This document shows, in pieces, positions 1 to 47,458 of a stretch of DNA of 47,458 bases. Position 1 is the stretch's first letter, and each line of letters starts with the position of its first letter. Under the pieces are notes generated by a model, which did no database searches, was not told the DNA's origin, and saw only the letters and a list, made by a program, of their open reading frames with translations. The stretch is from positions 1-47,458 of the forward strand of contig JAUXVN010000083.1 in NCBI GenBank assembly GCA_030684555.1, in the 5' to 3' direction. This stretch comes from Ignavibacteria bacterium (GTDB taxonomy: Bacteria; Bacteroidota; Ignavibacteria; Ignavibacteriales; Ignavibacteriaceae). The position numbers and the translations under genes are program-made.

Positions 1-709
1 TACAATAAATGCCCCTATTGACCTTCAGAACGGAGGATTTATAACCGGAAACGGATATATCAAATCAGACAGTAATTTTGTGATAACCACAAATAGCTGG
101 AGCAGAGCACTATTGAAAGGGAGAGTTGGAAATTACCCGAAGTTGTATTGGGGAAGTCACCCGACAATAAGCCAGATGAGCAGTTTCATGATTTATAGGA
201 AGAAACAGACTCCGGGATTTGTACATATAGCTACTGTGAGCGGGACATCACGAACTTATGTAGATTCAGCAGTAACATTACAGGCAGGTCATCAAAACCA
301 AACCACAGCAGAATATTATATAGTCGGAGTCTACGCAAATGGAATGCGTCAACAATTATTAACAGCAAGCACAGATACGATAAATTATCACCGTGTAAAC
401 GGGACTGGTTTAGAGAAAGATGGGACGGATCAAACAGAAAGAATAACCGAGTACAAATTAGAGCAGAATTATCCAAATCCGTTTAACCCAACAACCACGA
501 TAACATATCAGATTAAAGAAAAAGGGTTTACAACTTTGAAGATATATGATTTACTCGGGAAATTAGTAACCACACTTGTAAATGAAGAAAAGGAGAACGG
601 AAAATACAGTGTTGAATTTAATGCATCAAAGCTCTCAAGCGGAGTATATTTGTATGAACTTCGCTCAAATGAGTATAAATCAACTAAGAAATTATTGTTG
701 ATGAAGTAG
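1..709 (+). CDS. T9SS type A sorting-domain protein, C-terminal part (5' end outside window)
   Basis: The frame is open from base 2 with no stop before 707-709, so the gene starts upstream of the window; the GTG at 80 is an internal codon. The visible part has a fibronectin-III-like stretch (encoded about 180-390) followed by a T9SS type A C-terminal sorting domain containing QNYPNPFNP and a KIYDLLGKLV strand and ending in KKLLLMK. In this phylum that domain directs export across the outer membrane and surface attachment or release. The passenger domain lies outside the window, so its activity is unknown. A palindromic hairpin follows at once and may end transcription. Confidence 0.85.
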   Translation, partial: TINAPIDLQNGGFITGNGYIKSDSNFVITTNSWSRALLKGRVGNYPKLYWGSHPTISQMSSFMIYRKKQTPGFVHIATVSGTSRTYVDSAVTLQAGHQNQTTAEYYIVGVYANGMRQQLLTASTDTINYHRVNGTGLEKDGTDQTERITEYKLEQNYPNPFNPTTTITYQIKEKGFTTLKIYDLLGKLVTTLVNEEKENGKYSVEFNASKLSSGVYLYELRSNEYKSTKKLLLMK

Positions 710-726
710 AAATTGCTAACCTTAAA

Positions 727-759
727 AAACCTTCGAGATTTTCAAAATCTCGAAGGTTT
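727..759. repeat. 33-nt palindrome, dispersed family member and possible terminator
   Basis: Sixteen-base arms (727-742 and 744-759) pair perfectly around a single C at 743. The same scaffold, AAACCT..G....TTTT-C-AAAA....C..AGGTTT, recurs at 15075-15107 and 17789-17821. It lies 18 bases after the stop of the T9SS gene and could act as a terminator, although the T run after it is short. Confidence 0.8.
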
Positions 760-805
760 GGTATTCCCAAGGCTGTCAGGAACCCAGGCTTTATGATTTA
801 TTTTT

Positions 806-833
806 GTAGGGAACGGTCGCGACCGTTCCCTAC
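806..833. repeat. 28-bp perfect palindrome
   Basis: Two 14-base arms (GTAGGGAACGGTCG and its reverse complement) meet with no spacer. It is GC-rich in an AT-rich context and noncoding. It may be a mobile palindromic repeat; no second copy was seen in this window. Confidence 0.8.
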
Positions 834-873
834 ATTTTAGAAATTGGACATTCTATAGAAAATTCACCCGAAT

Positions 874-893
874 GTCGAGAACCACTTCTCGAC
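874..893. other. Small inverted repeat
   Basis: GTCGAGAA and TTCTCGAC arms of 8 bases flank a CCAC loop. It is the third of four hairpins packed into the 240-base gap between convergent genes. No T tract follows on either strand, so a terminator role is doubtful. Confidence 0.6.
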
Positions 894-910
894 CTCCAGG
901 GAAAATAAGA

Positions 911-938
911 AAAGGCTACCTCGATGAGGTAGTCTTTT
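911..938. terminator. Bidirectional terminator hairpin
   Basis: CTACCTC (916-922) pairs with GAGGTAG (926-932) over a GAT loop, and flanking A and T runs extend the stem (AAAGG with TCTTT). It sits just past the end of the minus-strand hydrolase gene and, on that strand, is followed by TTTTCT. Confidence 0.75.
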
Positions 939-950
939 CATTTCCAAAAT

Positions 951-1952
951 TTACTTCTCTAAAAAATCTGCAATAATTTTTGCGCTTCGTTTAAGTTCGC
1001 AGCCGGGGGCGAGATGTCCACAGTTGTTTTCAAGAATAGTGATTTCGCAATTCATGAGTTTCGCAATTTCAATTGATGATTGCGGATTTATTAACAAGTC
1101 AGTTTTAGAAACTATTATATGAACATCTGCTTTAATCGCTTTTGCGGCGGCATCCATCGAATTATCAAAATGGCGGTAAATATTCTGACTCATCATCGCT
1201 TTAAGTTGTGTTAGATAATTTGGGATTGTAAAGGTTTTTGATATATCCCTAAACATTGTCTTAATATAATTTGATGAACTGTCGTAAGGTATCAAGCTGT
1301 TAACTTTTTCCGGAGTGCGCCCGAATGATGCGGTGAATAAGTTTAATGCAGTTGCTATTTCTTTATCGGGAGTTCCGTATTTCAACCCGGACTCAATAAT
1401 TTGTTTTTGCAAATTCATCAAAACAAGATCATAAGTCGAAAGTTTTGGTGTGCTTACATAAGGAATAGCTTTTTTCATGAATGTAGGATAAGCCACCAAC
1501 CATTCGAAAACCTGCATACTTCCCATCGAACCGCCAACTATTGCATGGACTTGAGTTATTCCAAGAAACTCCATTAATTTCTTTTGCGAATTCACCATAT
1601 CGCGTATTGTAATATCAGAGAAAGCATCTTGATAATTTGATGGGGAAGTAGAAACTCCATTTCCGAGAGCGTCAATAGTAATTACAAAGTATGTAGTTGA
1701 ATCGATAAAACTATTTTTTCCTAATAATCTTCCCAACTGCTCTGAAATCCCACCAAACCATGATAAATAAAGAACAATATTTGAAGAATCTGAATTAAGA
1801 TTTCCAAATGTTCTGTAACCAACGGAACAGTTTTTTAAATTAGAACCATTTTCAAGATATAAGTCGCCAACGTTTTTAAATTGTTGCTGAGAATGAACTT
1901 CAGTTATTACTGAGAAAAGAAGGATGAAAAAAATTAATAGCTTTATTCTCAT
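951..1952 (-). CDS. Secreted alpha/beta hydrolase of the MetX (homoserine O-acetyltransferase) family
   Basis: This is an alpha/beta-hydrolase fold protein related to MetX acyltransferases. The nucleophile elbow reads GGSMGSMQVFEW. With a TTG six codons upstream counted as residue 1, the nucleophile is Ser148, with Asp291 (VSKTD) and His319 (NCGHLAPG) completing the triad. The ATG at 1952 is preferred: an AAGG lies about 10 bases upstream, and the protein then begins directly with a signal peptide (MRIKLLIFFILLFSV...VHSQ). Cytosolic MetX enzymes have no signal peptide, so a role in methionine synthesis is unlikely; a periplasmic esterase or acyltransferase is more plausible, with substrate unknown. 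A remnant small gene with a strong RBS lies 50 bases upstream on the same strand. Confidence 0.75.
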   Translation of the reverse strand: MRIKLLIFFILLFSVITEVHSQQQFKNVGDLYLENGSNLKNCSVGYRTFGNLNSDSSNIVLYLSWFGGISEQLGRLLGKNSFIDSTTYFVITIDALGNGVSTSPSNYQDAFSDITIRDMVNSQKKLMEFLGITQVHAIVGGSMGSMQVFEWLVAYPTFMKKAIPYVSTPKLSTYDLVLMNLQKQIIESGLKYGTPDKEIATALNLFTASFGRTPEKVNSLIPYDSSSNYIKTMFRDISKTFTIPNYLTQLKAMMSQNIYRHFDNSMDAAAKAIKADVHIIVSKTDLLINPQSSIEIAKLMNCEITILENNCGHLAPGCELKRSAKIIADFLEK

Positions 1953-2001
1953 TTGTTGTAAAACCTTCAAGTTTAAAGTTATAAATGATTAAAAATTATT
2001 T

Positions 2002-2076
2002 TCAAAGACTCACGATTGTAAATGTAGTTAACGATGTTACCACAACCGCTAAAAAATTTATTGAGCCTGATTCCAT
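2002..2076 (-). pseudogene. 24-codon hydrophobic ORF, possible remnant of a DUF1761-type membrane protein
   Basis: The frame begins MESGSINFLAVVVTSL and stops after 24 residues. AAGGAG at 2083-2088 lies 6 bases before the ATG, which is excellent spacing. The start resembles what I recall of the first helix of DUF1761 membrane proteins (INxLAVLVAA...), which are much longer. No continuation is visible after the stop. It is either a genuine one-helix peptide or a truncated gene. The rest of the 1971-2271 gap is AT-rich and otherwise featureless. Confidence 0.4.
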
Positions 2077-2223
2077 ATCATGCTCCTTTTTTGTTACAAT
2101 GCGAAAAGTAATAAAATCTATTGATTAGTCAATAAGCTAAATAAAAAACAAATTTATTCGACAATCAATTAAGGAAACTTTTAAGAGTTTAAGTCTGTTT
2201 AAGAAAGTAGAAGGCGGAATTAT

Positions 2224-2252
2224 TTGACACTACTTTTTTAGTGAGATAAAGT
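2224..2252 (+). promoter_or_regulatory. Possible promoter of the muconolactone-isomerase-like gene
   Basis: TTGACA (2224-2229), a 17-base spacer and TAAAGT (2247-2252, four of six consensus bases) lie 20 bases before the ATG at 2272. This is pattern only. Confidence 0.3.
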
Positions 2253-2271
2253 TTATTTTAAGGCAAGAAAA

Positions 2272-2583
2272 ATGGAATTTATGAATATGTTTGATTATAT
2301 GATAGAAATTGACCTCCCTTTTGATTTGGGTGAAGAATTTGTTTCGAAAATTCCCCATCAAAGAGTGGCGGTGGACAGACTCTTTCAGTTGGGAAAGATA
2401 CGTACCTATTCCCTTGCTCTGGATAGACGTAAATTATGGATAGTAGCGTCTGCTGAATCTGAAGAACAGGTTGCAGACCTAATAAGCCAATTTCCAATTT
2501 ATGATTATATCAAGTTTGATATCTTTAAATTGAATTTCCATAATACTGCGAAAATCGGATTCCCTCAAGTCTCGCTAAATTGA
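2272..2583 (+). CDS. Muconolactone-isomerase-like (YCII/ferredoxin-fold) small protein
   Basis: A 103-residue cytosolic protein with the layout of the muconolactone delta-isomerase-like family: an N-terminal strand (FDYMIEIDLP), a helix with HQRVAVDRLFQLGKI, the strand pair SLALDRRKLWIVASAES, and a second helix (EEQVADLISQFP) before a closing strand. These are small dimeric alpha/beta-barrel proteins. No catabolic operon surrounds it, so the substrate cannot be deduced. AAGG about 8 bases upstream supports the ATG at 2272; in-frame ATGs at 2281 and 2287 are alternatives, and 2287 would start at MFDYM, where I recall homologues starting. It stands alone, convergent with the BNR gene. Confidence 0.6.
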   Translation: MEFMNMFDYMIEIDLPFDLGEEFVSKIPHQRVAVDRLFQLGKIRTYSLALDRRKLWIVASAESEEQVADLISQFPIYDYIKFDIFKLNFHNTAKIGFPQVSLN

Positions 2584-2621
2584 GTTTCTTAAATTCTCAT
2601 TCTATCTGAAAATCATCCCAA

Positions 2622-5246
2622 TTATTTTAAAATCAACATCTTCTTTGAAAGTTGAAATTTGCCAACCGATGATTTTGATTCAAGTTTATAGATATATACA
2701 CCGCTTGATAAGTTTGAGTTCTCAAATTTGAAACTATGTTCGCCTTTAGTTAAAACCTTATCAATAAGAATAGCAATTTCATTTCCTAATAAATCATACA
2801 CCTTCAATTTTACCTGGCTTACAAAGGGAATAGAATACTTTATTGTGGTGGATGGATTAAACGGATTCGGATAATTTTGATTTAATGAAAATCCTTCCGG
2901 AATACCCGAACCTAAATTTCCTATAGATGTCGTGATACTATCAATATTAATTTTGTACATTGAACGACCGTGTGTACCAAGTATAAGTTCATTAGTAACA
3001 GGATGAATTTTCATATCATTAATTACAACAGAGGGGATATCTGTTCCAAGAACATTCCATGAGACACCACCATTTTGTGAATAAAAAACACCAATATCAT
3101 TTCCAAGATAAAGTCGCTGTGGATTATTATTATCAACCGCAAAAGCATTTACCGGAGCATCCGGCAAATTACTGCTTATGTCAGTCCAGTTATTACCATA
3201 ATTGGTGGTCTTAAACACATGAGGCTGAGGGTCATGCCACTTTAACCCTGAATATGTTACGTACAAAATATTCTCGGCATTAGGATCAACAACAACCCGG
3301 GTAATCCATCTTTGAGGTAAAGCGGGGGTGGAAATTTTTGTCCAGTTCCCACCATTATCGATAGACACCCAAACATTAGCATCATCTGTCCCAACATAAA
3401 TATTATTTGAGTTTGATGGAGCGACTGCAATTGTGGTAATTGTTCCCAATCTCAAAGTTCCGTTGCTGTTTGTAAGATTAGGACTGATTACACTCCACGA
3501 AAAAGCAGCATTAGTAGTTCGATAAAGTCTGTTCGTTCCATAATAAAGAACATTATTATTGTTTGGATCCATAATAACCGGGGTTGACCAATTTGTTGGC
3601 TCTGATGTATTTATACCCTGCATTGCCCAAGAAAAATTAGCTCCTCCGTTCGTTGATTTTGACAAAGCGCCAAACTGCCATTCAGCATAAATTATATTTG
3701 AATTCGTATAATCGACCGTTACATAAAAACCATCGCCACCCAAAATTCTATCCCAATCATCAAAATTTCCGGTTAGGGTTCTTATCGTGTTATTGTCTTG
3801 AGTTCCGCCATAAAGTCTATGTGGATTTAGATAATCAAGTCCAATTTCATAAAATTGAGTAGCCGGAAGATGAACTGGATCAGACCATGTTACACCTGCA
3901 TCTGTTGAAATATTAATTCCACCATCGTTGCCGCTTAACAAATAATTCGGATTTGTAGGATGAAATGCCAAAGCATGATGATCGACATGAAGTTGCTGTG
4001 GACCACTGATTGTTCCATATATGATAGGCCAACTCGTTCCACTATTTGTTGAACGCATAAACGCAACATCAAGAGCATATACAATATTCGGATTTGTTGG
4101 ATGAACTCTTGTTTGACCAAAGTACCACGAAAAGTTTGAAGTTCCTTCAGAAATCCCGAAGGAGGGATCAGCGTTCACCCAGTTAGTCCCTTTATTTGTT
4201 GTTTTATAAAATCCGGTATAAGAATTTCCATTGTTATACAACGCATAAACAATATTTGGATCGGATAAACTCATTGCTAATCCAATTCTACCGATATTAG
4301 TACCGGTTGGTAATCCATTTGTTTGACCAAGTTTTTGCCAGTTTGTACCGCCATCGGAACTTATGAATATTCCGCTTGAAGCACCATAAAGTCTTGAAGT
4401 TAGCGGGCGTCTTACACGTTCCCACATTGCTGCCATTAAGAAATTTGAATTATTCGGATCCATTACTAAATCAATTGCACCTGTTGAATCAGAGATGAAT
4501 AACGATTTAGACCAGGTATCCCCTCCGTCACTGCTTTTATAAACTCCTCTTTCCGGATTTGGACTGAAGTATGAACCAACAGCAGCAACGTAAATATTTT
4601 GTGGATTAGTATGATCGACAATAATTCTCCCAATTGAAACAGTTTGTTCCAATCCTTTCAATGTCCATGTATTGCCTGCATCAGTTGATTTATAAATCCC
4701 TTCACCGGGAAAATTATTGTGTCCGCCGTTAGCTTCTCCTGTCCCGACAAAAATGATATTTGGGTTAACCGGATCAACAGCGATATCGCCTATATTAATA
4801 TTGGGGGAAGAATCAAAAATTGGAAACCATGTATTTCCCATATCAGTCGATTTAAAAACTCCACCCGTTGATGCCCCTGCATAAACAATATTCGGGTCCA
4901 ATGGGTTAAACTCTATATCAACGACTCTTCCCCCTATGTTCATCGGTCCCGCAAATTCCCACTTAGGTATAGTTTTTCCTTTTCTTATATAATCAGCATT
5001 TAACTCATTCATCATCACTCTTTTTTGCGCAAAAGCATTTCTATATACATCTTCATCATATTGGTAATGAGGATAAGTTCTTTGTATCCAGCTCCATTCA
5101 GATGGACGCAAATCGGGACCCTTTGCTTGCTTCTTTATTCGGTTATGAATAAAATCAATTTTTACCGGATTTATGTTCTGAAGAATTATACCTAATGATG
5201 AAATAATAAGCAGTGCCGGTATTACGAAGTACATTCTTGATTTCAT
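2622..5246 (-). CDS. Secreted BNR/VPS10-type beta-propeller protein with T9SS type A sorting domain
   Basis: This 874-residue exported protein has a hydrophobic export segment at residues 4-24 and then a spacer (about 30-90). A long array follows of sortilin/BNR-type propeller blades, recognisable by repeats such as STDMGNTW, SSDGGDTW, STDAGVTW and TTNYGNNW alternating with DPxNPxxIYVG, to about residue 780. A linker leads to a T9SS type A domain with QNYPNPFNPSTTIKY, KVYDLLGNEI and a final KKMLILK. Exo-alpha-sialidase-like and photosynthesis-assembly propellers share the repeat, but no catalytic residues can be assigned, so glycan binding or a structural surface role is as likely as enzymatic activity. 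Transcription is monocistronic. No clear Shine-Dalgarno sequence precedes the ATG. Confidence 0.85.
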   Translation of the reverse strand: MKSRMYFVIPALLIISSLGIILQNINPVKIDFIHNRIKKQAKGPDLRPSEWSWIQRTYPHYQYDEDVYRNAFAQKRVMMNELNADYIRKGKTIPKWEFAGPMNIGGRVVDIEFNPLDPNIVYAGASTGGVFKSTDMGNTWFPIFDSSPNINIGDIAVDPVNPNIIFVGTGEANGGHNNFPGEGIYKSTDAGNTWTLKGLEQTVSIGRIIVDHTNPQNIYVAAVGSYFSPNPERGVYKSSDGGDTWSKSLFISDSTGAIDLVMDPNNSNFLMAAMWERVRRPLTSRLYGASSGIFISSDGGTNWQKLGQTNGLPTGTNIGRIGLAMSLSDPNIVYALYNNGNSYTGFYKTTNKGTNWVNADPSFGISEGTSNFSWYFGQTRVHPTNPNIVYALDVAFMRSTNSGTSWPIIYGTISGPQQLHVDHHALAFHPTNPNYLLSGNDGGINISTDAGVTWSDPVHLPATQFYEIGLDYLNPHRLYGGTQDNNTIRTLTGNFDDWDRILGGDGFYVTVDYTNSNIIYAEWQFGALSKSTNGGANFSWAMQGINTSEPTNWSTPVIMDPNNNNVLYYGTNRLYRTTNAAFSWSVISPNLTNSNGTLRLGTITTIAVAPSNSNNIYVGTDDANVWVSIDNGGNWTKISTPALPQRWITRVVVDPNAENILYVTYSGLKWHDPQPHVFKTTNYGNNWTDISSNLPDAPVNAFAVDNNNPQRLYLGNDIGVFYSQNGGVSWNVLGTDIPSVVINDMKIHPVTNELILGTHGRSMYKINIDSITTSIGNLGSGIPEGFSLNQNYPNPFNPSTTIKYSIPFVSQVKLKVYDLLGNEIAILIDKVLTKGEHSFKFENSNLSSGVYIYKLESKSSVGKFQLSKKMLILK

Positions 5247-5301
5247 GGAGAAACTCGTGATAGTTTTGATAAAGTTTTTTTAACTACACTAAAAGTAGTG
5301 A

Positions 5302-5451
5302 ATGAAAACTTCACAATCACCACATTTATTGGAGAATGATTATCGTTGTTATTCAATAGAGGTTTTTGAAATTGTTAAAGTTTATGAATCAGAATGGAAC
5401 ACTAATTCATGGAACTTTCCAACTGAACCTCCATTTGTTAAAATTTTGTAA
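5302..5451 (+). CDS. Possible 49-residue small protein, unrecognised
   Basis: An ATG-initiated frame of 49 codons in the 379-base gap between divergent genes encodes a polar, acidic-aromatic peptide (MKTSQSPHLLENDYRCY... ending FVKIL). There is no strong RBS, no hydrophobic segment, and I recognise no family. It may be chance or the relic of a longer gene. The rest of the gap holds no other feature except a 15-nt inverted repeat at 5596-5610 just before the deacylase gene. Confidence 0.22.
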   Translation: MKTSQSPHLLENDYRCYSIEVFEIVKVYESEWNTNSWNFPTEPPFVKIL

Positions 5452-5625
5452 ATACTTTTAAAATATGTACAACTTCAGTATGTTTTGTTGGAATAATTGG
5501 AAATTCAATTGATTTATTTTTTTTAATGAAATCAGTATCATCTATAATTGGCAACATCAGGTTCTATTTCTTTCTTCAACTTGATACCTAAAACTCGATT
5601 ATTATAATCGGGAAAGAAATTTATA

Positions 5626-6093
5626 ATGTCCAAAACGAATGCAATCCGAATGCTCGAGTCAGCAAAAATTAACTTCACGTTATCGCATTATGAAGTTGAT
5701 GAAAATGATCTTTCAGCGTTAACTGTTGCTGAGAAGATTGGAGTTGAGATTGAATCGGTTTTTAAAACCTTAGTAGGACGCGGCGATAAAAGTGGTATTG
5801 TAGTTTTCTGCATTACGGGAAATTCAGAATTGAATCTAAAAAAAGGAGCAACTGCATCAGGCAATAAAAGTATTGAAATGATTAAGATGAAAGAATTACT
5901 CCCGATAAGTGGTTACATTCGTGGAGGTTGTTCCCCAATCGGGATGAAGAAATTATTCACTACATATATTGATGAAACCGCAAAACTATTTGACCAAATA
6001 TTTATCAGTGCCGGAGTGCGTGGTACACAAATTCGCATTTGTCCGAATGAACTTGCAGACCTTATCAATGCTGAATTTGCTGATTTGATTTAG
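5626..6093 (+). CDS. ybaK: Cys-tRNA(Pro)/Cys-tRNA deacylase, YbaK/EbsC family
   Basis: A 155-residue cytosolic editing enzyme that hydrolyses misacylated Cys-tRNA(Pro) after charging errors by prolyl-tRNA synthetase. The full YbaK fold is present: an N-terminal helix (KTNAIRMLESAKINF), the catalytic lysine at residue 47 in SVFKTLV, the mid strand VVFCITGNSELNLKK, the GGCSPIGMKK loop typical of the family, and the C-terminal FISAGVRGTQIRI segment. Length is normal. The start follows an AT-rich leader with a small inverted repeat (5596-5610). It converges with the aldo/keto reductase gene, leaving only four bases between them. Confidence 0.88.
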   Translation: MSKTNAIRMLESAKINFTLSHYEVDENDLSALTVAEKIGVEIESVFKTLVGRGDKSGIVVFCITGNSELNLKKGATASGNKSIEMIKMKELLPISGYIRGGCSPIGMKKLFTTYIDETAKLFDQIFISAGVRGTQIRICPNELADLINAEFADLI

Positions 6094-6097
6094 TTTA

Positions 6098-7513
6098 TTA
6101 ATCACAGAAAAACTTTTCTGCGTTTATAATTGATTCTCTGTCTGAGATTTGTAAAATATTTTCAACATAGACTTTTTTTCTCATCCCAACTAATACAGAA
6201 CTTACTTCTTTCAAAGAGAGCAGCATTAAAACGGCTTTTTGTGAGAGGTCAAATGATTGTTCTTCTTTGTTCAAATATTTTTCAAGTTTAAACTCAAGCG
6301 GTTTAAAAAACTTTTTATTCATTTGTGCGATATGACTTTGAATTGCATCCAAAAGAATATTTGAAGTTACAGCATAAGTATTGAGTTGATTTAATAATGG
6401 GCTGTCTTCAACTCCAAGTTTTTCCAAAGCAGAAAGAACGTAATTAGCTCTTGGAATAAAATATTGTTGCTTCATCTCTAAAAAATGAGTCGGACTATCA
6501 AACTTAGAAAAGTAACCCGATAAAATTTCTCCGAGTGATAAGCAGTCGAAATAACTTTTTAAGTCCGCATTCCCAATGTTGTATACCGAAATAGCAGTTT
6601 TAATTTTTTCTTCAATTGAAGCAATATCTTTAATGAGTTCAATAATCTCTTTTTTAGTATAATTTTCTTTTATTGGAAATGAAGTTAGACGATGAAGTTT
6701 TCTTTTTACAATAGCATTTAATGGTCGATTTATCAATACTCCAATTCCATTCTCATGTGCTATTGTTAAAACGGATTTTTGTTCATGATTATTTAATCCC
6801 CCCTTTTCTAACAGGTTCATCGGTAGTTGAATCACGGCAAAATGATTTGTAGAAGAAACTTCATTGGCAATTTTTAGAACTTGTTCGAGTGAAGTAAAAT
6901 CAATTTCATCTTCAGCTGATGGAAAAGTATTAGATGATATTCCGTAATATGAAATTCTTCCTTTAGTTACTTCTTCTTCAAGAAACATAAAAGCATTTTT
7001 TATACGATTGTAATATTCCTTTCGATGTGCTTCCAAATTATCGAAATTGGAATAATTCAAAAAATATTCGGGATTATGCAAAAGGTAAACATCAATTCTA
7101 TTTAGTTGAAGTCGTTCTAACGAATAAGTGATTTGATCTTTCAGAAATTCAGGACTAATACAATGCCATAAATCGGGGGAGCATTTTACAACCTCCGTGT
7201 ATGGGTTTCCGTTGATCTCACGTTGTTTGGCAATTTCTAAATTCTTCCCTTGAATATATCCCCCTTTGGAAACGATTACTATTTCATCCTGATCAATTAT
7301 CTTCTTGTTAAAAAAGTCTGTTAAGATTTTTCCGATTAATATTTCGCTGCCGCCGTCCGAGTAATTTGAGGAAGTATCGAATAAATTAATTCCATTTTTT
7401 AGAGCATGTTCAATTGCAGTAACGTGTTCTTTAATTCTATTATCAACACGATAAGACCCAAAACCGATTTTTGAGATTTTTAGTCCGGTTTTGCCGAGAA
7501 TTGAATATTTCAT
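6098..7513 (-). CDS. Aldo/keto reductase with long C-terminal extension
   Basis: The N-terminal 280 residues or so form an aldo/keto reductase TIM barrel. The start (YSILGKTGLKISKIGFGSY) is typical, and the tetrad can be read as Asp46, Tyr51 (FDTSSNY), Lys83 (VSKGG) and His146 (LLHNPEY). Such enzymes reduce carbonyls with NADPH. At 471 residues it is much longer than the usual 280-330: there is a helical insertion after residue 280 and a C-terminal segment with VSSVLVGMRK, the usual AKR closing motif, near the end. The CSPDLWHCISPEFL stretch before the helix holding His146 is shared with a large-AKR subgroup. Substrate unknown. A small basic protein gene is divergent from it. Confidence 0.8.
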   Translation of the reverse strand: MKYSILGKTGLKISKIGFGSYRVDNRIKEHVTAIEHALKNGINLFDTSSNYSDGGSEILIGKILTDFFNKKIIDQDEIVIVSKGGYIQGKNLEIAKQREINGNPYTEVVKCSPDLWHCISPEFLKDQITYSLERLQLNRIDVYLLHNPEYFLNYSNFDNLEAHRKEYYNRIKNAFMFLEEEVTKGRISYYGISSNTFPSAEDEIDFTSLEQVLKIANEVSSTNHFAVIQLPMNLLEKGGLNNHEQKSVLTIAHENGIGVLINRPLNAIVKRKLHRLTSFPIKENYTKKEIIELIKDIASIEEKIKTAISVYNIGNADLKSYFDCLSLGEILSGYFSKFDSPTHFLEMKQQYFIPRANYVLSALEKLGVEDSPLLNQLNTYAVTSNILLDAIQSHIAQMNKKFFKPLEFKLEKYLNKEEQSFDLSQKAVLMLLSLKEVSSVLVGMRKKVYVENILQISDRESIINAEKFFCD

Positions 7514-7599
7514 AATACCTCAGTTAGGGGAAGAAATTTCATTTTTATTTCGCTTCATTTTTTAATATTTTTAGATTCAAATTTAAGGAGAATAACGAA

Positions 7600-7764
7600 A
7601 TGGCAAAACAGCAGAGCTTTTCTGATAAAGCTAAAGGCAAAAAAAGAGATTCCAGTGTTAATGTGAAGGTTATTAAAACCATGAAAACCGGAAAAGGAAG
7701 TTTTAAATTCAATGAAAAATTTGTAAAACTTGACGATATAAGTAAAGTCACAGACATTAAATAA
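7600..7764 (+). CDS. Small basic protein, 54 residues, possibly ribosome-associated (DUF4295/bL38-like)
   Basis: AAGGAG at 7585-7590 sits 9 bases before the ATG, and a good terminator follows, so this is a real transcription unit although short. The product (MAKQQSFSDKAKGKKRDSSV..., ending DDISKVTDIK) is rich in lysine and has a core (VKVIKTMKTGKGSFKFNEKF) that resembles, from memory, the small Bacteroidota DUF4295 proteins reported as an extra large-subunit ribosomal protein. The resemblance is weak, so treat function as unproved. Divergent from the aldo/keto reductase gene. Confidence 0.65.
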   Translation: MAKQQSFSDKAKGKKRDSSVNVKVIKTMKTGKGSFKFNEKFVKLDDISKVTDIK

Positions 7765-7781
7765 TTTCCCTCGAAATTAAA

Positions 7782-7806
7782 AGAAGCGGTTCGACCGCTT
7801 TTTTTA
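7782..7806 (+). terminator. Rho-independent terminator of the small basic protein gene
   Basis: Stem AAGCGGT (7784-7790), loop TCG, stem ACCGCTT (7794-7800) running into a T tract, 18 bases after the stop codon. Confidence 0.9.
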
Positions 7807-7852
7807 TTTTAAATCCTCACTAATGACTTTTGTTATATTTTACCCAAAATTT

Positions 7853-7960
7853 TCAATAGAAAAAAGTAGTTAAGTTTTTGTGTAGTGATGAGTAGAAGAT
7901 TTTTTTCTCCTTAACTACAAAAACAATTTGGACATATGTTTGTGAATAGGTGTCTGGCAT
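7853..7960 (-). pseudogene. Truncated second RAYT transposase start
   Basis: Reading from 7960, the frame begins MPDTYSQTYVQIVFVVK and stops after 35 codons. The first 16 or so codons match the intact RAYT at 8813 (MPNTYSQIYIQIVFTVN) with scattered changes, and the DNA upstream of both starts is also alike. The match ends near 7905; beyond it the frame is unrelated and stops. It is a relic of a second transposase copy that lost everything after its first strand. Confidence 0.75.
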
Positions 7961-8011
7961 AATACCCCTTCCGTTTTAAATGAAATTATTAAATATTTTC
8001 ATACACAGGTC

Positions 8012-8344
8012 GCTCCTACGGAGCTCTGTTTCATTGGTTGTATCATTTCTACAAACAGTTTGCCCCGATGGGGCTGAATTCTTTTCATTCTTTATGCTTC
8101 TTTGGATTTACAAACAGTTCGTTCTTTAGAAAATGAATAATGTTTTGTACAATAACTGTATTATCATTTTGTTTTTAGCTCCGTAGGAGCTTGCTGTTTG
8201 TAGCATGGATAACAAACAAAATATTTTAGCTCCGTAGGAGTTTTCTGTATGTAGCAAGGCGAAAAATGAAAACTATTTTAGCTCCGTAGGAGCTTGCTGT
8301 TTGTAGCATGAATAACAAACAAAATATTTTAGCTCCGTAGGAGC
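8012..8344. repeat. REP-like hairpin array, left side of the RAYT gene
   Basis: Thirteen-base imperfect palindromes: GCTCCTACGGAGC (8012), GCCCCGATGGGGC (8062), a decayed unit near 8120, then GCTCCGTAGGAGC-type units at 8178, 8229 (last base changed), 8281 and 8332. The last four are spaced 51-52 bases apart, with repeated rather than unique text between them. Most are flanked by the conserved 10-mer CTGTTTGTAG or its complement, which carries a GTAG tetranucleotide like that at the foot of enterobacterial REPs. Confidence 0.85.
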
Positions 8345-8351
8345 GGTCTGT

Positions 8352-8813
8352 TCATTCTATCCATTCAAACAAATACTTTTCATCATAATCAATCGCATAT
8401 TTTTTTAGAAATTCCAGATATTCTTCCTTAAAACTTTTTTTCTTGTGATGCTCTTGCTGGTTCAAAATATAATTGACAACATTATCAATATGACTCCGCG
8501 AATAAGAAAATGATCCAAATCCTTCCTGCCAATTAAATTTTCCCTTCATCCATTTGTTATCATTAATAAATTTAGAGGAGCCTGCTTTTATATCCCGCAC
8601 TAAATCGGAAACGGCAATTGATGGTTGAAGCCCAATAAAAATATGTGTGTGGTCTGGCATGCAATAAATTGCCAACATCTTTTGTCCACGGTTTTGAACA
8701 ATACCCGTAATATATTTGTGAAGCTCTTCCCGATGGTCATTTGGAATTAAATTCTGTTTCCCATTAACGGTAAAAACAATTTGGATATATATTTGCGAAT
8801 AGGTATTCGGCAT
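8352..8813 (-). CDS. REP-associated tyrosine transposase (RAYT, IS200/IS605 TnpA-like)
   Basis: A 153-residue Y1 transposase of the HUH superfamily. His55-Thr-His57 in CMPDHTHIFIGL is the metal-binding HUH motif, and Tyr115 in NVVNYILNQQEHHKKK is the expected nucleophile. The ending (EYLEFLKKYAIDYDEKYLF) is typical of the Bacteroidota branch. These enzymes cut single-stranded DNA beside REP hairpins and are thought to spread REPs rather than themselves. Consistent with that, the gene lies between two REP arrays, and its last codons run into a REP at 8332-8344. All catalytic residues are present, so the enzyme may be active. There is no IS200-type partner gene. Confidence 0.9.
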   Translation of the reverse strand: MPNTYSQIYIQIVFTVNGKQNLIPNDHREELHKYITGIVQNRGQKMLAIYCMPDHTHIFIGLQPSIAVSDLVRDIKAGSSKFINDNKWMKGKFNWQEGFGSFSYSRSHIDNVVNYILNQQEHHKKKSFKEEYLEFLKKYAIDYDEKYLFEWIE

Positions 8814-8871
8814 AATTCACCTTCCATTATAATTGAAAATTACTTGATAAAATATTTATGCATATAGGCCC

Positions 8872-9340
8872 GCTCCTACGGAGCTTATTTATTTTGGCTA
8901 TTTCATTGCTACAGACAGTGCGCCCCGATGGGGCTATATTCATTTCATCCTTTTTGCTCCGTTGGATTCTACAAACAGTTCTTTCCTACGGAACTGAACA
9001 ATATCTTTTCAAAACACTAACAATATCAGTGCGTTTATTTAGCTCCATAGGAGCGGACAGTTGCTTCTTTATACACATGAAAATTTACAATTGTTTCCTT
9101 TACATGTCGCTCCGATGGAGCTGTGTTGTGATATATGATTTTTATCTACAAACAGTGCGCCCCGATGGGGCTATATTCATTTCATGTTTTTTGCTCCGTT
9201 GGATTCTACAAACAGTTCGTTCCTACGGAACTGAATATTATCTTTTCAAAATACCAACAATATCATTTCGTTTTTAGCTCCGTAGGAGCTTACTGTTTGT
9301 AGCATGAATAACAAAATAAATATTTTAGCTCCATAGGAGC
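8872..9340. repeat. REP-like hairpin array, right side of the RAYT gene
   Basis: Units at 8872 (GCTCCTACGGAGC), 8922 (GCCCCGATGGGGC), 8956 (GCTCCGTTGGATT, decayed), 8982 (TTTCCTACGGAAC), 9042 (GCTCCATAGGAGC), 9109 (GCTCCGATGGAGC), 9159 (GCCCCGATGGGGC), 9193 (decayed), 9219 (GTTCCTACGGAAC), 9277 and 9328. The same order of unit types appears twice here (8872-9054 and 9109-9289) and once left of the gene. Several changes are compensatory: GCTCC/GGAGC, GCCCC/GGGGC and GTTCC/GGAAC arms all keep pairing. Confidence 0.85.
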
Positions 9341-9351
9341 GGTCTGTTGTG

Positions 9352-9897
9352 CTATCCTTCTACAATATTTATTTCTTCCTCCGTCAATCCGTACAGCTCA
9401 TAGACAAGCGTGTCTATTTGTCTGTCTAATCCTTTGCATTTCTTTTCTAAGTATTCTTTTTCGTTGTCTGTTTTGGTAGTTGACAATTGCTTTTTTGAAT
9501 CGAGCATTTGATCGACTAAGTGAACAAGGTGATCATGAATAGTTTTTTGATCTTCTGAAATCCTCCTAATTGGCAGTTTTCTTAATTCTGCTAAAGTCGT
9601 TTGCCTGAAATCATCTTTTGTTGCAATAGAAGAACTGTTAAGATATAACCAAGAAAATAATTTGCAGTTTATTAGTGCAAGGAGATACTTCGTATCAAAT
9701 TCCTGACTATTTAATATAAATGGATTGAGATCTTTCTTAAAAACACCTGCTTCATTAAAGTATACAGCATCTATTCTATCTTGTCTGTTAATAATTCTTC
9801 TTATGAGTATTTTTTCTTTCTTCTCGTAAAACAAAAACAGTGATTTCAGCTTTTGTAAATCTACATGATAACCATTATCAATTAAAAAAAATAACGC
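9352..9897 (-). pseudogene. C-terminal fragment of a type IIG restriction-modification enzyme (TaqI-like specificity domain)
   Basis: The frame is open from a stop at 9898-9900 down to the stop at 9352; only a TTG (9834) could start it. The product has the tail of an Eco57I-type fused methylase-nuclease: KEKILIRRIINRQDRIDAVY, the target-recognition segment FDTKYLLALINCKLFSWLY with SIATKDDFRQTTLAELRKLPI, a coiled-coil helix, and the characteristic end LVYELYGLTEEEINIVEG. The nuclease and methylase domains, about 800 residues in complete enzymes, are absent. The stop codon lies 12 bases from the last REP unit, so REP or RAYT activity may have accompanied the truncation. Non-functional on its own. 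Confidence 0.75.
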
Positions 9898-10052
9898 TTA
9901 ACAGTTGCATTATAAAAAGGTAAAGTCCATTGATCGTTTAAATTTGTTGTAACTGCAAAAGACTCGCCCTGACGCTTCCTACCCGATTAAATAGTAATAC
10001 ACCCCTACTATCCATTCCCATCGAGAATGAATATTTTTGTTCAATTAACTTT

Positions 10053-11889
10053 TTAATCCTTGAGGCAGCGGATACTAAAACCGAATTCCTTAGTACCGTG
10101 GGACAAATGGATACCACTATTATCGTACTCCAGACCTGTATCGTACGCATACGGTTCATCATACTTTGTAGAGGTCCAAAAATAAGTGTTATATCTTAAA
10201 CTGACGAAACTTACATTGTTATTTTCATAGTAGCGCCAGCCAACAAGCAATGCAGAAAAACCGCTGATGTTTGTGCCTATTCCGTTTCCAGTTCCTTGTC
10301 CTACTTCTTTTAACGTGTTGCCATCATTGTTTACTTCTGCTTTTAGTGTCCCGTACTCTGCGTATGTTGGTATGTGCCAACCCGTAGGACAAATTCCTTT
10401 TGTACCAGGTGATGTGTTGTATGACATCGCTTCATTCCATTGATACAGACCACCATAGGTTGTACAATTTGAAAGATCATTGTCATAACAATATTTCTCT
10501 ATTACCCCATTATTACTTGCATTTTCAGTTCCTTGAATCATAACACCAACATCAAGGTTTTCCTTAAGCCAGCATTGGCTGCCAATTTGAACGGTATGGT
10601 ATGTTTTTCCATCATATGTTACTATGGGCGTTCCTACACAAGCCCTCCTTGCCTGGAGTTGTGAACGACCAAATCTCACTTTCAACTGACTTGCCAAAAC
10701 TATTTACTGCAATCACCCGCCAAAAATATTTAGATATTTTAATTAAACCTGTTATTTGTTGGCTTGTGTTTGTTAAGCCACTTTGGTTATAAACAAAATT
10801 TGAGAATGAACTATTTTTTGAAACTTGTAAAGTATAATTAGTTGCTCCCGAACTTGCATTCCAAGTAAGTGTAAGTAAAAGTTCAACATCAGTTGCACCA
10901 TCATTTGGTGTTAATAAAATTGGTGTATCGGGAGGTGAACCAGTTGTAAAACTCCAAACATCTGAGGGAGTTGATGTTCCATAATTATTTGTTGTGCTTA
11001 CCCGCCAATAATATTTTGTAGAATTAGTTAAACCCGCTATCTGTTTGTTTGTTATTGTAACATTTTGACTAAAAACAAAGCTTGAAAAAGAATTGTTAGT
11101 TGAGACTTGCAGAATATAACTCGTTGCTCCACTGCTTTCGTTCCAGGTAAGAGTTGGAGAAAGTGATATATCAGTTGCACCATCTGTCGGAGATAAAAGA
11201 ACGGGTGGAATGGGTGTAACTCCGGTAGTAAAAGTCCAGGTTTCCGACCAGCCCATTGAACCAAAATTATTCGTTGCACTTACCCGCCAGTAATATTGTG
11301 TTAACCCGCTTAATCCCGTTATTTGTTTTGAGGTTGCAGTTAATGTATCTGCATTAAAAACAAAATTTGTAAACGAACTGTTTGTTGAAATTTGTAAAGT
11401 GTATTTGCTTGCATTACTTATTATGTCCCAAACTATAACGGGAGAAAGATTTTGCTCAATCGCTCCGTTCGTCGGTAGAGATAATTGAGGAACAAACGCT
11501 GGCGCATCACCGGTAGTGGTAAAACTCCACACTTTTGACCAGTCGGATGTGCCTACACTATTACTTGCATTAACTCTCCAATAATAAACTGTTAAATAAT
11601 TTAGTTCCGGGATTTGTTGAGTTGTCGTAGTAATATCGCTTTTATTGAATACAAAACTTGAAAACGAACTACTTGCTGAGATTTGTAAAGTATAATTTTT
11701 TGCTCCGCTGCTTTCATTCCAGTTTAAAACAACTGGAATGGCAATATTGGATGAAGTATCTTTTGGTGTTGCTAAGGTTGGCGGAGAAGGAATCGTGTCT
11801 GTGTTAACGGGATTGCTTGCATCCTTTTTACACGATGTAAATGCAAGGAGAGAAACAAGAATAAAATAAATTACATTTTTCACATACAA
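10053..11889 (-). pseudogene. FN3-repeat lipoprotein with FISUMP domain, split by a frameshift
   Basis: The first reading frame (11889 to 10612) encodes a lipoprotein signal with lipobox LAFTSC-KK, then four fibronectin-III repeats of about 92 residues, each ending (Y/F)WRV...W(S/T)FTT. It then runs into an unrelated tail. The second frame (to 10053) holds a complete FISUMP domain (GTPIVTYDGKTYHTVQIGSQ, CWLKENLDVG, GICPTGWHIP, ...GFSIRCLKD). The total length is one base over a multiple of three. Removing one base of the CCC run at 10643-10645 joins them as TTPGKEACVGTPIV, giving 611 residues. Such proteins sit on the outer surface; their function is unknown. The start is TTG 11889 or GTG 11883. 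The shift may be genuine or a sequencing error. The 9898-10052 gap beyond it holds nothing recognisable. Confidence 0.8.
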
Positions 11890-12013
11890 CTTTTTTTGCT
11901 TTTTAAGTATTTTTTTTGCAACCCAACTTATTTAGGACAAAAACTTTTTTTTATTTATTTTTAATCAGAATCCTATTTCTATTAGTCGTAAATGGTTGTT
12001 TGTTATTCGGTTT

Positions 12014-13339
12014 TTACAAATATGGTTTTATTTTTTCATAAACTTCTCTATACGTGTAGGGATCGGTATCAGTATAAAATTCCAATAACTGATAATTATG
12101 TTTTTCACAGATTATTTTTTTCCTTTTATCATTTAATTGACGTTTCCGCAAGCCTTCTTTTCCTCCCAAATGTTTGAATTCTTCATAATGTTGTTCACCT
12201 TGACATTCAACTGCTAATTTACGGGAGGGAATAAATATATCTATTTCTAATCCTTCAAATTCTTTACCTCTATAATGATGGATAACTTCCTCATTCATAA
12301 ATATTTCGTCAATTATTTTGAATAGAATATTTTCATTTATTCCAAGTTTCCCAATCGGTGGGAAACAAAATATTTTTCTAACAATATTTTCTATTTCATT
12401 TTCTTTTTCTCGTTCTGGTAATATATCCCTCCAGTTAGGATACTTATTACCATAAATTTTTCTTCGATATAATTCAAAATATGGATAATATTTCTTCTGA
12501 AATACTGATTGTCCCCAATAATTAAGTTTAGGTGTTTTATGAGTGCATATATGACAAATACCATTTACGATTTCAATTTGCTTTATATGTTTTACAAATA
12601 TCTTTTCAAACGAATAACTTAAACGAGAAATATCGTCCCTAACCTTAAAATAATTTTCGAAACAATTACAAGTATATAATTTCCCGGTAACTCGATTAAT
12701 AAAGAGAATAGGATAACCTGCATAATTGAAATTAATTTCATCCAAATCATTTATGTTCAATATATAATCAGAATAATATTTTTTTGTAATTGGGGTTAAT
12801 AATTCTTTCGATAAAAACAATCCTAAGATTGAGAAATAACATTTGCGTTTGCGTGAAGATATATGATGTGAATAACCGTTGAAATATATCCCATCTTCTG
12901 AAGTTATTTCAATATCATAATTTTCAGAAACTACTGGGAAAGCAAAATTACCAATTGAAAAAGAATCAAAGTTAGCAAAAGGATAATATGATGGGAAATA
13001 AGTTATATCTCTTTCTCGATTTGAAGACGACATACTATCAAATTCAAATCCACGTGTTGCTAATGACTGTAACAATGTAAAACTACTATGATATTCATCT
13101 TCAATGGGATGAGTTTCAATAATTTTACCTGTGCCCAATTGAGTATAATTTGCCAGAGGTTCAGTTAATAATGGAATTTCTGATTCTATAATTTTCTTGT
13201 TTAACTCTAAATAAAAACAATTCCTTAAATCCATAAAAAAATTTATTCTTTCATTTTCTGGATAAGAGAATGTATTTTCTAAGGCAGAAAAAACCATTGC
13301 TTTTGAAATTTCAAGACGATATGTTTTAACTATTTTCAA
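12014..13339 (-). CDS. Predicted PD-(D/E)XK nuclease with Cys-pair region, possible defence protein
   Basis: This is a 441-residue protein of no family I can name. The C-terminal 120 residues look like a Vsr/DUF559-type endonuclease: Asp367 in LEIDIFIPSRK, then Glu378 and Gln380 in AVECQGEQHY, followed by a basic helix (KEGLRKRQLNDKRKK) and a last strand (YQLLEFY). Cys224/Cys226 (YTCNC) and Cys262/Cys265 (GICHICTHK) could bind a zinc ion. The first 200 residues are beta-rich and unrecognised. The first codon is TTG; an ATG at 13297 would remove 14 residues. A HEPN gene lies 126 bases upstream on the same strand. Codons are very AT-rich, suggesting transfer. Confidence 0.6.
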   Translation of the reverse strand: MKIVKTYRLEISKAMVFSALENTFSYPENERINFFMDLRNCFYLELNKKIIESEIPLLTEPLANYTQLGTGKIIETHPIEDEYHSSFTLLQSLATRGFEFDSMSSSNRERDITYFPSYYPFANFDSFSIGNFAFPVVSENYDIEITSEDGIYFNGYSHHISSRKRKCYFSILGLFLSKELLTPITKKYYSDYILNINDLDEINFNYAGYPILFINRVTGKLYTCNCFENYFKVRDDISRLSYSFEKIFVKHIKQIEIVNGICHICTHKTPKLNYWGQSVFQKKYYPYFELYRRKIYGNKYPNWRDILPEREKENEIENIVRKIFCFPPIGKLGINENILFKIIDEIFMNEEVIHHYRGKEFEGLEIDIFIPSRKLAVECQGEQHYEEFKHLGGKEGLRKRQLNDKRKKIICEKHNYQLLEFYTDTDPYTYREVYEKIKPYL

Positions 13340-13465
13340 TTGATATGTTTAGACTTAACAATACATATTATGTTAATTAAATTGATAATTAGGACAAAGC
13401 TTTCTTTTACAAACCACACTGAACAACAAAGTCAAAAGCGAAAATGCTCTTGGCTTGTTTTTCGT

Positions 13466-14221
13466 TTATATACCTTCTTCTTCCAAAGAGTTAAAAAGAT
13501 TTACGAAAAAATTATCCGCATTTCTAATCACTTCGATAATATAATTACGACTTAAATTAATTTGACCAAATAAATCAAATGATATGTGTTCATTTTGTTC
13601 AATAATTAACATAACTTTTTTCGATTGCTCTGAATCGTCAATAATACCACCGTTATGTATAATAAAATTTCTAATAATTTGATATTCACGGAGCAATTTC
13701 CATTCATTCGAGATGTTGAAATCGAAATGAATATTAAGAGCTTTGTTAATATAATTTTTAAACGAATCTAAAGTACTTCCTCTTAAATCATCCCATTTAA
13801 GAGAACATTTGAGTTCTTTTTTAACTACATCACAAGTTCGTCTTAAACAATCTTCGAAATGTGCTAAAACCATTAAATATATGGATGACATTGCTATTCG
13901 TTCAAAATTCAGTTTCGCTTCAAATAAATCTCCTTCTAATTTTGCAATATTCAACTCAATTCCAATTTGACGATTGAATTCTTTATATGTCTCTGGTTCA
14001 ATCCTTTCTAAATTTTCCAAATCGCTAAAAGATTTATATCCACGCGAATATACTTCGTTTTTGAATGTAGGATTATATTGATTTTTCAAAGACAGCAATA
14101 AAGTTGCATCATCATTAAAATCCTTCTCAAGTAAATCAGGTAATTTATTAACTAAGTTTCCTAATGCTATAAATCTTAGATGAGTCCAGTCAATAATATT
14201 TTCGGAATTTATTTTCATCAT
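13466..14221 (-). CDS. HEPN-domain protein (predicted RNase-like), possible partner of the adjacent nuclease
   Basis: About 251 residues, almost all helical. Near residues 178-190 the segment LREYQIIRNFIIHNGG carries the R-x4-H signature of HEPN domains (Arg184, His189), with the usual preceding helix (IYLMVLAHFEDCLRR). HEPN proteins with this motif are often metal-independent RNases in toxin-antitoxin or abortive-infection systems; others are only structural. ATG 14221 (or 14218) is preferred over the TTG at 14224. It is followed on the same strand by the predicted nuclease, so the two may be one unit. The gap 14225-14373 upstream is AT-rich without a clear feature. Confidence 0.65.
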   Translation of the reverse strand: MMKINSENIIDWTHLRFIALGNLVNKLPDLLEKDFNDDATLLLSLKNQYNPTFKNEVYSRGYKSFSDLENLERIEPETYKEFNRQIGIELNIAKLEGDLFEAKLNFERIAMSSIYLMVLAHFEDCLRRTCDVVKKELKCSLKWDDLRGSTLDSFKNYINKALNIHFDFNISNEWKLLREYQIIRNFIIHNGGIIDDSEQSKKVMLIIEQNEHISFDLFGQINLSRNYIIEVIRNADNFFVNLFNSLEEEGI

Positions 14222-14373
14222 CAATGTTTAATTAAGTTGCACCATTTAGTTAAATCAAGAATACATTTATACAAGGTGTAGCTTACATACATTTAAATTG
14301 TTTCATTTTCTGTTCATCAAAATACTATTTAAAAATCTTTTTCCCCGCCCAAAGCGTAGATAACTTGCACCAA

Positions 14374-14922
14374 CTATTTCCTCCCATACTTAACTCCCTT
14401 TTCTTTTACCTCAAACCCAATTTTTCTTTTTGGCGCGGGAGGTGGAGCTAACAACTGATTTATCGCTTCAAAGATTGCAGTTACCTGTTCATCGTGCGTT
14501 TCAATTTTATACTCTAACTCTTTTAACTTTTGTGCCAACTCTTTGTGCGTAGATAATATTTCTCTCAACTTAACAAACGCCTGCACAACAAAAATACTTG
14601 CCTCTATCGCTCTTTGTGAATTAAGAACAGACGCCAGCATTAAAGCGCCATACTCCGTAAATGCAAATGGCAAAACGGTTGAATGTTTTAGAGAATTGAA
14701 CCGGTGCCAATTTGTCACCAGTTCCTTTTTTTCACTATGAGTCAATTGGAACATAAATTCTGAAGGGAATCTCTCTGGATTTCGTTTAACCTGCCGGTTA
14801 AGATTTTTTGTTTCCACTCCATACAACTCTGCCAGATCACGGTCAAGAATTACTCTTTGTCCACGGAGTAAGAATATCCTGTTTTCAATTCGTTCTGTTG
14901 GTGCTATTTCGTTTATGCTCAT
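14374..14922 (-). CDS. ORF6N-domain DNA-binding protein (copy 1, intact)
   Basis: A 182-residue protein with an N-terminal ORF6N domain (about residues 10-100: RIFLLRGQRVILDRDLAELY, GVETKNLNRQVKRN, FQLTHSEKKELVT, then LPFAFTEYGALMLASVLNS), a coiled-coil (THKELAQKLKELEYKIETHD) and a basic proline-containing tail (PPPAPKRKIGFEVKEK). ORF6N domains are KilA-N-like DNA-binding modules first seen in phages. This copy is intact. It is the left member of a long direct repeat; the right copy at 15924-17636 is disrupted. An unusual palindrome lies about 80 bases upstream of its start, in both copies. Confidence 0.85.
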   Translation of the reverse strand: MSINEIAPTERIENRIFLLRGQRVILDRDLAELYGVETKNLNRQVKRNPERFPSEFMFQLTHSEKKELVTNWHRFNSLKHSTVLPFAFTEYGALMLASVLNSQRAIEASIFVVQAFVKLREILSTHKELAQKLKELEYKIETHDEQVTAIFEAINQLLAPPPAPKRKIGFEVKEKGVKYGRK

Positions 14923-15003
14923 CTTTCTGCTTTTTCTTTCTTATCGAACTATTAACTTCTCATTTCCATTATTTACCTACATAGTTAACTACCTTCTCTT
15001 CTA

Positions 15004-15030
15004 CTTGATGTTCCAAATTGGAACTTCAAG
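15004..15030. promoter_or_regulatory. 27-bp palindrome upstream of ORF6N copy 1
   Basis: CTTGATGTTCCAA-A-TTGGAACTTCAAG pairs in 12 of 13 positions. An identical palindrome lies at 17718-17744 upstream of the damaged copy. Position and symmetry suit an operator bound by a dimer, perhaps the ORF6N protein itself; that is inference. Confidence 0.45.
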
Positions 15031-15074
15031 TTTGTAAACTCTTGCTTGGTTGTTTGGGTTACAAAATCTAATCT

Positions 15075-15110
15075 AAACCTCCGACATTTTCAAAACGCCG
15101 GAGGTTTTTT
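15075..15110 (-). repeat. 33-nt palindrome (copy 2 of the dispersed family)
   Basis: The left arm starts AAACCTCCGACATTTT, with a central C at 15091 and right arm AAAACGCCGGAGGTTT, then a T run on the + strand. Two positions are mismatched. It lies at the outer end of ORF6N repeat copy 1. Confidence 0.75.
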
Positions 15111-15114
15111 GAAC

Positions 15115-15260
15115 TTACTGTACCGGTGGCGGTGGCATTTGGTTATCCTCATCCGGTTTTGTATGCGTCGCGCCGTAATTAAGAACTTCGCGCACTACTT
15201 TATGCCGGTTATAAAAGTCGAGGTGATTTTCTTTTAATGTTTCTGCAAAGCCGTCTTCTG
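15115..15260 (-). pseudogene. Decayed C-terminal coding remnant, family unknown
   Basis: One minus-strand frame reads EDGFAETLKENHLDFYNRHK and continues through VVREVLNYG to a stop at 15115-15117 after MPPPPVQ. The composition looks like real protein, but there is no start, and the frame is broken upstream. It resembles the tail of a larger protein that I cannot name. It fills part of the 430-base gap between the ORF6N start and the toxin gene; that gap otherwise holds the palindromes and a terminator. Confidence 0.35.
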
Positions 15261-15282
15261 GTCTTTAACTTGCCAGTTTTCA

Positions 15283-15307
15283 AAAAAGAACATAGCAAAA
15301 CGCTATG
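15283..15307 (-). terminator. Terminator of the RelE-type toxin operon
   Basis: On the minus strand CATAGC and GCTATG (15291-15307) form a six-base stem, followed by TTCTTTTTT. It lies 47 bases after the toxin stop codon. Confidence 0.7.
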
Positions 15308-15353
15308 TGTTAATTATTATTTAAGAACTTAGTAACCGATAAAAATTTCTTTG

Positions 15354-15602
15354 TTATTTATAAATGTTTTTTCTGTGCCCAATTTTAAGTACGATAATTT
15401 TATTTTCTTCAATATCAACTATTACTCGATAATCTCCAACCCTATAACGAAATGTGCCAATTTTAGGATCGGAAAGTTTTCTTGCATGCAAAAATGGGTT
15501 TAAAGAATACTCCTTTAATTTCTTTGCAATTTGTAAACCGGTAATTGCGTCCAGCTTCTTAAGCTCTTTTGCAGCTTTCTCAGTAACAACAATTTCAAAC
15601 AT
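15354..15602 (-). CDS. RelE/ParE-family toxin
   Basis: An 82-residue toxin of the RelE/ParE superfamily: a start strand (FEIVVTEKAAKELKKLD), a helix pair, and the core strands TFRYRVGDYRVIVDI and IIVLKIGHRKNIY. The Arg/Tyr-rich FRYRVGDYR segment and the final GHRKNIY are typical of the mRNA-cleaving RelE branch, where these residues contact RNA. It overlaps the antitoxin frame by 8 bases, so the two are translationally coupled. Its presence between two ORF6N repeats points to a mobile toxin-antitoxin cassette. Confidence 0.88.
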   Translation of the reverse strand: MFEIVVTEKAAKELKKLDAITGLQIAKKLKEYSLNPFLHARKLSDPKIGTFRYRVGDYRVIVDIEENKIIVLKIGHRKNIYK

Positions 15603-15810
15603 TAAACAAGTCTTCTAACTTTGTTGTCTTTCCGACTGTATATTCTTCTCTTGCTTCTTTAATGGCATTAATATAGTTTGTACTTGACAATGCTTCCATA
15701 TTTTCAATAACTTCTTCAATCGTTTCCTTAACGGTTTCTGAAATTAAAGTTTTCAACTCACCTATTGTCAATTCGTTTATAAGCTGTTGAGAATTCAAAT
15801 GCTCTTCCAT
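15595..15810 (-). CDS. RelB-like antitoxin
   Basis: An acidic, helical 71-residue protein (IGELKTLISETVKETIEEVI...) encoded directly before and overlapping the RelE-type toxin, as expected for its cognate antitoxin. The C-terminal region (YTVGKTTKLEDLFNV) is the kind of tail that wraps around the toxin. AAGGAAT lies about 10 bases before the ATG. The leader beyond it, 15842-15902, is shared with the second toxin-antitoxin operon. There is no recognisable ribbon-helix-helix, so the exact class is uncertain. Confidence 0.8.
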   Translation of the reverse strand: MEEHLNSQQLINELTIGELKTLISETVKETIEEVIENMEALSSTNYINAIKEAREEYTVGKTTKLEDLFNV

Positions 15811-15841
15811 ACTTAAACAATTCCTTCAAAAATTCAATCAG

Positions 15842-15902
15842 TTTTTTATAATTTTTTTATTGTTTGGTTTAAAATATCTAAACCCTATCTATTTTCAAAT
15901 CT
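15842..15902 (-). repeat. Shared leader of two toxin-antitoxin operons, copy 1
   Basis: About 61 bases are repeated at 18391-18452 with one indel and six or so substitutions by eye (shared blocks such as TTTTTTATAAT, GTTTGGT and AAATATCTAAA). Each copy lies about 30 bases upstream of an antitoxin ATG, so it may carry their promoter. Confidence 0.65.
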
Positions 15903-16006
15903 CTAATCCAATTTCTCTTCCATTACTTCCCCGCATACTTAACCCCCTTCTCCCTTACCTCAAACCCAATTTTTCTTTTTGGCGCGGGAGGTGGCGCTAA
16001 CAACTG

Positions 16007-17182
16007 TATGCTCACTTCGTCAAATCTTTCAGTTTCTTTTGTGAAGTCGTGAAATTCGGATCAATTTCAAGCGCTTTTTTAAACTGTGTAATAGCTTCAG
16101 CTTTATTTTCCGCGGCTAAATAACCATCGCCCAGACTATCGTATGAGTTAGGGTTATCCGGATCAAGTTCAACTTGTTTTTTGAATTTCTGAATTGCTTC
16201 GGTAATACGTTTATTGTTTAACAAAAAGTAACCGAAAGAATTATACAATTCACTAAAATCTTTGTTATTCCCAAATTTATTTTCGAGAAACTTAAATTCC
16301 TCTTCCGCTTTTCCCATATTTTTATCAGCAATGTATAACGCGGCAAGCTGTATATGTCCGGCTTTTTCATCGTAACCTATTAATATTTTAGCTTCTTTAT
16401 AAGCCTTCTCCATACTTCCTCCCATAATGTCGGGAGCCATGCGATAAAAATTAATTAATCCGATTCTACCCTGGATATGCGTAGGACTAATTTGAACCGT
16501 CTTCATGTATTCATCTTTTATTTTTGGCGCAAGCTTAATTTTGGTGAAGATACTGGAGTTTACGGCATCCATACCCATAGCTTGAGCAAACCAAAAATGA
16601 TAATCGGCGTTATTGTAGTTAATTTTAATTGCTTCTTCAAATTCATCCGAAGCTTCTTCATAATCTTTCTGGCGTAATAAAGTCCTTCCTAAATAAAAAT
16701 GAGCTTCAGCATTATTTTTATCTTTACTGATCAATTTCTCGAACATTGATTTTGCTTCGTTTAACTTATTGTTTTGTAGAAGATTTTTTGCGGAATTAAT
16801 ATCCTGCGCAAAATTCATCGAAACCAAGGTTAAAACTAAAAAGGCAAATACTATTTTTTTCATTATCACTTTCCTATAAATAACTGAGTTTAAGAATTCT
16901 TTCCTGCACTGAACAAATTAATTATGCTATCAAGCTAATAAGTACCAATATATAGCTACAATTACCGAATATCAAAAACACAAAATCATTTTATCTCTTT
17001 ATTCTGTGTCCGGTCATAATTTTGTTTATAGATTTGAAGATTTGGGTGATTGATTTCCTTAGCTCTTAAATAAGCTTTCTCGTAATTCTGATTTGCTAAC
17101 AATAACTGTCCCGCTTTTTCATACGTTTCTACTAAACTATCATAAACGTTAGCCGATTGAGGATAAAGCGTTACATTCTTTG
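16007..17182 (-). mobile_element. 1,176-bp inserted block carrying TPR coding sequence
   Basis: Comparison of the two ORF6N copies gives exact junctions. Copy 1 reads CAACTG-ATTTATCGCTT-CAAAGATTG; copy 2 keeps CAACTG and CAAAGATTG with 1,176 bases between. The block carries the tail of one TPR protein and an entire second TPR gene, whose stop is only 5 bases from the left junction. No transposase, terminal repeats or target duplication are visible, so illegitimate or homology-assisted recombination is more likely than transposition. Confidence 0.7.
16012..16863 (-). CDS. Exported tetratricopeptide-repeat protein
   Basis: About 283 residues. The ATG at 16863 (MKKIVFAFLVLTLVSMNFAQ) gives a clean signal peptide; a GTG two codons upstream is less likely. 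Behind it lie TPR units of about 34 residues: the pair from residue 26 (ARxxFEK...AEAHFYLGRTLLRQKDYEEA) and the terminal ones (NPNSYDSLGDGYLAAENKAEA, LEIDPNF). TPRs mediate protein contacts; a partner is not evident. The middle (DAVNSSIFTKIKLAPK...) resembles periplasmic TPR proteins fed into peptidase or transglutaminase assemblies, but this is uncertain. It lies within the block inserted in ORF6N copy 2 and appears intact. Confidence 0.8.
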   Translation of the reverse strand: MKKIVFAFLVLTLVSMNFAQDINSAKNLLQNNKLNEAKSMFEKLISKDKNNAEAHFYLGRTLLRQKDYEEASDEFEEAIKINYNNADYHFWFAQAMGMDAVNSSIFTKIKLAPKIKDEYMKTVQISPTHIQGRIGLINFYRMAPDIMGGSMEKAYKEAKILIGYDEKAGHIQLAALYIADKNMGKAEEEFKFLENKFGNNKDFSELYNSFGYFLLNNKRITEAIQKFKKQVELDPDNPNSYDSLGDGYLAAENKAEAITQFKKALEIDPNFTTSQKKLKDLTK

Positions 17183-17564
17183 CAAAGATTGCAGTTACCT
17201 GTTCATCGTGCGTTTCAATTTTATACTCTAACTCTTTTAACTTTTGTGCCAACTCTTTGTGCGTAGATAATATTTCTCTCAACTTAACAAACGCCTGTAC
17301 AACAAAAATACTTGCCTCTATCGCTCTTTGTGAATTAAGAACAGACGCCAGCATTAAAGCGCCATACTCCGTAAATGCAAATGGCAAAACGGTTGAATGT
17401 TTTAGAGAATTGAACCGGTCACAATTTGTGACCAGTTCATCTTTTTCTGATTTAGTAAGAATAAACATAAAGTCAGTTGTGAACCTCTCGCTATTGCGTT
17501 TTACTGCCTGGTTAAGGACTTTTGTAGATACTCCATACAACTCTGCTAGATTACGGTCAAGCAT
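16986..17564 (-). CDS. Chimeric ORF: ORF6N domain fused to a TPR-protein tail
   Basis: From the internal ATG 17564 the frame gives 192 residues. The first 128 are ORF6N domain plus coiled coil; the last 64 or so (AKNVTLYPQSANVYDSLVET... to the end) are the last two TPR-like helices of an unrelated protein, entered at the junction 17182/17183. The start lacks the first 22 residues of the domain. It may be expressed as a chimera or be dead; no RBS supports the ATG. Confidence 0.6.
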   Translation of the reverse strand: MLDRNLAELYGVSTKVLNQAVKRNSERFTTDFMFILTKSEKDELVTNCDRFNSLKHSTVLPFAFTEYGALMLASVLNSQRAIEASIFVVQAFVKLREILSTHKELAQKLKELEYKIETHDEQVTAIFAKNVTLYPQSANVYDSLVETYEKAGQLLLANQNYEKAYLRAKEINHPNLQIYKQNYDRTQNKEIK

Positions 17565-17717
17565 TACTCTTTATCCGCGGAGTAGGAGTATCCTGTTTTC
17601 AATTCGTTCTGTGGGTACTATTTCGTTTATGCTCATCTTTCTGTTTTTTCTTTCTCATCGTACTATTAACTTCTCATTTCCATTATTTACCAACATAGTT
17701 AACTCCCTTCTCTTCTA

Positions 17718-17744
17718 CTTGATGTTCCAAATTGGAACTTCAAG
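17718..17744. promoter_or_regulatory. 27-bp palindrome upstream of ORF6N copy 2
   Basis: Same sequence as at 15004-15030 and same distance to the ORF6N start, as part of the long direct repeat. Confidence 0.45.
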
Positions 17745-17788
17745 TTTGCAAACTCTTGCTTCGTTGTTTGAGTTACAAAATCTAATCC

Positions 17789-17821
17789 AAACCTCCGACG
17801 TTTTCAAAACGCCGGAGGTTT
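17789..17821 (-). repeat. 33-nt palindrome (copy 3 of the dispersed family)
   Basis: AAACCTCCGACGTTTT, central C at 17805, AAAACGCCGGAGGTTT; one mismatch. It closes the right end of the ORF6N repeat, followed by T residues, and lies 15 bases from the end of the MazF-type toxin gene. On that strand it may serve as the toxin operon's terminator. Confidence 0.78.
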
Positions 17822-17835
17822 TTTTAGAGCACAAC

Positions 17836-18162
17836 TTATTCAAACTCTTTGCATTTAAATTCAGTACAAAATTCTTTCATTACCTTACCAAATATTTCTT
17901 CTTTTACAACGCCAATTTCTTTTACTAAAAACCTTTTGTGCAGAATACCAATCTTCGGAACAATAACCACAGAAGTTTGTTTTAGCAGTCCTTTTTCCAT
18001 GTCTTCATTATTGATAGTAATTCCTTTAAGCTCAAGATTGGTTGTTAATGGCAGGTAGAGGAAATCTTCGTCTTTATATTCTTTGATTAATAAAATAGGT
18101 CTAAGTTTATAATTGGAAAGATCCGTAAAAAATATCTTGGCGAGGAAAAGTTTTCTTACCAT
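17836..18162 (-). CDS. MazF/PemK-family toxin
   Basis: A 108-residue PemK/MazF-like ribonuclease toxin. The family start (GDIFLAxxPFTD) is represented by LAKIFFTDLSNYKLRPILLI, with the arginine-proline pair (KLRPIL) conserved. The middle strands (DFLYLPLTTN) and the strand KQTSVVIVPKIGILHKRFLV with its downstream helix complete the fold. MazF enzymes cut mRNA at short motifs. It overlaps the antitoxin gene by 7 bases. Sequence divergence from canonical MazF is considerable, so target specificity cannot be guessed. Confidence 0.82.
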   Translation of the reverse strand: MVRKLFLAKIFFTDLSNYKLRPILLIKEYKDEDFLYLPLTTNLELKGITINNEDMEKGLLKQTSVVIVPKIGILHKRFLVKEIGVVKEEIFGKVMKEFCTEFKCKEFE

Positions 18163-18365
18163 GCCGAATAATCCTCGTTATCAATATCTTTAACCAAAAG
18201 AGGCACCGATCCCATTAAAGCTATTTCCGATTCGCTCCAATACAATCCTTTTTTTTCATCAGCATTAGAAAGGATAATAACTTCAACTTCATCCCCAAAG
18301 TTTTCGGGTATATCTATGGTTACTATTTTATTTATGACTTTTTCTCGTTTTCTTAAAGCAAGCAT
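18156..18365 (-). CDS. Antitoxin of the MazF-type pair
   Basis: A 69-residue protein encoded just before and overlapping the toxin. The N-terminal half (VINKIVTIDIPENFGDEVEVIIL) fits a small dimerising beta-rich fold seen in such Bacteroidota antitoxins, followed by an acidic tail (DEKKGLYWSESE...KDIDNEDYSAW). AAGGAAT precedes the ATG. The leader at 18391-18452 repeats that of the RelE-type operon. Confidence 0.78.
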   Translation of the reverse strand: MLALRKREKVINKIVTIDIPENFGDEVEVIILSNADEKKGLYWSESEIALMGSVPLLVKDIDNEDYSAW

Positions 18366-18390
18366 AAAATATTCCTTTAAATAATCTCTT

Positions 18391-18452
18391 TTTTTTATAA
18401 TCTTTTTAATGTTTGGTCTAAAATATCTAAAACATAACTATTTTCAAATCTC
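18391..18452 (-). repeat. Shared leader of two toxin-antitoxin operons, copy 2
   Basis: Partner of 15842-15902, in the same position relative to its antitoxin start. Similarity fades on both sides. Confidence 0.65.
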
Positions 18453-18464
18453 AAATCAAAACCT

Positions 18465-18547
18465 CATTTCTGTTCATTAATTCCCATTCGCGCTAAAGAG
18501 TAACGCTGTACGAACAAACCATCTTGATACAACGCATAGACATCAAC
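18465..18547 (-). pseudogene. Short C-terminal coding remnant
   Basis: A minus-strand frame reads VDVYALYQDGLFVQRYSLAR then MGINEQK and a stop, with a stop codon directly upstream. It looks like the tail of a vanished gene, left in the 308-base gap between antitoxin and ferredoxin. Function unknown. Confidence 0.3.
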
Positions 18548-18586
18548 CTAATTTTCCAAATCACAATTTTGGGTTTAAAATAAAAA

Positions 18587-18660
18587 GAGGCTGATCTTAA
18601 AACCATTTCCGATTACAAGCACCGGTTCCCCTAATGGTTTTAGTATCAGCCTCAAAAAAA
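18587..18660 (-). terminator. Long hairpin after the ferredoxin gene
   Basis: Arms 18587-18607 and 18633-18653 pair in 19 of 21 positions, around a 25-base loop, with A runs outside both arms that become a U tract on the minus transcript. It begins 21 bases after the ferredoxin stop. The stem is much longer than a plain terminator needs. Confidence 0.7.
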
Positions 18661-18673
18661 AGTTGTAGGATTT

Positions 18674-18886
18674 TTAAGCTTCTACAATAGCTTCAACCGG
18701 ACAAACTTCCTGACATGATTTGCAGTCATCACACAATTCACCAACAACGTAAGGGTGATCTTCTGAAAGGGGAGGAGTGACAACTCCGTTTATTTCATAA
18801 TCAATACCCGCATTATAAATTGCTGTAGCCGGACATTCATCCACACATGCATTGCAAGCGATACATTCTTCAGTAATGGTCATCAT
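18674..18886 (-). CDS. 2[4Fe-4S] ferredoxin
   Basis: A 70-residue bacterial-type ferredoxin. Two CxxCxxCxxxC clusters are complete: Cys8, 11, 14, 18 and Cys52, 55, 58, 62, the last cysteine of each followed by proline. The clusters are joined by a longer loop (residues 22-48) than in clostridial ferredoxins, as in Chlorobi and allied ferredoxins that feed electrons at low potential to pyruvate and 2-oxoglutarate synthases. It is a single-gene unit, with a strong hairpin behind it. Either of two adjacent ATGs can start it. Confidence 0.92.
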   Translation of the reverse strand: MMTITEECIACNACVDECPATAIYNAGIDYEINGVVTPPLSEDHPYVVGELCDDCKSCQEVCPVEAIVEA

Positions 18887-19211
18887 TTTTAATTTTCCTA
18901 TGTTAGAATTTTAACTGTTGCCAATAATAAACAAATATAATGCCTAAAAATGAAAGTGATGTTTTTTGTCTAAATTAGACTTGGTGATTCATTAAAAATT
19001 AAAAAGTAAGGATTTATTCGGAAATTGTGATAAAATTAATAGTTGACATACAACAAATATTTCTCATTATTGAAAAATAAGAGCCCCCGATTTTCAATTA
19101 TAAATTTACTATTTAGTCAAGATTGCCATAAAAGAAAAAAGAAAATTTTCAACTTGTAAAAGAAGTTTCTTTCCCGTTAGTTTAACGCCTAAATTTTTCT
19201 AAGGATACAAA
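18887..19211. other. 325-base intergenic region between ferredoxin and tex
   Basis: AT-rich and without coding potential. It holds a short inverted repeat GTCTAA-A-TTAGAC (18968-18980) on the ferredoxin side. A TTGACA at 19043-19048 has only a weak match (ATTATT, 17-base spacer) in the -10 position, as a possible tex promoter. Nothing else seen. Confidence 0.5.
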
Positions 19212-21404
19212 ATGATAATTCCTCAAATTATTGCAAATGAACTTTCGATAAAATTGCAGCAAGTAGATGCAGTTCTAAATTTATTTAAAGAAGGATCAAC
19301 AATTCCATTTATTGCGAGATATCGAAAAGAAACCACAGGCGGATTAGACGAAGAAATTTTAAGAGAAATTGAGGATAGATTAAATTATTTAACTCTACTT
19401 CAAGATAGACGGGAAACCATTCTCAAAAGCATAGAAGAGCAGGGGAAATTAACCCCTGAACTCCAAGCAAAAATAATTGCATGTACTAAATTACAGGAAC
19501 TTGAAGATCTCTATCTTCCTTATAAACCAAAAAGAAAAACACGTGGAACTATTGCAAAGGCGAAAGGTTTGGAACCGCTTGCTCTTTTCTTGCTTGATAA
19601 TCCTATGTTTTCCGGCAATCTCGAGGAAAAACTTGCTGAGTTTATCAATATAGAACTTGGTGTAGAAACAATTGAAGAAGCATTACAAGGGGCAAAAGAT
19701 ATTATTGCGGAAATGATTTCAGAAGATGCTGAAGTTCGTAAAGTGGTTCGAGAAATATTGCTTGATACATCAATTGTAAAAACCGAAAAAACTAAAGAAA
19801 GTGTTTCTGCCGAAACGGCTAACGAAAAGTTAAAGGAAAAAGATAAAAAAGAAGTCTATCTGATTTATTATGACTTTAATATTGATATAAAAAAAATAAA
19901 ACCTTATCAATTACTTGCAATCAATAGAGGTGAAAAGGAAAAATTTCTCAAACTCCATTTTCAATTTGATGAGATAGAAATCCATAAAAACATCAAAAAA
20001 ACATTTCTGAAATATGATGAATCTTTTTTTATGGAAATATTTCAGACTGTAATTGAAGATTCATTTAAGCGTTTAATTTTTCCGTCTATCGAAAGAGAAA
20101 TGCGCAACTATTTAACGGAAGCGGCTGATCTTCATGCCATCGAGATTTTTGCAAATAACCTGCGGCAGCTTCTTTTGCAGCCACCATTCTCAGAAAAAAT
20201 TATTATGGGAATTGATCCCGGATTTTATTCAGGAAGTAAAGTTGCTATAATTGATAAAACTGGAAAGTATATTGATGGCTCCACAATTTATCCACATCCT
20301 CCACAAAATAAAAAATCGGAAGCAGAGAAAATTCTTCTAACCTTTATAAAAAAATATCAAGTTGAATTAATTGCAATTGGTAACGGAACTGCAAGTCGTG
20401 AAACAGAAATGTTAATTGCAGAATTGATTCAATCAAATAAACTTGATTGTCACTATTTAATTGTAAACGAAGCCGGAGCTTCCGTTTATTCTGCATCACC
20501 AATCGCAAAAAAAGAATTTCCCGATCTGGATGCAAGTCAACGTGGAAATATTTCAATTGCACGACGCGTCCTCGATCCTCTTGCAGAGCTTGTTAAAATT
20601 GATCCAAAATCAATTGGGGTCGGGCTTTATCAGCATGATGTTGATCAAAAATTATTAATGAAAAAATTAGACAATGTTGTTGAGAGCTGCGTCAATTATG
20701 TCGGTGTTGATGTTAATACAGCTTCGGCATCTTTGCTGACTTATGTTTCCGGTTTGAATAAACGACTTGCAGAAAATATCGTAAAGTACCGTGAAAAAAA
20801 CGGAAGGTTTAACGGGCGTAATGAATTTATGGATGTTAGCGGAATGGGTGAAAAAGCTTTTGAACAATCAGCAGGATTTCTGAAAATTCCTAACAGCCCA
20901 AATCCTTTTGATAATACATTCATTCATCCAGAATCTTACAAAGCGGCAGAAGAATTATTACAGATGTTCAATATTCAAAAAGAAAAAGTTAAAGAATCCG
21001 GTCCTATGCTTGATTTTTTCATAAATAAAAAAGGGATTAAAAATGTAGTTCAAGAAATTAAAATCGGTGAACCAACTCTAATTGATATTATTGAAAACTT
21101 GAAGAAGCCGGGAAGAGACCCGCGCGAAGAAATGCCTAAACCGATCTTGAGAAGTGATGTATTGAAAATGGAAGACCTCCAACCCGGAATGGTATTGAAA
21201 GGGACAGTAAGAAATGTTGTTGATTTCGGAGCGTTCATAGATATTGGAGTAAAACAGGATGGGCTTCTACACATATCACAAATGGCTAATAAGTTTGTGA
21301 AAAATCCTTTAGAACTTATTCAGGTTGGCGATATTGTTGACATAACAATTCTTCAAATTGATGTAGACAGAAAACGCATTTCGTTGAGTATGAAATCGCA
21401 GTAG
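19212..21404 (+). CDS. tex: Tex family RNA-binding transcription accessory protein
   Basis: A full-length 730-residue Tex/YhgF protein. An N-terminal helical region (FIARYRKETTGGLDEEILRE, LEDLYLPYKPKRKTRGTIAK) precedes the YqgF-like RNase H fold (IMGIDPGFYSGSKVAII). The helix-hairpin-helix segment has VGVDVNTASASLL and ENIVKYREKNGRF. The C-terminal S1 domain (GMVLKGTVRNVVDFGAFIDI, GLLHISQMANKFV) binds RNA. Tex is a conserved cytosolic factor linked to transcription and RNA handling; the exact activity is unsettled. AAGGA lies 6 bases before the ATG. It is separate from eno, with its own upstream region. Confidence 0.95.
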   Translation: MIIPQIIANELSIKLQQVDAVLNLFKEGSTIPFIARYRKETTGGLDEEILREIEDRLNYLTLLQDRRETILKSIEEQGKLTPELQAKIIACTKLQELEDLYLPYKPKRKTRGTIAKAKGLEPLALFLLDNPMFSGNLEEKLAEFINIELGVETIEEALQGAKDIIAEMISEDAEVRKVVREILLDTSIVKTEKTKESVSAETANEKLKEKDKKEVYLIYYDFNIDIKKIKPYQLLAINRGEKEKFLKLHFQFDEIEIHKNIKKTFLKYDESFFMEIFQTVIEDSFKRLIFPSIEREMRNYLTEAADLHAIEIFANNLRQLLLQPPFSEKIIMGIDPGFYSGSKVAIIDKTGKYIDGSTIYPHPPQNKKSEAEKILLTFIKKYQVELIAIGNGTASRETEMLIAELIQSNKLDCHYLIVNEAGASVYSASPIAKKEFPDLDASQRGNISIARRVLDPLAELVKIDPKSIGVGLYQHDVDQKLLMKKLDNVVESCVNYVGVDVNTASASLLTYVSGLNKRLAENIVKYREKNGRFNGRNEFMDVSGMGEKAFEQSAGFLKIPNSPNPFDNTFIHPESYKAAEELLQMFNIQKEKVKESGPMLDFFINKKGIKNVVQEIKIGEPTLIDIIENLKKPGRDPREEMPKPILRSDVLKMEDLQPGMVLKGTVRNVVDFGAFIDIGVKQDGLLHISQMANKFVKNPLELIQVGDIVDITILQIDVDRKRISLSMKSQ

Positions 21405-21438
21405 AAAATTTAGCTTAACAATCTGAATAAAAAAATGG

Positions 21439-21487
21439 TTTTACACTTTTACTATCAATGATTTTATGTAATTTTGAAAGTGTAAAA
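21439..21487 (+). promoter_or_regulatory. Inverted repeat over the eno promoter region
   Basis: TTTTACACTTT (21439-21449) and AAAGTGTAAAA (21477-21487) are perfect 11-base arms, 27 bases apart. TAATTTTG (21469-21476) fits the Bacteroidota -7 consensus TAnnTTTG, with a TTTT at 21447-21450 in the -33 position. The arms flank the core promoter, as an operator pair could. Confidence 0.4.
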
Positions 21488-21512
21488 ATAAAAATTTGGA
21501 AACTCAAATTAG

Positions 21513-22826
<1,314 letters not shown>

Positions 22827-22848
22827 AATAGTATTTATATTATTATTT

Positions 22849-22875
22849 AAGCCGTCATTTTGACGGCTTTTTTAT
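22849..22875 (+). terminator. Rho-independent terminator of eno
   Basis: AAGCCGTCA / TGACGGCTT with a TTT loop and a T run, 22 bases after the stop. Confidence 0.92.
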
Positions 22876-22909
22876 TGAACCAAAACTCAAATTAATATAA
22901 GGAACTCAA

Positions 22910-23800
22910 TTGCCATTCACAGGAGAATTATCTGCGCTGCTTACGGCACTTCTTTGGTCGGCATCTTCAATAATTTTTGCAGAAGCAACACATCGGATTG
23001 GTTCGGTTCAATTAAATATAAACAGACTTTTTTTTGCGGCATTCTGGTTAATGCTTACAATTTTAATTGGTGGAATCTCGTATGAACTTTCATCAAAACA
23101 GCTACTATTGTTGAGTGCTAGCGGTATTGTTGGTCTTGTTATCGGAGATACATTTTTATTTAAAGCTTATCAGCATATTGGTGCAAGATTTAGTATGCTG
23201 TTAATGGCTGTCTCACCCGGAATGACTGCAATTCTAGGTTATTTTTTCTTATCGGAAAAAATTTCAGCGATTGGAATGGTGGGAATGATAATTACACTTG
23301 GTGGAGTTGCGCTTGTAGTTCTTGAGAGACAAGAAACCCCTACATCAAAATATAAAATTAGTAGAATCGGAATAATTCATGGACTTCTTGGTGCCCTCGG
23401 TCAAGCAGGAGGATTAATTTTCGCTAAACTTGCATTCAATGAAGGAGAAATTCATGGATTTGTTGCTACATTTATCAGAATTGTTTCATCAGTTGTAGCT
23501 CTGTTTCCAATTTTATTATTAGCGGGAAGGTATAAGAATCCGATAAAACTTTATCGCAACGATTTCAAATCCCTCGGATTAACAATTACAGGAAGTATTG
23601 TTGGACCATACTTAGGTATCACTTTCAGTTTAATTGCTATTGTACATACTAAAGTTGGAATTGCTGCAACTTTAATGTCAACTATGCCAATAATTATGCT
23701 TCCAATGATTAAATATGTCTACAAAGAAAAACTCACTTATAGAAGTATAACCGGTGCAGTAATTGCGGTTGTAGGAATTGCAATTCTATTTTTAAGATGA
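22910..23800 (+). CDS. EamA/DMT-family membrane transporter
   Basis: A 296-residue integral membrane protein, about ten helices in two EamA repeats (residues 1-140 and 150-296). Repeat signs: ALLWSASSIIFAEATHRI, GIVGLVIGDTFLFKAYQHIG with ARFSMLLMAVSPGMTAIL and FFLSEKISAIGMVGMIITL; the second half ends VYKEKLTYRSITGAVIAVVG. DMT transporters export metabolites or amino acids; substrate unknown. The start is TTG 22910, with AAGGA about 7 bases upstream; no ATG is suitable before residue 46. Confidence 0.88.
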   Translation: MPFTGELSALLTALLWSASSIIFAEATHRIGSVQLNINRLFFAAFWLMLTILIGGISYELSSKQLLLLSASGIVGLVIGDTFLFKAYQHIGARFSMLLMAVSPGMTAILGYFFLSEKISAIGMVGMIITLGGVALVVLERQETPTSKYKISRIGIIHGLLGALGQAGGLIFAKLAFNEGEIHGFVATFIRIVSSVVALFPILLLAGRYKNPIKLYRNDFKSLGLTITGSIVGPYLGITFSLIAIVHTKVGIAATLMSTMPIIMLPMIKYVYKEKLTYRSITGAVIAVVGIAILFLR

Positions 23801-23861
23801 TATTTGGTTACTGAATAAAAGTTGTTATTTTATCCGGCATATTTACGAAAGGAAAAAAGAG

Positions 23862-24365
23862 ATGAATACTGCGGTCAAATTTGGTATCTATACGGGGATT
23901 AGTGTTGCAGTTTGGACAATCATAATGGTTTTAACAGGCTGGTTCAAAGATCCAATTTTATTAAACTTATTTTGGATGGTTGTTATTTTTCAGTTCGTAC
24001 TACTTTACATCGGGTTAAAAAAATCATCTATTGAAGCTCGAGTAAATGGTGAGTTCGGGAAGTCATATACAGAATTAATTAAAAACGGATTACTTATTAC
24101 TATTATTGCCGGTGTTCTGATATTTTTCTCATCACTATTATTTACCACTCAAATCTATCCTGAATATTTCAATGAACTAAGAGAAACATATCAGCAAATT
24201 TTAACTTCTTCCGGTAAATCAGAAATTGAAATTGAAAAATTACTTGAAGAAAACTCAAAGACGCAAACTCCGTTTTTGCAGGCACTTTTTGGGTTTATAG
24301 GTACTTTTTTAACCGGATTACTAGGCAGTTCAATATTTAGTGCAATTTTTAGAAAAAGGGAATAA
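23862..24365 (+). CDS. DUF4199-family membrane protein
   Basis: A 167-residue protein with four hydrophobic helices (about 6-28, 33-50, 75-96, 143-162). The arrangement, with a periplasmic or cytoplasmic helix (YPEYFNELRETYQQIL...EIEKLLEENSKTQTPFLQAL) between helices 3 and 4, matches DUF4199 proteins found widely in Bacteroidota. No function is known. GGAAAAAAGAG before the ATG is the likely RBS. It precedes rpmE by 87 bases. Confidence 0.75.
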   Translation: MNTAVKFGIYTGISVAVWTIIMVLTGWFKDPILLNLFWMVVIFQFVLLYIGLKKSSIEARVNGEFGKSYTELIKNGLLITIIAGVLIFFSSLLFTTQIYPEYFNELRETYQQILTSSGKSEIEIEKLLEENSKTQTPFLQALFGFIGTFLTGLLGSSIFSAIFRKRE

Positions 24366-24387
24366 AAATTTTATTTTTACTCAAATA

Positions 24388-24418
24388 TTGGAAAAATCAG
24401 ACCGATATAATATATTTG
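24388..24418 (+). promoter_or_regulatory. Likely rpmE promoter, Bacteroidota type
   Basis: TATATTTG (24411-24418) matches TAnnTTTG; TTG at 24388-24390 stands 20 bases before it. The predicted transcript starts about 25-30 bases before the rpmE ATG. Confidence 0.45.
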
Positions 24419-24452
24419 CAGACTAGTTAGAAAATAAAATAAGGTTCAGGAA

Positions 24453-24704
24453 ATGAAAAAAGGGATTCATCCGCAGTACAGACCGGTAGTGTTTAAAGAT
24501 TTCTCATGTGATTTTGCTATTTTGACCCGGTCAACTATTAAAGCCACCGAAACGATTGAATGGGAAGACGGAAAAAGTTATCCTCTTATTCGTTTAGAAA
24601 TTTCAAGTGGTTCGCATCCATTCTTTACCGGTAAACAAAAATTATTAGATACAGCCGGAAGAGTAGAGAAATTTATGAAAAAATACGGCAAACCTTCAAA
24701 CTAA
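24453..24704 (+). CDS. rpmE: 50S ribosomal protein L31, type B
   Basis: An 83-residue L31: [16 protein letters not shown], the central [11 protein letters not shown] strand, and [19 protein letters not shown] at the end. The zinc-binding cysteines of type A L31 are missing (one Cys remains), so this is the zinc-independent type B form. Length is normal for it. Single-gene unit with promoter and terminator. Confidence 0.96.
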
Positions 24705-24725
24705 TAGCCGTAACATAATTTTATT

Positions 24726-24760
24726 AAAAAAGCTATTCATAATTGGAATAGCTTTTTTTA
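24726..24760 (+). terminator. Rho-independent terminator of rpmE
   Basis: AAAAAAGCTATTC / GAATAGCTTTTTT with a 7-base loop, 22 bases after the stop. Confidence 0.93.
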
Positions 24761-24872
24761 TTTGGGGCGTTTGTTGTTTTCATCATAATTAATCGGCAAT
24801 AATTCTCTTTTGTTCAAATGAAAAGAATACGTAATTTGCCATAAATATTTTTCCACCTTCATTGGGAACTAT

Positions 24873-26144
24873 ATGCAACTCTGTATTTTTGAAGATATAT
24901 ATTTCGACCGCTTAGAACCACTCATTTTCTCTCGTCCTGCATACAATTTAGTATGCGGAATTTCTACTTTAAGGGATAAAATTACCAGGGCTTATCCGGA
25001 AGTTAAAGTATCATTACATACGCGCCCGTATTTAGAAGCTTTTTTAACTTCAAAAAATCCGGGTTATCAAGTTAATTCGATTGAAGATGACACTTGTCTT
25101 TTTATTAATGGACGAATAATCGCACCGGAGAATCTTGCCGAAATAATTCCTTTGGATGACCCGGAAGATAAACTTTACATGACTGAAGATACCATTGTAG
25201 CGGCAAGGGTTTCAGGAAAAAAATTGAAAGAAGTAAAAAATTCATTATACGATCTTCTAACTCCCGCAAACTTTGACGGCTTACTTGTTGAGAAGGTAGA
25301 AATCCCTGTAATAAATTATGTATGGGATTTGATTAATTATAATCATATCGAAATGGAAAAGGATTTTAACTACCTCACAAAAAAAATTAACTTTAAGAAA
25401 AAAGAAAACCTGAAAGGGAAAATTTATCCCGGTGCATACTTAATTAATGAAGAAAGAATTTTTATTGATGAAGGAGCGGAGATTAAATCGGGTGCAGTTT
25501 TAGACGCTACCGGTGGATTTATTTATATCTCAAAAGATGCAATTGTTTATCCGAACGCTGTTATAGAAGGACCGGTGTTTGTCGGTGAGAAAAGTCAGGT
25601 TAAAAGCTGTGCCCGAATTTATGAAAATGTAAGTATTGGCAAAGTGTGTAAAGTTGGGGGTGAAGTTGAGCATTCTATTATTCTTCCTTATACAAATAAA
25701 CAGCATTCCGGATTTTTAGGACATGCATATTTGGGAAGCTGGGTTAACATAGGCGCAGATACAAACTGTAGTGATCTAAAAAATAACTATGGCAGTGTGA
25801 AGATGTATATTAACGGAGAAATTGTGAATAGCGGTTGTCAATTCCTTGGCTTAATAATGGGCGATCATTGTAAAACTGCGATTAATACAATGTTTAATAC
25901 CGGAACTATGGTTGGATTTTCTTGCAATATTTACGGGGCTGATTTCCCTCCAAAATACATCCCGTCTTTTTCGTGGGGAGGAAGTGAATCGATGACAACA
26001 TATGATTTGGAAAGAACTATAGAAACTGCTAAACGCGTTCTTCACAGACGTTCAAAAGTAATGAGTGAATCTGAAGAAAAATTATTCCGAAAAATATTTG
26101 ATTTAACACAAAAAGAAAGGAGAAAACGCGGTTACCCGTATTAA
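24873..26144 (+). CDS. GlmU-like sugar-nucleotide protein with left-handed beta-helix
   Basis: 423 residues. The N-terminal 180 resemble the altered nucleotidyltransferase of the Bacteroidota 'alternative GlmU' family (LCIFEDIYFDRLEPLIFSRP, AYNLVCGISTLRDKI); the classic GlmU signature LAAGxGTRM is absent. From residue 185 hexapeptide repeats (GAYLINEERIFIDEGAEIKSG..., SGFLGHAYLGSWVNIGADT) build a beta-helix acyltransferase. The family is proposed to make UDP-GlcNAc for peptidoglycan and glycans. It heads the long + strand run and lies 6 bases from rsmB, so they are probably cotranscribed. Confidence 0.85.
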   Translation: MQLCIFEDIYFDRLEPLIFSRPAYNLVCGISTLRDKITRAYPEVKVSLHTRPYLEAFLTSKNPGYQVNSIEDDTCLFINGRIIAPENLAEIIPLDDPEDKLYMTEDTIVAARVSGKKLKEVKNSLYDLLTPANFDGLLVEKVEIPVINYVWDLINYNHIEMEKDFNYLTKKINFKKKENLKGKIYPGAYLINEERIFIDEGAEIKSGAVLDATGGFIYISKDAIVYPNAVIEGPVFVGEKSQVKSCARIYENVSIGKVCKVGGEVEHSIILPYTNKQHSGFLGHAYLGSWVNIGADTNCSDLKNNYGSVKMYINGEIVNSGCQFLGLIMGDHCKTAINTMFNTGTMVGFSCNIYGADFPPKYIPSFSWGGSESMTTYDLERTIETAKRVLHRRSKVMSESEEKLFRKIFDLTQKERRKRGYPY

Positions 26145-26150
26145 AAATTT

Positions 26151-27518
26151 ATGACAAAATTAGAAGAACATCTTGTACGTGATCTCTATACCGGCGTAAG
26201 AGGTCTTGCTGTAAAAATATTGAATCGTGTTGAAAGAACTGACGCTTATCTTGATAAGCTTCTTGATAATGAAATGAAAAGTCATGAGTTGAGCGGTCAG
26301 GATAAAGCTCTGTTATATGAAATTGTTCATGGCGTTGTTAGATGGATGGGAAGATTGGATTGGATTTTAAGTGGTTTTTATAAAGGACAGTTTTCAAAAG
26401 CGATCCCGATCTTAAAAAATGCACTCAGAGTTGCTCTCTATCAAATAATGTTTCTTGATAAAGTTCCTGAATATGCAGCGGTTAATGAAGCAGTTGAATT
26501 TGTAAAAAAACTTCAAGGGCAAAAACCAGCAGACATAACAAATGCAGTTTTAAGAAATATTCTTAAAAATAAAAACAACTTACGTTACCCTGATCCGGAA
26601 GAAGATACAATAGGTTATATGGCTGCATATTATTCGCATCCATCATGGTTAGTTAAAAGATGGCTGAACCGTTATGGAAAAGAGGCAACTGAAGCTCTAC
26701 TTATTGCCAACAATGAAAGACCTTATCTTACTTTACGAGTTAATTTGTTGAAAATAAGTTCCCCCGAATTCCAAAATTTACTTGAATCTGTAAACTTAAA
26801 ATTTTCATTAGGTAAATATTTACCGGAGTTTTTTAAACTTCAAAACTTATCTAATATTACACAGTGGCAGTATTTTATTGAGGGTTATTTTAATATTCAG
26901 GATGAAAGTGCCGGACTTGCATGTAAACTACTTCAAGCCGAGCCCGGTATGCGGGTGCTTGACTTATGTGCTGCTCCAGGAGGAAAGTCGGTCTATCTCG
27001 CTGATCTTATGAATAACAAAGGAGAAATAGTTTCGATTGACAAGTTTGAATCTCGATTGAAAATGCTTGATAAAAATCTCGACAGATTAGCTATCACATG
27101 TGTTAAAACTGTTTGGGCTGATTCACTGGAATATACGACTGATGAGCTTTTTGACAGAGTTTTGGCGGATGTCCCATGTTCGGGCATTGGTACATTATCA
27201 AAAAAACCCGATATCAAATGGAAGAAAGATTTGCTCGATATTCGAAATTTAAATGATTTACAAAGTGCATTAATTGAACGAGCCGGCAACCTTGTAAAAA
27301 TTGGTGGTTATATTGTGTATAGTACTTGTACAACTGAACCGGAAGAGAATTTTGATATAGTGTCAAAATTTTTAGAACACCATCAGGAGTTTGAATTAAT
27401 TAATGCAAAAAATCATTTAAGTGAAGAGCTAATTGATGAAAATGGTTGTGTACAAACTCTTCCGCATAAGCATAAAATGGATGGAGCTTTCGCGGCTCTT
27501 CTAAAACGAAATGGTTAA
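26151..27518 (+). CDS. rsmB: 16S rRNA (cytosine(967)-C5)-methyltransferase
   Basis: 455 residues: an N-terminal NusB-like RNA-binding domain (GVRGLAVKILNRVERTDAYL, LLYEIVHGVVRWMGRLDWIL) and a C-terminal Rossmann methylase. SAM motif LDLCAAPGGKSVYLADLM; motif IV ADVPCSGIGTLSKKPDIKW with its cysteine; motif VI YSTCTTEPEEN with the catalytic cysteine; ending GAFAALLKR. Both cysteines needed for C5 methylation are present. It follows the GlmU-like gene closely. Confidence 0.95.
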   Translation: MTKLEEHLVRDLYTGVRGLAVKILNRVERTDAYLDKLLDNEMKSHELSGQDKALLYEIVHGVVRWMGRLDWILSGFYKGQFSKAIPILKNALRVALYQIMFLDKVPEYAAVNEAVEFVKKLQGQKPADITNAVLRNILKNKNNLRYPDPEEDTIGYMAAYYSHPSWLVKRWLNRYGKEATEALLIANNERPYLTLRVNLLKISSPEFQNLLESVNLKFSLGKYLPEFFKLQNLSNITQWQYFIEGYFNIQDESAGLACKLLQAEPGMRVLDLCAAPGGKSVYLADLMNNKGEIVSIDKFESRLKMLDKNLDRLAITCVKTVWADSLEYTTDELFDRVLADVPCSGIGTLSKKPDIKWKKDLLDIRNLNDLQSALIERAGNLVKIGGYIVYSTCTTEPEENFDIVSKFLEHHQEFELINAKNHLSEELIDENGCVQTLPHKHKMDGAFAALLKRNG

Positions 27519-27557
27519 TTTGGATAACAATTTTTAAATTAAAAATAATGTTTAAAT

Positions 27558-28409
27558 ATGTTTGAAACATTTTCAGCTGAACTTAAAGAAGCTCGAGAAT
27601 CTCTGGGAATGAGCCTTGAGCAGCTTGCAAATAAAATAAAAATCGATATTAAGTTTCTTGAAGCAATCGAAAAGGGAGATTTTACATTCCTTCCGGAAAT
27701 TTATGTCAGGGCTTTTCTTAAAGAATACGCCCGTACAATAGGGCTTGATGAAAATAAAATTCTCAAAAAATTTTCACAGATTCGTGATGGTAAATTTACC
27801 GCCGAGCCTGAACAACCTATTGAAAGTGAAATCCCCACTCTTAATGCTCAGCCGCAGCATTCGATAAATAAACCACTCCCGCAAAGGAATGATGAAATAT
27901 TCGATACTTATAAAAAAGATTCTCCGGCTGATAATAAAAATCAATTGATGATGATCGGCGCATTGTTGTTGGTTGTAATAGCAGTTGCGATTTATTTTTT
28001 TGTAATAAAAGGCGGCTCAAAGCAGATCATTACTGAAAAATCTTACGAAGAAGTTTTACAAGAACGTGACCTCGCTGAACGAAAAAGATTTTTAGATGAC
28101 TCTGAAGAAGCCGGTGGGGTAACTGATTCAGACAGTCTGGTGCTTTTAATTCGCGCAGTTGATTCAAGTTGGTTCAGAATTTTATCGGATGGGGAGATTG
28201 AGAAAGAGTATTATTTGCGTCCAAAACAATCATTGGAAATTAAAGCCTCGGAGAGTTTTAGTTTGTTAATTGGAAATTCAAGTGGTGTTTCGCTTGCACT
28301 TAATAATGAGACACTTCCTCTAAATGTTGTTAAGGGACGCGCTCTCAAATGTATAATTAATCGAAATGGTTTAAGTTATCCCGATAATGTTATTGACGGC
28401 AATAGATAG
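27558..28409 (+). CDS. RodZ-like helix-turn-helix membrane protein
   Basis: 283 residues: an N-terminal Xre-type helix-turn-helix (LGMSLEQLANKIKIDIKFLE, AIEKGDFTFLPEIYVRAFLK, residues 12-75), a linker, one membrane helix near 131-150 (LLVVIAVAIYFFVI) and a C-terminal DUF4115-type beta domain (DSSWFRILSDGEIEKEYYLR, PLNVVKGRALK). This is the RodZ layout; RodZ links MreB to the cell wall synthesis machinery. mreB is not in the window, so a link to shape is inferred from architecture. Its stop is 3 bases from ligA. Confidence 0.8.
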   Translation: MFETFSAELKEARESLGMSLEQLANKIKIDIKFLEAIEKGDFTFLPEIYVRAFLKEYARTIGLDENKILKKFSQIRDGKFTAEPEQPIESEIPTLNAQPQHSINKPLPQRNDEIFDTYKKDSPADNKNQLMMIGALLLVVIAVAIYFFVIKGGSKQIITEKSYEEVLQERDLAERKRFLDDSEEAGGVTDSDSLVLLIRAVDSSWFRILSDGEIEKEYYLRPKQSLEIKASESFSLLIGNSSGVSLALNNETLPLNVVKGRALKCIINRNGLSYPDNVIDGNR

Positions 28410-30419
<2,010 letters not shown>

Positions 30420-30426
30420 TATTAGA

Positions 30427-30951
30427 ATGATTTTTTTTACACGACTATTCACACTCTGGTTTGTCTTCTTTGCAAAAAGGAAGAGAGAGCAGATATTAGC
30501 ATCGAATCAATTTATTACCCGTTCACATTTCTTTACGCTGATTTTACCTGATGAGGAAAAAGATTTTTTAGCATCTCTTAAAATTATTGATCATCTTCTT
30601 CAACAAAAAAAAGAAGTGACGATTGTTCTGAACAATGCTAAAGCTCATTACATTCATCAAAAATATTCAATTAGAGAAATCGAATATTATCAGACTGATA
30701 AAAATAAACTCGGTTTACCCGTTAAAAAATTTAGAGAACAATTAGCTTCTCTACGCAGTGATGTTGTAATGGATTTATCAAGGGGTGAATCATATTTTCA
30801 TATTTCTGCAGCATATTGCATTAAGGCAAAGTATGTAATCGGTTTTGAAAAGCCTGATTCAGATAAATTTTATTCGATTCAGTTGCGGATTAATGAATCA
30901 ACACCTGAAATATCTTATAAAAATTTCTTAAATTGTATACAAATGTTTTAG
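30427..30951 (+). CDS. Small GT9/heptosyltransferase-like protein, single domain
   Basis: 174 residues, cytosolic or membrane-associated through a hydrophobic N-terminus (FFTRLFTLWFVFFAKRK). Predicted as a Rossmann half domain: HFFTLILPDEEKDFLASLKI, KKEVTIVLNN, the segment LRSDVVMDLSRGESYFHISA and KAKYVIGFEKPDSDKFYSIQ. The last part is like the sugar-glycosyltransferase 9 'reach and recognise' region (AKYRIGF in the full GT9 at 39227), but the C-terminal nucleotide-binding half is absent. It may be an own family common in this phylum; function unassigned. Confidence 0.5.
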   Translation: MIFFTRLFTLWFVFFAKRKREQILASNQFITRSHFFTLILPDEEKDFLASLKIIDHLLQQKKEVTIVLNNAKAHYIHQKYSIREIEYYQTDKNKLGLPVKKFREQLASLRSDVVMDLSRGESYFHISAAYCIKAKYVIGFEKPDSDKFYSIQLRINESTPEISYKNFLNCIQMF

Positions 30952-30959
30952 GAAACTTA

Positions 30960-31307
30960 ATGAATTTTACAACACAAAGAATTGAAGATATTGTAGTCTT
31001 CTCATTGAATGAAACTAAACTCGATGCAAATAATTCCGGCTTAGTTAAAGCTGAATTTACTTTGCTAATGAAATTAGAATCCGTTAAAAAACTTATACTG
31101 GATTTAACTGATGTTGAATCATGTGATAGTACAGGACTTAGTGCATTACTTGTAGCAAATCGACTTGTCAATGCTAACAACGGAAGAATTTGTTTAGTCT
31201 CAACATCAGAGAAAGTCCTTTCGCTTATACGTATCACGCAATTAAATAAAGTATTGAGCGTACACACTACGCTTGTTGATGCATTGCAAGAATTAAAAGA
31301 CAAATAA
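30960..31307 (+). CDS. STAS-domain anti-sigma factor antagonist
   Basis: 115 residues from the ATG at 30960 (an earlier in-frame ATG at 30933 would overlap the previous gene). The STAS fold is complete: TQRIEDIVVFSLNETKLDAN, KKLILDLTDVESCDSTGLSA with the phosphorylatable serine in the CDSTGL loop, and RICLVSTSEKVLSLIRITQL. It belongs to the SpoIIAA/RsbV class that binds anti-sigma kinases; no kinase or sigma gene is adjacent. It lies 8 bases after the GT9-like gene and 6 before the symporter. Confidence 0.9.
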   Translation: MNFTTQRIEDIVVFSLNETKLDANNSGLVKAEFTLLMKLESVKKLILDLTDVESCDSTGLSALLVANRLVNANNGRICLVSTSEKVLSLIRITQLNKVLSVHTTLVDALQELKDK

Positions 31308-31313
31308 AAAACA

Positions 31314-32762
31314 GTGGAAATATCATATATAGATTACGGAATTGTAATAGTTTATATGGCAGCTATTGCAATATTTGGTGTTCTTTCCGGGGGGAAACAA
31401 AAAAATGTAAAAGATTATTTCCTCGGATCAACAAAAGTTCCCTGGTGGGCAGTATGCTTTTCAATTGTTGCTGCTGAAACCAGCACTCTTACGTTTATAT
31501 CTATTCCCGGGTTAGCTTACCTTACTAATCTTAATTTTCTCCAACTTACAGTCGGTTATCTGATTGGAAGAATAATCATTGCGAATTTTTTTCTTCCTTC
31601 ATATTTCAAGGGGGAATTAGCCACCGCATATGTTTATCTCGAAAATCGTTTTGGAGTGAAAACTCGTTCATTTGCTTCAATAGTTTTTCTTTTTACAAGA
31701 ACCGCTGCTGATGGTGTTAGATTATTTGCAACCGCTATTCCACTTAAATTGATGCTTGATATAAGTTATCCAACAGCTATAGTGATAATTGCTGTAGTTA
31801 CATTAATCTATACTTATACAGGTGGAGTTAAAGGAATTATTTGGGTTGATGTAGTTCAAATGTTTTTGTATTTGGGAGGAGCAATATTATCGGGAATACT
31901 ACTCATTAATATGTTACCTGATGGATGGACTTCCGTACTTACAGCTGCTTCAACAAACGATAAATTGTCAATCATAAATTGGGGATTTGATAATGGCGTG
32001 AGTGGGTTTTTCGCGCAACCTTATACATTAATCGGAGGATTATTAGGAGGAGCTTTTTTATCAATGGCTTCACACGGCACAGATCAATTAATAGTTCAAA
32101 GATTATTGGCAACTAAGGATCTCAAACAGGGACAAAAAGCAATTATTGGAAGCGGAGTAATTGTAATTATTCAGTTTGCAATTTTCTTAGTTCTCGGTGT
32201 AATGTTATATGCATTTTTTGGTCAAATGGATATGAAGTCGGATGAGATATTCCCATACTTCATTATAAACCATTTGCCGGTTGGAGTAACGGGAATTATT
32301 ATAGCAGGACTTTTTGCAGCGGCGATGAGTACAATTGCCGGCTCGGTTAGTTCACTCTCATCATCAACTATGATGGATCTATTTATTCCATACTTTGGTA
32401 AATATACTTCTGAAGAGAAGTACTTACCCATTTCTCGAATCTTCACAGTTATTTGGACGATTATGTTGATTGGTTCAGCAATCTTTTTTATGAATTCCCC
32501 TCAAACAGTAGTTGAACTTGCCCTTAGTATAGCATCGTTTACATACGGTGGATTGCTGGGAACTTTTTTACTCGGATTATTGAATAAAAAAGCAAAACAA
32601 GAAGATGCACTTGCTGCTTTTGTTGCGGGTATATTAATAATGGTTACAGTTATTTCATTGAAATTAGTTGCGTGGACATGGTTTACTTTAATCGGTGTTT
32701 TAGCCACTTTAATTGTAGGTTCAATTCTAGCATCATTAAGTGAGAGAGAGAAGAAAATCTGA
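31314..32762 (+). CDS. Sodium:solute symporter (SSS family), first of two
   Basis: 482 residues, about 13 membrane helices. Family signs: the start helix with DYFLGSTKVPWWAVCFSIVA, AAETSTLTFISIPGLAY, TAADGVRLFATAIPLKLMLD, TYTGGVKGIIWVDVVQMFLY and GLFAAAMSTIAGSVSSLSSS with the sodium-site serines. Substrate unknown. It starts at GTG 31314, 6 bases after the STAS gene; no ATG is suitable. A second, divergent SSS protein follows directly. Confidence 0.92.
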   Translation: MEISYIDYGIVIVYMAAIAIFGVLSGGKQKNVKDYFLGSTKVPWWAVCFSIVAAETSTLTFISIPGLAYLTNLNFLQLTVGYLIGRIIIANFFLPSYFKGELATAYVYLENRFGVKTRSFASIVFLFTRTAADGVRLFATAIPLKLMLDISYPTAIVIIAVVTLIYTYTGGVKGIIWVDVVQMFLYLGGAILSGILLINMLPDGWTSVLTAASTNDKLSIINWGFDNGVSGFFAQPYTLIGGLLGGAFLSMASHGTDQLIVQRLLATKDLKQGQKAIIGSGVIVIIQFAIFLVLGVMLYAFFGQMDMKSDEIFPYFIINHLPVGVTGIIIAGLFAAAMSTIAGSVSSLSSSTMMDLFIPYFGKYTSEEKYLPISRIFTVIWTIMLIGSAIFFMNSPQTVVELALSIASFTYGGLLGTFLLGLLNKKAKQEDALAAFVAGILIMVTVISLKLVAWTWFTLIGVLATLIVGSILASLSEREKKI

Positions 32763-32815
32763 ATTCCTTTTCAGAAATAATTAACTAATTCTTATACTTC
32801 AACGATGGATTCAGA

Positions 32816-34567
32816 ATGCACTTTGTTGATTATCTAATCATCTTCATTTACTTCGTATTTATAATAGCAGTCGCTTTTTATTATTCCAAACGAGCCGGTA
32901 AAAGTACAAATGAATTTTTCCTTTCAGGTAGAAATCTTCCATGGTATCTTGCCGGATTATCTATGGTTGCTACAACATTTGCTGCCGATACGCCATTAGC
33001 CGTCACCGAGTTAGTTGCTAAAAATGGAATTTCTGGGAACTGGGTTTGGTGGAACTTCGTATTTGGTGGATTGTTAACGGTTTTCTTTTTTGCCCGTTTA
33101 TGGCGGCGTGCAGGAATAATGACTGAAGTAGAGTTTGCTGAAATTCGTTATTCGGGAAAACCTGCAAAATTCTTACGTGGTTTTCGCGCTGTTTACCTTG
33201 GCTTATTCATGAATATTATTATTCTTGGCTGGGTAAATAAAGCGATGATGTCAATACTAACCGGAATGTTTGATATTCCTGAATCAACAGTAATATTTTA
33301 TGTTTTTGGATGTATGTTTTTAGTTGCGGTTTACTCGGCTATTTCCGGATTGTGGGGAGTAGTTGTTACAGATGCAATCCAGTTTGTACTTGCAATCGGT
33401 GCGTGTATTATTCTTGCGGTATTGGTTTTACAAGCTCCTGAAATAGGTGGCATCTCGGGTTTAAAAGAAAAATTACCTCCGTTTGTTTTTGATTTTTTCC
33501 CTAAAATTACTGCTGATCCCGCCTCAATATCAGGAGCATTTGCTTTAACCGTTTCATCGTTTCTGGCATATATCGGAATTCAATGGTGGGCATCATGGTA
33601 TCCGGGTGCTGAACCTGGTGGAGGCGGTTACGTTGCTCAACGAATGATGTCGGCTAAAAATGAAAAACATTCATTATTTGCTGTCCTATTTTTTCAAATT
33701 GCTCATTACGGATTGCGACCATGGCCCTGGATTATCGTTGGTTTAGCATCATTAGTTTTATATCCTGATTTGGGTCCCGATCAAAAAGGAATGGGCTACA
33801 TTTACGCAATGAGAGACTTTCTTCCTGTTGGATTAAAAGGTTTATTAGTCGCAGCTTTTTTTGCTGCATACATGAGTACAATTGCTACTCAGTTGAATTG
33901 GGGAACTTCTTACTTGATCAATGATTTTTATAGAAGATTCATGTCTCAATCAAAAGATGAAAAACATTATGTGTTTGCATCAAGAGTAACGACAATAATT
34001 TTAATGGTCGTTTCGGTAATCGTAACAATGTTTATTACACGTATTTCCGGGGCGTGGGAATTTATCCTCGAATGCGGAGCCGGTTTGGGATTAGTCTTAA
34101 TCTTAAGATGGTTCTGGTGGCGGATAAACGCTTGGTCAGAAATATCAGCGATGATAACTCCATTTCTCATTTTACCGATAGTTAGATATGCCGGTATTTC
34201 ATTTCCTGATTCGTTGTTTTACCTGGTTGGTGTCACAACTTTAGTATGGTTAACCGTAACATATTTAACCAAACCGACTGATAATGATGTATTGATTTCT
34301 TTTTATAAGAGAATTCATCCGGGCGGTCGATTGTGGAAACAAATTTCAGACACATTACCGGATGTTAAAAGTGATAGTGGTTTTGGAATAATGTTCGTAA
34401 ATTGGATTTCAGGTGTGGTTTTAGTTTATTCACTGTTATTTGGTGTCGGTAATTTGATTTTAGGTGATTTAGTTGAATCATTAGTTTTTATTGGAGTAGG
34501 GATTATAGCGGCAGCAATTATTTTTTATAATCTTTATAAAATGGAATGGACCATTACAGGAAGTTAA
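32816..34567 (+). CDS. Sodium:solute symporter (SSS family), second of two
   Basis: 583 residues with extended C-terminal helices. Family motifs: NEFFLSGRNLPWYLAGLSMV, ATTFAADTPLAVTELVA, SGLWGVVVTDAIQFVLA and a sodium-site helix near AAFFAAYMSTIATQLNWGTS. The insert SWYPGAEPGGGGYVAQRMMS is typical of a larger SSS subgroup found in Bacteroidota. Not a copy of the gene before it. An upstream ATG (32805) is in another frame. Confidence 0.92.
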   Translation: MHFVDYLIIFIYFVFIIAVAFYYSKRAGKSTNEFFLSGRNLPWYLAGLSMVATTFAADTPLAVTELVAKNGISGNWVWWNFVFGGLLTVFFFARLWRRAGIMTEVEFAEIRYSGKPAKFLRGFRAVYLGLFMNIIILGWVNKAMMSILTGMFDIPESTVIFYVFGCMFLVAVYSAISGLWGVVVTDAIQFVLAIGACIILAVLVLQAPEIGGISGLKEKLPPFVFDFFPKITADPASISGAFALTVSSFLAYIGIQWWASWYPGAEPGGGGYVAQRMMSAKNEKHSLFAVLFFQIAHYGLRPWPWIIVGLASLVLYPDLGPDQKGMGYIYAMRDFLPVGLKGLLVAAFFAAYMSTIATQLNWGTSYLINDFYRRFMSQSKDEKHYVFASRVTTIILMVVSVIVTMFITRISGAWEFILECGAGLGLVLILRWFWWRINAWSEISAMITPFLILPIVRYAGISFPDSLFYLVGVTTLVWLTVTYLTKPTDNDVLISFYKRIHPGGRLWKQISDTLPDVKSDSGFGIMFVNWISGVVLVYSLLFGVGNLILGDLVESLVFIGVGIIAAAIIFYNLYKMEWTITGS

Positions 34568-34618
34568 TTCATCTTGTTAAATGGGTTCAAGATTGGTTTT
34601 TGGTTGGAAGGAAGATAG

Positions 34619-35473
34619 ATGTTAACAGATAAATCATTAAAGAATTTGAAATTGATAGTTTTTGATCTCGATGGTACATTATTGAATGATGACGGTGAGA
34701 TCGGAAAAGAATCTAAAAGACTAATTGCAGAACTTAAAAAGTTGAACATACTTTTTACGTTTGCAAGCGGCAGGCTTCATACTGCATTTGTGGATTATGC
34801 TGAAGAATTAAACCTTTCTACTCCATTAATATCATTAGATGGTACATTAATAAAAGGTTATCCGGATGGCAATATTCTTTTTCAATCATATATTTCATTA
34901 AAAGATATGAACAAAGTGCTGGCTTATGCAGATAAGTATTTATTTAAAATAGCACTTTGCCATGCAGATGCAATTTATTATGATGATCATAATTCCATCG
35001 TTCCATCAATACTTAATAAATTTGGAGCAAAATTTGAAGAAGTTCCTTACTACGGATCTTATCTTGACAAAACCCTTGAAGTTGTTCTGATGAGTGATTA
35101 TAAAGAAAGTATAGTTGAAGTTAATAATAGATTAAACTTCCCGTATACCTGGGGTTTAACTACAAATTATTACCGTTCGCAATCTCATAATCATATGTAC
35201 TTTTTGGAAGTCCGGCGTAAAGGTTCGTCAAAAGGAACGGGACTTAAAAACTTGTTGAAGAAGTTAAAAATAAAATGGAATGAAACTGCGGTAATTGGTG
35301 ATTGGCATAACGATAAATCGCTGTTCGAAACTAAAGCCTTAAAAATAGCGGTTGCCAACGCTGTTGCAGAAATCAAATATAAATCGGATCATGTAACTAA
35401 ACGTACTAATCATGAGGACGGGGTTGCAGAGTTTTTAGAGATGGTTTTAAAAGCAAAAACGACATCCAAATAG
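34619..35473 (+). CDS. HAD-superfamily phosphatase, Cof/IIB type
   Basis: 284 residues. Motif I IVFDLDGTLLNDDGEI with both aspartates; motif II TFASGR; the IIB cap from about 85-190; motif IV AVIGDWHNDKSLFE. These enzymes dephosphorylate sugar phosphates or FMN-like cofactors; the true substrate is open. GDWHND replaces the usual GDxxND, keeping the metal-binding aspartates. AAGGAAG lies 8 bases before the ATG. It ends one base from the next gene. Confidence 0.92.
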   Translation: MLTDKSLKNLKLIVFDLDGTLLNDDGEIGKESKRLIAELKKLNILFTFASGRLHTAFVDYAEELNLSTPLISLDGTLIKGYPDGNILFQSYISLKDMNKVLAYADKYLFKIALCHADAIYYDDHNSIVPSILNKFGAKFEEVPYYGSYLDKTLEVVLMSDYKESIVEVNNRLNFPYTWGLTTNYYRSQSHNHMYFLEVRRKGSSKGTGLKNLLKKLKIKWNETAVIGDWHNDKSLFETKALKIAVANAVAEIKYKSDHVTKRTNHEDGVAEFLEMVLKAKTTSK

Positions 35474-35474
35474 A

Positions 35475-37655
35475 ATGACAAAAGAAAAACTAAAAAGCAG
35501 TTTGCGAATTAAATTCTTGATCCTTTTTACAGTATCAATGTTGATTGTATTGATGTTTCCGAGAGGGGAATCGTTAGAATCGGAAGTTAGTGTCGGTACA
35601 ATTTGGATACAGGATGATTTAATTGCCAACTTTAGTTTCCCAATAAATAAAAGTTCTGATACTTACAGAAAAGAATTAGAAGTTGCAAGAAAAAGTGTAT
35701 TCCCGATTTTTATTAAAGAAGATGAGTTATCAAAACGCACATTGGATTCACTTCAATCTTATAACAAATTTCTTATCTCAATAATTGATTCTAATCTTTC
35801 CTACACTCAAGACAACTTTGAGAATCCGACATTTTTAACATCAGAAAATTTCAGAATATTCAGAACATTAAGAATCAAAGATAATCAAGCTCTTAAGCAA
35901 AGTCGAGGTGGTCTCAAAGATGCTTTAATATTGGTTGGAAAAGCGATTAAAGAGATTTATGGAATTGGTATTTTAAGTTTGACCTATGAACAAATTTCAC
36001 GTGATAGTATAGCGCTTCGGCAGGGTAATGTTGATCAGATAGAACGTAAAGTAAAATATCTAAATCCTGAAACCTACAAAACAACAATACGTGCTTCGTT
36101 GAATACCGAATATTTAACAACAGAATATGAAGAAGTGATGTTTAATTATGCGGTTCACTTTATTTCACCAAACATTGTGTATAGTCCGGAACTTACTCAA
36201 GAAGAAATTGAATTAGCACAAAGTAAAGTTTCCAAGTTTGCAGGAATTGTGAATGAAAATGAACGTATTGTAGCTAAACATGACCGCGTTACAAATGAAG
36301 TAAAACTTAAGATTGATTCTTTCCGTCTTGCAAAAGGAGAGATGATGGGGGATTTTGATCTCTTCCTCCAATGGATCGGACAATTTTTACACATCTTTTC
36401 CTTGTTGTTTCTATTCAGTATTTATATTTATCTATTCAGAAAAAAAATCTATAATGATAATCTGAAGCTGTTGTTAGTCGGTATACTTATTACCTGGATT
36501 TCATTTGTAACTTTTTTAACAAATCAAATTTCTGTTACTGATTCGATTAAACTTCTGATATTCATTCCAGCAGCGTCAATGTTGTTTACAATTATTTTTG
36601 ATTCAAGAGTCGGTTTTTACAGTACAATTATTATTGCATTAATCACGGGTGCATTGCGGGGAAATGATTACACATTTGTTGTGATGAATGTTATTGCGGG
36701 TGCCCTTGCCGTTTACACTGTAAGAGATATCAAAAACAGAACACAAATATTCCGATCATTTTTATTCATTTTGCTTGGATACACTACCTCAATTTTAATA
36801 TTTGGATTTGAAAGATTTGAATCATGGCAGAAAATTTTAATTGAATTTGCCTTTGCAGGAACAAGCGCATTAATAAGTCCCGTACTGACTTATGGCTTAC
36901 TGATTTTCTTCGAAAAATTATTTAAAATTACAACTGAATTAACACTATTAGAATTATCTAATTTTGACCGTCCTTTATTGCGCGACCTTGCACGAAAAGC
37001 GCCGGGTTCTTTCAGCCATTCATTAACGATGGGAACATTAGTTGAAGCAGCAGCAGAAAAAATTGGAGCTAATCCTTTATTAGCAAGAGTTGGAGCGTAT
37101 TATCACGATATCGGTAAAACAATTGCACCGCAGTATTTTGTTGAAAATCAACTTGACAATACAAATTTACATGAAGAATTATCCCCCTCTGAAAGTGTTA
37201 AAGTAATTATAAATCATGTTAGACAAGGGATTGAGCTGGGGAAAGAAAATAATCTTCCTGAAGAAGTTATTGATTTTATCCCGATGCACCATGGCACAAC
37301 TACAATTACATATTTTTATGAAAAAGCGAAAACTCTTTATGGTGAAGAAAATGTTGATGTAAATAATTTTAGGTATCCGGGTGCAAAGCCTCAAACGAAA
37401 GAAACTGCATTGGTAATGCTTGCAGATATTTGTGAGTCAGCAGTTCGTTCAATTGATAATCCGGATATAGATAAGATTGAAAATTTAATTAATAATCTTA
37501 TTAATGCAAGGTTAACAGACGGGCAATTAGATGAGTCACCATTAACCTTTGCCGATATTTCAAAAATAAAAGAAGCTTATTCAAATATTCTTTTAGGTCA
37601 GCATCATCGTCGTATTCGTTATCCTAAGCAAGAAGAGATGGAAAAGAAAGATTGA
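35475..37655 (+). CDS. 7TM-HD phosphodiesterase (PgpH-like c-di-AMP hydrolase family)
   Basis: 726 residues: an N-terminal membrane helix (about 10-27), an extracytoplasmic helical region (7TMR-HDED, about 45-290), seven helices (about 300-490) and a cytosolic HD domain. His515 (FSHSLTMG) and His544-Asp545 (YYHDIGKT) are the metal ligands, followed by DFIPMHHGTTTITYFYEKA. PgpH members hydrolyse cyclic di-AMP; that activity here is inferred from architecture. The start is one base after the HAD gene and the stop overlaps xerD. Confidence 0.9.
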   Translation: MTKEKLKSSLRIKFLILFTVSMLIVLMFPRGESLESEVSVGTIWIQDDLIANFSFPINKSSDTYRKELEVARKSVFPIFIKEDELSKRTLDSLQSYNKFLISIIDSNLSYTQDNFENPTFLTSENFRIFRTLRIKDNQALKQSRGGLKDALILVGKAIKEIYGIGILSLTYEQISRDSIALRQGNVDQIERKVKYLNPETYKTTIRASLNTEYLTTEYEEVMFNYAVHFISPNIVYSPELTQEEIELAQSKVSKFAGIVNENERIVAKHDRVTNEVKLKIDSFRLAKGEMMGDFDLFLQWIGQFLHIFSLLFLFSIYIYLFRKKIYNDNLKLLLVGILITWISFVTFLTNQISVTDSIKLLIFIPAASMLFTIIFDSRVGFYSTIIIALITGALRGNDYTFVVMNVIAGALAVYTVRDIKNRTQIFRSFLFILLGYTTSILIFGFERFESWQKILIEFAFAGTSALISPVLTYGLLIFFEKLFKITTELTLLELSNFDRPLLRDLARKAPGSFSHSLTMGTLVEAAAEKIGANPLLARVGAYYHDIGKTIAPQYFVENQLDNTNLHEELSPSESVKVIINHVRQGIELGKENNLPEEVIDFIPMHHGTTTITYFYEKAKTLYGEENVDVNNFRYPGAKPQTKETALVMLADICESAVRSIDNPDIDKIENLINNLINARLTDGQLDESPLTFADISKIKEAYSNILLGQHHRRIRYPKQEEMEKKD

Positions 37656-38563
37656 ACAAACTTCCGATTGAATTTTCCCAATTCATGGATGAGTATTTAT
37701 CTATCTTACAATTGGAAAGAAATCTTTCCAAACTCACAATTGAAGCATACAAAAATGATCTTAATCAATTCTTTATATTTTTAATTGAAAAAAAAGTAAC
37801 TGATCTAAATGAAATTACAGGAAAAGAAATTGTTCTATTCTTTTCATTACTTAATAAACTTGGGTTGTCAGATACTTCAACAGCAAGATATTTTTCTTCG
37901 CTTAAAGGGTTTTTCAAATTCTTAATTTCATCAAATTATGTAACTGAAAATCCAATCGAAAAACTCAGTTCTCCACGCATCGCAAAAAAACTTCCTGAAG
38001 TATTAAATATAAATGAGATAGATTTAATTTTAAGTCAACCAAAAATTGATGATGTAACGGGAATACGTGACAGAGCTATTCTTGAGGTATTTTATGCTTG
38101 CGGATTACGCGTATCCGAGCTTATAAATCTGAAAATATCAGACTTATATCTAAATGATGAAGCAATTAGAGTTTTCGGGAAAGGGTCAAAGGAAAGGATA
38201 GTTCCAATAGGTTCAAGTGCAATTAATTGGATTAGAAAATATCTAACTGAAAGCCGACCTATGCTTGAAAAGAAAGGAAAAAGTTTTACGTCATTGTTTC
38301 TTAACAAGCGGGGGACTAATTTTTCAAGAATGGGATTGTGGAAGATGATTTATCAATACACTAAGTCAGCCGGAATTAAAAAGAATGTTCATCCACATAC
38401 TTTTAGGCATTCATTTGCTACACATCTTCTTGAAGGAGGCGCCGATTTAAGAGCAGTTCAGGAAATGCTCGGTCATGCTGATATTTCAACCACACAAATT
38501 TATACTCATATTGATCGTGATTTTATTAAACAGGAACACAAACGGTTCCATCCGAGAGGTTAA
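37652..38563 (+). CDS. xerD: Tyrosine recombinase XerC/XerD
   Basis: 303 residues, a usual Xer length. Catalytic set: Arg153 (ACGLRVSEL), Lys177 (FGKGSKER), His249 and Arg252 (HPHTFRHSFA), His275 (MLGHADI) and Tyr284 (TQIYTH). An N-terminal SAM-like domain (ERNLSKLTIEAYKNDLNQF) is present. Resolves chromosome dimers at dif. Because no second Xer is in view, XerC versus XerD is a guess. The TTG start overlaps the TGA of the preceding gene. Confidence 0.9.
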   Translation: MNKLPIEFSQFMDEYLSILQLERNLSKLTIEAYKNDLNQFFIFLIEKKVTDLNEITGKEIVLFFSLLNKLGLSDTSTARYFSSLKGFFKFLISSNYVTENPIEKLSSPRIAKKLPEVLNINEIDLILSQPKIDDVTGIRDRAILEVFYACGLRVSELINLKISDLYLNDEAIRVFGKGSKERIVPIGSSAINWIRKYLTESRPMLEKKGKSFTSLFLNKRGTNFSRMGLWKMIYQYTKSAGIKKNVHPHTFRHSFATHLLEGGADLRAVQEMLGHADISTTQIYTHIDRDFIKQEHKRFHPRG

Positions 38564-38566
38564 TTG

Positions 38567-39226
38567 ATGTCAGATATTCAAGTAAGTGAAAAATTAATTT
38601 CATTTTTAACATTTCTTCCATTCTTTTTTATTTCATTGGCTGTACATGAGTTTGCTCATGCTTATACAGCACACAAAAAAGGGGATAATACTGCAAAAAA
38701 TCAAGGTAGACTTACTTTAAATCCGATTAAACATATCGACCTTTTCGGTTCAGTATTAATGCCTTTTATGGCATTTGCATCAGGGTTTGCTTTGATTGGT
38801 TGGGCTAAACCGGTTCCGATTGATAGAAGAAATTTTCGCAATCAGAATGTGGATGATGCTTTGGTTTCTTTTGCGGGACCCGCTTCAAATTTAATCCTCG
38901 CTATTTTGTTCTTTATTATTTTTATGCTGGTAACAAAATTGTCAGTTGATTTTACTTACAGAGAATTTGTTATTAATATGATCTGGTTCGGAGTCTACTT
39001 CAATATTTTTCTCGCACTATTCAACTTACTCCCACTTCCTCCGCTTGACGGCTCACATATTTTGTATGACCTTTTCCCGAACCGGTTTACGGCTTCGTTA
39101 TTGAATCTTGGAATTTACGGTTCTATTTTATTAATATTTTTCATCTATAGTCCTTTATGGAAATATTTCTTCGGTTTGGTTAATTTTATTCTGGATGGAT
39201 TTCTATTTATCGGAGGATACAAATAA
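38567..39226 (+). CDS. Site-2-protease-like M50 membrane metallopeptidase
   Basis: About 219 residues, five or six helices. HEFAHAY carries the HExxH zinc motif and LLPLPPLDGSHI supplies the third ligand, in the order of compact S2P-like rhomboid-neighbour peptidases. Other family marks: GWAKPVPIDRRNF and SFAGPASNLILA. It cuts membrane proteins within the bilayer; substrate unknown. ATG 38567, three bases after the xerD stop, is preferred over the TTG at 38564. Confidence 0.92.
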   Translation: MSDIQVSEKLISFLTFLPFFFISLAVHEFAHAYTAHKKGDNTAKNQGRLTLNPIKHIDLFGSVLMPFMAFASGFALIGWAKPVPIDRRNFRNQNVDDALVSFAGPASNLILAILFFIIFMLVTKLSVDFTYREFVINMIWFGVYFNIFLALFNLLPLPPLDGSHILYDLFPNRFTASLLNLGIYGSILLIFFIYSPLWKYFFGLVNFILDGFLFIGGYK

Positions 39227-40318
39227 GTGGATTTCCTATCATTTATTAATCAGAAGAAGAAGTTCAAATTCCTAATTATTCGTGACGGACTTTTAGGTGA
39301 TATTACCTTTATTACTCCAATCATTAATCGATTAAGAAATAAATTTTCTGATTCAACAATGGATGTAGTTGTAAGTAGTAATTCTGTAGATGTATTAAAG
39401 AACTATCCCGGAGTAAGAAAAGTTATTCCGTTAAAAAGTAAAGCGAATTTATTTTATCATATAAAGTTTTTCATCGGTTTACGAAAAGAAAGGTATGATG
39501 TCTGTTTAGTGCAAGAAGTGAATTCACACTACACATTGATGTCGCTATTGGTTGGTGCAAAGTACCGAATCGGTTTTATTAACAAGGCTGATAGATTTTT
39601 AAATCTCAAGTTTCAGAGAAAAGGACATACTGTTTTAGCAGAACTCGGGACAGTTAAAACCTGGACTGAAGAAGTAAATGAGGATAGACCGACTTTATTT
39701 ATAAGTGAGTCCGAGAATTCAGACGCACTTAGCACACTAAAAAAACTTGGTATAGAGAAAGATGATATAATTATTTGTTTTCAGGTTGGGTCTAGTACGG
39801 ATAATTCACCGAAACAATGGGTCGATAAATATTTTGCTGAATTAGCCGATAGATTATTAAAGAAAAAAAATGCAAAAATAGTATTTATCGGTTCTTCAAG
39901 AGAAGTTGAGCATATTCGTGAAATTCAAAATATGATGAAACAAACGAGTATAGAATATGCAGAGGGTGTTAGTATAAGAGAACTGATAGCATTTATTAAA
40001 CAAGTTCATTTAGTAATTGGACCGGATACAGGTCCGCTGCATTTTGCAGACTCATTAAACATTCCGGCAATTATTTTATTTGGATACATGGATCCGGCTG
40101 ATACAGGCGTTTTTATCCCGGGTGAGTTTGCTCGAAATATTAGTGTAAAATTGGATTGCGTACCTTGTAATCCGAAAAATCCGAAACCGGCACAGTGGGA
40201 AATTTGTAAAACTAAGAGACCAACTTTGTGTATGGAATTGCTTTCTGTAGATATAGTTGAAAATGCAGTGATTGAAATACTAAATAAAAAGTACAATATT
40301 TCAGTTGCAGAAAAATAA
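39227..40318 (+). CDS. Glycosyltransferase family 9 (heptosyltransferase-like)
   Basis: 363 residues, a two-Rossmann-domain GT9. FLIIRDGLLGDITFITPIIN, AKYRIGFINKADRFLN, ICFQVGSSTDNSPKQW, and the nucleotide-sugar site VIGPDTGPLHFADSLNIPAI followed by FGYMDP. Adds heptose-like sugars in LPS core synthesis. GTG 39227 has GGAGG 10 bases upstream and follows the previous stop directly. With the ABC exporter and O-antigen ligase after it, it forms a surface-glycan cluster. Confidence 0.92.
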   Translation: MDFLSFINQKKKFKFLIIRDGLLGDITFITPIINRLRNKFSDSTMDVVVSSNSVDVLKNYPGVRKVIPLKSKANLFYHIKFFIGLRKERYDVCLVQEVNSHYTLMSLLVGAKYRIGFINKADRFLNLKFQRKGHTVLAELGTVKTWTEEVNEDRPTLFISESENSDALSTLKKLGIEKDDIIICFQVGSSTDNSPKQWVDKYFAELADRLLKKKNAKIVFIGSSREVEHIREIQNMMKQTSIEYAEGVSIRELIAFIKQVHLVIGPDTGPLHFADSLNIPAIILFGYMDPADTGVFIPGEFARNISVKLDCVPCNPKNPKPAQWEICKTKRPTLCMELLSVDIVENAVIEILNKKYNISVAEK

Positions 40319-40330
40319 ATTTGAGTTGAA

Positions 40331-42184
40331 GTGAAAACCTATTTCAGAATATTATCGTTCGTAAAACCGTATAAAAAATATATAGCAAGTTCTATTATTT
40401 TTAGTATACTTTATGCAGTTGCAAACGGTGCTTCTATCTACCTGTTAATCCCGTTACTTGATACACTTTTTCTCGGCGGAGTTTCATCAAGAACGCCGGA
40501 TACAAAAGAAGCAGCGACTTCTTCAATCTTACCAAATTGGATATCCGACATTCAAAAAGGTTTAGGTGATGCTTTCCATAATTTTATTTTTACAGGGACA
40601 AAAATTGATGCACTTACGAAAATAGTATTTCTCGTGATGCTTGCTTTCTTTTTAAAAAATTTATTCGGTTATCTGCAGGCATATTTTCTTGCTTATGCTG
40701 AACAGGGAGTTGTTAAAGATATTAGAAATCAGGCTTATAAACATTTACACAAATTGCCGATGGGTTATTTCAAAAATGAAAAAACGGGAAATCTTATTTC
40801 ACGAATTATCAATGATGTAAGTGTAGTTCAATCAAGTGTATCAACTGTCTTCTTAAATATGGTTCGCGAACCGATTACGATAATTGTATTCATGGGAATC
40901 GCTTTATCTATTAGCTGGCAGTTAACTCTTTTTTCATTTATTGTACTTCCGTTTTCTCTGATCTTCATTGCATTACTCGGCATCAAACTCCGAAAGCAAA
41001 GCGCAATCTTACAGCAAAGCATTGCCGATATTACTAATCTACTATACGAAACAATTTCGGGAGTGAAAATTGTTAAAGCTTTCGGAATGGAAAGTTATGA
41101 GAATAAAAAATTCTTTGCCGGAACGATGTCCTATTTCAAAAAAACTTTAAGTATGGTGAGATTACGAAATTCATCCAGCCCGATAACGGAATTTTTAAGT
41201 GTTGTTGTCGGAGCTTTAATTATCTACTACGGCGGGAGATTAGTTATTGAAGGAAGCGGATTGAAAGCAAGTGAGTTCCTCGGTTTTCTATTTGCGATTT
41301 TTCAGTTGATGACTCCGATTAAAGAGTTAAGCGGTGTGAACAATCGTATACAGGAATCAAGTGCCGCCGGCGAAAGAATATTTGAAATTATTGATACTGA
41401 ACCGGCTATAAAAAATATTGAGAATCCGATAGTAAAAGATTCATTTAATACTTCAATAAAATTTGAGAATGTCTCTTTTCATTACGATGATTCTGATGAA
41501 CTTGTTTTGCAGAACCTGAATTTTGAAGTGAAAAAAGGGGAGATAATTGCTTTGGTTGGACCCAGCGGCGGTGGTAAATCTACACTCGTTGATTTATTGC
41601 CAAGATTTTATGATCCAACTAAAGGGACAATATTTTTTGATGATATAGATATTAAAAAAATCAAAATAGAAGACTTAAGAAAACTCCTCGGAATAGTTAC
41701 TCAAGAAACTATTCTTTTTAATGAATCTATTAAAAGTAATATTGCTTATGGTCTCGGTGATTTCTCTATTGACAAAATTATCGAAGCGGCAAAAATGGCT
41801 AATGCTCATAGTTTTATAAATGAAATGCCTGATGGATATGAAACGGTTATTGGCGAACGTGGATTAAAAATTTCTGGAGGACAAAGGCAGCGGCTTTCTA
41901 TTGCAAGAGCATTATTGAAAAATCCGAACATTATGATTTTTGATGAGGCTACATCCGCACTTGATAATGAGAGTGAAATGCTTGTTCAAGAAGCGATAGA
42001 AAGATTAATGCAGAACAGAACTACTTTTGTTATAGCTCATCGTTTAAGTACAATTCGTAATGCAACCAAAATTCTTGTGATTGAAAAAGGGAAAATCGTA
42101 CAAGCCGGAACGCATAACGAATTGCTTTCAAACGAGAGTGGTGTTTACAAGAAACTTTATGAAATGCAGTTTCGGGACGTTTAA
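40331..42184 (+). CDS. MsbA-type lipid/glycan ABC exporter
   Basis: 617 residues, membrane domain and ATPase fused. Six helices, with the ICL motif YFKNEKTGNLISRIINDVSV; Walker A GPSGGGKSTL, signature ISGGQRQRLSIARALL, Walker B IMIFDEATSALD and the H-loop AHRLSTI. A homodimer would flip lipid A-core or a lipid-linked sugar. GTG 40331 is the start. Its TAA overlaps the ATG of the O-antigen ligase by one base (TAATG), showing tight coupling. Confidence 0.93.
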   Translation: MKTYFRILSFVKPYKKYIASSIIFSILYAVANGASIYLLIPLLDTLFLGGVSSRTPDTKEAATSSILPNWISDIQKGLGDAFHNFIFTGTKIDALTKIVFLVMLAFFLKNLFGYLQAYFLAYAEQGVVKDIRNQAYKHLHKLPMGYFKNEKTGNLISRIINDVSVVQSSVSTVFLNMVREPITIIVFMGIALSISWQLTLFSFIVLPFSLIFIALLGIKLRKQSAILQQSIADITNLLYETISGVKIVKAFGMESYENKKFFAGTMSYFKKTLSMVRLRNSSSPITEFLSVVVGALIIYYGGRLVIEGSGLKASEFLGFLFAIFQLMTPIKELSGVNNRIQESSAAGERIFEIIDTEPAIKNIENPIVKDSFNTSIKFENVSFHYDDSDELVLQNLNFEVKKGEIIALVGPSGGGKSTLVDLLPRFYDPTKGTIFFDDIDIKKIKIEDLRKLLGIVTQETILFNESIKSNIAYGLGDFSIDKIIEAAKMANAHSFINEMPDGYETVIGERGLKISGGQRQRLSIARALLKNPNIMIFDEATSALDNESEMLVQEAIERLMQNRTTFVIAHRLSTIRNATKILVIEKGKIVQAGTHNELLSNESGVYKKLYEMQFRDV

Positions 42185-44241
42185 TGAAATTTGTTGATGA
42201 ACTAAAATCACTTTCTCTGATTGATAAAATTGTTTTCTTCTTTTTATTATTGTTTCTTGGAAGTTTAACAAATTCAATTTTCATTAATCAACTTGGTTAT
42301 TATGGAGCGTTAGTAACACTTTTAGTAAAGTTTTTCAAGGAAAAGAAAAATCCTTTTTCGAAAACCGGACTTGAGTATGCTCTTCTTTTTTTCATTCTGG
42401 CAGAAGTCTTATCTACTGTATTTTCAATTGAACCGGCAGCATCTTTTAATAATTTACTGAAGCGGGTTTTATTACTTCCGATAATATATGTCTTAGCAAC
42501 CTCACCAAATTCGATTAGACAAATAAAATTTTACTTCGGAACATATCTCAGCGTTGCATTACTAAGCATATTAATCTATCTCTATTTTTCCGCACAATTC
42601 TATTTAGATAATCTTTATCATGTAGTTCAATCGGGACCATCGGTATTTCAATATCCTATAACTGCATCGGAGATAATGACCTTTACGGCAATGTTCTGTT
42701 TTGCGTTTTTCATTAATGAAAAAGAGAATTGGAAAGTAAGAGCTATCGCAATTCTTTTAATGACGTTATCAATGCTCGCACTCTTTGCAACTTACAAAAG
42801 AACCGGTTGGATTGCCGCAATTGCCGGAATTCTTTTCATGCTGATAATTAAAAGGAAGTGGCTCTATCTGCTTCCGTTTGTTGTTGCCGTGATAATATTT
42901 GGTGTTAAAGATACTGAATGGAGTGATGTTGAAATCTTTCAGAAGAAAGAGTCGGGTTATTCATCATCTCAATTTTTTAATACAAGTGGAAAAGCTTATA
43001 ATGTTTCAATCGGTGGGAAAGATTTATTCTTAAGTGATTATGATGAAGGAATTAAAATTATTTCAAATGGAAAAATCGTTAAACATATTTCTACTCCTTC
43101 ACCGGTTATCTCTTCTTTCGAAGTAGATGATTTTACGCTCGGGGTAAATCTTATCGACACCCGTTTTTTGTTGATTAATAAAGTGAACGGTGAAATTATT
43201 AACGAATTTCAAACAACCGGATTTACCCATGCTTACAAATATTTTAACGGAAAATTATATGTGCTTGATCTTGACAGCGGTTTAACAATTTATCCGGATA
43301 TTCATTCCCCCGAAAATAATCTTAGATACAACACTTTCCATAAGTACAGCACAATGGATGTTGATTCCAATAAATTAATAATCTTTTCGGCAGAAATGGG
43401 TTTACGAATCTTTGATTTACAAAATGGTTTGCCGGTAAACGGAGGTGTAAAAATTCATGACACTCAAAAGTATTTACCTTTCCATCTTTTGAATAAACGA
43501 TTGTTAACTTCGGATGGAAATGCTGTTTATCTTTTTGAACAAAATGATTCAACTCTTGATTTAATTTCAAAAACAGAAAAAATAAAACGGTTAACCCACT
43601 TTTCATTTGTCGGTTCTGAAGCCTTGCTGGTTGATGGTTCAAAAGAAGTTTACTCACTCAATGTTACTTCGCAAAAATTAGATGAAGCTGAACCGATTCT
43701 TACATATAAGAAGCAGATAAGCTCAATTAAACAGAGTGGTGATGAAATTGTAATAACGAGTTTTAAACAAAGCAGAATAAAAAGTATATGGGATGTTCAT
43801 AATATGTCCAACTCCTCCCGTTTTGCTTTATGGCGGGGAGGAATAGAGATATTTAAAGATTATCCGTTATTCGGTGTCGGCGATATTGATCTTGCAAAAT
43901 TGTACCGTGAATATAAAAGACCATTTGACAAGGAAATTCAAGGGCACATGCATAATAATTATGTCCATCTGCTTGTTATTCTTGGTGCTTTCGGATTTTT
44001 AGCTGTGATGTTTTTACTGATAAAAATTTTCCTAATTGATCTGAAAATATTTAACGAAGTTAAAACGATTCCTTTTTTATCATCTTATTCACTTGGAGTT
44101 TTAGGTGGATTTGTCGCATTTCTGACGGCGGGTTTAACTGAATGGAATTTCGGTGATCACGAAATTATTACAATAGTTTGGTTTACCCTCGGTTTGAATT
44201 TAGCCGTTAGAAAAATTAAAGAGGTTGAGATCAAAGAATAA
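42184..44241 (+). CDS. O-antigen ligase family protein with a beta-propeller-like insertion
   Basis: 685 residues against about 400 for usual WaaL proteins. Residues 1-240 are about eight membrane helices. Residues 545-675 hold the Wzy_C core: RFALWRGGIEIFKDYPLFGV, GHMHNNYVHLLVILGAFGF and later helices. Between them, about 262-540, is a soluble beta-rich domain of blades ending DLDSGLTIY, SAEMGLRIFDLQNG, LLTSDGNAVYLFEQN and ALLVDGSKEVYSLN, spaced 40-45 residues, like a six-bladed LVIVD/WD-type propeller. It lies in the large periplasmic loop, where the ligase active site is expected. The joining of O-antigen or another glycan to lipid A-core is the likely role. No frame break occurs, so this is a true fusion. 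Confidence 0.85.
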   Translation: MKFVDELKSLSLIDKIVFFFLLLFLGSLTNSIFINQLGYYGALVTLLVKFFKEKKNPFSKTGLEYALLFFILAEVLSTVFSIEPAASFNNLLKRVLLLPIIYVLATSPNSIRQIKFYFGTYLSVALLSILIYLYFSAQFYLDNLYHVVQSGPSVFQYPITASEIMTFTAMFCFAFFINEKENWKVRAIAILLMTLSMLALFATYKRTGWIAAIAGILFMLIIKRKWLYLLPFVVAVIIFGVKDTEWSDVEIFQKKESGYSSSQFFNTSGKAYNVSIGGKDLFLSDYDEGIKIISNGKIVKHISTPSPVISSFEVDDFTLGVNLIDTRFLLINKVNGEIINEFQTTGFTHAYKYFNGKLYVLDLDSGLTIYPDIHSPENNLRYNTFHKYSTMDVDSNKLIIFSAEMGLRIFDLQNGLPVNGGVKIHDTQKYLPFHLLNKRLLTSDGNAVYLFEQNDSTLDLISKTEKIKRLTHFSFVGSEALLVDGSKEVYSLNVTSQKLDEAEPILTYKKQISSIKQSGDEIVITSFKQSRIKSIWDVHNMSNSSRFALWRGGIEIFKDYPLFGVGDIDLAKLYREYKRPFDKEIQGHMHNNYVHLLVILGAFGFLAVMFLLIKIFLIDLKIFNEVKTIPFLSSYSLGVLGGFVAFLTAGLTEWNFGDHEIITIVWFTLGLNLAVRKIKEVEIKE

Positions 44242-44554
44242 TTTAAGACAAATCACTTAGGGATAAATATCTAAAGACGTTGTTTTCAAACCGCCGCCAA
44301 AACAGCAATGTGGCTTTCTTACCAATGCAAAAATTATTTAACAGAACTACCTTAAAAACCAACAATACACTAAAGAACAAAGCCAACAATTACTAAAATG
44401 CTGTAAGCGAAAACAACTTGCTTTGACAAGTTGGGGACGTTCGCTTGATCGGTTTGATATACAGAAGTTTATAAAATTTAATTTGACTATTTAAAATTTA
44501 TTCCCATATTTGCATATGGTTGTATAAGGTTGTTTAACAAATATTGGACTTCAT
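44242..44554. other. 313-base gap with nested hairpin before the restriction-modification genes
   Basis: CAACTTG/CAAGTTG (44414-44433) nests inside AAGCGA/TCGCTT (44405-44446). No T tract follows, so it is not a simple terminator. An AT-rich promoter-like block (TTGACT near 44484, CATATTTG near 44510) precedes the methylase ATG. The break from housekeeping to mobile genes lies in this gap. Confidence 0.45.
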
Positions 44555-45619
44555 ATGGAAAAATATTATAATATTAGCGAAGCAGCAGAAATAATAGGTG
44601 TAAATAAAGAAACCCTAAGACGATGGGATAGAAATGGGAAATTTCAATCAACAAGACACCCGATAAATAAATATCGAGTCTATCCATCATCCAAAGTCAA
44701 TCAATTAGTTAAAGAACTTCAACTCGAATTTTATACAGAAAAGAAGACGAAAAAATTACCACAACCCATATATAAAAATGAACTTGGTTCCCTTTACAAT
44801 ATTGACTCCATTCAATTTTTAAAATCATTGGAAAATGAATCAGTGGATCTGATTTTTGCAGATCCCCCGTATAATATTAAAAAAGCAGAGTGGGATACAT
44901 TTCAGTCACAAAAGCAATATGTGGAGTGGAGTATCGTCTGGATTCAAGAAGCTCAAAGAGTATTAAAACCACACGGCTCACTTTATGTCTGCGGATTTTC
45001 AGAAATTCTTGCCGATGTAAAATGGGCGGCAAGTTATTTGTTCGCTGGTTGTAAATGGCTTGTCTGGCATTATCGGAATAAAGCAAATCTCGGTAATGAC
45101 TGGGGAAGATCGCACGAAAGCATCCTACATTTCAGAAAAAGCAAAAAATTTATTTTCAATATTGACGAAATAAGAATACCCTACAATGCTCATACGCTAA
45201 AATATCCAACAAGACCACAAGCAGAAACATCACAGTATAACAATGGAAATGGGAAAGAATATATTTGGGAACCAAATCCATTTGGTGCAAAACCGAAAGA
45301 CGTATTAGAAATTCCAACTTTATCAAATGGCTCCTGGGAAAAAACGGAACATCAAACTCAAAAACCAATTGAATTAGTAAAAAAAATTGTTCTTGCTTCT
45401 TCGAATCCAGGACATCTTGTGGTGGACCCTTTTGGCGGTTCAGGAACGACTTATGCCGTCGCAGAAGCCTTTAATAGAAGATGGTTAGGCACCGATAACA
45501 ACCTTGAGTATTGTCAAATTATCAAGGAACGAATGACAAATAAAGAACATATATTAAGAATAGCTTCAGGTAAAGATGAGATTGAAGCAGTCCAAAGAAG
45601 GCAAAAATTACGGGTGTAG
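44555..45619 (+). CDS. DNA methyltransferase with MerR-type helix-turn-helix head
   Basis: 354 residues. Residues 1-50 read as a MerR/excisionase helix-turn-helix (YNISEAAEIIGVNKETLRRW, KYRVYPSSKV). Residues 75-345 are a beta-class amino-methyltransferase: DPPY at 103-106 precedes the SAM motif DPFGGSGT at 291-298. TEHQTQKPIEL is the usual motif before the SAM fold. It methylates adenine N6 or cytosine N4; the site is unknown. The 3' end overlaps the convergent endonuclease gene by 12 bases. A head of this type could tie the gene to its own control. Confidence 0.9.
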   Translation: MEKYYNISEAAEIIGVNKETLRRWDRNGKFQSTRHPINKYRVYPSSKVNQLVKELQLEFYTEKKTKKLPQPIYKNELGSLYNIDSIQFLKSLENESVDLIFADPPYNIKKAEWDTFQSQKQYVEWSIVWIQEAQRVLKPHGSLYVCGFSEILADVKWAASYLFAGCKWLVWHYRNKANLGNDWGRSHESILHFRKSKKFIFNIDEIRIPYNAHTLKYPTRPQAETSQYNNGNGKEYIWEPNPFGAKPKDVLEIPTLSNGSWEKTEHQTQKPIELVKKIVLASSNPGHLVVDPFGGSGTTYAVAEAFNRRWLGTDNNLEYCQIIKERMTNKEHILRIASGKDEIEAVQRRQKLRV

Positions 45620-46507
45620 CATTCTCCAAACATCTTGCAATATAAATTTTGAAAATGGAAATATATATTGATTGAATGGACGCTGTAATGCCTTCGCCGG
45701 TAAGTCCATATAATAATATCCTTCAAGTTGAGCTAAAAAGCGTGTGTAGACCATAAACAAATTTGAAACAAAAGTATAACTAATTTTTATCTGATCACCA
45801 TCCTCTTTTCTTTGTATATCATTCTGTGATATTCCAACTACACGAACAGGGTACCCAACAAATCTTTCCATTAAAACTTTGTCAATAAATATTTTGGGCA
45901 TTCGATCTTTTGTGGTTGTTTTGAGTGAAATTACAATTTCGTTTGGATTAATACTGGAAGCATCAGAACGGACATTTTCAAAGGGGGAAATAATTACATC
46001 GGTTTCACAGTGATAATGTTTGTCGCCCTCATCTGTCTCATATGGAATACTTAAAACAACTTTTTTCATTGAGATTTCCAAACAACTTAACAAGGTTCTA
46101 ATGAGTTCCTCAAATCTATTCCCAACATGTTTCCTCGCGCTATTAGATTGAACCATTAAATCAAGACCAATACCCATAGCTTGTTGAATTGTGTAAATAA
46201 CGCTATCTACTAACCGATATTCCTCTAAATTAAATACCCTTTCTTCATTTCTCAAACGATTTAAAATTAGTTCAAAATTTTTGAAATTGTCATTAAAACT
46301 ATCAGAGTTACGAATGAACAAATCATTACGAAACGGACGAATAGATTTTCTCGTACCAGCAATATTTGAAGAACATATTTGATAACCATTGAACTCTGTT
46401 TCTTCATTCAAAACGTCAGGAATATAATTTAATACACGTGCAGTAATATCTCTGAACTGTTGAATTTCATTTTTTGTTTTTTGCAAATCTTCTGATAGGG
46501 AACTCAT
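45608..46507 (-). CDS. Type II restriction endonuclease, predicted
   Basis: 299 residues. A PD-(D/E)XK core can be read: Glu133/Glu134 in GNRFEELIRTLL, Asp170 (HCETD) and Lys196 in ISLKTTTKDR. This order and the SxK-TT-KDR form are found in the BsaWI/CfrBI-like enzymes, as I remember them. Convergent overlap with the methylase gene is strong context for a restriction-modification pair. The recognition site is unknown. ATG with GGAG 8 bases upstream. Confidence 0.8.
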   Translation of the reverse strand: MSSLSEDLQKTKNEIQQFRDITARVLNYIPDVLNEETEFNGYQICSSNIAGTRKSIRPFRNDLFIRNSDSFNDNFKNFELILNRLRNEERVFNLEEYRLVDSVIYTIQQAMGIGLDLMVQSNSARKHVGNRFEELIRTLLSCLEISMKKVVLSIPYETDEGDKHYHCETDVIISPFENVRSDASSINPNEIVISLKTTTKDRMPKIFIDKVLMERFVGYPVRVVGISQNDIQRKEDGDQIKISYTFVSNLFMVYTRFLAQLEGYYYMDLPAKALQRPFNQYIFPFSKFILQDVWRMLHP

Positions 46508-46527
46508 TAATACTCCAATAATTTTTA

Positions 46528-46535
46528 CAAAGATA
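46528..46535 (-). promoter_or_regulatory. -7 element of the endonuclease promoter
   Basis: On the minus strand TATCTTTG fits TAnnTTTG, 20 bases before the ATG. No clear -33 element. Confidence 0.4.
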
Positions 46536-46713
46536 CAAAATTAGCCGGTATAACTGCATGTTATCCCTAACTGCCGGGACAAGTTTTTAAAACTCTTAAA
46601 GAATTACTCAAATCTCATAGGGCAATTCGAAAACTTTCGTGAGTTTTTTCATGCTGACTCCTTGAGTTCAAGTTTTAGATCATTAGCATTTGCTTGTTAG
46701 CTTCCTTCATTTA

Positions 46714-47226
46714 TCATTGAGGATATAGACAAAACCTCAAACTAATTTTTGATAAAAATATATCTTTTTCAGTTTCCCACTGATTCCCCAATTTCAACAA
46801 TTCTTCATCTGAAAAACGAGATTCATATTCCTTACTTATATTATAGCCAAGTCCATTTAATTTTGTGAGTATTTTCTGGCGAGGTAAACTATGGTTGTGC
46901 TTATAAACAATATCAAATGCATCTTGGGAAAAAGATTTAGTAGTCTTAAGTAAATTGACTTTATCATCAACTACTTCTTTAGGAAATAACAATTCACCTT
47001 GTAAGTATTTTTTTGAATAGTAAATTGATAGATCAGGATTGTGATAGAACTTTATTTTTTCCACGTTAGCTTGTTTATTTAAGTTCTTGTTTTTTACTAA
47101 CCGATATGAGTAAGCGTTTTGAAGTCCAGGACGTGGTAAAGGTTGCAAACCAATCGTATCATAATTTGGATTTATATTATCATCAATACAATCAAATATA
47201 TAATTATATTTCACTACAAACCGACA
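46714..47226 (-). pseudogene. Gene fragment cut off by an insertion sequence, unknown family
   Basis: A minus frame is open to the stop at 46714. From about 47226 downwards it looks like real protein (NYIFDCIDDNINPNYDTIG, ...SFSQDAFDIVYKHNHSLPR... ending SLRFCLYPQ), with no methionine in the first 60 or so residues. Farther upstream the frame is only the reverse of the IS left end. So the gene's 5' part was probably removed or displaced by the IS. No family recognised; next to a restriction system it may be another defence gene, but nothing shows this. Confidence 0.5.
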
Positions 47227-47244
47227 AAAAATAAAATAAATAAA

Positions 47245-47268
47245 GGGAGCTGTAAAGAAACAGCTCCC
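47245..47268. terminator. Hairpin in the IS left end
   Basis: GGGAGCTGT / ACAGCTCCC around AAAGAA. In IS elements such stems stop outside transcription from entering the transposase gene; no T run follows on the + strand. Confidence 0.6.
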
Positions 47269-47312
47269 GGAGTCGTAAATTTGTTGTAAGCAAAAACAAA
47301 CAAGAGAACGAC

Positions 47313-47458
47313 ATGCATAAAGATACGGAAATAAAATTTGTCGGTCAGCCGATTTTTGGACAGCTATTGAAGTTGATAGATAAGGGAACATTTGCAGAGT
47401 TAGTAAGAGAAAAGAAAAGCGATTATTATTACAAAGCATTCGGAAGCTGGGATCAATT
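47313..47458 (+). CDS. IS4-family transposase, N-terminal part (DUF4372)
   Basis: The first 48 codons are visible. MHKDTEIKFVGQPIFGQLLK and then LIDKGTFAELVREKKSDYYY and KAFGSWDQ match the DUF4372 head of IS4-type transposases (the F-QL-K-...YK-F--WDQ pattern). The DDE catalytic region lies beyond the window. Confidence 0.8.
   Translation, partial: MHKDTEIKFVGQPIFGQLLKLIDKGTFAELVREKKSDYYYKAFGSWDQ

Follow-up and report, generated by a model that had tools for sequence, protein, structure and literature searches.

A HEPN-like gene next to a Vsr-fold nuclease gene in an accessory stretch of an Ignavibacteria genome: possibly loosely coupled, but not a fixed pair

When a putative RNase gene and a putative DNA endonuclease gene stand in tandem in a bacterial genome, are they parts of one defence system or simply neighbours? 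The question is raised by contig JAUXVN010000083.1 (assembly GCA_030684555.1) of an Ignavibacteria bacterium, of which the whole stretch analysed, 47,458 nt, is here called the window. An earlier note, made from the letters of this DNA, had singled out two same-strand genes in tandem as a candidate for an undescribed system, and both open reading frames do exist on the minus strand, 126 nt apart. The one transcriptionally downstream (12014..13339, minus strand) encodes a 441-aa EDxHD/Vsr-fold nuclease from a TTG start that lines up with the ATG of a 74%-identical copy in another genome, G314. The upstream gene (13466..14224, minus strand) has an R-N-x3-H motif and encodes 252 aa if begun at its TTG, the likely start being the ATG at 14221, which gives 251 aa. 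On the coding strand of the 126-nt spacer between them (13340..13465, minus strand) there is a weak terminator-like hairpin at 13452-13433, with two terminator-like sites observed in the scanned region against 0.7 expected.

Both genes lie within 10.8 kb (7814..18572) that is missing from G347, the sole other genome of the genus compared. Since matches to window positions 5618-7813 and 18573-21843 are there only 8 bp apart, this stretch is accessory, as had been supposed; it is taken to be an insertion in the window genome, a deletion in G347 being less likely. Besides the pair it contains short repeats and, with the genes named by eye, one like a transposase, a lipoprotein-like one that is split, two of ORF6N type and others resembling toxin-antitoxin genes. 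The setting originally described, with a broken lipoprotein gene on one side and toxin-antitoxin units on the other, holds in part: the lipoprotein-like gene at 10053-11889 is indeed broken across two reading frames, and on the other side are genes resembling ORF6N and RelE/ParE, named by eye. The short-repeat families, with a core like AGCTCCGTAGGAGC, occupy 8011-9349 around a gene at 8352-8813 that is presumably RAYT/IS200-like, the repeats then presumably being a REP-like array. Duplication or recombination inside the accessory stretch is evident from the ORF6N-type genes, which have 300 nt in common at 93% identity (14469-14768 and 17183-17482), and from a third related site, a 95-nt piece at 86% (14375-14469 and 15924-16018).

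What kind of nuclease is it? An AF2 model (pLDDT 83.7, pTM 0.82) was compared with solved structures, and its residues 331-441 match Vsr (1cw0: Z 9.9, rmsd 2.3, 101 residues) and the homing endonuclease I-Bth0305I (3r3p: Z 9.6, 94 residues, 23% identity). Two mitoribosomal proteins score nearly as high as Vsr (Z 9.5 and 9.1), and Foldseek alone gives no significant match, with 1vsr fourth (E 0.66, probability 0.90). As judged from the model, the C-terminal domain has the Vsr fold. Ahead of it are a zinc site (C224, C226, C262 and C265) and a part, residues ~1-200, without a family match. The Vsr mismatch repair enzyme proper was considered and rejected as an identity, that enzyme being small and single-domain (solved chains of 134-155 residues) whereas the window protein has two further parts. 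The four cysteines (CxC...CxxC) are the same in all 13 full-length sequences aligned, that of the window among them, as are E336, D367, E378, H384, D404 and K407 (E-D-E-QH-D/K, the Q being residue 383), and all 13 have the N-terminal part in common too; a broken copy, L092, was kept out of the alignments. E336, D367, H384 and D404 are those that would occupy the EDxHD active-site positions. A Vsr-like end to a 441-residue protein, a four-cysteine region and Asp367 with Glu378 had all been noticed from the letters, and each is thus upheld by structure match or by conservation. The nuclease gene is under purifying selection: compared with the 74%-identical G314 copy, a simple Nei-Gojobori count gives dN 0.15, dS 0.96 and dN/dS 0.15. 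Up to E 10, the window nuclease matches nothing in Pfam, NCBIfam or PADLOC, and five related nucleases match nothing in PADLOC 2.0.0 up to E 0.01. In PHROG, the hits of the window nuclease below E 0.01 are phage nucleases with homing or HNH names, together with unknowns.

The upstream protein is treated as HEPN-like, and that call leans on family-wide invariance, not on the motif alone, because none of the HEPN models in Pfam reaches its cut-off in the members scanned (best 17.8 bits against 28.4, E 0.0033) and RN-x3-H by itself turns up in 18 of 797 called genes of 180-320 aa. All 12 aligned members, the window's among them, have E124, R185, N186 and H190 in TTG-start numbering, the motif being R184-N-x3-H189 when counted from the ATG; the R-x4-H pair (Arg184, His189) first picked out by eye is in this way a family trait. 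Profile matches below threshold point the same way: some relatives match RiboL-PSP-HEPN (PF18735) below its cut-off, and the window protein itself, with no Pfam or NCBIfam match over cut-off, meets RTasHEPN in PADLOC at a sub-threshold E of 0.037. Comparison of the set with PF18735 members by hhalign did not confirm the membership, giving 2.7% probability with the RN-x3-H motifs in register. The single-sequence model is of low confidence (pLDDT 65) and gave no useful fold match, with no HEPN chain recognised among the matches listed. No relative was confirmed in viral contigs, nor in genome contigs searched with the single window protein, where the pattern search was narrow. The window's genome (G000) has a second member of the HEPN-like family, on contig G000:C135 (L028), and also, on G000:C18 (L288), a RiboL-PSP-HEPN protein over its cut-off.

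Are the two genes found together elsewhere? Rarity of the two sets of homologues in each other's company is what had been named in advance as telling against the proposal, and rarity is largely what is seen. Of 14 loci of the HEPN family, two have an EDxHD nuclease gene alongside, the window's and that of G316; the 14 are drawn from 16 known, matches in a Halomonas plasmid and a Bacillus phage having been set aside, and the EDxHD gene was sought within each stretch, some of which are short contigs. From the nuclease side, both families are at one locus in 1 of 190 cases, the window's own, and the window HEPN family is absent from the stretches of the other full-length nuclease copies examined and from all of G314. 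The 201 distinct EDxHD loci gave, for a check of the motif, 112 neighbours 150-400 aa long and encoded on the same strand no more than 200 nt away; five of these have RN-x3-H: those of the window, G314 and G316, and two that are read as chance (L107, 162 aa; L162, 386 aa). With 2 of 14 HEPN loci and 5 of 201 EDxHD loci, a fixed two-gene system is ruled out.

Yet the window's bacterial family has three different pairings of an EDxHD nuclease with a HEPN-like protein. EDxHD relatives are present in 4 of its 80 genomes (G000, G314, G316 and G356, the last a contig-end fragment), and in three of the four an RN-x3-H gene adjoins. In G314, the 74%-identical nuclease has 28 nt upstream of it a gene for a 212-aa protein with RNSFIH, whose likeness to the window HEPN is not significant (BLASTP E 0.076; 3.2% in a profile comparison of the two sets, with the RN-x3-H motifs aligned), and DNA similarity between the two genomes stops within 15 nt of the nuclease reading frame. 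Beside the gene for a relative of this 212-aa protein in G275 (36-39% identical, RN-x3-H present), no EDxHD gene was noticed. In G316 the order is reversed: the gene of the closest HEPN relative found, 31% identical, follows 23 nt after that of a different EDxHD protein, which has 645 aa and matches TPR weakly. Set against the 18 in 797 motif background, the three pairs are suggestive of a link, albeit a post hoc one from very few cases.

Relatives of the HEPN-like protein have other DNase genes for company. Next to them are HSDR_N (L300, 207 nt away), HNH (L020, 232 nt), an HNH just below cut-off with Mrr (L024, 116 nt), a sub-threshold HNH_3 (L301, 421 nt) and a type IIG-like gene (L198, 556 nt), and in one instance ThsB_TIR (L026). 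A predicted DNA endonuclease gene is within ~450 nt on the same strand in 6 of the 14 loci, window and G316 counted, a raw figure in which two cases depend on HNH matches below cut-off. The pair, then, is not a fixed two-gene system and may belong to one of a mix-and-match kind, because co-occurrence is rare and yet there are the three pairs in one family and the other DNases beside HEPN relatives.

The neighbours of the nuclease are mixed too. Relatives matching mainly its C-terminal half were found in 27 plasmid records and five phage records, and also in bacterial and archaeal genomes, the scans of bacterial, archaeal and IMG/VR contigs yielding counts to be read as 'at least'. As to full-length copies, a search through 245 genomes from the window's class and 321 from that of G543 added none to those of G000 and G543 themselves, partial matches turning up in G484, G515 and G525, and in G000 no EDxHD match was found besides the window nuclease. 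G515 is identical over 3450 nt to a contig named as Ignavibacteria, L070, which agrees with that class for the window. Pfam, applied to the genes beside the full-length copies other than L032, L033, L038 and L039, finds AbiJ_NTD3-TIR (L034), TIR (L035), a trypsin-like gene just below cut-off (L037), AbiGi two genes upstream (L036, with L038 in the same gene order), DnaJ and DUF6037 (L040), TPR (L042) and, in Colwellia (L041), a phage-type S24/HTH repressor. The Colwellia copy is likely a prophage cargo gene, its contig (L041 / L221) being listed as viral in IMG/VR. In all, the gene directly beside the nuclease codes for a HEPN-like, TIR or trypsin-like protein in five of the 13 full-length copies, a raw frequency, and the others show none. 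A broader tally covered 87 of 88 chosen nuclease loci, one being without a match, and retained 77 proteins, each counted once, of 80 aa or more and encoded on the same strand at up to 200 nt; the families listed are varied, with HTH, TIR_2, DnaJ, AbiEi, RmrA, PD-T4-1, one PD-Lambda-4_A and housekeeping types, and with no HEPN family in the 25 listed of 69 Pfam families or of 51 PADLOC families. Two of the full-length copies have features of their own. That of Bacteroidales (L042, 991-2928) has a ~200-aa C-terminal extension, presumably leucine-rich repeats to judge by eye, and the locus of the Flagellimonas copy (L036, 9728-11386), where two tRNA genes follow a 464-aa opposite-strand reading frame, is possibly a tRNA-site island.

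How new is such a combination? Neither protein had matched a nameable system on first sight, and searches agree, with no Pfam or NCBIfam match over cut-off and, in PADLOC 2.0.0, no system component matched by the pair at better than E 0.037; nor was a description of this HEPN-nuclease pair found in the works searched. The theme itself is older. In the part of their survey available, Anantharaman 2013 (PMC3710099) described HEPN with restriction-type nucleases, Vsr included, as domains or as genes, HEPN and PD-(D/E)XK nucleases in defence are dealt with in a section of PMC13092281, and sections of PMC11090510 place HEPN and Vsr-like effectors in related CoCoNuT types, with comparable effector roles in types II and III-B. 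Because PMC3710099 and PMC11090510, so far as the sections available go, describe HEPN with Vsr-type nucleases or effectors, the window pair would count as a variant of a known theme. It resembles the former's modules in joining HEPN with a DNA endonuclease, and differs from those set out in the sections available in consisting of separate genes whose partners vary on both sides among related genomes. From the CoCoNuT systems it differs in that no McrB/C GTPase or helicase was noticed near the locus when ORF lists were inspected by eye. To RTasHEPN (PADLOC DRT) and PF18735 the HEPN-like family is akin in the R-x4-H motif and in its sub-threshold matches; no reverse transcriptase was noticed by eye in those ORF lists, and the scores of the window family are below the curated cut-off of PF18735. 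With Vsr and I-Bth0305I the nuclease has in common the fold of residues 331-441 and the E..D..E..H..D arrangement, and from them it differs by the zinc site, by the 200-aa N-terminal part and by a locus without an intron family match. Of the proposal of an undescribed system, the adjoining of two putative nuclease genes in an accessory stretch is supported; strict pairing is not, and the kind is one that PMC3710099 and PMC13092281, in the parts available, already cover.

The reading that best accommodates this, with a probability of about one half, is that the pair is loosely coupled cargo directed against mobile elements, a DNA nuclease together with an exchangeable growth-arresting effector. 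The nuclease would be a Vsr/EDxHD-fold DNA endonuclease that probably recognises a DNA target through its N-terminal part and zinc site and would cut DNA with the E-D-E-H-D/K metal site, and the HEPN-like protein would probably arrest growth as an RNase that needs no metal. Loose coupling is likely, as the nuclease gene adjoins varied toxic-effector genes and the HEPN gene varied DNA endonuclease genes; we infer the two activities, their joint action and the anti-phage role from such patterns. Counting against the reading are the 2 of 14 co-occurrence, the hairpin between the genes and the reversed order in G316, as well as the lack of confirmation of the HEPN assignment by profile comparison or fold and, for the nuclease, the Foldseek result and the mitoribosomal scores. 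The first two of these speak equally for the main rival, a tentative one of lower probability, on which two independent defence genes have come to be neighbours in one accessory stretch by chance, without functional coupling. That full-length nuclease copies have other neighbours in most genomes read, and that DNA similarity to G314 ends at the borders of the nuclease gene, would also fit it. Chance accounts less readily for three different pairs in one family against the motif background of 18 in 797, and for tight spacing, 23 and 28 nt, in two of the three, few and post hoc though these cases are.

The borders shared with G314 admit another construction, that the nuclease gene alone is the conserved unit and is a free-standing selfish endonuclease of the homing type, with the HEPN gene an insertion neighbour. 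The fold match to I-Bth0305I, the PHROG matches to homing endonucleases and the relatives in phages and plasmids agree with it, and phage homing endonucleases that carry zinc fingers are known (PMC3943268, in the part available). Nevertheless it is improbable, and less likely than either loosely coupled cargo or chance neighbours, for the sites of the full-length copies differ greatly, and several adjoin TIR, trypsin-like, AbiGi or repressor genes. An intron-borne homing gene was rejected, no Rfam intron family scoring above the gathering score in the window and eight related loci; free-standing homing genes need none. Further down the scale, and hardly to be credited, is a toxin-antitoxin-like pair with one protein restraining the other. 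A small HEPN-like protein beside a second gene, with other toxin-antitoxin-type genes near by eye, brings it to mind, yet neither partner is conserved beside the other, a 441-aa protein whose catalytic site is conserved does not resemble an antitoxin, and no nucleotidyltransferase partner was noticed by eye in the window's ORF list.

The loosely coupled reading has a bolder form, modular abortive defence, in which the nuclease would both sense and cut foreign DNA and be wired to interchangeable suicide effectors encoded alongside: a HEPN-like RNase in the window and G314, TIR in two proteobacteria and a trypsin-like protease in another. That the effector differs between the window and G314, within one bacterial family, with the nuclease 74% identical, is in its favour, and we nonetheless regard it as rather unlikely. 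Should it fail, the locus still marks out a nuclease subfamily that is rare and conserved, with 13 full-length copies aligned, several of them beside effector genes, and a window member that up to E 10 matches nothing in Pfam, NCBIfam or PADLOC. Should it hold, with the nuclease as common sensor and the effectors swappable, it would be a compact example of exchangeable-effector logic in bacterial immunity.
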